Positions 1 through 47,666 of a stretch of DNA of 47,666 nt are shown here, in pieces. Both the position numbers and the translations under genes were made by a program. Origin of the DNA: a virus. Below the pieces are notes generated by a model, which made no database searches, had not been told where the DNA came from, and saw nothing but the letters and a program-made list of their open reading frames with translations. The DNA lies in IMG/VR virus record IMGVR_UViG_3300035682_001161, positions 1 through 47,666 of that record; one strand, given 5' to 3'. Positions within the stretch are counted from its first letter, which is position 1. Each line of letters opens with the position of its first letter.

Positions 1-1
1 C

Positions 2-538
2 TACGTTGTCATTAACGATACGACAGGCGGTTTTGCGGTAACAGTTCGTGGTGGCCCCTCAACCCCTACAACGGGCGTAACGGTAGCTGCTGGTACACGG
101 GCAATCATTGCTTGGAACGGTTCTGACTTTGTGAATGTGGGCGGTGGCTCTGCTGGTGGCTCTAACACACAGGTTCAGTTCAACAGTTCTGGCTCATTTG
201 GTGGTTCTGCTAACCTGACATTTGACGGCACAACGCTGACGGCCAATGATTTAATTGACTCTTCGCTAACAGCCAGCAAGCCTGTATTTACAAATGGCAC
301 TAAAAACTTGGTGTCTACTGGAACGCTTGGTGTGGATCAAGGCGGTACCGGCCTTACTACTTTGACTGCTAATAACGTCATTCTGGGTAATGGAACATCA
401 ACACCAACTTTTGTAGCACCTAGCACAGCAGGTAATGTTTTGACTTCTAATGGCACAACGTGGGCATCCACTGCTCCGGCGGCTTCTGGCGCTACCAAAG
501 GTCAGGCAATCGCTTTCTCAATCGTATTCGGTCTGTAA
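2..538 (+). CDS. Tail fibre or other virion protein, C-terminal part (5' end outside window)
   Basis: The frame is open from base 2 to a TAA at 536-538, so this is the 3' part of a longer gene. The visible 178 residues are rich in Gly, Ser, Thr and Asn. Early on there is a TPTTGVTVAAGTRAIIAWNG segment of a kind common in phage tail fibres, which resembles the VTVAAGGAIAVPVYSDGTNW end of the protein at 15620. The rest reads like low-complexity beta-structured fibre sequence (GNGTSTPTFVAPSTAGNVLT). No enzymatic motif is visible. The gene is followed after 9 bases by an HNH gene and then by the RCC1 propeller genes, which fits a receptor-binding region. The fibre call rests on composition and context, not on a recognised domain. 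Confidence 0.6.
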   Translation, partial: YVVINDTTGGFAVTVRGGPSTPTTGVTVAAGTRAIIAWNGSDFVNVGGGSAGGSNTQVQFNSSGSFGGSANLTFDGTTLTANDLIDSSLTASKPVFTNGTKNLVSTGTLGVDQGGTGLTTLTANNVILGNGTSTPTFVAPSTAGNVLTSNGTTWASTAPAASGATKGQAIAFSIVFGL

Positions 539-547
539 AGAATTATC

Positions 548-1051
548 ATGGAACTTACCCAAGAAATGGTTAAAAAGATGTTTGACTACCGTGCAGACGG
601 TGAGTTGATTCGTCGCCATTCTATAATGGGTAATGGTAACTATGCTGGTGCTGTGGTTGGTACAAAACCAACAGGCGCTCGTAACTTCAGATACAGTACA
701 ACTAAAATTCATGGTGAGCATTGGTGTGTTCACAAGCTAATTTATCTGTATCATCATGGAGTGGTTCCAGATCAATTGGATCACATTAATCGGGACTCGA
801 CTGATAACAGAATAGAAAATTTGCGTCCTGCCAATTCATCTGAGAATACCCGTAACCGCAGATTGTTTTCAAACAACACATCTGGCTGTAAGGGAGTTAC
901 ATGGAATAAGCGCATAAAAAAATGGCAGTCTTATGTATCAATGAATTCAAAGACAAAACATCTTGGTTATTTTGAAGATTTAGAATTGGCAGACCTTGTT
1001 TCAACTGAAGCCCGTGATCTATATCATGGCAAATACGCAACTCATGCGTGA
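548..1051 (+). CDS. HNH homing endonuclease with AP2-like DNA-binding domain
   Basis: A 167-residue protein. Residues about 76-103 form the HNH core (LDHINRDSTDNRIENLR followed by SSENTRNR), preceded by a His-containing helix (VHKLIYLYHHG). Residues about 108-165 match the AP2-type pattern GVTWNKR..KW....LGYF.D...A, as in phage HNH-AP2 free-standing endonucleases. Such proteins nick or cut DNA to spread their own gene. It lies between two virion genes on the same strand and ends immediately before the AAGGAG ribosome-binding site of the next gene, so it looks like an insertion in the late operon. No intron boundaries were recognised. The start is the ATG 9 bases after the previous stop. Confidence 0.85.
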   Translation: MELTQEMVKKMFDYRADGELIRRHSIMGNGNYAGAVVGTKPTGARNFRYSTTKIHGEHWCVHKLIYLYHHGVVPDQLDHINRDSTDNRIENLRPANSSENTRNRRLFSNNTSGCKGVTWNKRIKKWQSYVSMNSKTKHLGYFEDLELADLVSTEARDLYHGKYATHA

Positions 1052-1056
1052 AGGAG
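1051..1056 (+). promoter_or_regulatory. Strong ribosome-binding site deciding a non-ATG start
   Basis: AAGGAG sits 7 bases before an ATC codon at 1064, in a context (AAGGAGATATATCATC) very like the T7 gene 10 leader. The reading frame behind it has no ATG, GTG or TTG between its upstream stop (1049-1051) and a GTG at 1199, so this site points to initiation at ATC. Confidence 0.6.
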
Positions 1057-1063
1057 ATATATC

Positions 1064-1441
1064 ATCGCAAATCCCAACATAGTTAACGTCACGACCCTAA
1101 CGGGCAATACAACGTATCTAACGCCCGGCAATACAACAGCTAACACTCTGCTGTCTAACGCTGCATCTTCTGGTCTGGTCTTTAAGATCAACCAGATTGT
1201 GTGTGCTAATGTGAACGGCTCAAGTGCAGTAAATGCAACGGTAGCAATTAACAACCAAGCTGCCGGCGCAGGTACAAACTACCCAATCATCTCTACGATC
1301 TCAGTGCCTGCTAGTGCATCTGTGATTGCAGTGGATAAGACAACGGCTGTGTACCTGATGGAGAACTCATCCATTGTGGTGACATCTGGTACATCTAGCG
1401 GTATCACTTACACGATCTCATACGAGAGCATCGCCAGTTAA
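1064..1441 (+). CDS. Small virion-associated protein, probably initiated at an ATC codon
   Basis: The open frame encodes 125 residues if read from ATC at 1064 (beginning IANPNIVNVTTLTGNTTYL) and ends at TAA 1439-1441. The N-terminal ANPNIVNVT is a pattern I associate with small phage structural proteins that normally begin MANPNIVNV, so ATC appears to stand where ATG is expected. The first standard start codon is a GTG at 1199, which would drop 45 residues of well-formed beta-type sequence and has no good ribosome-binding site. The body (ATVAINNQ...YLMENSSIVV...ITYTISYESIAS) looks like a beta-sandwich. It sits between the HNH gene and the first RCC1 gene, so a role in the tail or fibre region is likely. 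The exact function is unknown. Confidence 0.65.
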   Translation: MANPNIVNVTTLTGNTTYLTPGNTTANTLLSNAASSGLVFKINQIVCANVNGSSAVNATVAINNQAAGAGTNYPIISTISVPASASVIAVDKTTAVYLMENSSIVVTSGTSSGITYTISYESIAS

Positions 1442-1453
1442 GCGGGGAACAGT

Positions 1454-2584
1454 ATGTCTATAAGACAAATGTTTCCGGGGAGTATTGTTAAGCCGGGGTT
1501 TAATCCTCTAGCGGTTCAGACACCTATCTATACTTACAATTTGTACGGTTGGGGCGATAACTCTTATGGTCAATTAGGATTGGGCAATATAACTAATCGC
1601 TCTTCTCCTAATCAAGTCGGTGCTTTGACTGATTGGTTAAGCATTGTTACTAGATACAGCACATTGGCTTTAAAAACTAACGGGACAATTTGGGCTTGGG
1701 GTAGGAATCAAGCAGGCCAATTGGGACTTGGTAACACTACCTACTATTCATCTCCAAAACAAGTCGGTTCTTTAACAACTTGGTCTGTTGTGGCAACTAT
1801 TAACAATGCGTCTATGGCATTAAAGTCTGATGGAACACTATGGACATGGGGTGGTAATAGTTTTGGCGCATTAGGTCTTGGCGATACTATATCTAGGTCT
1901 AGCCCAGTACAAGTTGGAGCTTTGACCAATTGGGCAAAGATTTCTACAGGTGCAAATTTTGGTGGTTTTGCAATTACAACTAGTGGCGCTTTGTATGGCT
2001 GGGGTTACAACACTTCAGGTGCATTAGGGTTGGGTAATGTCACCAACTATTCGTCACCTAAGCAGGTCGGTTCATTAACTAATTGGTCATCTGTTGTATC
2101 TGGAATACAAAACACTTACGCAATTAAAACAGATGGCACATTTTGGGCTTGGGGTAACGGTAACTATGGGGCATTAGGTCTTGGTAACTCAACATATTAT
2201 TCCAGCCCAAAACAAGTCGGAGCTTTGACCAATTGGTTGCAAGTTTCGGCATCGGAATATTCTGCATTAGCTGTTAAAACTGACGGTACATTATGGTCTT
2301 GGGGAGATGGTGGTTCAGGCGTTTTGGGTTTAGGTAATACAAGCAATTACAACTCTCCCAAGCAGGTTGGTGCTTTAACTGCATGGACTGCTGTAAGGCT
2401 TGGTAAAAACTTTGCTATTGCTTCTAAAACAGACGGAACTATTTGGACTTGGGGAAATAATACTTTAGGTGAATTAGGTTTAGGCAATACAACCAACAGA
2501 AGTTCCCCAGTACAAGTAGGAGCACTTGCCACTTGGGGCTATATTACTGCTGGCGCTCAATCAACTTTTGCCCTAGCTTTCTAA
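1454..2584 (+). CDS. RCC1-repeat beta-propeller protein A1 (putative receptor-binding protein)
   Basis: A 376-residue protein. After an N-terminal segment with KPGFNPLAVQT it carries seven RCC1-type repeats of about 50 residues, each of the form DGTLW.WG.N..G.LGLGNTT.YSSPKQVG.LTNW. Seven WG turns can be counted, so a complete seven-bladed propeller is expected. RCC1 propellers are protein-binding scaffolds. In phage late regions they sit next to tail fibres, so a surface-exposed binding or decoration role is inferred. It has no signal peptide and no catalytic motif. Its head matches that of the gene at 6206 (shared KPGFNPL), making the two paralogues. The following RCC1 gene starts 9 bases downstream and differs in its N-terminal domain. 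Confidence 0.85.
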   Translation: MSIRQMFPGSIVKPGFNPLAVQTPIYTYNLYGWGDNSYGQLGLGNITNRSSPNQVGALTDWLSIVTRYSTLALKTNGTIWAWGRNQAGQLGLGNTTYYSSPKQVGSLTTWSVVATINNASMALKSDGTLWTWGGNSFGALGLGDTISRSSPVQVGALTNWAKISTGANFGGFAITTSGALYGWGYNTSGALGLGNVTNYSSPKQVGSLTNWSSVVSGIQNTYAIKTDGTFWAWGNGNYGALGLGNSTYYSSPKQVGALTNWLQVSASEYSALAVKTDGTLWSWGDGGSGVLGLGNTSNYNSPKQVGALTAWTAVRLGKNFAIASKTDGTIWTWGNNTLGELGLGNTTNRSSPVQVGALATWGYITAGAQSTFALAF

Positions 2585-2593
2585 GAGACAACT

Positions 2594-3766
2594 ATGCCAG
2601 TAACAATCCCCGGCGTTCAATACTCAGGCATCTGGACAATGCAACAGGTGAATGCCGCTATTGCGGCTGGGACTTGGCCTTATATTGAGCCTCCGGGTAG
2701 TCTGTATGCAACGGGCCTTAACAACGCAGGGCAATTAGGCACTAGCAACACAACCTATTTCTCAAGCCCTGTCCAAGTTGGCGCATTAAGCACATGGTCT
2801 AAATTAGCGGCGGCAAGCAATACAAGTGGTGGTATTGCTTCTGATGGCACATTGTGGATGTGGGGCAACAACAATTATGGCGCTCTTGGCTTAGGCAATA
2901 CAACGCAATATTCTTCGCCAAAGCAAGTTGGATCGTTATATTGGTCTAAATTATCCATTGGTGCAAACCTTGCAACGCTTGCTATTAAAAGCGATGGTAC
3001 TTTATGGGCTTGGGGTCGTAATGACAGCGGTAGGCTTGGTCTTGGTAACACAACAGATTATTCTTCCCCCAAGCAAGTTGGTGCATTGACTACTTGGCTA
3101 AGCATATGTTGTGCTTACGAAAGTAGTTTTGCAATTAAAACAGACGGTACGCTTTGGTCTTGGGGTAGTGGAGTACATGGAAGATTGGGTCTTGGTAACA
3201 CCACTTCGTACTCCAGCCCTAAACAAGTTGGTGGTTTAACAAATTGGTCAATGGTTGCGGCACAGGGACAAACTACTCTTGCTATTAAAACTGATGGCAC
3301 ATTGTGGTCATGGGGCCGAGGAAGTCTAGGTGGACTAGGTTTGGGTAATACCACATATTACTCATCTCCAAAACAAGTTGGAACATTAACCAATTGGAGT
3401 TTTGTGGCTGGCGGTTTATTGCGTGGATTGGCTACCAAAACAGATGGTACTTTGTGGGCATGGGGTTACAACAATGAGGGTGCATTGGGTCTAGGCAATA
3501 CAACTGATTATTCATCACCTAAACAAGTTGGTTCTTTAACCAACTGGGCAAAAGTGTATGGTCAAACCAATAACAATTACAGCACCTTAGCTGTTAAAAC
3601 TAATGGCACTTTGTGGTCTTGGGGTAATAATACTTATGGGCAATTAGGTCTTGGTAATTTAACTGGATATTCTTCTCCTAAACAAGTTGGAGCGCAAACC
3701 AATTGGGGCGAAAATCCTAATACTATAGCCATAGGTCAAAACCATTCTGTTGCCACTAGAGTATAA
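2594..3766 (+). CDS. RCC1-repeat beta-propeller protein B1
   Basis: A 390-residue protein whose short N-terminal domain contains PGVQYSGIW and AAGTWP. Seven RCC1 repeats follow; the first is degenerate (LYATGLNNAGQLGTSNTT instead of WG.N). The N-terminal head matches that of the gene at 7335, so this is the B member of a duplicated A-B gene pair. The repeats keep the consensus YSSPKQVG and DGTLW.WG while inter-repeat residues vary, as expected if the scaffold is conserved and loops diverge. It is probably a virion surface protein in the tail region; this is inferred from position. The gene ends 4 bases before the sulfotransferase/GT9 fusion. Confidence 0.85.
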   Translation: MPVTIPGVQYSGIWTMQQVNAAIAAGTWPYIEPPGSLYATGLNNAGQLGTSNTTYFSSPVQVGALSTWSKLAAASNTSGGIASDGTLWMWGNNNYGALGLGNTTQYSSPKQVGSLYWSKLSIGANLATLAIKSDGTLWAWGRNDSGRLGLGNTTDYSSPKQVGALTTWLSICCAYESSFAIKTDGTLWSWGSGVHGRLGLGNTTSYSSPKQVGGLTNWSMVAAQGQTTLAIKTDGTLWSWGRGSLGGLGLGNTTYYSSPKQVGTLTNWSFVAGGLLRGLATKTDGTLWAWGYNNEGALGLGNTTDYSSPKQVGSLTNWAKVYGQTNNNYSTLAVKTNGTLWSWGNNTYGQLGLGNLTGYSSPKQVGAQTNWGENPNTIAIGQNHSVATRV

Positions 3767-3770
3767 ACAC

Positions 3771-5549
3771 ATGAACAAAACACTGCACTTCCTCTCTGGC
3801 ATTCCTCGTTCTGGCTCTACAGTCCTTGCGGCTATCTTGAACCAGAACCCAATGACTCATGTATCCACCACATCTGGGCTTGTCCACGCCCTTGATGGGC
3901 TTGCCAACACATGGCATTCGGCTGGCTTGCTGAACGAAAACGACCCGGAGAGAACAAAGTTAGCGCAGACCATGCGCGGGGCAATTGATGCGTTCTACGA
4001 AGACACTGACAAGCCTGTCATCATCGACAAGTCCCGTGGCTGGCCTATTGGTCAAATTATGGGTGCTATGTCGCAGGTGCTAGGTCGTCAGCCTAAGATC
4101 ATTGCTACTGTTCGCTCAGTGCCTGACTGCGCCGCCAGCTTCATTCGTGTAGCCAAACCCACAGACCTAGACGAGTTCATGGCAACTGGTCAACTGATGG
4201 ATCACCTTAAAGCCGCTTACATTTCCCTCCAAAACGGCTATGAGTACGCACCAGAGAACTTCCTATTTGTTGAGTATGAAGACCTGTTAGCTGACCCCAA
4301 AGCGCAGTTAGCCCGTATCCATGAGTTCTTGGGTCTGCCTGAGTTTGCCTACGACTTCAACAACATTGATGGCTCAAGCGTAGCTGAAGATGATGAAAAC
4401 TTGCACGGTCACGCAGGGATGCACGATGTCAAGCCTGTATTGGCGGCGCAGCATAAGCAAGACCCCCGCGACCTGCTGAAGCACCACTACTCAGCTTTCT
4501 GTCAGCCTGAGTTCTGGCTTGAGCGTCCACGCACAGTTCCTGAGTTGCATGACCTAGACCTACAGCTTGCCGCATCCACAATGGGTGACTTTGCTGAAGG
4601 CTGGAGACTGGCCCAAAAGTTAGAAGCTGAAGAGCCTAGCAACCACCGAGCCGCCTATAACCGTGGCTGGTATTACCTGCGCCAAGGTCAAATCCAAAAG
4701 GGCTACGGTCTGATGGACAGAGGACGAATCGTAGGTGTCTTTGGTAACTCACGCCCTGATGTGCCTACACCCCAATGGGACGGTAAAACAAAGGGTACGG
4801 TCATGCTGTATCTGGAAGGCGGTCTGGGCGATCAGATTCACCAGATTCGCTATGCCAAACTAATTGCAGAGCGTGGCTGTAAGGTGGTTGTTTCCTGTAC
4901 TGGACAACTGGCATCCTTATTCCAAGGCGTAGAAGGCGTATCAGCCGTTGTTCAGCACGAGGCTACCTTTGGTATCTACCACGACTTCTTTGTGTCTGGA
5001 ATGTCTGCTGTAGTGCCTCTAGGCTTAGAAATGCGTGACTTATCTGGTGCGCCATACCTTGAGAAGCCAATGTCGATCAAAGGTCGCAAGAAACGCATTG
5101 GTCTGCGTTGGCAGGGCAACAGTAAGTTTGAGCATGAGCACAATAAGAAATTTCCTTATGAACTCATGTTTGAGGCGGTAAAGGATATTGATGCTGAATT
5201 TGTTTCCCTCCAAAGAGATGAAGGAATGGAAGCGTGTCCAGCTTGGGTTAAGCAAGTCCCCCTGAATACTTGGCAGGATACCCAGCAGGTTGTAGCAGGA
5301 TGCGATCTGGTCATCTCAGCTTGTACCAGTGTGTCACACCTATCGTCTGCCATGGGCGTAGAAACTTGGTTAATAACGCCTGTAATGCCATACTTTTTGT
5401 ATTCCATTGACGGTGACAAGACTCCATATTATGATGCTATGAAGCTGTTTAGACAGAAGACTTATGGCGAATGGTCTGACCCGTTTAACGAGGTAAAAGA
5501 GCAATTGTCACAGATTATTCCTGCCGCTCAATTACGGAGAGTTGCTTGA
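3771..5549 (+). CDS. Sulfotransferase - TPR - GT9 (heptosyltransferase-like) fusion protein
   Basis: A 592-residue protein. Residues 1 to about 230 are a sulfotransferase-type domain: the phosphosulfate loop SGIPRSGST lies at residues 9-17, then a KSRGWP segment and an IIATVRSVPDCAASF helix that would bind the 3'-phosphate of PAPS. A short TPR-like helical linker follows at about 275-320. The C-terminal third has glycosyltransferase family 9 features: EGGLGDQIHQIRYA, KRIGLRWQGN, and DLVISACTSVSHLSSAMG with LITP, the nucleotide-sugar site seen in ADP-heptose transferases and TPR-linked relatives. Activities on glycans or proteins are inferred, and donor and acceptor are unknown. An upstream TTG at 3750 could add seven residues, but the ATG at 3771 starts the P-loop domain normally. 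The next gene overlaps its stop codon (TTGA). Confidence 0.8.
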   Translation: MNKTLHFLSGIPRSGSTVLAAILNQNPMTHVSTTSGLVHALDGLANTWHSAGLLNENDPERTKLAQTMRGAIDAFYEDTDKPVIIDKSRGWPIGQIMGAMSQVLGRQPKIIATVRSVPDCAASFIRVAKPTDLDEFMATGQLMDHLKAAYISLQNGYEYAPENFLFVEYEDLLADPKAQLARIHEFLGLPEFAYDFNNIDGSSVAEDDENLHGHAGMHDVKPVLAAQHKQDPRDLLKHHYSAFCQPEFWLERPRTVPELHDLDLQLAASTMGDFAEGWRLAQKLEAEEPSNHRAAYNRGWYYLRQGQIQKGYGLMDRGRIVGVFGNSRPDVPTPQWDGKTKGTVMLYLEGGLGDQIHQIRYAKLIAERGCKVVVSCTGQLASLFQGVEGVSAVVQHEATFGIYHDFFVSGMSAVVPLGLEMRDLSGAPYLEKPMSIKGRKKRIGLRWQGNSKFEHEHNKKFPYELMFEAVKDIDAEFVSLQRDEGMEACPAWVKQVPLNTWQDTQQVVAGCDLVISACTSVSHLSSAMGVETWLITPVMPYFLYSIDGDKTPYYDAMKLFRQKTYGEWSDPFNEVKEQLSQIIPAAQLRRVA

Positions 5550-6172
5550 CTACAGACGCACAACCATGTCATGTGTACCAAATAACCAATCGGTTAAATG
5601 GTATGCAGTACATTGGCGTGTCCACAAATATCAAGAGGCGTTTTGCATCCCATTGCAGGGATACTAAATCAACTTACAAGTCTCATTTAAATTACGCGCT
5701 GGTTAAGCATGGGTCTAAACAATTTGAATTAAAGACACTGCTTACCAGCACAAGACAGTATTGCTTGGAAATGGAAGCAAAGCTGATTAAAGTTTACAAC
5801 ACATTAACGCCAACTGGGTATAACTACACTGGTGGCAATGATGGGCCAATAGCCGCCCGTAGCGGTGAGCGTAGCCCTATGTATGGTAAGACTGGTGAAC
5901 TGTGTGCGTCATATGGCAAAAAGCATTTGCCAACTTCTATTGAAAAAATGAAACAAGCACATGCTGGCAAGAAAAACAGCATGTATGGGAAAAGCGGCGC
6001 TTTAAGCCCAACTGCCAAATCGTTTGTTGCTATTGACCCATCTGGAATAATTTATAAAAGCAAGAGCCTATCAGCTTTTTCTGAAAAGTATGGACTGTTG
6101 CCATCTGGAATGAAAGCTGTTGCAATTGGCAAAAGAAATCATCATCGCGGTTGGAAGGTTCAATATGTTTAA
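5546..6172 (+). CDS. GIY-YIG homing endonuclease with NUMOD motifs
   Basis: A 208-residue protein. The N-terminal GIY-YIG nuclease domain is seen as VYQITN...GMQYIGVS.NIKRRFASH (residues about 9-35), with the later EAKLIKVYN helix containing the expected metal-binding Glu. Two NUMOD3-like motifs follow (ERSPMYGKTG and KNSMYGKSG), and the C-terminus has a NUMOD1/helix-turn-helix end (SLSAFSEKYGL ... HHRGWKV). This is the typical layout of phage free-standing homing nucleases. The likely start is TTG 5546, overlapping the previous TGA; a GTG about eight codons downstream is an alternative. It separates the two RCC1 gene pairs and looks like a mobile insertion in the late operon. Confidence 0.85.
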   Translation: MTTDAQPCHVYQITNRLNGMQYIGVSTNIKRRFASHCRDTKSTYKSHLNYALVKHGSKQFELKTLLTSTRQYCLEMEAKLIKVYNTLTPTGYNYTGGNDGPIAARSGERSPMYGKTGELCASYGKKHLPTSIEKMKQAHAGKKNSMYGKSGALSPTAKSFVAIDPSGIIYKSKSLSAFSEKYGLLPSGMKAVAIGKRNHHRGWKVQYV

Positions 6173-6205
6173 TCTGTTTAACAAGCCAGCATTGAGGAGT
6201 GTAGC

Positions 6206-7330
6206 GTGAGCTTTAGATATGCCGCTGGGATAAACAAGCCGGGGTTCAATCCGCTTGGCGCTCAGACCAGTAGTTCTACAAGTACATTATTTATTTGGGG
6301 CTATAACAATAAAGGTCAACTTGGTTTGGGCAATATAACTGATCGTTCTTCACCAGTACAGGTAGGAACTTTAAGCGAATGGCTCAATGTTTCTGCTGGT
6401 TATTATTCTAGTGCCGCTGTTAAAACCGATGGAACATTATGGACTTGGGGTGGCAACAGTGTAGGAACTTTAGGATTGGGCAACACTGTTGACTATTCAT
6501 CGCCTAAACAGGTTGGTGCATTGACTACTTGGTACAAAATTGCTGGACTTAAATATTCTTATGCCGCAATTAAAACTGATGGAACCTTATGGACATGGGG
6601 ATATAACCTCCAAGGTCAATTAGGTTTAGGAAATGCTATTAGCCGTTCATCTCCAAATCAAGTTGGTGCATTAACTACTTGGTCAGATATTGCTGGTTTA
6701 GATGTATCTATGATGGCAATTAAAACTGACGGTACTTTATGGGCATGGGGTAATAATACTCATGGTGAATTAGGACTTGGTAATACAACTTCTTATTCTT
6801 CACCTAAACAAGTTGGGTCATTAACTTCTTGGTTAAAAATTGCTGGCGGTACTTATGCATCTTTTGCCATTAAAACCGATGGAACTTTATGGTCTTGGGG
6901 TTGGAATTCTTATCTTCAAGGAATATTAGGATTAGGTAACACCACAGATTATTCTTCTCCTAAACAAGTTGGTGTATTAACTAATTGGTTGTATATTTCG
7001 GCTGGTAACTATCACGCCATATCAACAAAAACAGATGGAACTTTGTGGACATGGGGAGGAAATTCAAGAGGTCAACTTGGTCTTGGTAACACCACAAATT
7101 ACTCTTCGCCTAAACAAGTGGGTTCATTGACAACTTGGTTAAGGGTCGCTGGTGGAGCTTACTCTACGGCTACTGTAAAAACTGACGGAACGCTTTGGAC
7201 TTGGGGTAAGAATGATAGAAGTCAACTTGGGCTTGGCAATACAACTTATTATTCTTCTCCAAAGCAAGTAGGATCACTTACCACTTGGTCTAGACCAGAA
7301 TCTGGATCATTCCATTGTTTGGGTCTATAA
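6206..7330 (+). CDS. RCC1-repeat beta-propeller protein A2
   Basis: A 374-residue paralogue of the protein at 1454, with the same head (AAGINKPGFNPLGAQT) and seven RCC1 repeats. It starts at GTG 6206, eight bases after a clear GAGGAG. One repeat has a three-residue insertion (WGWNSYLQGILGLG), a natural loop extension in a propeller blade. Repeat units are similar at the protein level but use many different synonymous codons, so the duplication is not recent. It is paired with the B-type gene that starts 4 bases after its stop. The role is inferred as tail or surface binding. Confidence 0.85.
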   Translation: MSFRYAAGINKPGFNPLGAQTSSSTSTLFIWGYNNKGQLGLGNITDRSSPVQVGTLSEWLNVSAGYYSSAAVKTDGTLWTWGGNSVGTLGLGNTVDYSSPKQVGALTTWYKIAGLKYSYAAIKTDGTLWTWGYNLQGQLGLGNAISRSSPNQVGALTTWSDIAGLDVSMMAIKTDGTLWAWGNNTHGELGLGNTTSYSSPKQVGSLTSWLKIAGGTYASFAIKTDGTLWSWGWNSYLQGILGLGNTTDYSSPKQVGVLTNWLYISAGNYHAISTKTDGTLWTWGGNSRGQLGLGNTTNYSSPKQVGSLTTWLRVAGGAYSTATVKTDGTLWTWGKNDRSQLGLGNTTYYSSPKQVGSLTTWSRPESGSFHCLGL

Positions 7331-7334
7331 AATC

Positions 7335-8498
7335 ATGGCAACAACGACAATAGTTTCAGGTGTTCAATATTCAGGTATTTGGAACATCAGCAGTCAAGCC
7401 AATGCTAAGGCGGCGGGGACTTGGCCTGTTGGCAGCCCTCAATATTTGTATTCTTGGGGCTTCAACGCCAATGGAGAATTAGGTTTAGGAAATACAGCAT
7501 ATAGATCTTCTCCCAATCAAGTTGGATTATTAGGCACATGGATGTCTTTAAGATGCCTATCAGAAACTTCGCTTGCTGTTCAAAGGAGCGGTACTCTTTA
7601 CGCATGGGGAAAAAATGAATATGGCCAACTTGGTCTTGGTAACATCACTTCTTACTCCAGCCCTAAACAAGTTGGCAATTTAACTAATTGGTCAAAGATA
7701 AGCGGTGGAACTTTTTTTGTAACATCCATTAAAACTGACGGTACTCTTTGGGCGTGGGGTAGAAATAACAATGGTCAATTGGGCCTAGGTAACACAACTG
7801 ACTATTCATCACCAAAACAGGTTGGCGCTCTTACTACATGGTCAAAAATTTCTTGCGGAAGTAATTTAACTTTTGCAATTAAAACTGACGGAACGCTGTG
7901 GGGTTGGGGGAATGGTTTTGCAGGTGGTCTTGGATTGGGTAACACTACAAGTTATTCATCTCCTGTGCAAATTGGCGCTTTAACTAATTGGTTAACAATT
8001 AAAGGAATTGCATACGGTTGCATAGCTACAAAAACCGATGGAACACTATGGGCTTGGGGATATAACACTCTTGGTCAATTAGGTCTTGGTGATACCACTA
8101 ATAGATCATCACCTGTTCAAGTTGGATCATTAACAAATTGGTTAAATATTGTTGGAGGTTCCTACTACACTATTGCCATAAAAACAGATGGTACTTTATG
8201 GGCTTGGGGTAGTAACTCTAGTGGATCATTAGGTCTTGGCGACGCAACCAATAGGTCATCGCCCGTTCAAGTTGGTGCATTAACAAATTGGTCTAATGGT
8301 GGCGTTTCTAGCGTAACTTTTGATTTTGCATTAGCCAATAAAACAGACGGAACTTTATGGTCTTGGGGTAACAATGCAAATGGTCAGTTGGGTTTGGGAA
8401 ATACTAGTTCTTACAACTCGCCCAAACAAGTTGGTTCTTTAACAAACTGGGCAAATATTGCTATTGGCAGTAACTTTACACTTGCAACCGCATCTTAA
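7335..8498 (+). CDS. RCC1-repeat beta-propeller protein B2
   Basis: A 387-residue paralogue of the protein at 2594, with the head TIVSGVQYSGIW...AAGTWP and seven RCC1 repeats (WG turns WGFN, WGKN, WGRN, WGNG, WGYN, WGSN, WGNN). It forms the second A-B pair with the gene just upstream. Having both pairs in the same order implies duplication of a two-gene block, after which the modifying fusion enzyme and the GIY-YIG gene lie between the copies. No enzymatic residues are seen. A ribosome-binding site and a small tail-region gene follow after 28 bases. Confidence 0.85.
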   Translation: MATTTIVSGVQYSGIWNISSQANAKAAGTWPVGSPQYLYSWGFNANGELGLGNTAYRSSPNQVGLLGTWMSLRCLSETSLAVQRSGTLYAWGKNEYGQLGLGNITSYSSPKQVGNLTNWSKISGGTFFVTSIKTDGTLWAWGRNNNGQLGLGNTTDYSSPKQVGALTTWSKISCGSNLTFAIKTDGTLWGWGNGFAGGLGLGNTTSYSSPVQIGALTNWLTIKGIAYGCIATKTDGTLWAWGYNTLGQLGLGDTTNRSSPVQVGSLTNWLNIVGGSYYTIAIKTDGTLWAWGSNSSGSLGLGDATNRSSPVQVGALTNWSNGGVSSVTFDFALANKTDGTLWSWGNNANGQLGLGNTSSYNSPKQVGSLTNWANIAIGSNFTLATAS

Positions 8499-8526
8499 AA
8501 TTAACTTTTTTAACAAGGAGTCTTAA

Positions 8527-8937
8527 ATGACACATTTTGTACAAGTCGTAAACGGCGAAATCAAACAAGTCTGGGATACACCTCCCGCAGAAGGCGTAGG
8601 CAATAACGGCTGGCGCAACGCTGTGGAAGTTCGTCCTGCAATCACAGCACACCGTCAGGGCTACACCGCCCACCGCTTTGATTTGAACACTGATCCAGTG
8701 CAGATCATCTGGGACACATACGAAATCTCCGTGGCTGACCGCAAAAACGGTATGAAGTCCAACGCAGGTTTTGGATTCCAGCAAGTGGTGATGGAGCAGT
8801 CCCGCCTACAGCTTTCTCCTAACGCTAACGAGCAGTACGATGCTACAGCGGTAGAGACAGCGCGTCAGGCTATGTTGACCAAACAAGCCGCTATTGAAGC
8901 TGCTACAACTCACGATCAGCTAGACGCTTTGTTGTAA
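8527..8937 (+). CDS. Conserved phage protein of the tail-fibre region, unknown function
   Basis: A 136-residue soluble protein with a strong AAGGAG before its ATG. The N-terminal half (FVQVVNGEIKQVWDTPPAEG..GWRNAVEVRP) has the look of small phage proteins encoded next to tail fibres, where a host-independent assembly or chaperone role is often suspected. The C-terminal part is helical and Ala/Gln-rich (ETARQAMLTKQAAIEAATTHDQLDALL). No catalytic motif can be seen. Its place after the RCC1 pair and before the sugar cluster supports a tail-assembly link, but that is inference. Confidence 0.55.
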   Translation: MTHFVQVVNGEIKQVWDTPPAEGVGNNGWRNAVEVRPAITAHRQGYTAHRFDLNTDPVQIIWDTYEISVADRKNGMKSNAGFGFQQVVMEQSRLQLSPNANEQYDATAVETARQAMLTKQAAIEAATTHDQLDALL

Positions 8938-8968
8938 ACTGTGTCCTCACACTAAAAAGGGGACTGCA

Positions 8969-9754
8969 ATGAAGAGAATACTGGTAATGGGTTTGCCCGG
9001 TGCGGGTAAGACCACTTTGGCTCAACACATCCTTGACCACTTGCAAGCAGAACGCAAGACGGTCATGTGGCTTAACGCCGATGATGTGCGTAAGAAGTAC
9101 AACGACTGGGATTTCTCCCACGAAGGTCGTATTCGCCAGAGCCTACGGATGCGTGAATTGGCTGACAGCCACGATGTGGACTATGTGATCTGCGACTTTG
9201 TTGCTCCTCTTGTTGAGATGCGTAACAACTTCAAAGCTGACTGGACTATCTGGGTTGACACTATTGACCAAGGTCGTTTTGAGGATACCAACAAAGTATT
9301 TATTCCTCCCAAGGAATATGACTTCAGGATCACTGAGCAAAAGTCTGAGAAGTGGGGTGAGTTCATTGCCGCGCATATTTTGGATGACCGCCGCCGTCCT
9401 GTCTTTGACTGGCAGAAAGAAACAGTTCAGATGCTTGGCAGATGGCAACCTTGGCATGCAGGACACCGCAAGCTGTTTGAACGGGCGCTAGCCAAGACTG
9501 GTCAGGTTGTTATCCAGATCAGAGACTGCCAAGGCTGGAACGGCTCTAACCCGTTTGCTGCCAATCAGGTTAAAGAGTTTATTAGCCGTGATCTAGACAC
9601 TCTGTACCAAGGTCAGTACGAGGTTCAATTGGTTCCTAACATTGTCAATATTACCTACGGGCGTGATGTTGGCTACAAGATTGAGCAGGAATCTTTTGAT
9701 GACGCTACCCATGCTATCTCAGCTACCAAGATACGCAAAGAGATGGGTGTGTGA
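8969..9754 (+). CDS. P-loop kinase (APS-kinase-like) fused to HxGH nucleotidyltransferase
   Basis: A 261-residue protein with two domains. Residues 1 to about 150 resemble adenylylsulfate kinases or related small P-loop kinases: Walker A GLPGAGKTT at 8-16, then VMWLNADDVR and GRIRQSLRMRELA. Residues 157-261 are a nucleotidyltransferase of the cytidylyl/NMN adenylyltransferase type: GRWQPWHAGH carries the HxGH motif and AISATKIR is the second phosphate-binding motif. Such fusions activate a small molecule with a nucleotide. If the first domain is a true APS kinase it could supply PAPS to the sulfotransferase domain at 3771, though the second domain looks more NMNAT-like than ATP-sulfurylase-like, so substrates are open. 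The GTGA at its end overlaps the next gene. Confidence 0.7.
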   Translation: MKRILVMGLPGAGKTTLAQHILDHLQAERKTVMWLNADDVRKKYNDWDFSHEGRIRQSLRMRELADSHDVDYVICDFVAPLVEMRNNFKADWTIWVDTIDQGRFEDTNKVFIPPKEYDFRITEQKSEKWGEFIAAHILDDRRRPVFDWQKETVQMLGRWQPWHAGHRKLFERALAKTGQVVIQIRDCQGWNGSNPFAANQVKEFISRDLDTLYQGQYEVQLVPNIVNITYGRDVGYKIEQESFDDATHAISATKIRKEMGV

Positions 9755-10161
9755 TTGTCTTTACCAACGGATGCTTTGATGTGCTCCACCGTGGGCACGT
9801 TGAGTATCTGGAGAAATCCAAAGCGTTGGGTGAGAAGCTAATCGTAGGTTTAAACTCAGATGCGTCTGTACGGGTACTAAAGCCCGGCAGACCCATTAAT
9901 TCCCAAGATGACCGCATGGCTGTTCTGCTTGCGCTTCGCTGGGTAGATGAGGTCATCATCTTTGATGAGCCTACGCCGTTGCAATTAATCCACAGAATCA
10001 AGCCTGACATCATCACAAAAGGCGGAGATTACAAGCCTGAGCAGGTTGTTGGTTTCACCTTGGTCAAACACACAGTTATCATTCCTTTCCTAGATGGCTA
10101 TTCATCGACAAGGATAATCAATGCAACTCAAGGGTATAGTAAAGAAGGGCTGGGGGTCTGA
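9751..10161 (+). CDS. HldE C-terminal-like (RfaE2) nucleotidyltransferase
   Basis: A 136-residue stand-alone nucleotidyltransferase. VFTNGCFDVLHRGHVEYLE with the HxGH motif at residues 13-16, then GLNSDASVRVLKPGRPIN, DDRMAVLLALRWVDEVIIFDE and KPDIITKGGDYKPEQVVG, are the hallmarks of the HldE/RfaE C-terminal domain, which joins AMP to heptose-1-phosphate to give ADP-heptose. The expected end motif S.T.II is present as YSSTRII. The start is GTG 9751, coupled to the previous stop. It is one of five consecutive sugar-activation genes. Substrate specificity in the phage is inferred from family membership. Confidence 0.85.
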   Translation: MIVFTNGCFDVLHRGHVEYLEKSKALGEKLIVGLNSDASVRVLKPGRPINSQDDRMAVLLALRWVDEVIIFDEPTPLQLIHRIKPDIITKGGDYKPEQVVGFTLVKHTVIIPFLDGYSSTRIINATQGYSKEGLGV

Positions 10162-10483
10162 GCTAATCTGGGCTACCAACGATAAGTACTGCGGGAAGTT
10201 AATGACTTTCCGCAAGGGTGCTAAGTTCTCCATGCACTTCCACGCTGAGAAAGATGAGACTTGGCTAGTCCAAAGTGGTCTGTTCAAGGTTATTTGGATT
10301 GACACCAAAGATGCCAGCCGCCATGAAAAGATCCTTAACGTCGGGGATACATGGCACAACCCACCATTACTCCCTCACCAGCTAGTCTGCCTAGCAGCAG
10401 GTGTGATCTTAGAAGTCTCAACTGCTGATTCCGTGGAAGACAATTACCGAGTGGAAGCGGGGGACAGTCAATGCGTATCCTAG
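10121..10483 (+). CDS. Cupin-fold protein (sugar-phosphate isomerase-like)
   Basis: A 120-residue single-domain cupin. Motif 1 is visible as FSMHFHAEKDETWLVQSG (HxH, Glu and Gly spaced as usual), and motif 2 as GDTWHNPPLLPHQLV, giving a 3-His-type metal site. The opening KGWGSELIW recalls the C-terminal domain of mannose-6-phosphate isomerases. The gene overlaps the end of the nucleotidyltransferase gene by 41 bases and the start of the kinase gene by 13 bases, so translation is coupled. A sugar isomerase or epimerase step is plausible: no GmhA-like isomerase is visible in the window and this protein could take that place. That is speculation from context. Confidence 0.65.
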   Translation: MQLKGIVKKGWGSELIWATNDKYCGKLMTFRKGAKFSMHFHAEKDETWLVQSGLFKVIWIDTKDASRHEKILNVGDTWHNPPLLPHQLVCLAAGVILEVSTADSVEDNYRVEAGDSQCVS

Positions 10484-11181
10484 TCATTGGTGATGCCTGC
10501 ATAGACGAGTATAGGTACGGTGAAATCCGGAGAGTAAATCCAGAATCTACTGCGCCGTTGCTTAACTTTGAAGACAGTGAAGAAAAACTTGGCATGGCGT
10601 TTAACGTGGCTAAGAATCTTAGGTCTTTTGGTGCAGTGGTAGAACTTCTTGTTCCAACTGAAATGTCCCGAAAAATTAGGTACATAGACCGTAGAACAGG
10701 AGAACATCTACTTAGAGTAGACCATGACGTACAAGCTCAATCTTGTTTAGTCGGTAGTAAGTACATGTTTGATGCCATAGTTATTTCTGACTATGACAAA
10801 GGTTTTGTAACTAACGAGGTTATTCAAAAGCTACGCAAACGGTTTAAAGGCCCAATTTACATGGACACCAAGAAACATAACTTGGCTGACTTTGCTGGTA
10901 TCTACATCAAGATTAACGAGCGTGAACTGTTTGAATCTACGTCTATCCCAGATCCAGAACATTTAATTGTTACTTACGGGGCTAAGGGATGTGGATATAA
11001 AGATTCACTCTACCCGGCTAAGGTGATAGAAGTTGTGGATGTCTGCGGGGCAGGCGATGTATTCCTAGCTGCTATGGTCTATAAGCATTTAGAAACTGGC
11101 GACATGGGCCAAGCTTTGCCGTTTGCCAATGAGAAAGCGGCAATATCTTGCCAGAGCATAGGGGCTGTATGCGTATCTTAA
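10471..11181 (+). CDS. HldE N-terminal-like (RfaE1, PfkB family) sugar kinase
   Basis: A 236-residue PfkB-family kinase, shorter than the usual ~310-residue HldE kinase domain, with the lid and part of the central sheet reduced. The N-terminal MRILVIGDACIDEYRYG, then KIRYIDRRTGEHLLRVD and AIVISDYDKGFVT, match the heptose-7-phosphate kinase subfamily. The anion-hole/catalytic motif is VCGAGDVF (GAGD 193-196, base Asp196). In HldE it phosphorylates D-glycero-D-manno-heptose 7-phosphate at C1. The ATG overlaps the cupin stop within the string ATGCGTATCCTAG. Having kinase and nucleotidyltransferase as separate genes differs from the fused enterobacterial HldE. Confidence 0.8.
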   Translation: MRILVIGDACIDEYRYGEIRRVNPESTAPLLNFEDSEEKLGMAFNVAKNLRSFGAVVELLVPTEMSRKIRYIDRRTGEHLLRVDHDVQAQSCLVGSKYMFDAIVISDYDKGFVTNEVIQKLRKRFKGPIYMDTKKHNLADFAGIYIKINERELFESTSIPDPEHLIVTYGAKGCGYKDSLYPAKVIEVVDVCGAGDVFLAAMVYKHLETGDMGQALPFANEKAAISCQSIGAVCVS

Positions 11182-11924
11182 TTACTGGATATAAAGGGTT
11201 TATTGGCCAAAACATGGTCAAAGCTCTGTCAGATCACGACCTAGATCTGTGTGAATGGGGTGATGAGTATTCCCTCTATGGAATAGATAGAGTCATACAT
11301 CTGGGTGCTATCTCAGATACACGATGTCAAGATTGGGTAGCTCTGCGTAAACAGAATGTAGGGTATACCATTACTTTAATGGAGAGGTGTCAGAAGTATG
11401 GGATACCTATTCAGATAGCTTCTTCCGCTTCAGTCTATGGGCCAAACAATACGACGTTTAAAGAGACTGACCCAGTAGCTCCTGCTAATCTATACGCAGA
11501 ATCTAAAGCTCTTATAGAAGAGTACTTTCATACTATGCAACCTGTTGCGCCCATCCAGATATTCAGATACTTCAACGTCTACGGCCCACATGAAGACCAT
11601 AAGGGCGATCAGGCTTCTCCGTTTCATAAGTTCCGCGAGCAGGCAAAGACTGGGACAATTAAAATATTTGAAGGTTCAGAAAACTTTAAACGTGACTTTA
11701 TTCATGTAGATGAGGTCATCAAAGTTCACAGAAAACTTTTAATTTTTCTAGGTTCTGGAATTTGGAACGTAGGAACTGGAAAAACAATGTCATTTTTAGA
11801 CGTTGCTCGCTTGGCAGCAGATGAATTTTCAGCGAAAATAGAGACTATTCCAATGCCTATATTGGGTGGTTATCAAATGTATACGTGTGCTGACATGACC
11901 AAACTAAACGGGATATTAAAATGA
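11169..11924 (+). CDS. HldD-like NAD(P)-dependent sugar-nucleotide epimerase
   Basis: A 251-residue short-chain (extended SDR) epimerase. The dinucleotide motif GYKGFIG is at residues 7-13, followed by SSASVYG and the catalytic Tyr109-x3-Lys113 (YAESK). RYFNVYGP..DHKG..ASPF and EGSENFKRDFIHVDEV are strongly like ADP-L-glycero-D-manno-heptose 6-epimerase (HldD/RfaD), the last step of ADP-heptose synthesis. It is somewhat shorter than HldD (about 310). The start ATG 11169 overlaps the kinase stop by 13 bases; an upstream start would add seven unrelated residues. Residues 187-193 are encoded by one copy of a 20-bp palindrome that recurs three more times in the window. Confidence 0.85.
   Translation: MRILITGYKGFIGQNMVKALSDHDLDLCEWGDEYSLYGIDRVIHLGAISDTRCQDWVALRKQNVGYTITLMERCQKYGIPIQIASSASVYGPNNTTFKETDPVAPANLYAESKALIEEYFHTMQPVAPIQIFRYFNVYGPHEDHKGDQASPFHKFREQAKTGTIKIFEGSENFKRDFIHVDEVIKVHRKLLIFLGSGIWNVGTGKTMSFLDVARLAADEFSAKIETIPMPILGGYQMYTCADMTKLNGILK
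11730..11749 (+). repeat. Dispersed 20-bp palindromic element, copy 1 (inside hldD-like gene)
   Basis: AGAAAACTTTTAATTTTTCT: two 9-base arms around a TT centre with one arm mismatch. It is an exact reverse complement of the copy at 29764-29783 and differs by one base from the copy at 35884. It lies inside the epimerase reading frame (codons 187-194), which it keeps open. Confidence 0.7.
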
Positions 11925-12013
11925 GAGACTGGGCCGAGGCAATTATTGCAGCGGCCTGTATAGTCGCCTTTGTAATCTTTGGAACCTACATGATTGCATG
12001 GAGTTTGGGTTGA
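11921..12013 (+). CDS. Small single-span membrane protein, 30 aa
   Basis: A short gene read from ATG 11921, overlapping the epimerase stop as ATGA, to TGA 12011-12013. It begins MRDWAEAIIAAACIVAFVIF: a charged N-terminus followed by about 20 hydrophobic residues, an obvious transmembrane helix. The next gene starts one base after its stop. Its place at the head of the lysis cassette suggests a small holin-like or antiholin-like peptide, but size and hydrophobicity are the only evidence. Confidence 0.6.
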   Translation: MRDWAEAIIAAACIVAFVIFGTYMIAWSLG

Positions 12014-12014
12014 T

Positions 12015-12488
12015 ATGGAACTTGAGTATTACACCAAGATTATTGGTGCGGTAACTGCCTCAACTGCCATGATCGGTGGCGGTTATACGCTTGCCGACAA
12101 GTTTGGTGTATTCCATAAGGACATTCTCAAATGGTCACCAGAGCACTTTCAAATATCCGATGCACCTGCAAATGGCGAATTCAAGGTTGTAGTGGCTCGT
12201 CAGAAGCTCAGAGATAACTGCGAAGTTACGTCATTTAAAATAGAGGTGCGGGATTCTGAATTGGTTGTACACCCAGCCAAACCTAGCATTGCAACGTTTT
12301 CAGGCCCAGCCAGCGACACAGTAGATAAGTTTGGATACAAGTTTAAACTTGACACTACTTCACAAGTGACACCCGGCGTTGCTACGTTAATGGCTCACAT
12401 TAAATACAAGTGCCCCGAAGGTGAAGTAATTGTCAATTACCCTGCACATAAAAACTTAATGTTTACAATAAAGGAATCCAATGTTTGA
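12015..12488 (+). CDS. Membrane-anchored protein of the lysis region, unknown function
   Basis: A 157-residue protein read from ATG 12015. Residues about 6-27 (TKIIGAVTASTAMIGGGYTLAD) form a hydrophobic helix, perhaps a signal anchor. The remainder looks like a soluble beta-rich domain with two Cys (DNCEVTSF, YKCPEGEVIV) that could pair if exported. It overlaps the holin gene by 8 bases. Location between a tiny membrane protein and the holin suggests a role in lysis or in the envelope, for example a spanin-like function, but no lipobox or clear spanin coiled coil is visible. Confidence 0.5.
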   Translation: MELEYYTKIIGAVTASTAMIGGGYTLADKFGVFHKDILKWSPEHFQISDAPANGEFKVVVARQKLRDNCEVTSFKIEVRDSELVVHPAKPSIATFSGPASDTVDKFGYKFKLDTTSQVTPGVATLMAHIKYKCPEGEVIVNYPAHKNLMFTIKESNV

Positions 12489-12975
12489 TGTATTAAGTGG
12501 TGGTATTTTGGGTTCAGTATTTGGTGGCTTGTTCCGTATGGCCCCCGAGGTGCTGAAGTTCTTTGACAAGAAGAACGAGCGCCAGCATGAACTGTTGATG
12601 TTTACACGCCAATGTGAACTAGAGACATTACGTGGTCAGCAGAAGTTGGCTGAGATTGGCGCACAGCGGGAAGCCGCTATTGACGTAGGAGTCATGGATG
12701 CGTTTCAGTCTGCCATAGAGCAGCAAGCCACAATGGTCAAAGCCGCTGGTGGTTGGGCTGCTAGTCTGTCGGCATCCGTTAGGCCAGTCGTAACGTACTG
12801 GGTGCTGTTTGTTTGGAGTTTTATCCACGTATGGTTTGCATGGAACGCATGGATCACTGGCGCTCCTCCCGTAGAAGTATTCAAGATAATGATGTCACCT
12901 GACTTCTCAGCACTGCTGGCTGGCACAATAAATTTCTGGTTCCTTGATCGTACATTAGCAAAAAGGGGTTTATAA
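12481..12975 (+). CDS. Holin of the 3-TM phage/GTA type
   Basis: A 164-residue protein. Residues 1-20 are glycine-rich and hydrophobic (GGILGSVFGGLF). A charged helical stretch follows (KKNERQHELLMFTRQCELETLRGQQKLAEIGAQ), then VRPVVTYWVLFVWSFIHVWFAW and LLAGTINFWFLDRTLAKRG. The motif SVRPVVTYW and the final WFLDR are typical of the 3-TM phage holin family related to gene transfer agents. Holins make lesions in the inner membrane so that the endolysin reaches the wall. It sits two genes before the lysozyme. Confidence 0.75.
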   Translation: MFDVLSGGILGSVFGGLFRMAPEVLKFFDKKNERQHELLMFTRQCELETLRGQQKLAEIGAQREAAIDVGVMDAFQSAIEQQATMVKAAGGWAASLSASVRPVVTYWVLFVWSFIHVWFAWNAWITGAPPVEVFKIMMSPDFSALLAGTINFWFLDRTLAKRGL

Positions 12976-13092
12976 ATGGCACACGCTACTACTTGTTTAA
13001 TTCACGAAGATGGCCCATGCACCTGTGGGTTTGAAGAAATCTTAGAAGACGAGGCCGCAGAGATTGCCGCTGAAGAGCTTAACAAAGAATGA
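12976..13092 (+). CDS. Small acidic Cys-containing protein, 38 aa
   Basis: ATG 12976 directly follows the holin stop, and the TGA at 13090-13092 overlaps the ATG of the lysozyme gene. The peptide has three Cys and two His in its first half (CLIHEDGPCTCGF), a possible small metal site, then a very acidic helix (EEILEDEAAEIAAEEL). The tight coupling to holin and endolysin genes supports that it is translated. I do not recognise a family. Confidence 0.55.
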   Translation: MAHATTCLIHEDGPCTCGFEEILEDEAAEIAAEELNKE

Positions 13093-13532
13093 ACTTAGAA
13101 CTAGCCGCAGAGATGTGCAAACGGTTTGAGGGCTTTCGCTCCAAGCCGTATCTTTGCCCTGCCAATGTAGCCACGATTGGCTACGGTTCTACCTACTACG
13201 CAGATAAGCGCAAGGTAACTTTAGAAGACGCACCAATGAGTCAGGAAGAAGCTCACGCGCTTTTAATGATTGAGCTTGAGCATACGTACCTACCCGGTGT
13301 TCTGCGTAACTGTCCCGGCTTAATTCTGGACGAACGCAGGTGCAACGCCATCGTGGACTTTGCCTACAATTTGGGCACAGGACGCTTGCAAACATCTACG
13401 TTAAAGAGGAAAATCAATGCCAATGATTGGGAAGGAGCAAAAGAACAACTTATGCTCTGGACTAAGGGTGGCGGTCGAGTACTGCCGGGACTATTAAAAC
13501 GCCGCACGGCTGAGTGCGCTTTGTTGGATTGA
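13089..13532 (+). CDS. Endolysin, GH24 lysozyme
   Basis: A 147-residue T4/lambdoid-type muramidase that cleaves the bond between MurNAc and GlcNAc in peptidoglycan. The catalytic pattern Glu-8 residues-Cys-5 residues-Thr is present exactly (Glu14, Cys23, Thr29 in FEGFRSKPYLCPANVATIGYG region), the form with Cys in place of Asp known from P1- and P21-type endolysins. Later family motifs are DFAYNLGTGRLQTSTLKRKIN and KGGGRVLPGLLKRRTAEC. There is no obvious cleavable signal peptide or SAR helix, so export probably relies on the holin encoded upstream. It starts at ATG 13089 within ATGA. Confidence 0.9.
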   Translation: MNLELAAEMCKRFEGFRSKPYLCPANVATIGYGSTYYADKRKVTLEDAPMSQEEAHALLMIELEHTYLPGVLRNCPGLILDERRCNAIVDFAYNLGTGRLQTSTLKRKINANDWEGAKEQLMLWTKGGGRVLPGLLKRRTAECALLD

Positions 13533-13535
13533 CCA

Positions 13536-15623
13536 ATGGCACTAAAAAAACTTGTACTAAAACCGGGAGTGAACCGGGAAAACACCCGTTACGCTAACGA
13601 AGGTGGTTGGTATGAGTCCGACAAAGTGCGGTTCCGCCAAGGTACACCTGAGAAAATTGGTGGCTGGGCACGTATATCTACAGCTACGTTTCAAGGTCTG
13701 TGCCGTTCTCTATGGAATTGGATCACGCTAGATAACTTAAACCTGATTGGTGTAGGCACTAACTTAAAGTTTTATCTTGAACTGGGTGGTGAGTACAACG
13801 ATATTACGCCTATTCGGGCGGCGGCTATCCTTAATAACCCGTTTGCCACAACTAATCTGCTTACTTTAGTTACGGTTACAGACACAGCGCACGGCGCAAT
13901 CACGGGTGACTTTGTAACGTTTAGTAACGTAGCTCCTGTAGGTGGCCTTGATTTAAACGGTGAGTATTCTATTACTTACGTTGATGCTGATACCTACACA
14001 ATCGTATCTACTACTGCGGCTACTTCTACTGTAGCGGCTGGTGGTGGTTCAACTGTTAATGCAATCTATCAAATTAACGTAGGCGATCCATACGAGATTC
14101 CACTGGCCGGCTGGGGTGCTGGTACATGGGGCGCAGGAACTTGGGGATTTGGCGGTACGTCAACATCTGCAATTAGGTTGTGGAGTCAGAACAACTTTGG
14201 TGAAGACTTAGTTTATGGTTTCCGTGGTGGCCCAATCTATTATTGGGATGCCGGTTATGGCGTAGCCCCTGCTTTAGCTACGGTCACCATAGCTTCTCCT
14301 GCGGTGGTTACTGCTGCTTATAGCTTGCCTAATGGCTCTCCAGTCATCCTCACTAACAGTGGTTATCCGTCTGCATTGCCTACGGGACTTAGCCCCGGAA
14401 CCATCTATTACGTCATTAACTCTAGTGGCAATACTTTTAACTTAGCGGCTACTGTTGGCGGCGCGGCTATTACCACGACAGGAACGCAGTCTGGCGATCA
14501 TTACATCATGCCTAACGGTGTAGATATTGCAAGTCTGTCAGGCGCATCAGACTGCCCAATCATTCAAAACTTTGTCTTTGTATCTGACATTAGCAGGTTT
14601 GTGTTTGCGTTTGGCTGTAATGACTACGGCTCTACCACACAGAATCCTATGTTGATTCGCTGGTCAGATCAAGAGTCTGTGGTTAACTGGACACCATCTG
14701 CTACTAATCAAGCCGGTAGTGTTACTTTATCGCACGGCTCTAGCATTGTGACTGCCGTTCAAACCCGTCAAGAGATCTTGGTGTGGACTGACTCGGCTAT
14801 CTATTCGCTTCAGTACATTGGCCCGCCTGTAGTTTGGTCTAGCCAGTTGATGGGTGACAACATCTCTATCCTTGGTCAGAACGCAGCAACTCAAGCTTCT
14901 GGTGTGGTGTACTGGATGGGTGTAGATAAGTTCTATCTGTACGATGGACGCTTACAGACTTTGCCATGCGACCTCCGCCGGTATGTATATCAAGACATTA
15001 ACCTCCAGCAAAACCAACAAGTGTTTGCCAGTACCAACGAAGGTTTCAACGAAATCTGGTGGTTCTACTGCTCGGCTGGTAGCTTGGTAGCTAACCGTTA
15101 TATTGTGTACAACTACCTTGAAAAAATCTGGTACTACGGCACTATGGAGCGGACAGCTTGGCTTGATTCTGGCTTAAGAGACTTCCCTATTGCCGCTACG
15201 TACAACTACAACTTGGTCGATCAAGAGTTTGGTTTAGACAATAATGAGACAGGTACGCCAGCAGGTATTGAGGCTTACATTTCATCTTCTGAGTTTGACA
15301 TTGATGACGGGGACAAGTTTGGATTTGTCTGGAGAATGCTACCCGACCTGACATTCTCAGGATCAGATGCTTCACCAACCCCGCAAGTTACGTACACTTT
15401 ATATCCCATGCAGAACTCAGGCTCTGGTACAGGTACGGCGGTAAACAAAGATGTAGACAAGCAGACGGGCGCTCAGTACACAGTGACTGAAGGTTTTACA
15501 GGGCAGATCAATACTCGTGTGCGGGGCAGACAGTTAATTTTAAAGGTTAGCTCGGATAACCTTGGAACCACATGGCAGTTGGGTGCTACCCGTATTGACA
15601 TTAGACCGGACGGCAGACGATGA
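13536..15623 (+). CDS. Large virion structural protein (P22 gp10-like tail/DNA-stabilisation type)
   Basis: A 695-residue protein beginning LKKLVLKPGVNRENTRYANE, followed by WYESDKVRFRQGTPEKIGGW. I associate this N-terminus with podovirus proteins annotated as packaged-DNA stabilisation or tail hub proteins. The middle is beta-rich with propeller-like segments (LWSQNNFGEDLVYGFRGGPIYYWD, EILVWTDSAIYSLQYIGPP, GVVYWMGVDKFYLYDGRLQTLPCDLRRYV). The C-terminus again looks like a beta-sandwich. No catalytic motif is seen. The next gene overlaps the stop as ATGA. Placement in the structural operon fits a tail protein; equivalence to P22 gp10 is a resemblance by eye. Confidence 0.6.
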   Translation: MALKKLVLKPGVNRENTRYANEGGWYESDKVRFRQGTPEKIGGWARISTATFQGLCRSLWNWITLDNLNLIGVGTNLKFYLELGGEYNDITPIRAAAILNNPFATTNLLTLVTVTDTAHGAITGDFVTFSNVAPVGGLDLNGEYSITYVDADTYTIVSTTAATSTVAAGGGSTVNAIYQINVGDPYEIPLAGWGAGTWGAGTWGFGGTSTSAIRLWSQNNFGEDLVYGFRGGPIYYWDAGYGVAPALATVTIASPAVVTAAYSLPNGSPVILTNSGYPSALPTGLSPGTIYYVINSSGNTFNLAATVGGAAITTTGTQSGDHYIMPNGVDIASLSGASDCPIIQNFVFVSDISRFVFAFGCNDYGSTTQNPMLIRWSDQESVVNWTPSATNQAGSVTLSHGSSIVTAVQTRQEILVWTDSAIYSLQYIGPPVVWSSQLMGDNISILGQNAATQASGVVYWMGVDKFYLYDGRLQTLPCDLRRYVYQDINLQQNQQVFASTNEGFNEIWWFYCSAGSLVANRYIVYNYLEKIWYYGTMERTAWLDSGLRDFPIAATYNYNLVDQEFGLDNNETGTPAGIEAYISSSEFDIDDGDKFGFVWRMLPDLTFSGSDASPTPQVTYTLYPMQNSGSGTGTAVNKDVDKQTGAQYTVTEGFTGQINTRVRGRQLILKVSSDNLGTTWQLGATRIDIRPDGRR

Positions 15624-15967
15624 GCTTTATTGTTACCACCGATTTTGAGCTTAATAAGGTAGCCGCACCTAATCTGCCCTTGCCTCCAAACGAGTACGAC
15701 CGTTTATATTTTGATCAGATGCTAAACATCTTGCGTCTGTACTTTAACAGGATTGATGCGTTAACCACGCAGTTAATGGCTTCTGGCGTAGTTCCTCCTT
15801 TGACTAACTACACAGTGGCTACTCTACCTAGCGCAGTCACTTCAGGTAAAGGTGCAAGGTCTTTTGTTACTGATGCTCTAGGCCCAGCGTTTGGGGTAAC
15901 TGTTGCGGCTGGCGGGGCTATTGCTGTGCCTGTATATTCTGACGGAACAAATTGGAAGGTCGGATAA
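15620..15967 (+). CDS. Small virion protein with fibre-type C-terminal module
   Basis: A 115-residue protein. Residues about 20-50 (LPLPPNEYDRLYFDQMLNILRLYFNRID) are an amphipathic helix that may trimerise. The C-terminal half (GKGARSFVTDALGPAFGVTVAAGG...PVYSDGTNWKV) is a short beta module that recurs in phage tail proteins and resembles the sequence at the start of the window. It is coupled to its neighbours by a 4-base overlap upstream and a 1-base overlap (TAATG) downstream. It is probably a tail or neck accessory protein. Confidence 0.6.
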   Translation: MSFIVTTDFELNKVAAPNLPLPPNEYDRLYFDQMLNILRLYFNRIDALTTQLMASGVVPPLTNYTVATLPSAVTSGKGARSFVTDALGPAFGVTVAAGGAIAVPVYSDGTNWKVG

Positions 15968-18900
15968 TGGCAGCGCCAACAATGTATAGCGATGAAGAAC
16001 TGTACCAACAGACGGGAAGTTGGGAAGCTGCTGCTGCACGGCGCGATGAGCAAAACAATGCGTTAAACCAATATAACTGGAGTCAACAAGCAGCTTCTAC
16101 TCCTGCTAACACAGGAATTGCATCTCTTGTAAACAATACGCAAGCTGCAAGCCTACCTAGTTACGAAGCCGCGTATAACGCTTTTGGCGGAAAAGATGCT
16201 ACTAATGCCCTGCTTACAACATTAAGGGATATGGGTTTATCTGAAGATGCAATTAATTCTACTTTATCTCCTTACTTCCAAACATTAACAACAATTACAT
16301 CTCCAGTTGTAAGCCCTACTTTTATTGATACAACAGTATTTCCTACTCCGGTAATTACCTCACCTACTCCGGTAGTTACAGTTACTTTACCAACTCCAAC
16401 AGTTACTGAAGTTGCTACAACTGTTACAACTCCGACTACAGACACTGTTACGACTGGCGCAATTGACCAGTCAGTTATTAATCAAATTAATACTGCATGG
16501 GGTAAAGGTGATTATGCGGCAACACGAGACATCCTTTCGACAGCAGGTTTAACTCCTGCACAAATCAAAGCCTACTATGGTTTAGATGATGCAACAATGG
16601 ACTTTGTAATGAGTACGGGTGTATATGCACCTAAAGTTACACCAGTTGTTACCCCCGTTGTTACGCCTGTAGTTACGCCAGTTGTTACTACTGTAGTCTC
16701 AGTAAGCCCTACTGATTTAGTTTCTGTTACGCCAACAGTTTTGACTAGCCCTGCGGTTTTAACTAGCCCTGCGGTTTTAACTAGCCCAACAGTGGTATCT
16801 ATTGACACTCTTGCAGTGACGGGAAGTGATGGAACTTTACTTAATATTCCCGGTTATGGTGAACTAAGTACTTCTACCCTTAATACTTGGGAACCTTGGC
16901 GTTTACAGATGCTGGGTATTACTAAGAATGCTGACGGTACTTTTGCTTATGGCGGCGGCCCAGCTTGGGAAACTACTATAGGAACAACCAATAGAAATTT
17001 ATATGACCAGATAAATAACATCTCTAATCTTCAAGGGATGAATGGTCTGTTTACAGGTGGTGCATTAGAAAGAGATGATGGTGGTCTAGGTTCTAAAGAA
17101 GCTGTTCTGTGGGACTTTGCTAATAAGTTGTCTTCTGAAGGTATTACCAGTCTTGCCGATATTGGTAGGCGTATGGTTACAAGAACCAGAGAAACTGAAC
17201 AAGGCACAGAAGAATATCAAGAAGAAGAGATTTATAACAAGTTAACTGGTAAAACAATTAACATTCAAGGTACTACGTTAGGTAATAACAATACCGACTA
17301 CGGATTTACTTTCACTAACACTGGTTTAGCTATTCCTACAACCAAAGAAGTAAAAGTTGGTTGGGCTGATTTTAAAGAGAACACTCTTCCTTTAATTCTC
17401 ACTGCGGTATCTGTAGCTTTACCAGTCACGGCTCCTTACATTCAAGCATACAACGCTGCCAAAGCTGCACAAAATGGACAGTGGGCTGCTGCTGCATTTA
17501 GTGCATTAGCTTCAGCTTCAGGTTTCTCAGCACAAACTACCGCACAAATTGATGCACTTGCCAAAGCAGGCGACCTTGCTGGAGCGGAACAGCTTTATAA
17601 CAATAGTTGGTTAGCTCAAAATGCTAGCACTATAGGCACAGCAAAAGATGCCGCTTCATTTGTTAATGCAATTGACCAAAAAAACGTAGCAGGCGTTATC
17701 AATGCAGGTATGAACCTAGCAGGTACAACACTGCCACCAGAAGTTCGTACTGCTGTTAATTGGGCAAACTTAGGTAGTGCCATAGCTAACAATGACTACG
17801 CAGGCATGGCTGCTGCGGCCAGTGTATTAACTGGTAGTAGTAATTTAAAGGTAGCTGCCTCGGCACTTAACTTTAAGAATGCTTTAGATTTGTTCGAAAG
17901 AACAGGCAATATGTCTGCTCTAGTTTCTGCTGGTACAAACTTTGGTAATACGATCAAAGGTCTTGGTACTCCAACTACAAATGTTTCACCAACAGTAGTA
18001 GCTGATGGCTCAGACATTGTGGTTGGTATTGATGCTGATGGTAAACCTATCACACTTGATAAGATTGATTCATTATTTACAACAGCATATGAATCTTCTC
18101 CAATTTACGCATCATTAAATAGTGGTGTGTATACAGATGCTGGCACAGGTAAACCCACTGTTGTTGAGATTGAAAATACAGCAGAAGAAGGTCAACCCGG
18201 TTTTGGGTGGAGATACTTCTCTGATGGTACTGTTATATCTCCAACAGGAACATACTATCAAGATAATGAAGTTGTAACATTATCTGAACAAGATAAAGTT
18301 ACATATTTGGCTAGTGCTGCGGCTACCTCTGCTGCTGCTTTATTAGTTCAAAGTCCACAACTTGTTAAAACATTATCAGGTAAAGTTTCTTCTACTGATT
18401 TACCCGGAGTATTAGATACATTAAAGAACTGGTGGGCAATTAATCCAGCATCACAATATACTAATGCAAATCAAGTAGATACTGACGCATTTAGAAGTTA
18501 TTTAAAAGCACAAGGAATATCTGAATCTAATATTGATTATGTTATAGATGCTTCTAAAGTTGCTGTTAATGAGTTAATTAGTAAAACTAATGTAGATGTA
18601 GATACTTCTACAGTAAAAGCTACAGATATTCTTAATACTATTGGTACTAAAGTTGCAGCTACAGAAGCTGATGCAACTATTAGTGCATCTAATATTGTTA
18701 AAGCTCTTAGTGCAGATTCTTTAGCTTTATCTAACGATGCTCAAGTAAAAGCAAAAGCGTATCTTTTAGAACTAGCTCAACGTAGTGGACAAGGCGGATA
18801 TGTTGATGTTAGTTTTATCAATAGTCTTACAAACGCTATTACAAAGACTGCTAGTTCTGGATCAAATAACCCTGTAGATATTGTCAATAATCTACTTACC

Positions 18901-20727
18901 GATGCTGATTTTTCAAAGTTATCAACTTTTACTCGTGGTGGTATAGATGATATTTTAGGTATCGTTACATCACCTTGGGCTTTATCTGGCGGTAATGCGG
19001 TATTTAATCGTGAGCTAAGCGCCGCTATTCTTTCTGATCCTACTAATCAAAACTGGCAAGAAGCATTTAAGAAAGCCAATGGTTATGATTGGACTGAATC
19101 AGATGCTGGCCAAGCGTGGACTAATTTTCAATCACTTGATACCGGAAGTGGATCTGGTGGTGTAGGTAAAGTTAATTCAATCTTAGATTCAAAAGGAAAT
19201 GTTTTATACAGTGTTCCTGTAACTTTTGATACTAGACCGGGTGCAAATGAAGAAACTTATGGTGCGTTCTATAATCCAGCTACTGGAGAAACTAGATATT
19301 CTTTAACAATTGCTGGTAGTTCTGCCCCAATACCTGACTTTAATTCATTAAGTACTGTTAAACCATACTTAAATGAGAATGGTGAGTTAACTCAAGAAGT
19401 TAAAACAGTTCAAGCATCTCCAGTAATTGAAAGTGGTAGAACAATATTGTTTTATGACGAGGATGGTTATCCTGTTTATAAAGATGACTTGGATAAAATT
19501 ACTACTTTAGATCCAGCGGTAACCGTTAGACCAGTAGTAACTGTTGAACCAGAAGTAACTCCAGAAGTAACAGTTAGACCAGTAGTAACCCCAGTAGTAA
19601 CAGTTAGACCAGTGGTTACTGTTGAGCCAGTGGTAACTCCAGAAGTAACACCAGATGTAACCCCCACTGTAACTCCAGCAATTACTCCAGCAGTAACCCC
19701 GGCGGTAACTCCTGCTGTTACCCCGGCAGTTACACCTGCTGTAACTCCAGAAGTTACTCCAGCAGTAACCCCGGTAGTTACACCTGTAGTTACTCCAGTT
19801 GTAACACCAGCAGTAACACCTGCCGTTACGCCAGAAGTCACACCTGCCGTGACTCCCGCTATAACACCCGCAGTTACACCTGCTGTCACCCCGGCAGTTA
19901 CGCCCGCAGTAACTCCTGCTGTGACACCCGCAGTAACCCCAGCAGTTACGCCTGCGGTAACTCCAGCGGTAACTCCTGCCGTTACACCTGCTGTGACTCC
20001 TGCGGTTACACCCGCAGTTACTCCTGTAGTCACTCCTGTAGTTACACCGGCGGTAACTCCTGCCGTGACCCCAGCAGTTACACCTGTGGTCACACCCGTA
20101 GTTACTCCTGTGGTAACTCCTGTCGTTACACCTGTTGTAACTCCGGTGGTGACTCCTGTGGTGACTCCAGTAGTTACACCTGTGGTTACACCTAAAATTA
20201 CACCAGTTATTACGCCAATAGTATCTGTTACCCCATCTATTACGCCTGTGGTATCCATTACCCCAATTATTACACCTAGCGTATCTATCACTCCAAGTAT
20301 CACTCCAATTGTTACCCCTACTGTAACTCCAACTGTTACACCTACTGTAACTCCAACAGTCACGCCAACTGTAAAGGTGTCCGTAAAAATAAGTGTTACA
20401 CCGGACATTCCACCGACGTTCACAATGCCTCAAGCACAGAACATTGCTGCTGCTTTTGGACTTCCTCAACTGGCTAATGTCTTCTACTACGGTAAAGAGT
20501 TTGGCTCTAAGAAACAAAAGCTGGACAAAAAGGGTGAGCTAGAAGATGAAGACTATCGTCCTCTAAGTGTGACCAAAGCGGGAGCAGAAGGTGAAATGCT
20601 GGAAGACATTGCCGAAGAGAAGAAAAACAAGGAAAATAACACCAATGACGCACTTGATTTAGTCTTGGGGAAATCTAGTGACTCAATGTCGTTTGACGAT
20701 TTAATTAATATTGTGAAGGGTGGCTAA
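15967..20727 (+). CDS. Giant virion protein with Val-Thr-Pro tetrapeptide repeats (1586 aa)
   Basis: Residues 1 to about 250 contain small helical motifs (INTAWGKGDYAATRDILSTAG followed by LTPAQIKAYYGL) and a first short VTPVVTP tract. The middle is Ala-rich and helical (SVALPVTAPYIQAYNAAKAAQNG). From about residue 1180 to 1480 there is a long array of VTPA/VTPV/VTPE tetrapeptides, then a charged C-terminus (KKQKLDKKGELEDEDYRPL, AEEKKNKENN). The start ATG 15967 overlaps the previous TAA by one base. Thr-Pro tracts like this are extended and are typical O-glycosylation substrates in other proteins. The position before three more internal-virion-like genes suggests a structural or ejected protein. 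No enzyme motif was found. Confidence 0.65.
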   Translation: MAAPTMYSDEELYQQTGSWEAAAARRDEQNNALNQYNWSQQAASTPANTGIASLVNNTQAASLPSYEAAYNAFGGKDATNALLTTLRDMGLSEDAINSTLSPYFQTLTTITSPVVSPTFIDTTVFPTPVITSPTPVVTVTLPTPTVTEVATTVTTPTTDTVTTGAIDQSVINQINTAWGKGDYAATRDILSTAGLTPAQIKAYYGLDDATMDFVMSTGVYAPKVTPVVTPVVTPVVTPVVTTVVSVSPTDLVSVTPTVLTSPAVLTSPAVLTSPTVVSIDTLAVTGSDGTLLNIPGYGELSTSTLNTWEPWRLQMLGITKNADGTFAYGGGPAWETTIGTTNRNLYDQINNISNLQGMNGLFTGGALERDDGGLGSKEAVLWDFANKLSSEGITSLADIGRRMVTRTRETEQGTEEYQEEEIYNKLTGKTINIQGTTLGNNNTDYGFTFTNTGLAIPTTKEVKVGWADFKENTLPLILTAVSVALPVTAPYIQAYNAAKAAQNGQWAAAAFSALASASGFSAQTTAQIDALAKAGDLAGAEQLYNNSWLAQNASTIGTAKDAASFVNAIDQKNVAGVINAGMNLAGTTLPPEVRTAVNWANLGSAIANNDYAGMAAAASVLTGSSNLKVAASALNFKNALDLFERTGNMSALVSAGTNFGNTIKGLGTPTTNVSPTVVADGSDIVVGIDADGKPITLDKIDSLFTTAYESSPIYASLNSGVYTDAGTGKPTVVEIENTAEEGQPGFGWRYFSDGTVISPTGTYYQDNEVVTLSEQDKVTYLASAAATSAAALLVQSPQLVKTLSGKVSSTDLPGVLDTLKNWWAINPASQYTNANQVDTDAFRSYLKAQGISESNIDYVIDASKVAVNELISKTNVDVDTSTVKATDILNTIGTKVAATEADATISASNIVKALSADSLALSNDAQVKAKAYLLELAQRSGQGGYVDVSFINSLTNAITKTASSGSNNPVDIVNNLLTDADFSKLSTFTRGGIDDILGIVTSPWALSGGNAVFNRELSAAILSDPTNQNWQEAFKKANGYDWTESDAGQAWTNFQSLDTGSGSGGVGKVNSILDSKGNVLYSVPVTFDTRPGANEETYGAFYNPATGETRYSLTIAGSSAPIPDFNSLSTVKPYLNENGELTQEVKTVQASPVIESGRTILFYDEDGYPVYKDDLDKITTLDPAVTVRPVVTVEPEVTPEVTVRPVVTPVVTVRPVVTVEPVVTPEVTPDVTPTVTPAITPAVTPAVTPAVTPAVTPAVTPEVTPAVTPVVTPVVTPVVTPAVTPAVTPEVTPAVTPAITPAVTPAVTPAVTPAVTPAVTPAVTPAVTPAVTPAVTPAVTPAVTPAVTPAVTPVVTPVVTPAVTPAVTPAVTPVVTPVVTPVVTPVVTPVVTPVVTPVVTPVVTPVVTPKITPVITPIVSVTPSITPVVSITPIITPSVSITPSITPIVTPTVTPTVTPTVTPTVTPTVKVSVKISVTPDIPPTFTMPQAQNIAAAFGLPQLANVFYYGKEFGSKKQKLDKKGELEDEDYRPLSVTKAGAEGEMLEDIAEEKKNKENNTNDALDLVLGKSSDSMSFDDLINIVKGG
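19516..20392 (+). repeat. VTP tetrapeptide-repeat tract (12-bp period)
   Basis: About 290 codons made almost entirely of Val-Thr-Pro-X units (X mainly Ala, Val, Glu, Thr, Ile). The protein period is 4 and the DNA period 12, yet neighbouring units use different synonymous codons (GTA/GTT/GTG/GTC, ACT/ACA/ACC/ACG, CCA/CCT/CCC/CCG), so the DNA is much less repetitive than the protein. Because of the period, the opposite strand also stays open in two frames. Confidence 0.85.
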
Positions 20728-20728
20728 G

Positions 20729-21766
20729 ATGGCTGGTTACTACAACGAAATCACTGGTGAGTATGTTGATCTTGGTGAGACAGAAGCGGGATTTACACAA
20801 TTAGATAATACTTCCGGCACTAATGATTTAACTGGTTGGACGTATAAAGATGGAATTTGGACTGATAAAAATGGTCAAACTTATGATACAAAAACTAATA
20901 CAGGATCATTGACAGACCTGTTTACAAAAGGTGGAATTGGTAGTATTTTGGGTATTGCAGGAGCCGCAAGTTTAGCTCAACAACTATTGGGCGGTAGCGG
21001 AAGTAGTGGCTATGCCGGATACCAAGGTGGTATACCAAAATACACAGCAGAACGTAGACAGTATGCAGTTCCTTTAACCGCTGCTCCTTACACAACTAAG
21101 TTAAGCGATCAGGATGTTAAAAACTATTTAACCCGTCCCAATATGACGGAAGCAATGGTTGCTCGTGGGATGAATGAGTATGGGATTAGTCCTGAACGGG
21201 TAGCTGGGATTCTCAATCTTCCTGCTGCAACTGTTCAGTCTAAATATCAAGAGGCTCTTGGCCCTAACTATATGGCTCGTCGTCCCGGATCTGGTGGTGT
21301 GACTTACTTTAGTCCTATGAGTTATAAACCATTTGTCCCTGCTTCTACAATAGTTGGTGGAGCAGGTAACGACACCATCACAGGTGGAGCAGGTACCAAT
21401 ACTATCACTGGTGGCGTAGGTAACGACACCATTACTGGTGGAGCAGGTAACAATGTGGAGTCTACAGGTTTGGCAATGGGCGGCATAGCTAGTTTGGGAG
21501 GATACTCAGATGGTGGACAACTACTCCGTGGCCCCGGTGATGGTGTATCTGATGACATCCCTGCAACCATTGGTGACAAGCAACCCGCTCGTCTTGCTGA
21601 CGGTGAGTTTGTTGTCCCTGCTCGTATTGTCTCTGAACTTGGTAATGGCTCGACAGAGGCGGGAGCACGTAAACTCTATGCCATGATGGATCGCATTAAA
21701 AACGCACGATCTAAAGCAAAAAACATTGCAGCTAATACCAAAGCTGATAAACATCTTCCCGCTTAA
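20729..21766 (+). CDS. Virion protein with RTX-like nonapeptide repeats and DGEFVVPA module
   Basis: A 345-residue protein read from ATG 20729 (GAAGGG upstream); the open frame also includes a GTG nine bases earlier that overlaps the preceding gene. The N-terminus (YYNEITGEYVDLGE, WTYKDGIWTDKNGQTYD) is beta-like. A hydrophobic Gly-rich stretch follows (GIGSILGIAGAASLAQQLLG), then a helical motif (GISPERVAGILNLPAATVQSKY) resembling one in the upstream giant protein. Four nonapeptides of the GGAGNDTIT type come next. The C-terminus (GPGDGVSDDIPATIGDKQPARLADGEFVVPARIVSELGNGS region) is a widespread phage module near internal virion genes. A structural role is likely; calcium binding by the repeats is inference. 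Confidence 0.6.
   Translation: MAGYYNEITGEYVDLGETEAGFTQLDNTSGTNDLTGWTYKDGIWTDKNGQTYDTKTNTGSLTDLFTKGGIGSILGIAGAASLAQQLLGGSGSSGYAGYQGGIPKYTAERRQYAVPLTAAPYTTKLSDQDVKNYLTRPNMTEAMVARGMNEYGISPERVAGILNLPAATVQSKYQEALGPNYMARRPGSGGVTYFSPMSYKPFVPASTIVGGAGNDTITGGAGTNTITGGVGNDTITGGAGNNVESTGLAMGGIASLGGYSDGGQLLRGPGDGVSDDIPATIGDKQPARLADGEFVVPARIVSELGNGSTEAGARKLYAMMDRIKNARSKAKNIAANTKADKHLPA
21356..21454 (+). repeat. RTX-like nonapeptide repeats (27-bp period, about 4 units)
   Basis: The units read GGAGNDTIT, GGAGTNTIT, GGVGNDTIT and GGAGNNVES, fitting the calcium-binding RTX consensus GGxGxDxUx in units 1 and 3. Four units are fewer than in secreted RTX toxins. They precede the DGEFVVPA module. Confidence 0.7.
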
Positions 21767-21774
21767 GGATTAAT

Positions 21775-22674
21775 ATGGCTACTACCCCAGCACCCGGCAC
21801 CTCTTCCCAATCTACTCTATCCGACTGGGCGGGAGGTTATGTAACAGACATGCTTGGAAAAGCTCAGGCTATTTCCAATCAGCCCTATCAAGTTTATCAA
21901 GGCCCAATGACGGCTGGTCAATCGTCATTGCAAGATACAGTATTTAAAGGTCTAGGCAGCTTAAACTTTCCTAGTCAGTTAGGTCAGACATTTAGTTCTG
22001 GAAGTGCGTATACACCACCAGCTATGACTCCCGGTGCGTATGCCCCCGGTGCTATTGGTACTGGTGCAGGTATGTCTGGTGGTATTGGTTCAATAGGCGG
22101 TACGGGTACTACTGGTGGAACTACTACTCCACCATTAGGTATGGCCTCTCAGTATATGAACCCATATTTACAGTCTGTTCTTCAGCCTCAGTTAGAAGAA
22201 CTGCGCCGCCAGTCACAGATTAATATGCAGCCCGGCATGGCTAAAATGACTCAAGCTGGTGGCTACGGTGGTGGCCGTCAGGCTATTATGGAATCTGAAG
22301 CTAACCGTAATTTGCTACAAGAACAGAATAAAACAATTGGCCAAGGGTACGCAAGTGCATACGACAAAGCTATGGGTCAGTTTAATACTGAGCAAGGTCA
22401 AGCTAAGACTTTGGCTGACATGATGTCAGGTGCTGGCGCACAACAGCGCGGTATTGAGCAAGAAGGTATTACTGCTGATTACAACGAGTTTTTGGCTCAG
22501 CGTGATTACCCAATGAAGCAAACTCAATATCTACAGTCTATGCTTCAAGGTTTGCCAATCTCTACAGTTTCTACCAGTCCAGCTTCTATGACTGGCTTGG
22601 GTTCATTACAGTCTACAGTGGGTACACTAGGATCTACATACGACTTGCTTAAGAAACTTAAAGTTATCGACTAA
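21775..22674 (+). CDS. Internal virion or structural protein, Gly/Gln-rich
   Basis: A 299-residue protein. The N-terminus (LSDWAGGYVTDMLGKAQAISNQPYQVYQGPM) is followed by a Gly/Thr/Pro-rich linker (GAYAPGAIGTGAGMSGGIGSIGG), then a helical segment with MNPYLQSVLQPQLEELRRQSQIN and GGYGGGRQAIMESEANRNLLQEQ. This helical part is common in phage genes located just before large ejection proteins. It has no signal peptide or catalytic motif. It is tightly packed between structural genes, with AAGGAT-type ribosome-binding sites on both sides. Confidence 0.55.
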   Translation: MATTPAPGTSSQSTLSDWAGGYVTDMLGKAQAISNQPYQVYQGPMTAGQSSLQDTVFKGLGSLNFPSQLGQTFSSGSAYTPPAMTPGAYAPGAIGTGAGMSGGIGSIGGTGTTGGTTTPPLGMASQYMNPYLQSVLQPQLEELRRQSQINMQPGMAKMTQAGGYGGGRQAIMESEANRNLLQEQNKTIGQGYASAYDKAMGQFNTEQGQAKTLADMMSGAGAQQRGIEQEGITADYNEFLAQRDYPMKQTQYLQSMLQGLPISTVSTSPASMTGLGSLQSTVGTLGSTYDLLKKLKVID

Positions 22675-22683
22675 GGATAAGAC

Positions 22684-24447
22684 ATGAATCTCGTTCAAAT
22701 ACAAGAGCGTTTAAAGGATATGCCTACTCAGGCAATCATGTCCTATGCCAACGGAATGAACCCAGAGGTTCCTCCTTATCTTGCTTTAGGTGAGTTGAAC
22801 CGCCGCAAGCAGATGGAGCAAAAAGCCGTTCAAGCTCCTACTGGTACAGTTAAAGATAATATTGAACAGCAAATGGCTAACATGCAGATGCAGGCAGCTA
22901 AGCAAAGACAGATGGCTCAGCAGATGGCACAGCAAGGTGCTCAAGCTCAGATGCCTGTTCCGCCCGGTGTGCCTGAGCCGCAGATGCAAGCCATGCCAGA
23001 GGACTCTGGAGTGGCAACGTTACCAACCGGAGAGATGAACTTTGGCTCTGGCGGTATTGTTGCGTTTGCCAATAAAGAAGGTAAGCAATTAGTTGAGGAC
23101 GATGAAGATAGAGCAATGAAAGATCTTCAGACTGAAATTGAATATCGGGAAAGGGATGCTCGTCAAAAGAGATTAGAAGCTGATCGTGCAAAAAATATGG
23201 CGATAGTAAATCAGACTTCTGAACGTCCAGTAATGCAGAATGACCCACGTTTAGTTGGTACAACACCTCCTGCTGAAACTCTTGGCACACTTCCACCTCC
23301 TCCTAGAAATGTTCCACCCGGCGGAATAGCTAATGTTGTTCCTCCAAAAGTGATGCAACAGAATGTTCCGCCACCACCACCACCTCAAGCACCTCAGCCG
23401 CCTCAGCCGCAGCAACCTGCGGCACCAGCATCTCCTTTGCTTGACATGCTTAAGACAAGGATTGCTGAAACTGCGCCAGCGTTACCTGACTATGAGACTG
23501 AACGTGCTGCTGCTGCCGTTAAAAATCCTTTGCTAAATATGCAACAGGGTAAAAAGATTGAAGAAGGCATCGCAGGTCTTCGTGCAGGCTACGGCAAACA
23601 GCAAGAAGCCTTTGATAAGAATGAAGAAGCCGCTGCTCGTGCGGCTTTGTGGCAAGGTTTGATTGAAGGCGGTGAGTCTACCCGTGGTATTCGTGGTAAA
23701 GGTCTAGCTGGATTAGGTACTGGTGCTGGTAAGTCCTTCCTAGCTTCTATGGCAGGTGCCCGTTCCCGCGAGATGGCTCAACAAGAGTTAGTTACACAGC
23801 GTAACTTTAACCTTACTAAGATGGAGAATGAGCTTGAGAGTGCCCGTATTGCTGAAGCAAAGGGTGACTTTAATACTGCATACGGTCACAAAATGAAAGC
23901 TGCTGAGTTTAAACAGAACGCTGTTAAAGATCAGAATCAGTTAATTAGCCAAGGCGCTCAGGTTGAGAGTGCTGACAACCGCGAAATGATGCGTCTGCGT
24001 AATGAAAAAGAGTTGGCAGATATACGTTCACGTAATGATAGAGAATTGGCCCAGCTTAAGTTTAAATACGAGAAAGAACTTAAAGGTATCCCTCAAGCGC
24101 AACGTGCTTCTTTTGAAGAGCAGTTTGTTGCAGAAGCTGTCAAAGCTGGTATACCTAGATTGGATGCTATGCGTGAGGCTAAGAATCTTGGAAAACCTAG
24201 AGACCAACTTACTTACGCCCAAGCTGCGGATGATGTAGATAATTTCTTAAAGAGTACCCAAGGTATGACTTATATTGCAGGCTTAAACAAAGCTGCAAAA
24301 GAAAAAAAAGAACCTATGCTTGATTCTTTTACCATTCGTAAGAATCTTATTGAACAACAAATGCAACAATCAGGTAGCAGTAATGCACCTAAAGCAAAAA
24401 ATAATGACCTGCTAAAAGCAGCGGATGCAATTGTTGGAGCAAAGTAA
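22684..24447 (+). CDS. Internal virion protein, Gln/Pro-rich and coiled-coil
   Basis: A 587-residue protein. The start MNLVQIQERLKDMPTQAIMSYANG..PEVPPYLALGELNRR is shared with many phage proteins encoded near ejection proteins. It continues with a Gln/Met-rich helix (MQMQAAKQRQMAQQMAQQGAQ), a charged coiled coil (about residues 135-180), a proline-rich linker (PPPPPPQAPQPPQPQQP) and a long helical C-terminus (ELESARIAEAKGDFNTAYGHKM; EFVAEA-like helices). A role as an internal or tail-tip protein is inferred from order. The stop overlaps the ATG of the following giant gene by one base. Confidence 0.55.
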   Translation: MNLVQIQERLKDMPTQAIMSYANGMNPEVPPYLALGELNRRKQMEQKAVQAPTGTVKDNIEQQMANMQMQAAKQRQMAQQMAQQGAQAQMPVPPGVPEPQMQAMPEDSGVATLPTGEMNFGSGGIVAFANKEGKQLVEDDEDRAMKDLQTEIEYRERDARQKRLEADRAKNMAIVNQTSERPVMQNDPRLVGTTPPAETLGTLPPPPRNVPPGGIANVVPPKVMQQNVPPPPPPQAPQPPQPQQPAAPASPLLDMLKTRIAETAPALPDYETERAAAAVKNPLLNMQQGKKIEEGIAGLRAGYGKQQEAFDKNEEAAARAALWQGLIEGGESTRGIRGKGLAGLGTGAGKSFLASMAGARSREMAQQELVTQRNFNLTKMENELESARIAEAKGDFNTAYGHKMKAAEFKQNAVKDQNQLISQGAQVESADNREMMRLRNEKELADIRSRNDRELAQLKFKYEKELKGIPQAQRASFEEQFVAEAVKAGIPRLDAMREAKNLGKPRDQLTYAQAADDVDNFLKSTQGMTYIAGLNKAAKEKKEPMLDSFTIRKNLIEQQMQQSGSSNAPKAKNNDLLKAADAIVGAK

Positions 24448-27400
24448 TGGCAACAGCAGAACAGTATGCAGAATGGTTAGTACAGAACCAAAGTAAAAAA
24501 GGCACACCTGATTTTGATACGGTTGCCTCTGCATACCGTTCGCTTAGATCTGCTCCGGCTCCACAACCTACTGCTCCTTCCAGAGAAAGAACATACGGGG
24601 AAGCTGCTAAAGATATTGGTGCTGGTGTTGTTAGTGGTATTGGATCCCTCGTTCAACTACCCGGCCAGCTTTACGGCTTAGCTACTGGAGACTTCTCTAG
24701 GACTGGTGCTTTGGGTGCTGGTCAGCAGATCTCTCAGTTTGGTGAGGAGATGAAGTCTGCTGGCCTAAAAGCTCGTGAGGATGAGAGGGCTAGGAAAGTT
24801 GCTGAGTCTGCTAAAGAAGGTCAGTTCCAAGCGTTTGGTACTGCACTTGGTGAGACTGTTAAAGATCCTGCATTGCTGTTATCTTTTATTGCAGAGCAAG
24901 CTCCTCAGTTGTTAGTGCCATTTGGTGCTGCCCGTGGCGTTGGTATGGCCGCTAGGGGTCTTGGTGCTACTGAGGCTGTGGCTGGTAAAGCTGCTGTCTC
25001 CGGTGCGGTGGGTGCTGGTGGTGTACAACAAGGCTCTGACGTAGGTGCTGGTGCATACGAGAATATATACAGAGAACTTAAGAGCAAAGGTGCTACAGAT
25101 ACTGAAGCCGCTCAGGGTGCTTTGACTTTAGCCCGTCAAGCTGGTGCCGCCGCAGGTACTATTTCTCTGTTGGCTCAGCGTCTGCCCGGTGCTCGTCAGC
25201 TTGAGGAAGTATTGGCAGGTGTTCCCGGTAAGGGAGCGGCTGGTCTTGGTGGTCGTCTTAGAACGGCTGGCAGTACTGCTGTTGGTGAGACAGTTGGTGA
25301 GATACCTGAAGAGGTCGGCGGTAAGTTTGTCTCTAACTTGGCTATGCAACAGGTTAAACCTGAGCAGAGTTTGACTGAAGGCTTGGGTGAAGCGGCGGCT
25401 ATGGCCACTATTGGTGGTGTAGGTTTGGGTGGTGCGGCTGGATTAGCTCGTCGTCCTGCTGCTCCTGTTACTGAAACAACACCAGAAACAACTGCGTTTG
25501 ATGTAACAAAGTTACCACCTGAGATTCTTACTAGGATTGAAGAAATCACTGGCGTTAAACAACCAGAGCAAGAACAGCAACCTATGCTGTCTGCTGAAGA
25601 GGCTGGCCGTCAGCGTATCCAGATGCTTCAACAGAAGGTTGATGCTGATGCAAAAGCTCAAGCTGAGAAGGCGGCTCGCGAGGGTATCCCTCCGCAAGTA
25701 CCAGAGACTCCAACGCCAGATACTAGCAAGCCTAGTCTTAATGAGCAAATGCCTCAAGCTACACCTCTTGCAGAGTTGGAAGCTAAGCAGGCTGAGATTG
25801 ATCGTCTACGTTTAGAGGCTGGTCTTCCTACTGGTGCGTCGTCTAAGACTCCGGGTCTACAACCTGAGCAGGTGGTTGCAGAAGAAACACTTGTCCCCAA
25901 GATTGTAGACAACCGTCCCCTTGAAGAACGTGCTGCAAACAACCGTCTATTGGTTATGAAGAACATGCTTCAGAACCAAGGCGGTGATCCTAATAGCCTA
26001 ACAATCATTCCTCACCCTACGGCTGAAGGTAGATTTGCCATTCAGTCTTTGGACGTTCCAGTTAAGTTTACTAAGAACCTTCCTGAGACAGCAATCAAAA
26101 AACCTGAGTCTCCAGTTGTTATTGATCCTGTCAATGCATACATGGAGATTGCTCGACGTACCAACACGCCTGCGTCTATGCGTTTGGTTAAGGACTTTGA
26201 AGCAGGTATCGTTACCCGTGAAGATGTAGAAGCTGCTATTGCCGCCGAGCAGAAAGCCGGACAGCCTTTGCCTCTGAACTACAAAGGTAATGGTGAGCCT
26301 TGGTTTATTGCTTCAGAAACTTACAAGCCACGGGGTGAGCGTGAGATTCCGCCGTTGTCTGAATCTCTTAAACCACCAGTGAAAGAAGAGCCTACAGTTG
26401 AAGAGCCGCCAGTGGTGACTACCAACGAGATGCCTAAAACTCTTCAAGAGTTTCAAGTGCGTATGCCTATTGCATCTAACAACCCGGCATATAGAGAAGC
26501 GCACGATAAACAGAATTTTGGAATTCTAGCTGATGCAATGGCTCAGAGCACTAACCCAACTATCAAACGTGTTGGTGAATTAAGCCAAAAAATTTCAAGA
26601 AAAGTTAAAATTCATAAGCCCGGTGCTTTAGCTAAAAAGGAATGGGCTGGACAGTATGACAGTTCAGATCATTCGATAAAAATGCGTAAAGAGTACGCTG
26701 GTCATGAGTTAGTAAATGCTCACGAAGCAGTTCATGCTTTGACAGTAATGTCGCAGATGAATCCTACTCGCTCTCAAAAACCTATTGTTGAGCAGATCAA
26801 CAAACTGTATGACCATGTTAAGTTTGAACTTGGCCGTAAAGGTTATGGATATGGCAAAGGATACACTGGATCTAAGTCAGTATATGGATTGCTTAATTCT
26901 ATGGAATTCACTGCTGAAGCAATGAGCAATCCAGAATTCCAATATTTGCTGATGCAGATTCCATATCCCGGCAAAAAGTCTGCGTGGACTAGGTTTACAG
27001 AGTTGGTTGCCGATTTGCTTGGTATCAAAGACACAAGTGCTTTAACTGAGATTATTAACTTAGTAGATAAGTTAGCTACGAAAAAGCCTCCAAAGACTAC
27101 TGTCACTGGTGGTCAAACAATATTTGGAAAAGAAGAGGAAGCACCTTCTAAGGTAGAACAGGTTAAGCAGAAGGTTTCTACTGCCCTACAGAAACAAAAG
27201 CCCCTTGCTCCTGAAGTGATGCAGGGTGTAAACCCACAGTTTACAGAGGCGGCTAACCGTGTCTTCAAGCCACAGACTAGAACGATTGTTGAGAAGATCT
27301 CTGACATGCAGGATCGTTTCTGGCAGCGTCTTGCTCAGGGTATTGCTGACCAGTACCGCACGATTAAAGACTACTCGCCTATAGGTTACATGCAAGCCCG

Positions 27401-29765
27401 CCTGTCTAAGAGTGTAGACGGAGCACTTGAAGGTATCTTGTTTAATGGCCATGTCTTTAACGACGGTGGTGCTTTGAATATTAAACCTAACACCAAGGGT
27501 CTGATTGAGACGCTCAAGCCTGTTGGTTCTGAGGTGGATCGTTACCAGATGTGGGTTGCCTTGAACCGTGAATCTAACCTGCCAGAACCAAAACGGTCAC
27601 GCAGCAAAGATATGGACTACATGGTAGCTAATCGTAAGCAGTTGTCTGAAGGAACTATTGACGGCAAGCCTCGTGCTGAAGTCTATGCTGCTGTTCTTAA
27701 AGATATGAACAATCTAAACCGTTCCGTCTTGGATGTGGCTTTAGATCAAGGTTTGATTGACAAATTTAGTTACGACAACTTTGTCAGTGACATCTACTAC
27801 ATTCCTTTCTATCGCCAGATGGAAGACGGTGATCTTCAGGGTGCTCAAACATCAGCAGGTCTGACTCGTCAGCAGTTCTCTAAAGCTTTGAAAGGCGGAG
27901 GAGATCGTCCGTTCGGTGACTTGATGGAGAACACTCTGCGTAACTGGAGTCACATCATGTCTGCGTCGATGAAGAACCAAGCCGCCGCGACTACGTTGAA
28001 AGATGCTCTTGAATTGGATGCCGTAGAGAAGGCCACGGAAGCCGGCCCAGATACCGTGAAGGTCATGGAAGACGGCAAGCCTGCTTACTACACAGTCAAA
28101 GATCCGCTCTTGCTTGAGTCCATCACATCTATTGGATACATGGGCCCACAGTCTAAGTTTCTTGATGTGTCTCGTGACTTTAAAAACATGCTTCAGTACG
28201 GCGTTACCATTTCTCCTGCGTTCAAGGTAAACAACTTGTTCCGTGACTCGGTTCAAGCTATGGCTGTGTCTGACTTAAGTAAGAATCCTTTTGCTAACGT
28301 TGTACAAGGATGGATTGCTACAGATAAGAACAATCCTGCACACATTTCCGCTTTAGCCGGTGGTGCTATCTTTAATTTTGGTACAGCTTATGAAGGCAAT
28401 CAGGCCAAGTTAATTAAGAGGCTACTGGCTAAAGGCGTTAAAGAGTCTGACATCCTAGATACTCCCGATAAAATCAAAGCTGGTCTGTCTAAACTATTTG
28501 ACAAGTATGAAGAACTTGGTAACAAGTCTGAAGCTGCCAACCGCATGGCTTTGTACAACCAGTTGCGTGAGCGGGGCCTGTCTCATTTACAAGCATCGTT
28601 CGAAGCTCGTGACTTGATGGACTTCTCCATGCAGGGATCGTTTAGTGCATTCCGTTACTTGACTCAGGTCGTACCGTTTATGAACGCACGTATCCAAGGC
28701 TTATACAAGTTGGGTCGTGACGGCATTATTCCAACTAGCCGAGTTTTCTACAACTCATTGACTGGTAAAGAGATTGATCTTAACGATAAGAAGAAGGCTC
28801 AGGCTTTCTCTATTATCACAAGCGCTGTCTGCCTTGCTTCGCTTGCTTTGTATGCGATAAATAAAGACGACGAAGAGTTTCAGAAGCGCAGTGACTGGGA
28901 TAGAGATAACTTCTGGTGGATTCGTTTACCCGGTATGGAAACGGCTCTTCGTCTGCCTAAACCGTTTGAAATTGGTGCTTTGGGAACTATTGCCGAGCGC
29001 ACAGCCGAGCAGATCTTTGATGCTGACTCTGAAGGTAAGCAGTTTACCGATGCTCTTAGCCGAATGATGTTGGATACATTTGCAATGAATCCAATTCCAC
29101 AGGTTATTAAGCCAGTGGTTGATCTGTACGCTAACAAAGATAGCTTCACTGGTGCGCCTATTGAGACTGCCGGCATGGAAGCCCTGTCTAAAGCTGAGCG
29201 TAAAGCCGATACCACAAGTCCTTTGGCTATGGCTTTGGCTCCTGTACTAAACATAGCTTTACCAGAAAAAGCAGAGTTAAGCCCAGTTCAAGTGGACTAT
29301 GCTATTAAGGGCTACTTCGGCTGGCTTGGCGGAACGATTGCCTCAACTTCTATGTACGCTGTCGCACCTTTCAAAGATGGTGAATATCCAGATACTAAAT
29401 GGATGGACAAGGCCAGCCTTGGATTTGTGAAGAGCTTACCGTCTAACATGTCTCAGTACACCACCGCGTTCTATGAGAGCAATAAGCAGATTCAGCAAGC
29501 CTTTGCTGACATGCGTAACTATGTTGAGATTGGTGAGATGGATAAAGTCCAGCAGATCATGGAAGAGAAGGGTGACAAGATTGCTCTTCAGAAGATGTAC
29601 ACCCAGACATCTAAACAAATGGCCAATATCCGTAATCAGATCTCTGTTGTAACTAACGACACAAGTTTGGACGGAGCGACCAAGCGAGAGCAGATTGACC
29701 AGATGAAAGAGTTAATCTCCATGTTAGCCAAACAAGCTGAAGATACCCGCAAGGCAATGAAGTAG
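24447..29765 (+). CDS. Giant polyvalent/ejection protein with zincin-like motif (1772 aa)
   Basis: The N-terminal ~350 residues are Gly/Ala-rich with membrane-active character (GAGVVSGIGSLVQLPGQLYGL, FGAARGVGMAARGLG). Around residue 759 there is HEAVHAL, an HExxH zinc-protease signature, with a downstream Glu in EFTAEAM (about 820-824) as possible third ligand. The C-terminal half resembles the LPD38-type domain of large polyvalent phage proteins: DRYQMWVALNRESNLPEPKR (about 1031), SPAFKVNNLFRDSVQAMAVSD (about 1252), FSAFRYLTQVVPFMNARIQG (about 1395) and a hydrophobic segment near 1450. Such proteins are thought to be packaged and delivered with the genome. It is the last gene of the late operon, and its stop lies inside a palindromic element. 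Confidence 0.75.
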   Translation: MATAEQYAEWLVQNQSKKGTPDFDTVASAYRSLRSAPAPQPTAPSRERTYGEAAKDIGAGVVSGIGSLVQLPGQLYGLATGDFSRTGALGAGQQISQFGEEMKSAGLKAREDERARKVAESAKEGQFQAFGTALGETVKDPALLLSFIAEQAPQLLVPFGAARGVGMAARGLGATEAVAGKAAVSGAVGAGGVQQGSDVGAGAYENIYRELKSKGATDTEAAQGALTLARQAGAAAGTISLLAQRLPGARQLEEVLAGVPGKGAAGLGGRLRTAGSTAVGETVGEIPEEVGGKFVSNLAMQQVKPEQSLTEGLGEAAAMATIGGVGLGGAAGLARRPAAPVTETTPETTAFDVTKLPPEILTRIEEITGVKQPEQEQQPMLSAEEAGRQRIQMLQQKVDADAKAQAEKAAREGIPPQVPETPTPDTSKPSLNEQMPQATPLAELEAKQAEIDRLRLEAGLPTGASSKTPGLQPEQVVAEETLVPKIVDNRPLEERAANNRLLVMKNMLQNQGGDPNSLTIIPHPTAEGRFAIQSLDVPVKFTKNLPETAIKKPESPVVIDPVNAYMEIARRTNTPASMRLVKDFEAGIVTREDVEAAIAAEQKAGQPLPLNYKGNGEPWFIASETYKPRGEREIPPLSESLKPPVKEEPTVEEPPVVTTNEMPKTLQEFQVRMPIASNNPAYREAHDKQNFGILADAMAQSTNPTIKRVGELSQKISRKVKIHKPGALAKKEWAGQYDSSDHSIKMRKEYAGHELVNAHEAVHALTVMSQMNPTRSQKPIVEQINKLYDHVKFELGRKGYGYGKGYTGSKSVYGLLNSMEFTAEAMSNPEFQYLLMQIPYPGKKSAWTRFTELVADLLGIKDTSALTEIINLVDKLATKKPPKTTVTGGQTIFGKEEEAPSKVEQVKQKVSTALQKQKPLAPEVMQGVNPQFTEAANRVFKPQTRTIVEKISDMQDRFWQRLAQGIADQYRTIKDYSPIGYMQARLSKSVDGALEGILFNGHVFNDGGALNIKPNTKGLIETLKPVGSEVDRYQMWVALNRESNLPEPKRSRSKDMDYMVANRKQLSEGTIDGKPRAEVYAAVLKDMNNLNRSVLDVALDQGLIDKFSYDNFVSDIYYIPFYRQMEDGDLQGAQTSAGLTRQQFSKALKGGGDRPFGDLMENTLRNWSHIMSASMKNQAAATTLKDALELDAVEKATEAGPDTVKVMEDGKPAYYTVKDPLLLESITSIGYMGPQSKFLDVSRDFKNMLQYGVTISPAFKVNNLFRDSVQAMAVSDLSKNPFANVVQGWIATDKNNPAHISALAGGAIFNFGTAYEGNQAKLIKRLLAKGVKESDILDTPDKIKAGLSKLFDKYEELGNKSEAANRMALYNQLRERGLSHLQASFEARDLMDFSMQGSFSAFRYLTQVVPFMNARIQGLYKLGRDGIIPTSRVFYNSLTGKEIDLNDKKKAQAFSIITSAVCLASLALYAINKDDEEFQKRSDWDRDNFWWIRLPGMETALRLPKPFEIGALGTIAERTAEQIFDADSEGKQFTDALSRMMLDTFAMNPIPQVIKPVVDLYANKDSFTGAPIETAGMEALSKAERKADTTSPLAMALAPVLNIALPEKAELSPVQVDYAIKGYFGWLGGTIASTSMYAVAPFKDGEYPDTKWMDKASLGFVKSLPSNMSQYTTAFYESNKQIQQAFADMRNYVEIGEMDKVQQIMEEKGDKIALQKMYTQTSKQMANIRNQISVVTNDTSLDGATKREQIDQMKELISMLAKQAEDTRKAMK

Positions 29766-29783
29766 AAAAATTAAAAGTTTTCT
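29764..29783 (+). terminator. Dispersed 20-bp palindromic element, copy 2, between convergent operons
   Basis: AGAAAAATTAAAAGTTTTCT starts within the TAG of the plus-strand late operon and contains the TAA of the minus-strand HNH gene. It is an A/T-rich inverted repeat with one arm mismatch and would give an A-tract/T-tract hairpin in both transcripts. A bidirectional terminator function is inferred from position; the stem is weak because it has almost no GC pairs. Confidence 0.5.
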
Positions 29784-30052
29784 AGGAGGCGTTCTATGGT
29801 GACAGCTAGAGCGTCTAACTCATCCATCTTCTTGATAGCCCACATCCGTTTCTGCCCGTGCCAGCCCATGACTGGGCCTTGGTGACAGTCAGTACACAGG
29901 GCTACCACTGTGTACTGCTGATGTTGTTTAACATGGTGGGCGGCGCTAGGAGGCGGGGCATCACAGACAGAGCAAGGTAATTCCTTAACCCTGCCTATGT
30001 GAAGCCTGTGCTTGGCGGTTAGTTTATTGTTCACCCGATACCCTGTGCTCAA
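29771..30052 (-). CDS. HNH-type nuclease of the Ref (RecA-dependent nuclease)-like family
   Basis: A 93-residue protein. LPCSVCDAPPPSAAHHVKQ and LCTDCHQGPVMGWHG give CxxC, HH and CxxCH elements, as in small zinc-bound HNH proteins similar to phage P1 Ref, and KKMDELDALAVTIERLLE matches the end of that family. Such nucleases work with recombination proteins, fitting the ERF/SSB/exonuclease operon that it terminates. The start is uncertain: TTG at 30052 overlaps the upstream gene by 29 bases, while a GTG at 30034 would overlap by 11. The latter looks more natural. Confidence 0.65.
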   Translation of the reverse strand: MSTGYRVNNKLTAKHRLHIGRVKELPCSVCDAPPPSAAHHVKQHQQYTVVALCTDCHQGPVMGWHGQKRMWAIKKMDELDALAVTIERLLENF

Positions 30053-30257
30053 TCATTGCATCTGCCATTGCGTAAGCATTAAATGCAACGTGATTAGAAA
30101 CATTTCCTACAGTTGATTGCCATTCTTCGGCGTTAATAAATGCGACCATTGCATGAATAGCAATGTAGTCTCTAAGAGACATGCCCTCATCAAAGGGTGC
30201 ACCGTGACCAGTGTTGGGTATAGGGAAGGCCATTTTCCCGCCATAGATTACAGTCAT
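30024..30257 (-). CDS. Small conserved phage protein, unknown function
   Basis: A 77-residue protein. MSLRDYIAIHAMVAFINAEEW followed by VAFNAYAMADAMIEHRVS is a pattern I recognise from many short phage proteins encoded in early or recombination operons; their function is unknown. It is soluble, with two helices expected. It lies between the glycosyltransferase-methyltransferase gene (8 bases upstream in transcription) and the HNH gene. Confidence 0.6.
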   Translation of the reverse strand: MTVIYGGKMAFPIPNTGHGAPFDEGMSLRDYIAIHAMVAFINAEEWQSTVGNVSNHVAFNAYAMADAMIEHRVSGEQ

Positions 30258-30265
30258 ATATTTCC

Positions 30266-31519
30266 TTAGTTAAGTTTCCAAAGGCAAAGGCATCGGTCTT
30301 CTTGATTACCTTCAGTGTTCCCTTCAACGATTAGATCAATGAAAGGGGGTAAATTAAGTGGTTCTTCTCGCATATTTAAACGCCGCCATCCACCGACTGC
30401 TATGTCTTGATTGTTATCACGTTTCCATGTGTGATTGGTAGCCAATAAGTACTTACTGCCGGATTTAGCTATGTTTTCTAACGCTTTTAAGATGGTTTCA
30501 AAGGGTAGATGAAACATCAAATCTCGGCACAGAATCAGATCTACTTTAGGTAGATCGTCGTGAACAATATCTAGAACTTCAAATTTATGAGGTGATCTAG
30601 CTTTATTGTCTACAATAATTTCAGGAACAATGTCTGCTCCAATGTAATCAATGTCAGTTAAATCAACGGTCTTCATCCAATTAAAATCACCGCAAGGTAT
30701 ATCAAGGATTGATTTGATTGAATACTTTTTGAACAACAAAGGTAGTTCAGCAATAACATTTCTTGTTTGATGTAACGTAGAACCCACACCAGATTTTGTT
30801 TCCAAACTACCCCATGAATTGTTGTAGTATTTTGTACGGAACAAATCCTCCATACTTTCTTTACTATTCCTATCAGCTAACAGCCTTTGTTCTTCTTGCA
30901 TCTTTGGAAGAACATACATCTGTATAACCACTCTGAACTGTCCGGCAAAGTGGATGACAAATGTTTCTTCAATTGGGTAAGGATTCTGAAGAATCCTCCA
31001 ATCAATCTTCTTTAAGTTCTGTTCGTACTTAGGGATTAGATGTTTGGTAAAAGATCCTTGCTCGTAAGCAGGGCCAGCCCATGATCCTCGGCAGTGCCAA
31101 TGATCGTTTTCCTTGTACCACATGGTGCTGTCGTACAAAGTCATCCACTCTTCAATGATGTGCTTAGCTTCTTTTCTTACAAAGAAAGCGCCAGCATTGA
31201 ACGGCTCAGACCAGATAGAACAGTCAGGTGTATAGATAAAAAGCTCATCACCTTCAAAAAAACTCTCTATTGTTCTATCAAAATCATGGACAACGGCATC
31301 AGAATCTAACCATAGAACCATGTCAAAGCCACGCTCAATAGCATCAAAGACTACCCAAGGCTTAGCCCAATATGGAGGAACGTCAAAAGGAATCTTGCGA
31401 TGAAAGAAGTGTTTGTAGCCATGTTTCTTGGAATATCGTAAATTAATGTCAACTAGCCTACGCATCCATCCTAACTGTTCATCGTTGCGATTATCAAACT
31501 GAACAATTGCTACATTCAT
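30266..31519 (-). CDS. Glycosyltransferase (GT34-like) fused to SAM-dependent methyltransferase
   Basis: A 417-residue two-domain protein. Residues 1-215 resemble galactosyl/mannosyltransferases of the GMA12/MNN10 type: HGYKHFFHRKIPF, the metal-binding DSD at 72-74 (MVLWLDSDAV), and EPFNAGAFFVRK. Residues about 225-417 form a class I methyltransferase: a conserved-looking WGSLETKSGVGST leader, motif I ILDIPCGDFNW (271-281), the acidic residue in YIGADIVPE, and LILCRDLMFHLPF. The fusion suggests transfer of a sugar and methylation of the same glycan. Acceptor and location are unknown. It is the only sugar enzyme in the recombination operon, far from the heptose-type cluster. The ATG overlaps the previous stop. 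Confidence 0.75.
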   Translation of the reverse strand: MNVAIVQFDNRNDEQLGWMRRLVDINLRYSKKHGYKHFFHRKIPFDVPPYWAKPWVVFDAIERGFDMVLWLDSDAVVHDFDRTIESFFEGDELFIYTPDCSIWSEPFNAGAFFVRKEAKHIIEEWMTLYDSTMWYKENDHWHCRGSWAGPAYEQGSFTKHLIPKYEQNLKKIDWRILQNPYPIEETFVIHFAGQFRVVIQMYVLPKMQEEQRLLADRNSKESMEDLFRTKYYNNSWGSLETKSGVGSTLHQTRNVIAELPLLFKKYSIKSILDIPCGDFNWMKTVDLTDIDYIGADIVPEIIVDNKARSPHKFEVLDIVHDDLPKVDLILCRDLMFHLPFETILKALENIAKSGSKYLLATNHTWKRDNNQDIAVGGWRRLNMREEPLNLPPFIDLIVEGNTEGNQEDRCLCLWKLN

Positions 31520-31737
31520 TCTTTACTCTTTAATTTTGTTAGTTCTGCTTTGGCATCAAGCCACGGCTGGATGTAGACCATCCGTCTGTCGTGGTTGTTA
31601 TTCCATTCATTGATAGCAATAAATGGATTGCGAGCAGCCTCCCACTCTTGCATCCAAATACTTTCTTGTACGTTCATTGCACGTTGAGCATCGCTAATGG
31701 CACGTTCAAGTATCTCAATCTGAGTTTTCTTGTTCAT
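31516..31737 (-). CDS. Small helical protein, unknown function
   Basis: A 73-residue protein with a helical start (KTQIEILERAISDAQRAMNV), a Trp/Asn-rich middle (WMQEWEAARNPFIAINEWNNNHD) and a charged C-terminus. It has 4-base overlaps with both neighbours, so it is translated as part of the operon. No family was recognised. Confidence 0.5.
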   Translation of the reverse strand: MNKKTQIEILERAISDAQRAMNVQESIWMQEWEAARNPFIAINEWNNNHDRRMVYIQPWLDAKAELTKLKSKE

Positions 31738-31928
31738 CTTTCCATCCTTTGAAACATCATCTCTTCGGCTTGGTCATAAGCCATGCGAGCGTTCTCTTGC
31801 ATGTCTTCTCCGCCGGCTAAGCCCATAAGGACAAAGGCAGCAAAGAAGTCAAGCATCGTAATCTGGTCAAGGGAGACAGGCTCCAACTTGACCAGACTCT
31901 TTACACCTTCAGGCTTTTTTCTTGCCAT
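31734..31928 (-). CDS. Small phage protein with basic N-terminus, unknown function
   Basis: The likely start is ATG at 31928 (MARKKPEGVKSLVKLEPVSL); a longer frame to 31958 would use a start deep inside the upstream gene. It is 64 residues, with a basic head, then LDQITMLDFFAAFVLMGLAGG and an acidic helix with AYDQAEEMM. That combination occurs in short phage early proteins of unknown role. It overlaps the RHH gene by 20 bases. Confidence 0.5.
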   Translation of the reverse strand: MARKKPEGVKSLVKLEPVSLDQITMLDFFAAFVLMGLAGGEDMQENARMAYDQAEEMMFQRMER

Positions 31929-32229
31929 TTGATTTACCTTTTGTGTTCTGAGAAACAATCATCTCTGAAAGTTTCTCGGCCAACAGATCGGCAACAGTGT
32001 CACCGTTGTACGCAAGGCTCATAGCAAGTTCGTCCTCACCAATCACAGAGATCGCATCGCGGATACCTTTGTTGTATCCACCATTGAACTCGTCATCGCC
32101 TTCGACGATCATCGTAATAGCATCACGCACAAGGGCAGAAGCTTTGCGCTGACCAGCGGCTAGCTTTAGTTTGTCGTACACCTCCCGTTTAAGATGTACC
32201 GAGTAAGGTACTAAGCGGTTATCTTCCAT
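31909..32229 (-). CDS. Ribbon-helix-helix DNA-binding protein
   Basis: A 106-residue protein. The N-terminal 45 residues fit an Arc/CopG ribbon-helix-helix: a beta strand (LVPYSVHLKREVYDKLKLAA) then helices with RKASALVRDAITMIVEG. The remaining part is helical with a basic tail (KGKSNGKKKA). RHH proteins bind palindromic operators as dimers, so it is a candidate ligand for the palindromic repeats in the window. This link is inference only. It is encoded within the recombination operon. Confidence 0.65.
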   Translation of the reverse strand: MEDNRLVPYSVHLKREVYDKLKLAAGQRKASALVRDAITMIVEGDDEFNGGYNKGIRDAISVIGEDELAMSLAYNGDTVADLLAEKLSEMIVSQNTKGKSNGKKKA

Positions 32230-32630
32230 GCTGAAAACTCCTGTGTTATGCCACGTAGCTTTTCTTGAGCACGGGCACTGTCTTTTATTTCTGTTCTTGA
32301 ATTAATTTCCAAGTACTCTTTTAACCAACTGGTTGCTTCCTCTTCGTTAGCAATGAAGATGTGGCCACCGTCGTAGAGAAACTTATGGAACTGTGGATCC
32401 CTACTAAGAATCCCAGCCGTGCGAACGCCATCGTTAGAGTGCTCTTGCTCTCTGTTCATTGGACGCTCTTCGTTATTAAGACGTACCATAACTACTTGGT
32501 ACCTTGCACCTACGAAGTCACGCAGTATCTCCTCCGGCAATTCGTCTGGGTGTATTGAGAGTGTCAATACAAACCCAGTCTTATCTTGCTTGAGAGCTAC
32601 CTTGACGCTTTCAAACTGGCTTGTTTTCAT
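32211..32630 (-). CDS. Conserved phage protein linked to the recombination operon, unknown function
   Basis: A 139-residue protein. A beta-rich N-terminal half (VKVALKQDKTGFVLTLSIHP, DELPEEILRDFVGARYQVVMVRL) is followed by a helical part (QFHKFLY, EEATSWLKEYLEI). The DELPEEILRDFVGARYQVV block is familiar from phage proteins encoded beside SSB-like and annealing proteins. It may assist recombination or replication, but no motif shows this. It starts at ATG 32630, sharing bases with the SSB-like stop. Confidence 0.55.
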   Translation of the reverse strand: MKTSQFESVKVALKQDKTGFVLTLSIHPDELPEEILRDFVGARYQVVMVRLNNEERPMNREQEHSNDGVRTAGILSRDPQFHKFLYDGGHIFIANEEEATSWLKEYLEINSRTEIKDSARAQEKLRGITQEFSAWKITA

Positions 32631-32914
32631 CAGAAGGGAATGTCTGAATCGTCAGTAGGAACCTCACGCTGTTGTGCAGGCTTCTTATAGTTGTTCACTT
32701 TGATACTGAAGAACTTTCCAAACTGTCCTTCTTTAATCCAAGCACCAAGCTTCATGTTGATAGAGTCAGCGCCCTCTTGACGGGCATCTTCCAACATCTC
32801 TTTGATGAGAGAGATGTCAACATCAATACTTCCAGTGTAGTCTGGTGAGTTGGGGTTGATCTTAGGCTGCTTAGCTTTGCCGAGCATTCCTGAGTTTGGG
32901 TATTTAGTAGCCAT
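32630..32914 (-). CDS. SSB-like single-stranded DNA-binding protein
   Basis: A 94-residue protein. The body (DYTGSIDVDISLIKEMLEDARQEG, NMKLGAWIKEGQFGKFFSIKVNN) is compatible with a small OB-type or beta-barrel fold, and the last residues are VPTDDSDIPF. That acidic, Phe-ending tail is the classical SSB C-terminal tip that recruits replication and repair proteins. It lies immediately downstream of the ERF annealing gene, the usual place for a phage SSB. The fold assignment is inferred; the tail is visible. Confidence 0.6.
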   Translation of the reverse strand: MATKYPNSGMLGKAKQPKINPNSPDYTGSIDVDISLIKEMLEDARQEGADSINMKLGAWIKEGQFGKFFSIKVNNYKKPAQQREVPTDDSDIPF

Positions 32915-32916
32915 GA

Positions 32917-33603
32917 TTATCCTTTCAGTTCTTCTTTACGGGTTTTGAATGCGCCCATGAGCGCGGTATATCTCTCAACGTCTTCTAACTTCAGACGATC
33001 AAAGATAATTCTGTTGTTGGTAAACAGCTTCATGACTTCAGCTTCGTTATGAGTCTCTGCTAGACCCATCTTCGTGATGTCTACTACTGCTGTTATCCAA
33101 GATTCTGATGAGTCTCCGGGTTCCTTCTCTACGATGAGGTGCCAAGACTTATCATCACGGCCTTCCATCTTCAAGGGAACTGGTGTCTTCTTAACTGGCT
33201 CAGGTTTAGGTTCTGGCTTCGGTGCTTCTACGGGAGGCGCTGAATCTACTGCGTCCCCTTCCACAAGCTCTAAAGCGGCCATCCAAAGGTAGCGACGTTG
33301 GTAGCTCAAAACTGCGCCCAAATTTTGGATAGGGTGTGCACCTTTGAGATTAGCTTCGGCCATTGGACTGGTAATCACAATGACCGTGCCGTCATCTACA
33401 TCTGTGATGCATAGTTGGGCATACTCAGTGCTAAACGTCACGACACCGCACAGGCCAAGGTCGTTGAAGATGGTTTGAACATGAGGGATAAAGTCACTCA
33501 ACTCAAAGTATGAATAGCCGGCAAACTTATTGAGGCCAGACTTCTTCATCTCTGTGGATTGAAGCTTGACCCTAGCTTGCATTAGCTTTTTATGGACTGA
33601 CAT
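32917..33603 (-). CDS. erf: ERF-family single-strand annealing recombinase
   Basis: A 228-residue protein. Residues about 20-115 match the ERF superfamily: KSGLNKFAGYSYFELSDFIP, FNDLGLCGVVTFS and AHPIQNLGAVLSYQRRYLWMAALEL. A Pro/Lys linker (APKPEPKPEPVKKTP) separates a C-terminal domain. ERF proteins, known from phage P22, anneal complementary strands during recombination and genome circularisation. Neighbours fit: an SSB-like gene downstream and a PD-(D/E)XK nuclease upstream, which can produce the single strands. Confidence 0.85.
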   Translation of the reverse strand: MSVHKKLMQARVKLQSTEMKKSGLNKFAGYSYFELSDFIPHVQTIFNDLGLCGVVTFSTEYAQLCITDVDDGTVIVITSPMAEANLKGAHPIQNLGAVLSYQRRYLWMAALELVEGDAVDSAPPVEAPKPEPKPEPVKKTPVPLKMEGRDDKSWHLIVEKEPGDSSESWITAVVDITKMGLAETHNEAEVMKLFTNNRIIFDRLKLEDVERYTALMGAFKTRKEELKG

Positions 33604-34080
33604 TTACTTTCCTTTTTTAAAATATGTATTCATCACATCTTGGTAGTCAAAGAACTCTTTGAAACAGTCTTCGATAAACACTGTCTCCAAGCTTGTAGCT
33701 TCGACTTCACCGTTGTATGTGAATACTTTCTTTGGGACTCGTGTGTGTTTAAGTACAAAGTCCAAACCAGTTTGCGTAACTCTCCAGTAGCCGGAGTGTT
33801 TTTTCTTTTCGTCTTCTGTATTAGGTCTACGCTCAACAAGATCCCACCAACGAAGTGTTGGCAGTTGATTGGTTCTAACAACCCACTGCGGGCCATTAAC
33901 AGGAACGTTGACCCAGCCAGCTTCATCGGCCTTTGCAGTACATAACCAGATCAAGGACTTGGCCATAGACTTGTTGATGTTACGTGCATAGACTTTGCCC
34001 CAACGATCACACACGGGGCAGTGGCCACCGTCACGATCTATCGTATGTCTCCATGCTTTTCTGAGTTCTGCTTTTTCCAT
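33604..34080 (-). CDS. Phage protein with CxxC zinc-binding motif, unknown function
   Basis: A 158-residue protein. GGHCPVCDRWGKVYARNINKSMAKSLIWL carries a CPVC knuckle, with a further Cys (LCTAKAD) soon after. The WWDLVERR and YWRVTQTGLDFVL segments suggest a winged-helix-like C-terminal part. Similar proteins occur in phage recombination operons without known function. It directly abuts the ERF gene (its stop touches the ERF ATG), suggesting a nucleic-acid-related role. Confidence 0.5.
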   Translation of the reverse strand: MEKAELRKAWRHTIDRDGGHCPVCDRWGKVYARNINKSMAKSLIWLCTAKADEAGWVNVPVNGPQWVVRTNQLPTLRWWDLVERRPNTEDEKKKHSGYWRVTQTGLDFVLKHTRVPKKVFTYNGEVEATSLETVFIEDCFKEFFDYQDVMNTYFKKGK

Positions 34081-34092
34081 GATTTCACCTTT

Positions 34093-34329
34093 TTAAAATC
34101 CAACTGGACGACCGGGTTTTTTCTTGGGAGTACCGTCTTTCTTTAAGCCGTACTTGTATGTCTTAGTCGAAACAGTGACTGTGTTAGTCGGCATCTGCTG
34201 CTGAGAGATAGCAATCTCATGGTCGATGTAATGGATCAATTGATTGACTTGCTTGAACGGCATCTCAATCAATGCACGGATAATCATCTCAGCACTTTCT
34301 TGTGTGAGCGATAGGCTAACTGGCTTCAT
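34093..34329 (-). CDS. Small basic protein with AT-hook-like C-terminus
   Basis: A 78-residue protein read from ATG 34329, preceded by AAAGGA. The open frame extends to 34395 but without a ribosome-binding site. The N-terminal half is helical (LSLTQESAEMIIRALIEMPFKQVNQLIHYID). The C-terminus, KKDGTPKKKPGRPVGF, contains the GRP core of AT-hook minor-groove binders, so DNA binding is plausible. It overlaps the nuclease stop as ATGA. Confidence 0.55.
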   Translation of the reverse strand: MKPVSLSLTQESAEMIIRALIEMPFKQVNQLIHYIDHEIAISQQQMPTNTVTVSTKTYKYGLKKDGTPKKKPGRPVGF

Positions 34330-35222
34330 AGAATTTCCTTTAGGTAGTTTTGGTATTGAGTGCAGAACGATGACACTTGGCAGTAACTGCGGCATCGTGT
34401 TCTTTCTCCTTGTCTTACTTCGATAACAAACTTCTCGTTCTTCTTGGCCGTCTCTTCGGACTTCGCCAATGCTGTCTCGGCATCCTCAAGTGTCTCGTGA
34501 ACACTCTTTGCTCTCACGTTCCCATCCTTCTTTAAAGCATAGGAAGTTTTCTTTTCCCACATTTCTTCGGGTGTGCAGTCTGGCATCTCGCCATCTGTCT
34601 CCATCTCAAACAGAGCAGTGCCGTGGTCGTATATTCGTTTAGTGATGAATGCTTCACGCTCTTCAAATGACCAGAGTGGAATATCAATCGTGGCCACTGG
34701 TGATTGTGGATAACCTTCTTTAGAAGCCGCATCGCGGGCAGACCAGTCACGAATGATGGCAATGATCTGAAGCTTCCCAACGGGTACCTTCTTAACTTTC
34801 TCTACCAACCACCCATAAATATTTAATTGGCGGTGCCAGTCATCCTTCTCATTCATCACTGCCCATGCGCCAGTAACTTTGTAATCACTGATCGTCATAG
34901 TCCCGTTAGGCTCTAGCTCTTGTAGATCAATAGCACCAGAGATCTTCCATCCCTCAAACTCAATGTTCAATCTCTCTTCAACGATGTGATGTTTGTCTTT
35001 GCCGTGTTCCAAAATGTTATGAACAGCAGAGCCGAACAGTGACCACACCATCTCGCTTGCATCTTGCTCAATGTCATCCCAGTGTTTCTTTTTTAACTGG
35101 ACGATGCGAGGTGAGTTGATGATCTCAGTAGCAGAGATGTGTGCCTTACCTTTTGAGTACGTTGGCCGATGGATTACATTGACGAACGTCTGCGGTAAGT
35201 TGAACTTGTTTGTGAACTTCAT
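34326..35222 (-). CDS. PD-(D/E)XK exonuclease (RecB/Cas4-like) with C-terminal Cys cluster
   Basis: A 298-residue protein read from ATG 35222, five bases after AGGAG; a GTG two codons earlier would overlap that site. Visible motifs are the early His in FGSAVHNILE (His68), Asp99 in SGAIDLQE, Asp113-x-Lys115 in ISDYKVT, and the QLNIYGWL helix (Gln132, Tyr136) of the RecB family. Cys277, Cys281 and Cys287 near the end, with an earlier PDC motif, could hold an iron-sulfur cluster as in Cas4 and AddB. It probably resects DNA ends for the ERF annealing protein. It is the first gene of the minus-strand recombination operon. Confidence 0.75.
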   Translation of the reverse strand: MKFTNKFNLPQTFVNVIHRPTYSKGKAHISATEIINSPRIVQLKKKHWDDIEQDASEMVWSLFGSAVHNILEHGKDKHHIVEERLNIEFEGWKISGAIDLQELEPNGTMTISDYKVTGAWAVMNEKDDWHRQLNIYGWLVEKVKKVPVGKLQIIAIIRDWSARDAASKEGYPQSPVATIDIPLWSFEEREAFITKRIYDHGTALFEMETDGEMPDCTPEEMWEKKTSYALKKDGNVRAKSVHETLEDAETALAKSEETAKKNEKFVIEVRQGERTRCRSYCQVSSFCTQYQNYLKEIL

Positions 35223-35251
35223 TGTCACTCCTGTCTGTTAGTGTTTGAGTG

Positions 35252-35280
35252 ATTGTACCTGCTACATTTTAATTTTGCAA
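35252..35280 (-). promoter_or_regulatory. Sigma70-type promoter for the minus-strand recombination operon
   Basis: On the minus strand TTGCAA (35280-35275), a 17-bp spacer and TACAAT (35257-35252) lie 30 bases before the nuclease ATG. TTGCAA is its own reverse complement, so the same hexamer could serve a plus-strand promoter for the VRR-NUC gene, whose -10 would be a poor TTTTAT near 35298. Confidence 0.55.
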
Positions 35281-35318
35281 TAGGTAGGTTAAAATATTTT
35301 TATCAGGTAGGAGACACC

Positions 35319-35606
35319 ATGAGATACGCCAACAGAATCGACGCTAACCAGAACAAAATCGTAGACGCATTACGGGGCGCAGGAGCGGTCGTTCGTATCG
35401 TTACGCAGGGTGATGGCATCCCTGATCTTTTGGTGGCTTATAAGGGCTATACGATCCTTATGGAGGTCAAGGACGGGGACAAAGTTCCTTCGGCAAGGAA
35501 GCTCACCGAGGCCGAGCAGAAATTCTTTGACGAGTGGACAGGTGGACTGTTGGTTATTGTTAATTCTGTTGAAGAAGCACTTGAAATTCTTAAACGCTGC
35601 GAGTAA
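35319..35606 (+). CDS. VRR-NUC family nuclease
   Basis: A 95-residue protein. Residues RIDANQNKIVDALRGAGAVVRIVTQGDGIPDLLVAYKGYTILMEVKDG show the VRR-NUC layout: an N-terminal helix, GIPDLLV with the metal-binding Asp, and EVKDG as the E-x-K. Stand-alone phage VRR-NUC proteins are small, structure-specific nucleases, perhaps acting on Holliday junctions. It starts at ATG 35319 with GTAGGAG upstream; the longer open frame upstream lacks a ribosome-binding site. The gene is alone, since a terminator follows 60 bases after its stop. Confidence 0.8.
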   Translation: MRYANRIDANQNKIVDALRGAGAVVRIVTQGDGIPDLLVAYKGYTILMEVKDGDKVPSARKLTEAEQKFFDEWTGGLLVIVNSVEEALEILKRCE

Positions 35607-35666
35607 TATGGTGGCAATCCAGAGGGCTGGTTGTTTTGTGAGTTGCTTTTTTCCTTTGATTGTTTT

Positions 35667-35697
35667 AGTGGCCTCGTAACTGGGGCCACTTTTTTTT
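35667..35697 (+). terminator. Rho-independent terminator after the VRR-NUC gene
   Basis: AGTGGCC (35667-35673), a 10-base loop and GGCCACT (35684-35690) form a 7-bp stem followed by a run of T (35690-35697). This is the clearest terminator in the window and isolates the VRR-NUC gene from what follows. Confidence 0.85.
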
Positions 35698-35753
35698 GCT
35701 TACTGTTTCCCATAGTAGAAGCGCCGTGCCCGATAGTGGTCGCGAGTTTGTTT

Positions 35754-35769
35754 CACATATATATATGTG
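35754..35769. repeat. Perfect 16-bp palindrome
   Basis: CACATATATATATGTG is fully self-complementary and lies in the gene-free stretch between the terminator and the TTGCCC boxes. It could be an operator or a cruciform-prone site. A partly similar ACACATATATAG occurs at about 46860 in the other control region. Confidence 0.6.
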
Positions 35770-35780
35770 TAACAACTTTC

Positions 35781-35874
35781 TTGCCCCAAATGCCTTGGAA
35801 CCCGCATGGATACTGGAGTTTTTAGGGCAAATGGGGCAACAAAAAAAGTGTACTTTGCCCTGTGGTTTTGCCCC
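35781..35874. promoter_or_regulatory. Cluster of TTGCCC(C) boxes in both orientations
   Basis: Five boxes occur within 94 bases: TTGCCCC at 35781, GGGCAA at 35825-35830, GGGGCAA at 35833-35839, TTGCCC at 35855-35860 and TTGCCCC at 35868-35874. The two central inverted boxes can pair with the two right-hand direct boxes. Such clusters are typical of regulator or replication-initiator binding sites; no function is proven. Confidence 0.45.
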
Positions 35875-35883
35875 AACAGTTGC

Positions 35884-35903
35884 AGAAAAATTTTAATTTT
35901 TCT
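35884..35903 (+). repeat. Dispersed 20-bp palindromic element, copy 3
   Basis: AGAAAAATTTTAATTTTTCT: perfect 9-base arms around TT. It is the exact reverse complement of copy 4 at 47021. It ends 7 bases before the -35 hexamer of a possible promoter, a position suited to an operator or UP-element-like activator site. Confidence 0.75.
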
Positions 35904-35910
35904 ACGGAAG

Positions 35911-35941
35911 TTGACAAGGCCGGAACAGTTGTGCTTATAAT
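35911..35941 (+). promoter_or_regulatory. Candidate sigma70 promoter (TTGACA - TATAAT)
   Basis: Perfect -35 (35911-35916) and -10 (35936-35941) hexamers, but with a 19-bp spacer that is two bases longer than ideal. Transcription would start near 35948, just before a strongly structured stretch with no reading frame. The long spacer may mean that a DNA-binding protein at the adjacent palindrome is needed. Confidence 0.5.
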
Positions 35942-35948
35942 CCGCCCG

Positions 35949-36074
35949 TTACTGTTGCGAGTGACAAGTTTAGGCCACTTAAGGCTATATTCCGCTTTAC
36001 CTAATGCTTTCGGTCGGAGAGATATTAGGCAAGGTCGCAACCGGAATGTAGCCTTAAGTGGCTTTCTTGTTTTT
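35949..36074 (+). ncRNA. Candidate structured small RNA with long hairpin
   Basis: Bases 35974-35994 and 36042-36062 form a 21-bp helix (GCCACTTAAGGC... with CCTTAAGTGGC) with a single G-U pair. Inside, CCTAAT (36000-36005) pairs with ATTAGG (36024-36029), capped by a CTTTC/GAGAG hairpin, leaving an asymmetric internal bubble. The helix is followed by TTTCTTGTTTTT, a U-rich tail fit for termination. A consensus-like promoter lies directly upstream. No ATG-initiated gene with a ribosome-binding site crosses it. The overall shape (long closing stem, bubble, terminal hairpin) recalls 6S-type RNAs, though it is shorter. The RNA is inferred and expression is not shown. Confidence 0.5.
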
Positions 36075-36540
36075 GAGACTGGGACTGGTGGCGGGTTAGC
36101 GCCGTTACAAGCCCTTTCTTGTTTTGAAACCACTGCTTTATGTGAGCAGTTCCAGTCTCTCCTCCTACAGTAACCGTCAGGGCGCGTTAGCTTATACGGC
36201 AGAAATCTCCGGTACCCAGATATGACCTTACCCTTGTAGTCAAGGGCCGCTTCCTAAGAGAGCCGAGCGGTACTGGCAAATGATTCGTGGCCAGTGTGAA
36301 AGAGGGTAACTAACCAATTGAGCCGTAGGGAGGTAAGACTAGCTGTCAGGGCGTACCGTTAAAGCGCCACCCTTATAGAAACAGAATCCGGCATTCCACC
36401 GAACTTGGAAAACGTAGGACAGATGTGCCGCGTTTTCGGAGCACTGCCTCACTGAGTTCCTCCTCTCCGCCAGAGGGGGGTTCAGAGGTAGCGGCTCTCT
36501 CTATGGCCAAAATACAACATTAGGGAAAGTCCTTACTACC
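36075..36540 (+). ncRNA. Gene-free, highly structured stretch; possible large noncoding RNA
   Basis: No convincing reading frame was found. Helices that can be drawn: GAGACTGG (36075) with CCAGTCTC (36152), enclosing three hairpins in a cloverleaf-like layout (GGCG/CGCC, ACAAG/CTTGT, CTGCT/AGCAG); CCCTTG/CAAGGG (36231/36241) with a 4-base loop; TTACCCT/AGGGTAA (36228/36302, alternative to the last); ACTGGC/GCCAGT (36272/36290); CCTCCTCT/AGAGGGGG (36459/36472); and a long-range 9-bp helix AGAGAGCCG (36257-36265) with CGGCTCTCT (36492-36500) that would close a domain of about 240 bases. This density suggests a folded RNA. I cannot assign it to a known class. Confidence 0.4.
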
Positions 36541-36619
36541 TTTTTACAACAGACGGCACAAACTGCTAGAACTGTGCAATAATAATTGGAAACATAGCAG
36601 GTATAACAGGAGATAAGCA

Positions 36620-36820
36620 ATGAGGTATAACGAAGAGAATCTAACGCATGGTGGAGCAAGAAGAGGGGCGGGTCGCCCTGCTACATCGGTGGATAAGCGC
36701 AGGGTTGAGGTGCTCATGAACGAGGGTCTATCTATGAGAGTTATTGCTGAGAGATTCGGGGTAACTGCTGCGGTTATCAAGAGAGTAATCAGGGAGATCA
36801 AGAATGGACAGACCAAGTAA
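36620..36820 (+). CDS. Helix-turn-helix DNA-binding protein
   Basis: A 66-residue protein. After a basic Gly/Arg head (GGARRGAGRP) the sequence VEVLMNEGLSMRVIAERFGVTAAVIKRVIREIK is a clear helix-turn-helix of the resolvase or sigma-region-4 type. It has a good AGGAG and is the first gene after the ~1 kb gene-free stretch, so it may regulate that region or the operon it heads. The 3' end overlaps the next gene by 17 bases. Confidence 0.7.
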   Translation: MRYNEENLTHGGARRGAGRPATSVDKRRVEVLMNEGLSMRVIAERFGVTAAVIKRVIREIKNGQTK

Positions 36821-37112
36821 AGACACATGCTTGACGATGGCCAAGTACCAACATGGGTGCATGAACGAAGAGTTCATGTGGCGGTGGCTCTTTGAGTGGG
36901 CTACGTGGGAGGATGACATGAGGTGTCATGTGGAAGCTAAGAAACTTAAGCAAAGGAGATCAGTGATGACCAAAGAACAGATAGAGAGATTCAACCAGAC
37001 ATTCCCAGAGTTCGACAACATCCTTGGCAGAACTATGGTGGCGTGGGTGGAAGCTGAAGTAACGCAGAAGTTGGTGGAGCAGTTTGATGAGATCTTTGAG
37101 GATCAGAAATGA
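36804..37112 (+). CDS. Small phage protein, unknown function
   Basis: A 102-residue protein with Trp- and Met-rich CMNEEFMWRWLFEWATWEDDM in the first half and a helical C-terminal half (IERFNQTFPEFDNILGRTMVAWVEAEVTQKL). No family was recognised. Overlaps at both ends (17 and 4 bases) place it firmly in the operon. An internal ATG at 36966 (GGAGATCAGTG upstream) could give a second, 48-residue product. Confidence 0.5.
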   Translation: MDRPSKDTCLTMAKYQHGCMNEEFMWRWLFEWATWEDDMRCHVEAKKLKQRRSVMTKEQIERFNQTFPEFDNILGRTMVAWVEAEVTQKLVEQFDEIFEDQK

Positions 37113-37204
37113 CTTGGCCGTTCCCGCCATTTCCAAATCCAAAGGACAAGGAAGCTAAGCAACCCAAGTTCAACCCTGACAATTACGAAGAGGCACCGCG
37201 ATGA
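37109..37204 (+). CDS. Tiny proline-rich protein, 31 aa
   Basis: ATG 37109 overlaps the previous stop (ATGA), and the TGA at 37202-37204 overlaps the next ATG. The peptide begins MTWPFPPFPNPKDKEAKQP, Pro-rich then charged. Coupling on both sides is the main evidence that it is a gene; it has no known relatives that I recognise. Confidence 0.5.
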   Translation: MTWPFPPFPNPKDKEAKQPKFNPDNYEEAPR

Positions 37205-37482
37205 AACTTTTTAAGTATTCAGATTACAAAAATAAATCTCATGTCAAGCGTGAACCTTTATTTGAGATAACTGAGATTGCTGACAGATTAAACATTGATG
37301 AAACAGATCTTAGAAACAAAATAAAAGGCCGACGGCGTGAAGGGTATCCATCCCCCCCCAAACCCGCAATTGAACGAAGACTTTCCTATGTTGGCACTAG
37401 GCCACAGTTGTACAAACTTTCAGAATTTAAGCAATGGCTTAAAGATTTAGAAAAGTTTAATCAAGAGGATGCACCAAGATGA
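37201..37482 (+). CDS. Small phage protein, possible DNA-binding
   Basis: A 93-residue protein. FEITEIADRLNIDETDLRNKIKGRRREGYPSPP reads like a helix-turn-helix followed by a basic arm, and YKLSEFKQWLKDLEKF is a helical C-terminus, the pattern of excisionase-like or MerR-like winged helices. More A/T-rich than its neighbours by eye. DNA binding is inferred. Overlaps of 4 bases at each end. Confidence 0.5.
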   Translation: MKLFKYSDYKNKSHVKREPLFEITEIADRLNIDETDLRNKIKGRRREGYPSPPKPAIERRLSYVGTRPQLYKLSEFKQWLKDLEKFNQEDAPR

Positions 37483-37724
37483 CCCGCGATGAACTATTTG
37501 AAGTCGCTGAGAAGGTAGGGCTTGGCTTTATCAGACACGCCAGTGATAAGGACATTGAGAAGTTTGAGGGCTTTGCCCAACTGGTAGCAGAAGCTGAGCG
37601 CAATAAATACGAAGCCATCATCACCAACATGGCAAATTTGTTGGAAGCGCAACAGAAACGTGAAGGCGTAGCAGTTGAAATGATTGCGGCGGCTTTAGAC
37701 ATCCGAGCAAGGGGACAAGCATGA
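37479..37724 (+). CDS. Small helical phage protein, unknown function
   Basis: An 81-residue protein. DELFEVAEKVGLGFIRHASDKDIEKFEGFAQLVAEAERNKYEAII is a pattern shared by many short proteins encoded in phage early operons. It is predicted all-helical, has no known function, and is coupled by ATGA to both neighbours. Confidence 0.55.
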   Translation: MTRDELFEVAEKVGLGFIRHASDKDIEKFEGFAQLVAEAERNKYEAIITNMANLLEAQQKREGVAVEMIAAALDIRARGQA

Positions 37725-37879
37725 CCGATGACGATGATATCCAAGACTACGTTCGCCCTTGGAAGGGTCTGACGGATGAGGAGCAACATCAATTGTGGAG
37801 GCAATGGATTGAGTCAATGGATGGTTGGGGCAGTTTTTACCGAGCCATCGAAGCCAAACTCAAGGAGAAGAACACATGA
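37721..37879 (+). CDS. Small acidic phage protein, 52 aa
   Basis: Read from ATG 37721 to TGA 37877-37879, with ATGA overlaps at both ends. It begins MTDDDDIQDYVRPWKGLTDE and continues with a Trp-rich helix (QLWRQWIESMDGWGSFYRAIEAKLKEK). Short D-rich proteins of this type sit in similar phage operons; the role is unknown. Confidence 0.55.
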   Translation: MTDDDDIQDYVRPWKGLTDEEQHQLWRQWIESMDGWGSFYRAIEAKLKEKNT

Positions 37880-38109
37880 AACCCCTAAGTGAACGCACGG
37901 CAAGGTTGACTATTGGAATGATGAGATCAATGGCTAGTTGCAAGCCAATCAGTCCGTTCCATTTAGAAGCGTCTTATGAGATGGAGCAGTTGTTAAATGA
38001 GGTAATTGAATACAGGAAACAAAATGAAAGTAAGAAAAAACCGAAAGAAAACACTAAGAAAACTTCGTTACAACAAAACAATTACATGGTTTCTTGCACC
38101 GATCCTTGA
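37876..38109 (+). CDS. Small phage protein, unknown function
   Basis: A 77-residue protein read from ATG 37876 (AAGGAGAAG upstream). It is helical (ARLTIGMMRSMASCKPISPFHLEASYEMEQLLNEVIEYRKQ) with a lysine-rich tail. The last 86 bases overlap the next gene in a different frame, unusual even for this compact operon, so the exact end product of one of the two may not matter. No family was recognised. Confidence 0.45.
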   Translation: MKPLSERTARLTIGMMRSMASCKPISPFHLEASYEMEQLLNEVIEYRKQNESKKKPKENTKKTSLQQNNYMVSCTDP

Positions 38110-38209
38110 GAGGGCAGCAAAGATCAAAGAACGTAACGACAGAATCAAAGCACAGGTAGATAAGATGTTTCCAGACTTGAAAGGAATTCCATGTCCGAAC
38201 CTGAATTAA
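38024..38209 (+). CDS. Small very basic protein, unknown function
   Basis: A 61-residue protein read from ATG 38024 (MKVRKNRKKTLRKLRYNK), then a hydrophobic TITWFLAPIL and a helix (AAKIKERNDRIKAQVDKMF). It is strongly basic at the N-terminus, as in nucleic-acid-binding or membrane-associated peptides. It lies across the end of the previous gene and overlaps the next by 19 bases. Confidence 0.45.
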   Translation: MKVRKNRKKTLRKLRYNKTITWFLAPILERAAKIKERNDRIKAQVDKMFPDLKGIPCPNLN

Positions 38210-38394
38210 ATATATGGGAGAAGGCTATGGGCTGGCGCAAGCGGCAGATGGTCAAGGCTCAGATCAACGAGGTGTCAGAGAAGATACGCAACGACACCAT
38301 TGAGGAGGTAGCTAAAGAGATTGAGAAGATGACCATGTTTGGGCAGGACACCACATCAAGCTTTTCAGTTTACATAAGGGGTATGAAACGATGA
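38191..38394 (+). CDS. Small helical phage protein, unknown function
   Basis: A 67-residue protein. MSEPELNIWEKAMGWRKRQMVKAQ is followed by a charged helix (INEVSEKIRNDTIEEVAKEIEKM). An AAAGGA ribosome-binding site lies before ATG 38191. No family was recognised. It couples to the next gene by ATGA. Confidence 0.5.
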   Translation: MSEPELNIWEKAMGWRKRQMVKAQINEVSEKIRNDTIEEVAKEIEKMTMFGQDTTSSFSVYIRGMKR

Positions 38395-38633
38395 TTAAGT
38401 ACGAAGGTTACGACGAAGCCATCCTTGGCCCTGCATTTATCTGGCGCGACAGGCAACAAGTTCAAGTGCTTGTCTATGACGGAGAAAAGATACGGGAGAT
38501 TCTTATGAAGCGCGACGGCATGGAGGCCGACGAAGCTCGTGAGTTTATTGAAGTCAACGTTGAAGGCGGTTACTTGGGGGTTACGACACCCGTACTGGTA
38601 TGGCCTCAAGATTTTTGGGATGACGAAGAATGA
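38391..38633 (+). CDS. Conserved small phage protein, unknown function
   Basis: An 80-residue protein. IKYEGYDEAILGPAFIWRD...VLVYDGEKIREILMKRDGM followed by EAREFIEVNVEGGYLGVTTPVLVW is a recurrent phage early protein pattern; the fold looks alpha-beta. There is no catalytic motif. 4-base overlaps on both sides. Confidence 0.6.
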   Translation: MIKYEGYDEAILGPAFIWRDRQQVQVLVYDGEKIREILMKRDGMEADEAREFIEVNVEGGYLGVTTPVLVWPQDFWDDEE

Positions 38634-38803
38634 ATGGATTTGTAGCGCAACAGTTGGTGCTTGGAAGCAAGCAGCCTTACCACCAACTCAAAGTATGTGA
38701 CAAGTGTAAGGAAGAGAAGCCACCAGAGGGAGGCATCCAGATGTCACCCAACAAGTGGCATTGTGCAAACTGCTGGACTAGAAGGGCAATAAGGAGATCG
38801 TAA
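38630..38803 (+). CDS. Small zinc-ribbon protein, 57 aa
   Basis: Read from ATG 38630 (ATGA overlap) to TAA 38801-38803. CDKC and CANC knuckles spaced 22 residues apart form a zinc ribbon: VCDKCKEEKPPEGG and KWHCANCWTRRAIRR. The basic C-terminus suggests nucleic-acid binding. The next gene starts at the last base of its stop codon. Confidence 0.6.
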   Translation: MNGFVAQQLVLGSKQPYHQLKVCDKCKEEKPPEGGIQMSPNKWHCANCWTRRAIRRS

Positions 38804-38913
38804 TGGAAGAACTAAAAGCAAAACTGGAATGGGAAAAACAATATAGCAAGATGTTGGAGGAGCTTATAGCCCACTACCAACGCGAGATTAACTATCTGAA
38901 AGCAAACACATGA
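38803..38913 (+). CDS. Tiny coiled-coil protein, 36 aa
   Basis: ATG 38803 shares its A with the previous TAA, eight bases after AAGGAG. The peptide (MEELKAKLEWEKQYSKMLEE) is a single charged helix. The stop overlaps the next ATG. Evidence is the coupling and the ribosome-binding site. Confidence 0.5.
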   Translation: MEELKAKLEWEKQYSKMLEELIAHYQREINYLKANT

Positions 38914-39065
38914 ACGAAGCACGACAGGCGTTTGAGTCTTACATGGCCACCAAAGGCAGAAGCATTGCTGATGCTTGGAATGGTAAGAGGTACACCAACA
39001 TCAACATCAATACCAAGTGGTGTTACTTTTTAATAGGATGGACAATGAAAGGACAGGGCAAATGA
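38910..39065 (+). CDS. Small phage protein, 51 aa
   Basis: Read from ATG 38910 (ATGA overlap) to TGA 39063-39065. MNEARQAFESYMATKGRSIADAWNGKRYTN is followed by an aromatic stretch WCYFLIGW. No family was recognised. It is coupled by ATGA to the ParB-like gene. Confidence 0.5.
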   Translation: MNEARQAFESYMATKGRSIADAWNGKRYTNININTKWCYFLIGWTMKGQGK

Positions 39066-39820
39066 AACTTAATCAACTCACAATAGATGGCGGTACACAG
39101 TCACGGGTCAAGATTATTCAAGAGGCGGTGGATGAATACGCAGAGTCGCTTGCAGGTGGTGCGAGGTTTCCTCCGGTGCTTGCGTACTACGACGGCATAA
39201 ATTATTACTTGACTGACGGATACCACCGGTACTTTGCCCACCAGAAGGCCGGCTTAAAGGACATCGAGGTAACAGTTGTTAACGGCACATTGAGGGATGC
39301 GATCCTTAGATCCTTTAGTGTGAATGCAGAAAACGGAAGGCATCGTAGCAACGAGGACAAGCGCAACGCAGTGCAGGCCATGCTTGATGACTTTGAGTGG
39401 CAGTTCTGGAACAACACCGAGATAGCCAAGGCGTGTCGTGTGTCTGTGACTTTGGTCAATTTAGTTCGCGGTGGTGTTAAGCCAGAGGTGGTGAAGGTTA
39501 CTCGCAATGGTAAAGTGTTTGAGCGTAAGGCTAAGTATGAGAAGCCTGAAGAAGAACCCAAGCATGACACTTCAGGAGATGTGATTAAGTCATTGGCAGA
39601 TGAGAACGACAAGCTGAAGGATCGTCTGGCGGTGGCAGTCTATGCGGCTGACGAGTCAGAGAAGAAGTTAGTTGAGAACACTATCGCGCAGTTGCGTGAG
39701 GATATTCGTTTGTTAGAGATCGAATTGAAGTCTACCCGTATCAGTCGGGACACATTGCTTAATGAAAATGCGGCAATGAAAAAGCAAATTGCAGCGATGC
39801 AAAGACAATTAAAGAAGTAA
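39062..39820 (+). CDS. ParB/Srx-domain protein with C-terminal coiled coil
   Basis: A 252-residue protein. Residues about 1-95 form a ParB/sulfiredoxin-like domain (FPPVLAYYDGINYYLTDGYHRYFAHQKAG; RSFSVNAENGRHRSNEDKRNAV), with the DGYHR motif seen in ParB-type CTPases and nucleases. A helix-turn-helix follows (NNTEIAKACRVSVTLVNLVR), then a basic linker, and the last ~80 residues are a coiled coil (VENTIAQLREDIRLLEIELKS). Such phage proteins may regulate transcription or act at replication sites. It is read from ATG 39062; upstream starts in the same frame lie inside the previous gene. Confidence 0.75.
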   Translation: MKLNQLTIDGGTQSRVKIIQEAVDEYAESLAGGARFPPVLAYYDGINYYLTDGYHRYFAHQKAGLKDIEVTVVNGTLRDAILRSFSVNAENGRHRSNEDKRNAVQAMLDDFEWQFWNNTEIAKACRVSVTLVNLVRGGVKPEVVKVTRNGKVFERKAKYEKPEEEPKHDTSGDVIKSLADENDKLKDRLAVAVYAADESEKKLVENTIAQLREDIRLLEIELKSTRISRDTLLNENAAMKKQIAAMQRQLKK

Positions 39821-39868
39821 GTAAAGCCTAAGCCCACAGGCTAATGTGTGGGTAGCTGGAGAAACAAT

Positions 39869-41344
39869 ATGGGATTAGAGTTACGGCCTTATCAGAAGGC
39901 TACGCTAGAGGCATTGCGTAAGGGGTTTGCATCGGGCAAGAAAAGCCTGATGCTCTACGCCCCCACGGGTGCAGGCAAAACGGAGATGGCTATCGCTTTG
40001 CTCGAAGCCACAAGCCAGAAGGGTAATCGGGCGGCAATGATCTTGGACAGGATCATTTTGTGCGATCAGACCAGTCAACGGCTAGACAAATACAACATAG
40101 ATCATGGAGTCTTACAGTCAGGTCACTGGCGTGATCTACCATCGGAGAAGATACAGATCTGCTCGGCTCAGACATTGGAGAGACGCGAGGAGTTTCCTAA
40201 TCTAAACCTACTCATCATTGACGAAGCCCACCAGACCCGTGCGGCAACAGTTGAGTTCATCAAGAACAATCCAGCGATCAGAGTCATAGGGCTGAGTGCT
40301 ACACCTTTTACCAAGGGGTTGGCCAAGGTCTATGAGGATGTAGTCTCTACTGTCACGACACAAGAGTTGGTAGATGACAAGGTGCTTGTCCCGCTAAAAG
40401 TATTTATTGCCAAAGAAATAAACATGGAGGGGGCTAAGAAGGTGGCGGGTGAGTGGTCTCCTATCGAGACTACTAAACGGGGTATGCAGATCACAGGCGA
40501 CATCGTGGTGGAGTGGGAGAAAAAGACCAATGAGATCTTTGGTAAGCCGGCAAAGACGATTGTGTTCTGCTCCGGTGTAGCTCATGGTGCTGACTTGGCG
40601 CAGAAGTTTGGTGATCGTGGCTATAACTTTATCAATATCAGTTATCGGGATGACGATCAGTATAAGAAGGATGTGATCGAGGAGTTCAGCAAGCCGGACA
40701 CAGAGATACATGGGCTGATAGCTACCGACATCCTGACCAAAGGATTTGATGTGTCCGATGTGATGATTGGGGTATCGGCTAGGCCGTTCTCTAAGTCCTT
40801 GTCCTCCCACATTCAGCAGATGGGGCGGGTCATGCGTGGTCATGAAGGGAAAGAGTTTGCCGTATGGTTGGATCATTCGGGTAACTATCTTAGATTCCGT
40901 GAGGAGTGGGATGAGGTGTTCGGAGGTGGTGTTAGTGAACTAGATGACGGGGCGGAAAAGACCAAGAAAGAACCAAGCGAGAAGGAAAAAGAGTTAGCTA
41001 AGTGTCCTGCGTGTGGTGCTTTGTGGCCTTTGAATTCAGATATGTGCAAGTCATGTGGACATATCAGGCAGAGAAAGACCAAGGTCGAGGCGGTAGCGGG
41101 TGAGATGGAGGAGTTGACTGGCACTATGGCTCGCGAGAGTAAGCAGTTGTGGTGGTCGATGATGAATTGGTACATGAAATACAACGGATGGTCGAAGGGG
41201 CGGGCGGCTAATGTGTACCGAGAGAAGTTCGGAGTCTGGCCTCGCGGGTTAGAGGACAATCCGGTCATGCCGGATGAGAAGGTATCTAAGTTTGTACAGG
41301 ATGGGATCAATAGATACGTCAAGTCAATCAGGAGGATGCGTTAA
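39869..41344 (+). CDS. DEAH-box superfamily 2 helicase with zinc ribbon
   Basis: A 491-residue protein read from ATG 39869. Motifs: LRPYQ Q-like start (5-9), Walker A APTGAGKT (31-38), DEAH at 118-121, SAT at 143-145, a domain 2 with TIVFCSGVAHGADLAQ, ATDILTKGFDV and the motif VI QQMGRVMRG. A zinc ribbon (C379xxC382...C393xxC396) follows. This is the architecture of phage replicative or repair helicases of the SSL2/UvsW type. It is immediately followed by the TOPRIM primase (TAATG overlap), so the two probably work together in DNA replication. An ATG 21 bases upstream exists but lacks spacing to the GGAG site. Confidence 0.85.
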   Translation: MGLELRPYQKATLEALRKGFASGKKSLMLYAPTGAGKTEMAIALLEATSQKGNRAAMILDRIILCDQTSQRLDKYNIDHGVLQSGHWRDLPSEKIQICSAQTLERREEFPNLNLLIIDEAHQTRAATVEFIKNNPAIRVIGLSATPFTKGLAKVYEDVVSTVTTQELVDDKVLVPLKVFIAKEINMEGAKKVAGEWSPIETTKRGMQITGDIVVEWEKKTNEIFGKPAKTIVFCSGVAHGADLAQKFGDRGYNFINISYRDDDQYKKDVIEEFSKPDTEIHGLIATDILTKGFDVSDVMIGVSARPFSKSLSSHIQQMGRVMRGHEGKEFAVWLDHSGNYLRFREEWDEVFGGGVSELDDGAEKTKKEPSEKEKELAKCPACGALWPLNSDMCKSCGHIRQRKTKVEAVAGEMEELTGTMARESKQLWWSMMNWYMKYNGWSKGRAANVYREKFGVWPRGLEDNPVMPDEKVSKFVQDGINRYVKSIRRMR

Positions 41345-42168
41345 TGGAATTCATTTCATTTTGCAGGGCGCATGGGGTGCTGATCGACATCCCTCCACCG
41401 ATAGGAGTCTGGAGAAGATACCCAACGGATGACCACCCAAAGAAAAGAAACGGGGCGGTTAAGTGGATGGGGGATCACGGGTTTGTGCAGAACCATGCGG
41501 TCGATACTGAAGTTTCTGTGTGGCAACCAGAGACACCGATCAAGATTGACAGAAAGAAAATAGCCAAGGATTTACAGGCGGTCGAGGAAAAGAGGCGGGC
41601 GGATCAGGCGGATGCAGTTAAACGGGCTGCTTTTATCCTGAGTCAGACAGTCATAGGTAAGCATGCGTACCTAGATAAGAAAGGTTTTATAGGCGCAGAG
41701 GACATGGTGTGGGGGCATGAGGGTAAGAAGACGATGGTCGTACCCATGCGGGTGGATGGACACTTAGTCGGATGTCAGCTAATCGAGGAGGATGGATCTA
41801 AGAAGTTTCTTTATGGTCAGCGCACCAGTAATGCTGAGTTGGTCATGGACAACAAGGGGATTCATATTCTTTGTGAAGGTTACGCAACGGGTCTGTCTAT
41901 CCAAGAGGCGTTTAAAAAGATGAGCCGGAGGTACACGATCCATGTTTGCTTCAGCGCGGGGAACATGAAGAAGGTGGCGCAGGGCTTACCGGATGGACTC
42001 ATAGTTGCGGATAACGATAAAAGCAAGACGGGGGAGAGGGTCGCTAAGGAGATCGGATGGCCTTACTGGATGAGCGATGTCGAAGGAGAGGATGCCAACG
42101 ACACGCACCAAAGGGTAGGCGTTCTCCGGTTTGGATTAAGCCTAGTGCGGTCATTGAACTTGGTCTGA
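41344..42168 (+). CDS. TOPRIM-domain primase-like protein
   Basis: A 274-residue protein. The N-terminal part contains DDHPKKRNGAVKWMGDHGFVQNH, similar to DUF927/primase-associated regions. The catalytic TOPRIM fold is visible as ILCEGYATGLSIQEAF (Glu178) and GLIVADNDKSKTGE (Asp223-x-Asp225). Phage proteins of this kind prime or assist DNA synthesis together with a helicase encoded next to them. It has no zinc-binding N-terminus as in DnaG, so it is a short form. Its 3' end overlaps the converging minus-strand gene by 18 bases. Confidence 0.8.
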   Translation: MEFISFCRAHGVLIDIPPPIGVWRRYPTDDHPKKRNGAVKWMGDHGFVQNHAVDTEVSVWQPETPIKIDRKKIAKDLQAVEEKRRADQADAVKRAAFILSQTVIGKHAYLDKKGFIGAEDMVWGHEGKKTMVVPMRVDGHLVGCQLIEEDGSKKFLYGQRTSNAELVMDNKGIHILCEGYATGLSIQEAFKKMSRRYTIHVCFSAGNMKKVAQGLPDGLIVADNDKSKTGERVAKEIGWPYWMSDVEGEDANDTHQRVGVLRFGLSLVRSLNLV

Positions 42169-42351
42169 GTAATACATGTAGTCAACGCTCAAGATTTCGG
42201 GGTGCATAGCCTCCGCGATCTTGAGGTTTGACAGTATCTCTAAGCCGATTTCGTAGCTCATCATGCCGTGGCCTATGTGGTCAGACTTGACAGTTACGAA
42301 ACCGGATTCATCTTCTACGAGGTAGATTGCAAAGAGTGTTTTCTTTTTCAT
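42151..42351 (-). CDS. Small phage protein, 66 aa
   Basis: Read from ATG 42351 (MKKKTLFAIYLVEDESGFVTVKSDH); the open frame reaches further upstream but without a ribosome-binding site. It is beta-alpha in look, ending with LEILSNLKIAEAMHP. The function is unknown. It is the last gene of the minus-strand early block and overlaps the primase 3' end by 18 bases. Confidence 0.5.
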   Translation of the reverse strand: MKKKTLFAIYLVEDESGFVTVKSDHIGHGMMSYEIGLEILSNLKIAEAMHPEILSVDYMYYSDQVQ

Positions 42352-42533
42352 CAAAACATTTTGCCTAAACAATAGCCGATTGCAATACAAATGATGGCTA
42401 TTTGAAGGGTCTCTTGCCAGTAAGTCGGACGTTTTTTCATGATCTCGATAGCGCATCCGTAGCGGGCGCGGTGTTCGGGATCGTCGGGAAAAGCCTCGGC
42501 TAAGGTGCGGGGGTAGGTGCGAGTTGTATCCAT
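42351..42533 (-). CDS. Small membrane-anchored phage protein, 60 aa
   Basis: DDPEHRARYGCAIEIMKKRPTYWQETLQ is followed by a C-terminal hydrophobic helix (IAIICIAIGYCLGKMF), a tail-anchored layout. GGAGAA lies before ATG 42533. The first two thirds face the cytoplasm. The role is unknown. Its stop shares a base with the next gene's ATG. Confidence 0.55.
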   Translation of the reverse strand: MDTTRTYPRTLAEAFPDDPEHRARYGCAIEIMKKRPTYWQETLQIAIICIAIGYCLGKMF

Positions 42534-42535
42534 GA

Positions 42536-42703
42536 TTAGTTCTCCAATGATTCTTTTACTTGAATAAGTTCTTCGAGGGTGTCGATGATAAAGCCGTATA
42601 GGTCTGTCACTTCGGGGGGTTTACCCTCGGCAAAAGCCCTGCGTTCCATGTCTCGGAATATGTCTAGCTTCTCATCGTCCCAGTAGCTTGATTGGTAGTT
42701 CAT
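42536..42703 (-). CDS. Small phage protein, 55 aa
   Basis: Read from ATG 42703 to TAA 42538-42536. It begins MNYQSSYWDDEKLDIFRDME and ends in a helix DTLEELIQVKESLEN. It overlaps the upstream gene by ATGA. Helical and acidic; the function is unknown. Confidence 0.55.
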   Translation of the reverse strand: MNYQSSYWDDEKLDIFRDMERRAFAEGKPPEVTDLYGFIIDTLEELIQVKESLEN

Positions 42704-42864
42704 AGCTTGGCCTCTAATTCTTTCAAGATTTCCCGCGCCAATATGACGCGCTCGTTGTCTATTTGTGCCTGCCCACTATCAGTAAAGTCACCATAGTGTT
42801 CCTCAACAAAGTATTGCGCGAGAAACAATGCCATTCTTAGCGCGTGTATTTGATCTTTGGTCAT
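42700..42864 (-). CDS. Small helical phage protein, 54 aa
   Basis: Read from ATG 42864, which belongs to the AGGAGACCATCCG cassette, to TGA 42702-42700. MTKDQIHALRMALFLAQYFV is followed by a charged helix (DNERVILAREILKELEAKL). All-alpha, of unknown function. Confidence 0.55.
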   Translation of the reverse strand: MTKDQIHALRMALFLAQYFVEEHYGDFTDSGQAQIDNERVILAREILKELEAKL

Positions 42865-42877
42865 CGGATGGTCTCCT
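42862..42877 (-). promoter_or_regulatory. Repeated ribosome-binding cassette, copy 1
   Basis: On the minus strand this reads AGGAGACCATCCGATG: a Shine-Dalgarno sequence, an invariant 8-base spacer and the start codon. Five identical 16-base copies (42862, 43215, 43894, 45048, 45385) and one with two substitutions (45755) precede different genes whose coding sequences are unrelated. Where the upstream gene reaches it, the same bases encode a C-terminal ETIR. Conservation of the spacer, not only of the SD, suggests a translational control site. Confidence 0.75.
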
Positions 42878-43038
42878 TAATCGTCTGTGTCTGTGTTTAG
42901 TTCAACGAATGGTTGTTCGTCATGGATAAATGAGTCGTCTACGCTCGCAATTCGGCTGCGATTTCCGGCATCCCACACCATTACGTCAAGGTGCGGGGGC
43001 AGTTCGCTGAGGTGGGCGATCAGTTCTGATACTTTCAT
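42877..43038 (-). CDS. Small conserved phage protein, 53 aa
   Basis: Read from ATG 43038 to TAA 42879-42877. MKVSELIAHLSELPPHLDVMVWD is a motif common to short phage proteins, with a beta-type C-terminus ending in acidic DTDTDD. The function is unknown. The stop directly precedes the repeated ribosome-binding cassette. Confidence 0.65.
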   Translation of the reverse strand: MKVSELIAHLSELPPHLDVMVWDAGNRSRIASVDDSFIHDEQPFVELNTDTDD

Positions 43039-43217
43039 GGCTCCATCCCTTCGTCTATTTGTTCTTGATAATGTTGGTTTATGTTTTCATCTGTATAGGT
43101 GGTAAAGCCACCTTTGGCAAAGAAAAGCACGTTGTCTTCTAGCCATTCGGGGTTATCTAATAAGTACTGCAATTCATAACGAGTCATGGCATCAATTTTT
43201 TCTTTACGTGTCTTCAT
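43035..43217 (-). CDS. Small phage protein, 60 aa
   Basis: MKTRKEKIDAMTRYELQYLLDNPEWLEDN is followed by a short beta region and an acidic tail. ATG 43217 is driven by a copy of the repeated cassette. 4-base overlaps on both sides. No family was recognised. Confidence 0.55.
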   Translation of the reverse strand: MKTRKEKIDAMTRYELQYLLDNPEWLEDNVLFFAKGGFTTYTDENINQHYQEQIDEGMEP

Positions 43218-43501
43218 CGGATGGTCTCCTCAATATATTGTTTGGCTTCTTCCTTGGTATCAAAGCATCGGTAATCTCCGTTCTCATCAATCCACTCATC
43301 GCAAGCCTTGCCAAAGATGACCCATACGTCACCTACTCTTTCAGTTTCCCAACAGTTCGGGTCATTGAATCTTTCCATGTAAAGCTCATGCACAATCTTT
43401 TTGCAAGTCGTGTCATCTGCACCTGTCAAACGTGCCAGTTCTGCCGGATGGTTCTCTACTAAAAGATCGCTGATCTGTGCTTTTAGTTCTGCGTGTGTCA
43501 T
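43214..43501 (-). CDS. Small phage protein, 95 aa
   Basis: A helical N-terminal half (HAELKAQISDLLVENHPAELARL), then CWETERVGDVWVIFGKACDEWI and ENGDYRCFDTKEEAKQYIEETIR. The last residues are encoded by the repeated ribosome-binding cassette of the next gene. The second half resembles a small beta-alpha DUF in which KEEAKQYI packs on a sheet. The function is unknown. Confidence 0.55.
   Translation of the reverse strand: MTHAELKAQISDLLVENHPAELARLTGADDTTCKKIVHELYMERFNDPNCWETERVGDVWVIFGKACDEWIDENGDYRCFDTKEEAKQYIEETIR
43215..43230 (-). promoter_or_regulatory. Repeated ribosome-binding cassette, copy 2
   Basis: Identical to copy 1; here it also encodes the end (ETIR, stop) of the upstream gene at 43214-43501. 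Confidence 0.75.
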
Positions 43502-43896
43502 TCTTCGTCCTCCTCAAGTTCATAACAACCGATAGCATCGGCTTGGCTTATAAGTACTTTCATCGGTGCGTGGTATAAATACTCGCTGACCAATTCGTTA
43601 ATATCAACTTCCTGCAAAAGATAGTTGAGGAAAAATTCAAGGCGGTGATCTTTGTGCATCGGCTGATCTGCGGGAATAGAAAACATCTTGCGAAGTTTCT
43701 TGTTGCTTTTCTCTCCCCAATCCCAATCGGGAATGTTGAAAACAATGGGTTTATCAAGCCCATAGAACACCCTTTCGGCTTCCCCGTAGGTTTCAAACAA
43801 GTCATTTCCTGCCAAGTCCCAAAGATATTTGCCCTTTAGTTCTCCGTCCATGTGTTGCACCCGATAGCCCTCATCGGTTTTAATAATTTCAATCAT
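43498..43896 (-). CDS. Phage early protein, 132 aa, unknown function
   Basis: The longest gene of this block. The N-terminal (EIIKTDEGYRVQHMDGELKGKYLW, FETYGEAERVF) looks beta-alpha; the rest (NIPDWDWGEKSNKKLRKMF, RLEFFLNYLLQEVDINELVSEYLY) is helical, with an acidic tail ELEEDEE. It starts at ATG 43896 within a cassette copy and is coupled by ATGA to the next gene. No family was recognised. Confidence 0.55.
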   Translation of the reverse strand: MIEIIKTDEGYRVQHMDGELKGKYLWDLAGNDLFETYGEAERVFYGLDKPIVFNIPDWDWGEKSNKKLRKMFSIPADQPMHKDHRLEFFLNYLLQEVDINELVSEYLYHAPMKVLISQADAIGCYELEEDEE

Positions 43897-43909
43897 CGGA
43901 TGGTCTCCT
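43894..43909 (-). promoter_or_regulatory. Repeated ribosome-binding cassette, copy 3
   Basis: Identical to copy 1; located between the genes at 43498 and 43909. Confidence 0.75.
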
Positions 43910-44223
43910 CAATTCAAGGTTGCGTAATGGTGGTCGATGGTGTCGCGGATAACGTCAAGGTTTCGCGTAGCCTGTGCGTGTTGTTCCTCGACTGTGCGCT
44001 GAGTTACTCGTGCGGGGCGTGTGCTCAAGATTGTTTTGTCGTAGTCTTTAAACGGCTCGTAAGAGAAATAATTTCCGTCTTTGTGCTCAACTGTCGCGGT
44101 CGTGCAGAGAGACCCGCCCCATCGTTTCATGGTGAGGATTCTCAAGCGCATGGTGTCGTTAATCTCAACGTGAGATTCTGTAATCCATCCTCGGTGTATT
44201 GATTTGTGAGTTTTGGTGTTCAT
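43909..44223 (-). CDS. Phage early protein, 104 aa, unknown function
   Basis: Basic start (NTKTHKSIHRGWITESHVEIND), a central beta region (TMRLRILTMKRWGGSLCTTATVEHKDGNYFSYEPF) and a helical end (VEEQHAQATRNLDVIRDTIDHHYATLN). I recognise the general style from phage early regions but no function. ATGA overlap with the upstream gene. Confidence 0.55.
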   Translation of the reverse strand: MNTKTHKSIHRGWITESHVEINDTMRLRILTMKRWGGSLCTTATVEHKDGNYFSYEPFKDYDKTILSTRPARVTQRTVEEQHAQATRNLDVIRDTIDHHYATLN

Positions 44224-44528
44224 CTTGTTGCCTCTTGAATGTATGTTCTAACTGTGTTCATATCCTCGTCGCTGACTGTGTAGGTATCACGTTGCCCCCC
44301 GTCAAGGCATAGTCCGCCCGTAGGGTCGCCCCCATGAAAGCCCTCATGCCCGAGTAGCGTACCGACGTAATAACGGCTCACAAACCCGCCTCGCCCGTTG
44401 TCGGTCGGATAATTCGAGTCGTAGAATTCAACCATTGGTCGGTCGTCGTCATGGGTCAAACAATCGTCGCGCCCGAAGCGGTCGCCCTTTCTCACAATCC
44501 TGACGTTGTATTTATCAACTTTCATCAT
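44220..44528 (-). CDS. Phage early protein, 102 aa, Gly/Asp-rich
   Basis: VDKYNVRIVRKGDRFGRDD opens a beta-rich protein; MVEFYDSNYPTDNGRGGFVSRYYVGTLLG and GGLCLDGGQRDTYTVSDEDM follow. Two adjacent ATGs (44528, 44525) lie after AAAGGAG. No catalytic motif was seen. Confidence 0.55.
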   Translation of the reverse strand: MMKVDKYNVRIVRKGDRFGRDDCLTHDDDRPMVEFYDSNYPTDNGRGGFVSRYYVGTLLGHEGFHGGDPTGGLCLDGGQRDTYTVSDEDMNTVRTYIQEATR

Positions 44529-44560
44529 TTAGTTTTCTCCTTTGCGGGCAAAAGTACCCT

Positions 44561-44588
44561 CCAAAGCCCTCAGAAAAGGGCTTCAGGC
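44561..44588 (-). repeat. Repeated hairpin, copy 1
   Basis: AAGCCCT and AGGGCTT arms around a 6-base loop, inside a 28-base block that recurs at 46056-46083 with two loop differences. It lies after a stop codon and before a ribosome-binding site, without a T-run, so an mRNA processing or stabilising stem is more likely than a strong terminator. Confidence 0.6.
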
Positions 44589-44590
44589 GG

Positions 44591-44764
44591 TTATCTAGCC
44601 TCTGCCCTACCTATCTCAAACAATCGGACGATCTCAAGGCGGTTGGCGGGGTCTTTGGCGGTGGCTTGGGCTAGCCAAGTGCGGTAGGTTTTCGCTCGTG
44701 CGCTGCTTTTTGTGCGCTCGAATTTATAGCCCATGTCGATGATGTAAGCGGGTGGGTAGTTCAT
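44591..44764 (-). CDS. Small basic phage protein, 57 aa
   Basis: Read from ATG 44764 to TAA 44593-44591. It begins MNYPPAYIIDMGYKFERTKS, then SARAKTYRTWLAQATAKDPANRLEIVRLFE. Basic and helical, of unknown function. A hairpin repeat follows its stop. Confidence 0.55.
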   Translation of the reverse strand: MNYPPAYIIDMGYKFERTKSSARAKTYRTWLAQATAKDPANRLEIVRLFEIGRAEAR

Positions 44765-44771
44765 AGCGTCC

Positions 44772-45050
44772 TCACTTGTACAAAATCAAGTCGCGAAGTG
44801 TACGCATCTCATCGCGCCATGATTGACCGCAGATATAGTTCACCCCTCCATCGTCAACAGTCACGCGAGAGAAAAGCCCCGCATCTTGCCAAAGGGACAA
44901 AGGAAGGTTAATCCGTCGCGCCAGTTTGTTGACTGTTTCGCGTCTGCAATATTTGCTCACCATGCAAAGTAAATCGTGCTTTTGTACGTCGGTCAGGGTG
45001 GCGGGTTTCCCCGCTTTAGCGTCACAGATAAGGTTGTTGAGGTTGGTCAT
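44772..45050 (-). CDS. Phage early protein, 92 aa
   Basis: Read from ATG 45050, part of a cassette copy (the open frame extends upstream into the cassette and beyond, but without a better start). LTDVQKHDLLCMVSKYCRRETVNKLARRINL could contain a helix-turn-helix. FSRVTVDDGGVNYICGQSWRDEMRTLRDLI closes it. The function is unknown. Confidence 0.55.
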   Translation of the reverse strand: MTNLNNLICDAKAGKPATLTDVQKHDLLCMVSKYCRRETVNKLARRINLPLSLWQDAGLFSRVTVDDGGVNYICGQSWRDEMRTLRDLILYK

Positions 45051-45063
45051 CGGATGGTCTCCT
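45048..45063 (-). promoter_or_regulatory. Repeated ribosome-binding cassette, copy 4
   Basis: Identical to copy 1; precedes the gene at 44772-45050, right after the TAA of the gene at 45064. Confidence 0.75.
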
Positions 45064-45240
45064 TTAAAGAATTGCGGGGTTGTGGATAACTGGCTCGTCA
45101 CCTTTGGCGACAAGCATTACAGTCACTTCGTAGCTTTTTTTGGCTTTAAAAATTTTGCTAGCGATCTCCTGAGCATCGAATGAGTGCAAAGCCTTGACTG
45201 TGATTTCTTTGCCTTTGTAAAACGCGATATAGGTAAACAT
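45064..45240 (-). CDS. Small phage protein, 58 aa
   Basis: Read from ATG 45240 to TAA 45066-45064. MFTYIAFYKGKEITVKALHSFDAQEIASKIFKAK is followed by a beta strand (YEVTVMLVAK). It is a compact beta-alpha-beta pattern found in short phage proteins annotated only as hypothetical. It directly abuts the upstream gene's TGA. Confidence 0.6.
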   Translation of the reverse strand: MFTYIAFYKGKEITVKALHSFDAQEIASKIFKAKKSYEVTVMLVAKGDEPVIHNPAIL

Positions 45241-45387
45241 TCAAGCCTCCCAAATGCCGTAGCCCTTGGGCATACGTGAAAGCCCATGCTGAAGGCGGAA
45301 TCGGGCAATAGCATCTTTTTTGTTCGTGCCGTAGCAAGTCATGGCGATGTGTATCCATGTTGGGATGTGGACAAAATAGCGTTTCAT
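45241..45387 (-). CDS. Small phage protein, 48 aa
   Basis: Read from ATG 45387 (cassette copy) to TGA 45243-45241. It begins MKRYFVHIPTWIHIAMTCYG, then a helix (TNKKDAIARFRLQHG) and GYGIWEA. Its TNKKDAIARFR helix and the strand before it are organised like those of the next protein downstream, but I cannot assign a function. Confidence 0.6.
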   Translation of the reverse strand: MKRYFVHIPTWIHIAMTCYGTNKKDAIARFRLQHGLSRMPKGYGIWEA

Positions 45388-45596
45388 CGGATGGTCTCCT
45401 TTGTGGTTTCTAGGTGGTTGTGAAGTTGCTCAAGTACTTGGGCGCGTGTGCCGGTATAGCCCTCGTTTTTGAGGGTTTGATACGCAGACTGTCCGCGCTT
45501 TTTCATGCCCGCGATCTCAAGGCGCAAAGCCCCCCGAAGGGCTAGAAGGCGGTAGCGGGCGATTTTTTCGGGTGTGTCTAGGACAATGGCATTCAT
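45384..45596 (-). CDS. Small helical phage protein, 70 aa
   Basis: PEKIARYRLLALRGALRLEIAGMKKRGQSAYQTLKNEGYTGTRAQVLEQL is helical with a basic centre. This type recurs in phage early regions. The last four residues fall in the next gene's ribosome-binding cassette. ATGA overlap with the upstream gene. Confidence 0.6.
   Translation of the reverse strand: MNAIVLDTPEKIARYRLLALRGALRLEIAGMKKRGQSAYQTLKNEGYTGTRAQVLEQLHNHLETTKETIR
45385..45400 (-). promoter_or_regulatory. Repeated ribosome-binding cassette, copy 5
   Basis: Identical to copy 1; it also encodes the terminal ETIR and stop of the upstream gene at 45384-45596. Confidence 0.75.
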
Positions 45597-45757
45597 GATT
45601 TTTTTCCCATTTCAATTTGTTGGAGTAATGCTTGTGCGCGGTCAATGTCATTGAGCAATTCGCCAAGCCAAGATTTATCCTCAATGTAGTGGTCTGCGGA
45701 TTGGTAAAGGTTATTCAAAGCCTCGCCCAGTTTTTCAATTTTTTCTGCGTCAGTCAT
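45593..45757 (-). CDS. Small helical phage protein, 54 aa
   Basis: Read from ATG 45757, preceded by the variant cassette; the longer frame to 45913 runs antisense-free through the next gene's coding region and is not needed. MTDAEKIEKLGEALNNLYQSAD is followed by a second helix (ELLNDIDRAQALLQQIEMG), a helical hairpin. The function is unknown. Confidence 0.6.
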   Translation of the reverse strand: MTDAEKIEKLGEALNNLYQSADHYIEDKSWLGELLNDIDRAQALLQQIEMGKKS

Positions 45758-45770
45758 TGGGTGGTCTCCT
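45755..45770 (-). promoter_or_regulatory. Repeated ribosome-binding cassette, variant copy 6
   Basis: AGGAGACCACCCAATG: two substitutions relative to the other five copies; SD and spacing are kept. Confidence 0.65.
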
Positions 45771-46022
45771 TTAGATTTGTGGGTCGCCATGAGGGTGATA
45801 GTCGCCCTCGTCTTGGTCGTCGAAGTCGTGCATGGCGTTTGCTTCAATGTAGGCATTGAGGGCGTTAAAAACTGGCACAGTGCGCCCCAGTTGTCTGCGG
45901 GCAATCGCGCCAATGATGGTGAGTTCGGAGTGCTGATCTCGCTCGCGTTTAAGTTGGTGAATGCGAACGGCTAAGGTCGTCCAAAGCTCAAAGGCTTGTT
46001 CGGTGGTGAGGTCTAGTTGCAT
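45771..46022 (-). CDS. Phage early protein, 83 aa
   Basis: LDLTTEQAFELWTTLAVRIHQLKRERDQHSELTIIGAIARRQLGRTVPVFNALNAYI is helical, and a His/Asp-rich acidic tail follows (DFDDQDEGDYHPHGD). Its start belongs to a second leader type (GGAAAGACC-ATG) shared in part with the next two upstream genes. The function is unknown. Confidence 0.55.
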   Translation of the reverse strand: MQLDLTTEQAFELWTTLAVRIHQLKRERDQHSELTIIGAIARRQLGRTVPVFNALNAYIEANAMHDFDDQDEGDYHPHGDPQI

Positions 46023-46055
46023 GGTCTTTCCTTTTGGTGGTTGGGTAAGTAATCC

Positions 46056-46083
46056 CCAAAGCCCTCACACAAGGGCTTCAGGC
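46056..46083 (-). repeat. Repeated hairpin, copy 2
   Basis: Same 28-base block as at 44561 with two loop substitutions, located between the stop of the gene at 46089 and the ribosome-binding site of the gene at 45771. The stem is conserved while the loop varies, which points to function as RNA. Confidence 0.6.
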
Positions 46084-46088
46084 ATGGC

Positions 46089-46328
46089 TTAGCGCGTTTT
46101 TTTCTTGTCGAAGAATCCTAGCCACTGAGTCCCCTCAACTTGCGGTTGGTACAGGTTGATCTCGTACTCGTGGGTGTGCGGAACAGGCACAAGAAAAAGG
46201 TTGTAGGCGTAGCCCTCTTTATCCATGTGCTTGATAAGTTGCCGGAGGTCTCGCTTTTCGGTGGTTGTGATGTAAGTGAAAGCGGATGACGCGAAAAAGT
46301 GGCAGTGGTCGGGTTGTGTGTTTGTCAT
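46089..46328 (-). CDS. Phage early protein, 79 aa
   Basis: His-rich start (NTQPDHCHFFASSAFTYITTTEKRDLRQLIKHM) with a basic tail (FFDKKKTR). The alternation of strands and one helix suggests a small alpha-beta fold (YAYNLFLVPVPHTHEYEINLYQP). The leader is AAAGGAAAAACC-ATG. The function is unknown. Confidence 0.55.
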   Translation of the reverse strand: MTNTQPDHCHFFASSAFTYITTTEKRDLRQLIKHMDKEGYAYNLFLVPVPHTHEYEINLYQPQVEGTQWLGFFDKKKTR

Positions 46329-46348
46329 GGTTTTTCCTTTGGTTGGGT

Positions 46349-46516
46349 TTATCCGAGGTTGACATCGCGCACGATGTATCCGGCTTGGCGGGCGATCTTG
46401 GAAGCTTGGGCGCGGGAATTAGCCGACACTTCAATGGTCGAGATCAGTCCGTCTTTTGACACACCCACAAGGTAGGTGTATCGGGTGGCGGGGTTGTTGG
46501 TGTTGAGGGCGATCAT
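46349..46516 (-). CDS. Small phage protein, 55 aa
   Basis: Read from ATG 46516 to TAA 46351-46349, with the same AAAGGAAAAACC leader as the gene at 46089. It begins MIALNTNNPATRYTYLVGVS, then a strand and a helix (SANSRAQASKIARQAGYIVRD), a beta-beta-alpha-beta pattern. No family was recognised. Confidence 0.6.
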   Translation of the reverse strand: MIALNTNNPATRYTYLVGVSKDGLISTIEVSANSRAQASKIARQAGYIVRDVNLG

Positions 46517-46534
46517 GGTTTTTCCTTTGGTGGG

Positions 46535-46807
46535 TTATTGGCGTTTAAAGTTTGCGCCATCAATCATCATTCGGAAGATGCCGTTTTTGTAGGCGAAGAT
46601 TACGGCTTTGGAGGCGGTCTCAGAAATTGAACAGGTGTCACATGTGACAGTCAGTGTGAACTTATAGCCATCATTGACCTTTCGCACGATCAGGTCGTGT
46701 TGATCGTTGAGCTTGAAACGTGCAACAGGCTGAGCTTTGATCTGCGCTGATACCGCACTGGAGATGCTTTGAGTCATGGTGTCGCTGAGTGGTTGGTTTG
46801 TTAACAT
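46535..46807 (-). CDS. First gene of the minus-strand early operon, 90 aa
   Basis: Read from ATG 46807 with CAAAGGA upstream; a longer frame to 46915 lacks a ribosome-binding site and crosses the control region. LSDTMTQSISSAVSAQIKAQP is followed by a beta-rich part (HDLIVRKVNDGYKFTLTVTCDTCSISETASKAVIFAYK) with a CDTC knuckle. It may be an early host-take-over protein given its leading position, but nothing in the sequence shows a function. Confidence 0.55.
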   Translation of the reverse strand: MLTNQPLSDTMTQSISSAVSAQIKAQPVARFKLNDQHDLIVRKVNDGYKFTLTVTCDTCSISETASKAVIFAYKNGIFRMMIDGANFKRQ

Positions 46808-47121
46808 TATCAGTCCTTTGTAACTTGGTGTAAAGCAGTGTAACGAAATGTTATGCCTTACACATATATAGCATAATAGAATCGTGCCATGTATGAAAAA
46901 AGCCTTTAAAATCAACGCTAGGTATTTTCCCTATGAAACACAAAGTATTAAAAAAACAGGGTGAAAGTGCTTTTCAAATTGTGAACGAAATGCTTACAAA
47001 AACAAGCTGCACAAAGGGCTAGAAAAATTAAAATTTTTCTGTTCCAATCGCGCCCGTAAGGACATAGCGAAGCGGGTCGGCTTTGCTTCCCATTCCCCCA
47101 ATCAAGTAGGAGAGAACACAC
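46808..47121. other. Divergent control region between early operon and terminase
   Basis: This 314-base gap separates the minus-strand early operon from the plus-strand late region. It is A/T-rich with several poorly matching -10-like strings (TATTAT and TATATA on the minus strand near 46880; CATAAT on the plus strand), but no promoter that I would place with confidence. It contains the fourth palindromic element and a possible 29-codon plus-strand reading frame (46933-47022, start MKHKVLKKQGESAFQIVNEM) that lacks a good ribosome-binding site and ends inside that element. A ribosome-binding site (AGGAGAG) precedes the terminase gene. Confidence 0.5.
47021..47040 (-). repeat. Dispersed 20-bp palindromic element, copy 4
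   Basis: AGAAAAATTAAAATTTTTCT, the exact reverse complement of the copy at 35884. Perfect 9-base arms. It lies about 80 bases before the terminase ATG, in the divergent control region. Confidence 0.75.
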
Positions 47122-47666
47122 ATGAAAACACTCACACGCAAGCAGATCAAGGAAGGCTTAGAGCAAGTCCCAATGGCAGACATACTGGGCGTTTCCCACA
47201 AGGAGATCACCCCGAAAATGCAAACGTTCGCAAGGGAGATAGCAAAGGGTTCAAAGAAGGTTGACGCTTACCGCAAGGCTTACAAGGCGGATGCCAAACC
47301 CTCTAGCCTCGCCAAAGACCCTTACACGCTAGCCAATGATCCAAGAGTCATCCAAGAGGTCGAGGCTTACAGGCTGGCTTTAGAGTCGGCTAAACATCGC
47401 ACCCCTGTTGCTTTGAGGGAGTTGGTAATCCAATCCCTTGTCCAAGTACTGATTGACCCCAAGGCTAAACAGGCAACCAAAGTGCAAGCCTCTAAGGTAC
47501 TCGGCACAGTCACCGAAGTATCGGCATTCACTGAACGCAAAGAGATACGCACGATAAGCAGTAGCGCAGACACGAAGGCGCAGATCATGGCGCAGTTGCG
47601 TGAGATGCTCAACGGGCGCGCGGAAGATGCGACGATCATCGAGGCGGACACCCTTTTGCGCGAGCT
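47122..47666 (+). CDS. terS: Terminase small subunit (3' end outside window)
   Basis: The frame is open from ATG 47122 (AGTAGGAGAG upstream) to the window end, 181 codons. It has the layout of phage small terminases. An N-terminal DNA-binding helical part (MADILGVSHKEITPKMQTFA, REIAKGSKKVDAYRKAYKADA) recalls Terminase_2/small-subunit proteins that recognise the packaging site. A helical oligomerisation region follows (HRTPVALRELVIQSLVQVLIDPKAKQATKVQASKVLGTVTEVSAFTERKE is its approximate run, in separate blocks), with a QIMAQLREML end. It begins the late region, and the large subunit is expected just outside the window. Confidence 0.75.
   Translation, partial: MKTLTRKQIKEGLEQVPMADILGVSHKEITPKMQTFAREIAKGSKKVDAYRKAYKADAKPSSLAKDPYTLANDPRVIQEVEAYRLALESAKHRTPVALRELVIQSLVQVLIDPKAKQATKVQASKVLGTVTEVSAFTERKEIRTISSSADTKAQIMAQLREMLNGRAEDATIIEADTLLRE

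Follow-up and report, generated by a model that had tools for sequence, protein, structure and literature searches.

Genes of the locus

The window analysed here is the whole 47,666-nucleotide stretch of viral DNA in IMG/VR record IMGVR_UViG_3300035682_001161. An ORF check recovered all six ORFs at the positions given in a preliminary description of this DNA. The fusion ORF (592 aa, with an alternative in-frame TTG start at 3750) lies among RCC1-repeat genes, and an HldC/HldA/HldD-like set with a cupin is found just downstream of these genes. The last five genes overlap at 9751/9754, 10121/10161, 10471/10483 and 11169/11181, the epimerase gene starting with ATG at 11169.

1454-2584, + strand: 376-aa beta-propeller protein built of RCC1 repeats, proposed as fibre/acceptor (HMM family common with the other RCC1 genes; PHROG RCC1 1.8e-51; weak tail-protein PHROGs)
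2594-3766, + strand: RCC1-repeat protein, 390 aa, proposed acceptor, directly upstream of the fusion gene (PF00415 3e-65)
3771-5549, + strand: fusion of sulfotransferase (about 1-255), TPR-like linker (about 257-315) and predicted GT9-like GT-B glycosyltransferase (about 340-592) (PF13469 1e-16; AlphaFold; Foldseek)
6206-7330, + strand: RCC1-repeat protein, 374 aa, proposed acceptor (HMM family of RCC1 genes)
7335-8498, + strand: RCC1-repeat protein, 387 aa, proposed acceptor (HMM family of RCC1 genes)
8969-9754, + strand: fusion of an APS-kinase-like P-loop kinase with an NMNAT-like nucleotidyltransferase (PF01583 2e-10; PHROG 10255 3e-52)
9751-10161, + strand: HldC/HldE-C-like nucleotidyltransferase (TIGR02199 4.9e-49, 165.9 bits)
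10121-10483, + strand: cupin (motif HxHxxKxE), candidate aldose-ketose isomerase (Cupin_2)
10471-11181, + strand: HldA/HldE-N-like PfkB kinase, shortened, 236 aa, GAGD intact (TIGR02198 3.4e-31, 108.5 bits; PDB 4e84 HldA)
11169-11924, + strand: HldD-like ADP-heptose 6-epimerase homolog (TIGR02197 2.9e-57, 194 bits; YxxxK, HKG and FEGSENFKRDF motifs)

Some 30 close viral contigs contain orthologs, and the dN/dS values that were measured are about 0.01-0.16. These ORFs are thus not chance occurrences, but real genes under strong purifying selection.

The fusion protein and the enzymes encoded downstream

The proposed succession of sulfotransferase, TPR-like linker and GT9 domain in the 592-residue protein was borne out, the last as a predicted GT9-like fold. 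Residues 7-190 match Sulfotransfer_3 (PF13469) at 62.1 bits, above the gathering cut-off of 27, and Pfam detects a weak TPR match at residues 267-310. Pfam GT9 (PF01075) does not match the window's fusion at E<1; it matches 14 of 61 relatives weakly (best E 0.0044) and is the commonest family among them. A phmmer search of the C-terminal half against the PDB gave no match, and the search with profile A9 gave a TPR match only. AlphaFold modelled the C-terminal part (nt 4542-5546) with a pLDDT of 93.9 and a pTM of 0.92. Foldseek found TPR plus GT-B fold in this model, with O-GlcNAc transferase first and TibC, WaaF and WaaC likewise high on the list of PDB matches (for these three and 3tov, E about 1e-5 to 3e-4 and TM 0.43-0.54). 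Judging from the model, the C-terminal half is a GT9-like GT-B fold. The GGxGD aspartate is kept in all 60 aligned relatives, and the aspartate of the GT9 donor-site DTG motif (D261 in WaaC) is replaced by cysteine in 58 of 61. A full-length model of the fusion, made together with 11 close relatives, had an unusable pLDDT of 47, so that the usable model covers the C-terminal part.

Nearest relatives and motifs identify the nucleotidyltransferase, kinase and epimerase as closest to HldC, HldA and HldD, respectively, in agreement with the HldE-C-, HldE-N- and HldD-like labels of the preliminary description. All three nevertheless score below NCBI's equivalog cut-offs for these families (165.9 versus 181.5 bits, 108.5 versus 345 and 194 versus 274.6). 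The kinase is about 80 residues shorter (236 aa versus 315), with an invariant GAGD catalytic motif and GEH in place of the NQQ-type motif in the window. A profile search of the PDB returned HldA 4e84 as its closest solved relative (3.3e-26; next match 1.8e-11). YxxxK, HKG and FEGSENFKRDF were read directly in the epimerase sequence. When genome contigs were scanned, mostly ordinary HldE-type kinases were recovered (25-32% identity), and the phage-type kinases found there were on MAG or SAG contigs, which are possibly viral.

The third of the five genes is a cupin, as proposed (Cupin_2 match). Among 61 loci, the genes near the kinase include the nucleotidyltransferase in 59, the cupin in 57 and the epimerase in 51. 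The bacterial ADP-heptose pathway (GmhA, HldA/HldE, GmhB, HldC, HldD) provides the nearest families for the three enzymes, but the window has neither an SIS GmhA nor a HisB-type GmhB and carries a cupin. An SIS-fold GmhA was found in none of 30 module-bearing records. The earlier remark that GmhA and GmhB are missing holds for the window, but the module of some relatives includes a small HAD phosphatase, absent here, and the cupin may stand in for GmhA, as its motif is that of aldose-ketose isomerases.

The protein encoded at 8969-9754 is a kinase-nucleotidyltransferase fusion, as described, but not of the HldE type. Its kinase half matches APS kinase (PF01583, 41.2 bits, above the gathering cut-off of 21.1; TIGR00455, 29.6 bits, below the cut-off of 138.7), and its nucleotidyltransferase half matches NMNAT and not ATP sulfurylase. 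We dropped the initial idea that it belongs to the heptose pathway, because proteins of this type also adjoin sulfotransferases where no heptose module is present; it probably acts outside that pathway. A minimal PAPS synthetase, considered because of a GRD motif, was unsupported given the NMNAT match. In a Stenotrophomonas phage, a protein of this type is encoded near NADAR and MazG genes.

No such complete phage module had been known to the preliminary description. The heptose-type module is not new, however: the annotated cyanophages P-SSM2, S-SSM7 and S-CAM1 have it, as do hundreds of viral contigs, and the cupin usually accompanies it. In cyanophages it corresponds to the carbohydrate cluster T4-GC 303-308 (P-SSM2, S-SSM7, S-CAM1 and Sf-FS3, also P-TIM68 and S-T4). 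Like the window, all of these carry an HldE-C-like nucleotidyltransferase, a PfkB kinase (about 36-43% identical to that of the window) and a cupin, and most carry the epimerase. They also have a small protein of HAD type, annotated "phosphoheptose isomerase", which is missing from the window; the window for its part has two additions, the unit of RCC1 genes and fusion and the protein joining APS kinase and NMNAT. The cluster adjoins tail-fibre genes in P-SSM2 and S-CAM1.

A conserved RCC1 neighbourhood

Across divergent phages, the TPR-GT9-like glycosyltransferase recurs with RCC1-propeller genes and a sulfotransferase in a conserved neighbourhood. The counts include many fragmentary records and come from search profiles that had RCC1-linked members as seeds. 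RCC1 genes lie within the fetched stretch in 78 of 79 close glycosyltransferase loci (directly adjacent in 74), and 80 divergent loci include RCC1 in 66 cases and a sulfotransferase in 61. When glycosyltransferases were grouped into 20 lineages at 50% identity, RCC1 was within 5 kb in 19, and the sulfotransferase was fused in one and a separate gene in 13. The two activities are fused in the window and are separate genes around RCC1 in locus L005 and in phage S-SRM01. These linkages favour the phage's own repeat-rich proteins as the target, one of the two originally envisaged.

The heptose-type module is near the glycosyltransferase in 8 of the 20 lineages, and 52 module loci without glycosyltransferase contain neither RCC1 nor sulfotransferase; a set of 66 divergent module loci has five with RCC1, and these are the same five that have the glycosyltransferase. 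The module kinase is absent from 19 of the 22 records carrying the fusion and from the cultured phages S-SRM01 and BUCT-ZZ01. The records thus do not support a constant association of the fusion with the heptose pathway, and the sugar donor may be something other than heptose.

That RCC1 is a virion protein is suggested by its gene position and by weak matches to tail PHROGs; in S-SRM01 (RCC1 proteins gp335, gp337 and gp344) and in BUCT-ZZ01, which grows on Synechococcus elongatus PCC 7942, RCC1 and the glycosyltransferase are located next to tail-fibre genes. Against this, a paper on a jumbo coliphage that has RCC1 proteins proposed DNA organisation as their role (PMC7247149). The RCC1 protein at 2594-3766 diverges fast (53-63% identity in relatives, dN/dS 0.2-0.4), in contrast to the fusion (93-95% identity in its closest relatives).

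Proposed decoration of phage fibres and competing readings

We lean towards a self-decoration cassette, rather probable in our judgement, whose enzymes would glycosylate and sulfate the phage's own RCC1 fibres. Newly made fibre proteins would be held by the TPR segment, the GT-B domain would transfer a sugar to them from a nucleotide donor, and the sulfotransferase would sulfate the protein or the added sugar, all before fibre assembly into the virion. More tentatively, the downstream set might make an ADP-heptose-like donor from sedoheptulose 7-phosphate, through cupin isomerase, PfkB kinase, phosphatase (host-supplied here, phage-encoded in some relatives), nucleotidyltransferase and epimerase, perhaps with the APS-kinase-like protein contributing to the supply of PAPS. 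The complete version, in which a GmhA-free phage ADP-heptose pathway (cupin, short PfkB, mini-HAD, HldC, HldD) feeds the TPR-GT9-sulfotransferase enzyme for heptosylation and sulfation of RCC1 fibres, as a counterpart of autotransporter heptosylation, appears unlikely.

Known systems offer partial parallels. The BAHT heptosyltransferases (TibC, Aah) share the GT9-like GT-B fold predicted for the fusion, and TibC acts on autotransporters, which are surface proteins (PMC4358343). The phage fusion differs by its added TPR and sulfotransferase domains, by the absence from its 335-aa C-terminal sequence of the CxxC pairs expected of TibC's four-cysteine iron finger, and by a heptose donor that is putative. 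Caulobacter FlmG, a flagellin glycosyltransferase with N-terminal TPR and C-terminal GT-B, acts on filament proteins (PMC7591256). It resembles the fusion in domain layout, but adds pseudaminic acid and has no sulfotransferase; of 61 Caulobacterales genomes searched, 8 contained matches, none of them identified as FlmG. Bacterial tetratricopeptide repeat/GT9-like proteins (Azospirillum, Caballeronia plasmids) are about 31-35% identical to the glycosyltransferase of phage locus L040 in alignments that span most of it. Some lie beside FHA adhesins, a giant Ig-like protein or giant secreted-type proteins, and one is near glutamate dehydrogenase, not an adhesin; in the cases read, the putative acceptors are not RCC1 proteins.

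It is quite possible, if somewhat short of an even chance, that two systems are simply neighbours, the RCC1/glycosyltransferase/sulfotransferase unit using a host-supplied sugar on fibres and the heptose-type module serving another glycan. The many fusion records without the module kinase, the rarity of the glycosyltransferase in module loci and the cysteine at the DTG position all point this way, but the recurrence of the module near the glycosyltransferase in eight lineages does not. The module could also make a nucleotide sugar other than ADP-heptose, which we regard as rather doubtful: the sub-cut-off scores of all three enzymes, the shortened kinase with its GEH motif and the missing SIS-type GmhA suit this reading, while heptose enzymes are independently the nearest relatives of each of the three.

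We consider it quite unlikely that the enzymes instead alter the envelope of the infected host (LPS or capsule), so as to mask receptors or exclude superinfection, and adjoin RCC1 genes by coincidence. WaaC and WaaF, both GT9, do act on LPS, and cyanophage modules sit among further glycosyltransferases, carbamoyltransferases and oxygenases. Against this, RCC1 linkage holds in 19 of 20 lineages and TPR-glycosyltransferase proteins resemble protein glycosyltransferases (PMC7591256). In addition, marine Synechococcus LPS is reported to be without heptose (PMC4515613), which makes virion modification a better fit for the cyanophage versions.

If self-decoration is correct, fibres that probably touch the host would be glycosylated and sulfated by phage enzymes in many environmental phages, and host-range work with bare recombinant fibres would miss this decoration. 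It would also give a role to the heptose-like genes of many cyanophages, whose hosts' LPS is reportedly heptose-free, and a function to phage RCC1 proteins, which PHROG currently files under DNA metabolism. The two cultured phages, S-SRM01 and BUCT-ZZ01, make fibre decoration testable. A search with the N-terminal part of an RCC1 protein brought up a single phage, the match being in a lectin-domain protein.

Conservation and linkage of the fusion gene

The ORF check of the window, a 47,666-base IMG/VR virus record in which no tRNA genes were found, agrees with the gene positions of the preliminary description, including the overlap of the five genes at 8969-11924. The 592-aa protein encoded at 3771-5549 does carry the sulfotransferase read from its sequence (Sulfotransfer_3 match over residues 7-190, 62 bits for a cut-off of 27), and its TPR-like linker is recovered as a weak TPR match at residues 267-310.

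The glycosyltransferase part of this fusion is closely linked to genes for RCC1 repeat proteins. RCC1 genes are present in the stretch at 78 of the 79 close glycosyltransferase loci and directly beside the gene at 74 of them, mostly overlapping it or separated by a few bases. A second, divergent scan recovered RCC1 at 66 and a sulfotransferase at 61 of 80 loci. Clustering at 50% identity yields 20 glycosyltransferase lineages: 19 have RCC1 at most 5 kb away, the sulfotransferase is fused in one (the window's clade) and separate in 13, and the heptose module is present in eight. Neither RCC1 nor a sulfotransferase occurs in any of the 52 module loci, each 10 kb or longer, that lack the glycosyltransferase, and the same five of 66 divergent module loci hold both glycosyltransferase and RCC1 (Fisher 1e-7). 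Such linkage p-values are too strong, because RCC1-linked members served as seeds of the search profiles, loci within a virus lineage do not count as independent, and fragments are numerous among the stretches.

Individual genomes show the same neighbourhood. In the marine single-cell virus AG-345-E08, the fusion halves are separate genes flanking an RCC1 gene, and the heptose module lies farther on. The cultured phage S-SRM01 has, in order, baseplate wedge, long tail fibre distal subunit, RCC1, hypothetical, RCC1 and TPR-glycosyltransferase genes, followed by a 2OG oxygenase, four hypotheticals, RCC1 and a sulfotransferase; the order in BUCT-ZZ01 is tail fibre, hypothetical, RCC1, TPR-glycosyltransferase. 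No module kinase was found in either phage, nor in 19 of the 22 fusion-bearing records, of which several reach at least 50 kb; module and glycosyltransferase are less tightly linked than RCC1 and glycosyltransferase. 2OG-Fe(II)/prolyl-hydroxylase-like oxygenases recur next to the glycosyltransferase, RCC1 genes or module in AG-345-E08 and two further viral loci (L008 and L372).

Purifying selection on the fusion is strong within the window clade (dN/dS 0.07-0.15), and divergence is much greater in the adjacent RCC1 genes (52-66% identity, dN/dS 0.2-0.4), as would be expected if a conserved enzyme acts on recognition proteins that change quickly. Two endonuclease genes lie in this region:

548-1051 (+), HNH_3 endonuclease (3e-11) that also matches AP2 weakly, possibly a homing endonuclease close to the RCC1 cluster
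5546-6172 (+), homing-type endonuclease (GIY-YIG/NUMOD3), after the fusion gene and before the RCC1 gene that comes next

A relative of the latter occupies the same place in the viral loci L018 and L024, and none does in L013, L015 or L020.

Fold, active site and proposed role of the glycosyltransferase

A GT9 domain had been assigned to the fusion. Pfam GT9 finds no match in the 592 residues, but GT9-type structures are among the best Foldseek PDB matches (T. terrenum O-GlcNAc transferase, TibC, WaaF, WaaC, Arabidopsis SPY and Veillonella GT9) of a high-confidence model covering residues 258-592 (pLDDT 93.9, pTM 0.92), built from an alignment of 61 viral relatives; TM-scores of these matches are modest (0.28-0.54). 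An aspartate in a GGxGD motif, present in 60 of 60 relatives, stands at the place of the GT9 catalytic aspartate, D110 in TibC (PMC4358343), as matched by motif and not by superposition. The N..F..H.(K/R) segment of the next lobe has K or R as its basic residue in 60 relatives, and the DTG-type aspartate is replaced by cysteine in 58 of 61. In WaaC, D261 contacts the heptose; in TibC, Trp-305 and the carbonyl of Pro-300 are used.

Phage virion glycosylation has been reported before, and glycosylation of surface proteins by TPR-glycosyltransferases is already known in bacteria. A limited literature test combining phage, sulfotransferase, glycosyltransferase and RCC1 found nothing relevant. Some bacterial relatives adjoin filamentous haemagglutinins (Caballeronia), a giant Ig-like protein (Azospirillum) or a 2,510-aa serralysin-type protein; another lies near glutamate dehydrogenase, so that an adhesin-type neighbour is not universal. 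The phage fusion can be likened to FlmG, a TPR-anchored GT-B enzyme acting on filament proteins, whose TPR part binds flagellins and whose glycosyltransferase part modifies them (PMC7591256), and to TibC, which heptosylates autotransporters (PMC4358343). Conservation, linkage and fold are established by the data above. In the most likely scheme, which we infer by analogy for acceptor, donor, sulfation target and virion presence, RCC1 proteins would be bound in the cytoplasm by the phage enzyme, which would glycosylate them, and the sulfotransferase half would sulfate them.

The heptose-like module

The nucleotidyltransferase, kinase and epimerase of the module (9751-11924) had been described as HldE-C-, HldE-N- and HldD-like. 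Heptose families are indeed their best NCBIfam matches, but all three miss the equivalog cut-offs:

HldC-like nucleotidyltransferase, TIGR02199, 165.9 bits (cut-off 181.5)
HldA-like kinase, TIGR02198, 108.5 bits (cut-off 345)
HldD-like epimerase, TIGR02197, 194 bits (cut-off 274.6)

The kinase is closest to HldA (PDB 4e84 at 3e-26, next PDB match 2e-11) and about 80 residues short of the family length. GAGD is invariant in its alignment; the HldE motif NQQ..R.D is kept in several cyanophage relatives and reads GEH..RVD in the window clade.

Sedoheptulose 7-phosphate becomes D-glycero-D-manno-heptose 7-phosphate by an aldose-ketose isomerisation comparable to that between fructose and mannose. 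As this is the GmhA step, and as the best PDB matches of the cupin profile include L-ribose and D-lyxose isomerases beside a general cupin, we propose the cupin as a candidate stand-in for GmhA; oxalate decarboxylases and other cupins score nearly as well. HxHxxKxE and a downstream histidine are common to ten cupin relatives. In P-TIM68, a transketolase-like gene (L007:4847-5992) lies directly upstream of the kinase, a hint at the substrate of the module, sedoheptulose 7-phosphate being a transketolase product.

The module was thought to be new to phages, which does not hold, as annotated cyanophages already carry it. Kinase relatives occur in 35 phage records, for the most part cyanophages, and nucleotidyltransferase, kinase, cupin and a 107-118 aa protein are found together in P-SSM2, S-SSM7, S-CAM1, P-TIM68, Sf-FS3 and S-T4, most with the epimerase. 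A profile scan of IMG/VR, with 600 stretches examined, gave at least 583 kinase relatives. Around the kinase, 61 loci with enough flank hold the nucleotidyltransferase in 59 cases, the cupin in 57, the epimerase in 51 and a HAD protein in 15. A search of 30 module-bearing records detected no SIS-type GmhA, and few records have a HisB-type GmhB. In AG-345-O18, a 1017-aa repetitive kelch-like, not RCC1, protein and then a sulfotransferase (L004:1395-5305) precede a heptose-type module just downstream.

The 107-118 aa cyanophage proteins are annotated 'phosphoheptose isomerase', apparently in error. They carry a HAD-type DID(G/N)T motif, and with their profile the solved 'capsule biosynthesis protein' PDB 9iqw is matched at 3e-17; they are therefore phosphatase candidates, not GmhA:

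L002:7719-8063, small HAD-type protein with DID(G/N)T
L003:7658-7993, small HAD-type protein with DID(G/N)T
equivalents in L006, L007 (P-TIM68), L008 and L009

No such protein was found in the window; in its relative L020, one lies between cupin and kinase.

The APS-kinase/NMNAT protein and other window genes

The first of the five overlapping genes (8969-9754) does encode two domains, as described for a kinase-nucleotidyltransferase fusion; they are APS kinase-like up to residue 90 and NMNAT-like beyond about residue 150 (nine-relative profile: APS kinase 1e-12, NMN adenylyltransferase 5e-8). In several loci without the heptose module, this protein, sometimes as the kinase half alone, lies at most 10 bases from a sulfotransferase, a proximity that points to a function in sulfation. 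Involvement in NAD metabolism is just as possible, given the NMNAT-like half and a Stenotrophomonas phage in which the gene lies amid NADAR, MazG and methyltransferase genes. This APS-kinase/NMNAT fusion also occurs in Stenotrophomonas, Xanthomonas and Clavibacter phages (L029:6995-7735 and L030:5998-6729), with NADAR and MazG genes nearby in one.

Three further window genes were noted:

15952-20727 (+), 1591-aa protein, the second half of which contains a long V-T-P repeat tract
24447-29765 (+), 1772-aa protein matching PHROG 2206, virion RNA polymerase, over residues 1-818 (2.7e-12)
30266-31519 (-), GT34-like glycosyltransferase (3e-5) fused to a methyltransferase-like domain, the phage's second candidate for sugar transfer

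Follow-up and report, generated by a model that had tools for sequence, protein, structure and literature searches.

Does a gene-free stretch of roughly 0.9 kb in an environmental phage genome encode a large structured RNA, and if so, what might that RNA do? The stretch occupies positions 35698-36619 of the window, by which we mean the whole 47,666 nucleotides analyzed (IMG/VR record IMGVR_UViG_3300035682_001161). The initial annotation had proposed that it encodes one or more structured RNAs. This holds for ~35948-36502; 35698-35947 consists of upstream region plus promoter and lies outside the RNA. We thus describe a structured RNA gene of ~555 bases on the plus strand (as are its promoter and all its parts below), with its own promoter, running from ~35948 (+1) to ~36502 and followed directly by an ATG. 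We are nearly certain that a genuine structured RNA gene is present here. Comparison with relatives revealed base pairs under strong selection, promoter signals, and two exchangeable halves; that the ~555 nt form a single transcript is inferred in the absence of expression data. To our knowledge, few large structured RNA classes have been described in phages, and the functions of GOLLD and ROOL remain unknown.

Extent, promoter, and coding potential

The σ70 promoter predicted from the sequence (35911-35941) consists of TTGACA (35911-35916) and TATAAT (35936-35941). Both boxes are present at the 19-bp spacing first reported, which falls outside the range of a strict promoter scanner, and position 35948 lies seven bases after TATAAT. 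Among 136 relatives, 128 had their best -10 hexamer starting 12-13 nt before the 5′ end of the RNA (with at least five of six positions matching in 99), and a TTGACA-like box occurred at -34 to -37. From the constant position of the hexamer, we infer that +1 is the first G of the 5′ hairpin. A fixed-distance σ70 promoter supports transcription, although this rests on sequence alone, with no transcript data.

Two other features were noted near the promoter. A 22-bp AT-rich near-palindrome (AGAAAAATTTTAATTTTTCTAC) is present in four copies in the window (0.01 expected), at 11730-11751, 29762-29783, 35884-35905, and 47019-47040, the third of these just before the RNA promoter. TTGCCCC/GGGGCAA boxes, which may be an operator or iteron cluster, are repeated upstream at 35777-35885 and are absent in loci L011 and L027.

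Folding of 35940-36540 gave z = -6.7 relative to shuffled sequences. When the parts were scored separately, 35948-36174 gave z = -9.1 and 36175-36505 gave z = -0.6. Since the energy excess is wholly in the 5′ part, support for the 3′ half comes from covariation and not from energy. We rejected energy alone as proof of the 3′ half, as z was near zero for most 3′ bodies; RNAs held by tertiary contacts can have thermodynamic z-scores near zero. A protein-coding reading of the 103-aa plus-strand ORF, which had been judged not protein-like, was rejected, as stops and frameshifts interrupt the frame in most relatives.

Nor does the RNA belong to a catalogued class. A cmscan of the window and 35 other loci led us to reject known RNA families: the window contained no Rfam 15 family at the gathering threshold, and 35600-36700 contained nothing credible at E values up to 10, including matches to the group I/II intron, HEARO, and 6S models. 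The earlier suggestion of a structured RNA, possibly new and without a known class, is therefore borne out by the covariation in alignments of relatives, the noncoding plus-strand frame in homologues, and the absence of an Rfam match. We found no description of the RNA in the open literature, a search that left out most preprints and subscription papers. The RNA, common in environmental phages and absent from Rfam, was previously uncatalogued, and its function is still unknown.

Using the neighboring exonuclease gene, we collected 51 related viral loci, most of which contained an RNA-like region in the slot after the small nuclease gene. The alignment of relatives split into two blocks that are inherited separately, 35948-36174 and 36174-36510. 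Reading the sequences by eye, we distinguished ~8 types of 3′ body in this slot that are unrelated to one another, as well as several 5′ modules.

The 5′ domain

The 5′ domain (35948-36174) begins with a hairpin, P0 (35948-35965), that comprises the first 18 nt of the RNA, is fixed in length, and has a 5-bp stem. Its strands, GTTAC (35948-35952) and GTGAC (35961-35965), were paired in 97.7% of cells in an alignment of 52 sequences. The P0 loop contains K (GTTGCGA, 35954-35960), which pairs with K′ (TCGCAAC, 36035-36041), a bulge on the 3′ side of arm 1 that is followed by CC. Arm 1 (35974-36074) is a long terminator-like hairpin with a U-rich tail. Where a 21-bp helix had been noted, we found 24-nt arms (35974-35997/36039-36062, 92%); the U-rich tail reported to follow it is present as TTTCTTGTTTTT, but it is a weaker U-tract than those of relatives. 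Arm 2 (36075-36159), described initially as a stem enclosing three hairpins, was recovered with 13-nt closing arms (36075-36087/36147-36159, 92%). This branched arm is optional, since a mosaic comparison revealed other arms or none in relatives. The domain ends with P1′ (ACAGTAAC, 36167-36174), whose partner is 35948-35955.

Overall, 98.3% of cells were paired in the 52-sequence alignment, and 184 cells were changed on both sides, compared to 42 in shuffles. Shuffle controls lose the relatedness among sequences; sliding the partner strand, which keeps it, lowered pairing to 28-52%. K-K′ was paired in 99.7% of cells, with five covarying pairs, and 11 of the 13 counted pairs in arm 1 covaried. 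Because the 52 sequences had been selected with a pairing rule, the unbiased test is a set of 75 loci for which the sole criteria were the arm-1 motif and a GTT anchor at the 5′ end, without reference to K-K′ pairing. All five variable K-K′ pairs were kept in 71 of these 75 loci, which carry 22 distinct loop sequences. With permuted partners, the mean was 3.0 of 5 pairs and never exceeded 3.4 in 2000 trials.

A model, R1, built on the 52 sequences (including the window itself), matched the window at 35948-36071 with 83 bits (E 4e-19). The window also meets the features of the R1 family: P0 at +1, pairing between the loop and the arm-1 bulge, ACC after K′, and a terminator-like arm. As judged from these alignments, the 5′ domain of the relatives is one family.

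The same 5′ strand has a second partner. The P1 5′ strand fits its own P1′ better than the P1′ of other phages (20.1 versus 17.0; maximum 18.0 in 5000 permutations). The P0/K and P1 pairings exclude each other; whether they form a switch is unknown.

These properties raise the possibility of a cis-acting antitermination or attenuation leader, in which the 5′ domain would bind or load RNA polymerase so that the enzyme passes first the terminator-like arm and then later terminators, with P0/K versus P1 as the switch. The domain begins at +1, its 5′ strand has two mutually exclusive covarying partners, and arm 1 ends with a U-tract, like an intrinsic terminator, in nearly all members. HK022 putRNA is likewise a structured phage RNA that comes right after an early promoter and is read with terminators (PMC9378689), and putL, just downstream of its promoter, encodes a two-stem-loop RNA (PMC9378689). 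However, putRNA is ~70 nt, consists of two stem-loops that act in cis on polymerase, and has no long 3′ body. A leader would also leave the conserved and exchanged bodies described below unexplained. In addition, the U-tract in the window is interrupted, and K-K′ pairing leaves arm 1 intact. We therefore consider a leader of this type unlikely.

The 3′ domain and its start codon

The 3′ domain of the window (36175-36502), which we call body type B1, starts with GTCAGGGCGCGTTAGCT. Among eight relatives, 18 pairs had compensatory changes, with a significant covariation of 0.222 compared to 0.119 in shuffled alignments. The 9-bp long-range helix predicted initially is perfect in the window, with its 5′ strand at 36257-36265 and its 3′ strand at 36492-36500, and it covaries in relatives: double-sided changes were seen at alignment columns 101/342 in 3 of the 8 sequences and at columns 102/341 in 4. 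For the commonest body (G-type), 24 of 25 pairs covaried across 26 sequences, with 94.9% of cells paired and a covariation of 0.80 versus 0.24. Since this structure was drawn by reading the alignment, it leans towards pairing; we argue that the evidence for the fold is instead the size of the effect relative to the sliding control, in which at most 46% was paired. At the level of sequence comparison, the 3′ domain is shown to be a covarying structured RNA that is exchanged as a unit among relatives.

Directly after the long-range helix of the window is a start codon with a six-codon ORF (36503-36523; ATG GCC AAA ATA CAA CAT TAG, MAKIQH). B1, B3, and G-type relatives also have a start codon at this position, and three loci with a different body (L009, L027, and L053) carry nearly the same mini-ORF as the window. 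No Shine-Dalgarno sequence precedes the ATG at 36503, and the B1 type likewise lacks one.

For the G-type, all 70 distinct 3′ ends contained NTG 6-8 nt after CACCCTTGG (ATG in 58, GTG in 7, TTG in 5, and never CTG). The codon was at offset 7 in 64 of the 70, and its first base was restricted to start-codon letters. Its context is a Shine-Dalgarno-like GGGGAACCU-AUG-NCU-AAA, the second codon being mostly NCT and the third mostly AAA. Two caveats apply: the rule used to define these ends sought TG at offsets 5-8, which favors a find, and the ends represent fewer than 70 independent events because they are related to each other. Sixteen of 72 G-type ends shared their frame with a gene of 60 aa or longer, and in 12 of 72 the stop codon of the mini-ORF overlapped or abutted the ATG of the next gene. 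As far as these ends can be read, the commonest type is shown to finish at a start codon, which belongs either to the next gene or to a mini-ORF of ~2-20 codons. Bodies B4, B5, and B8 had no clear start codon at the 3′ end.

A model that we favor, though we hold it with less than even confidence and without expression or binding data, is that this is a large, modular, independently transcribed phage RNA whose 3′ domain engages ribosomes at the 3′ end. The comparisons above show that transcription is set to start at the first base of the conserved 5′ hairpin, that the loop of this hairpin pairs with the bulge in arm 1, and that the same 5′ strand can instead pair with a segment immediately ahead of the 3′ domain. 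In the model, the role of the 5′ domain would be to shield the 5′ end and to allow passage of RNA polymerase through arm 1. We infer that the 3′ domain would engage ribosomes at the start codon. It would do so as a structured translation-initiation element that drives or gates the following ORF or, in cases such as the window where there is no such gene, as a ribosome-occupying minigene. Phage minigenes, such as lambda bar, consist of a strong initiation signal and then an ORF of a few codons. Unlike the new RNA, they have no large structured RNA in front, and translation of the new mini-ORFs is untested.

Several results stand against this ribosome model. No gene started within 130 nt of 31 of the 72 G-type ends (20 of these 31 had a fresh TTGACA just downstream); the next gene in the window is ~100 nt further on with its own RBS; B1 lacks a Shine-Dalgarno sequence; and the 3′ ends of B4, B5, and B8 do not clearly coincide with a start codon. 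A terminator-like arm in the middle of the RNA is also awkward for a single long transcript. A broader version, which we find doubtful, is that the RNA represents a new modular class in which a universal promoter-proximal kissing-hairpin domain is joined to interchangeable structured bodies. These bodies, including those without a Shine-Dalgarno sequence such as that of the window, would deliver ribosomes to the 3′ start codon and so would work like an IRES in bacteria or trap ribosomes. The rapid exchange of bodies suggests selection for diversity, such as against host or rival-phage factors, and that the exchange is diversifying is likewise an inference. As the 5′ domain is short and ribosome engagement can be tested by toeprinting, the RNA may offer a tractable way into the function of large phage RNAs.

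Relation to other large RNAs, distribution, and neighbors

About as likely as ribosome engagement is a stand-alone role like that of GOLLD (Rfam RF01998) or ROOL. The whole 555-nt RNA would fold into a stable, ornate particle that acts in trans and may be an RNA-only oligomer; its start codon would be incidental. We regard this as a serious possibility that falls short of probable. GOLLD, a large structured RNA of phages whose function is unknown, has a universally conserved 3′ region and a variable 5′ region, and ROOL is a large pseudoknotted RNA of phages and prophages with no known partner (PMC12286853). Both form cages and are often near tRNA islands (PMC12286853). Like GOLLD, the new RNA is a large structured phage RNA with one variable half that is near tRNAs in some genomes; like ROOL, it is large, pseudoknotted, and without a known partner. 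Its size, own promoter, and elaborate covarying structure, together with the many members that lack a downstream gene, also fit such a role. However, the GOLLD and ROOL models matched nothing in the window at the gathering threshold, in 35600-36700 at E values up to 10, in 12 other loci at the gathering threshold, or in 23 more at E values up to 1 or 0.1. The layout is also reversed, with a shared 5′ domain and exchanged 3′ bodies, and strict 3′ start codons and gene fusion are not expected of a purely structural RNA. We know of neither body exchange nor a 3′ start codon in GOLLD or ROOL. The comparison can thus be no more than an analogy: the new RNA is of the same broad kind, and it differs in its conserved half, body exchange, and 3′ start codon.

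Well over 100 phage contigs in IMG/VR carry relatives of the RNA. There, a 17-base motif from the beginning of the 3′ body (GTCAGRGCGCGTTAGCT) was found in at least 119 stretches and a 21-base arm-1 motif in at least 120. The window RNA had no match among cultured phages, and the commonest body was found in only one INPHARED record, the uncultivated MW202484. A search for hosts or prophages covered 399 genomes of the order to which one Comamonadaceae MAG belongs and yielded only two weak short matches; seven genome-contig matches to the 17-base motif appear to be coincidental.

Across 138 contexts, we found no gene family that goes along with the RNA, and no recombinase or transposase travels with it. 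The commonest neighbors reflect a few slots, such as beside an Erf/exonuclease operon or upstream of an apparent major capsid gene (called by reading only). We rejected a dedicated protein partner, since none was found near the 138 RNAs. A conserved 90-96-aa protein, for which neither Pfam nor PHROG gave a significant match, is present in only a few contigs. Its gene lies just before the 3′ domain in L030/L175, L043/L063, L089, L120, and L146, and follows the 5′ domain in L030 and L043. The sequence that separates its stop codon from the 3′ domain could fold into an H-type pseudoknot.

Some bodies contain a copy of their own flank. In 17 RNAs with B2 or T2 bodies (including L007, L022, L041, L185, L193, L194, L253, and L265), an internal segment of 5-9 nt after GGCTCC is identical to the flank after the CACCA end, in a nearly fixed register with the flank copy 67-79 nt downstream. 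The identity averaged 7.3 nt, compared to 4.1 nt when permuted, and 7 of the 17 RNAs, those with the longer matches, had no complement of the segment inside the RNA. Such copies could reflect an RNA-guided or self-mobilizing element whose bodies insert at specific sites using internal guide sequences. We think this very improbable, as the copy is absent from the G and B1 types (the commonest type and that of the window), no recombinase or transposase is alongside, and the identity may in part stem from a shared Shine-Dalgarno-like sequence.

In two loci, a match to the int-alpA RNA (RF02996) lies directly after the new RNA (L119:3597-3670, 34.2 bits; L229:805-879, 31.4 bits; cut-off 35.8). Because of this downstream position, we rejected int-alpA as part of the new RNA; it is a separate 71-nt neighboring element that neither the window nor most members contain. 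tRNA genes are found near the RNA at L270:7030-8044, L043:4890-5241, L014:4737-4898, L016:3580-3741, and L046:2115-2282. Elsewhere in the window (1454-8498), four genes match phage families with RCC1 (regulator of chromosome condensation) repeats, and a gene for a GIY-YIG/HNH-type homing endonuclease lies among these four.
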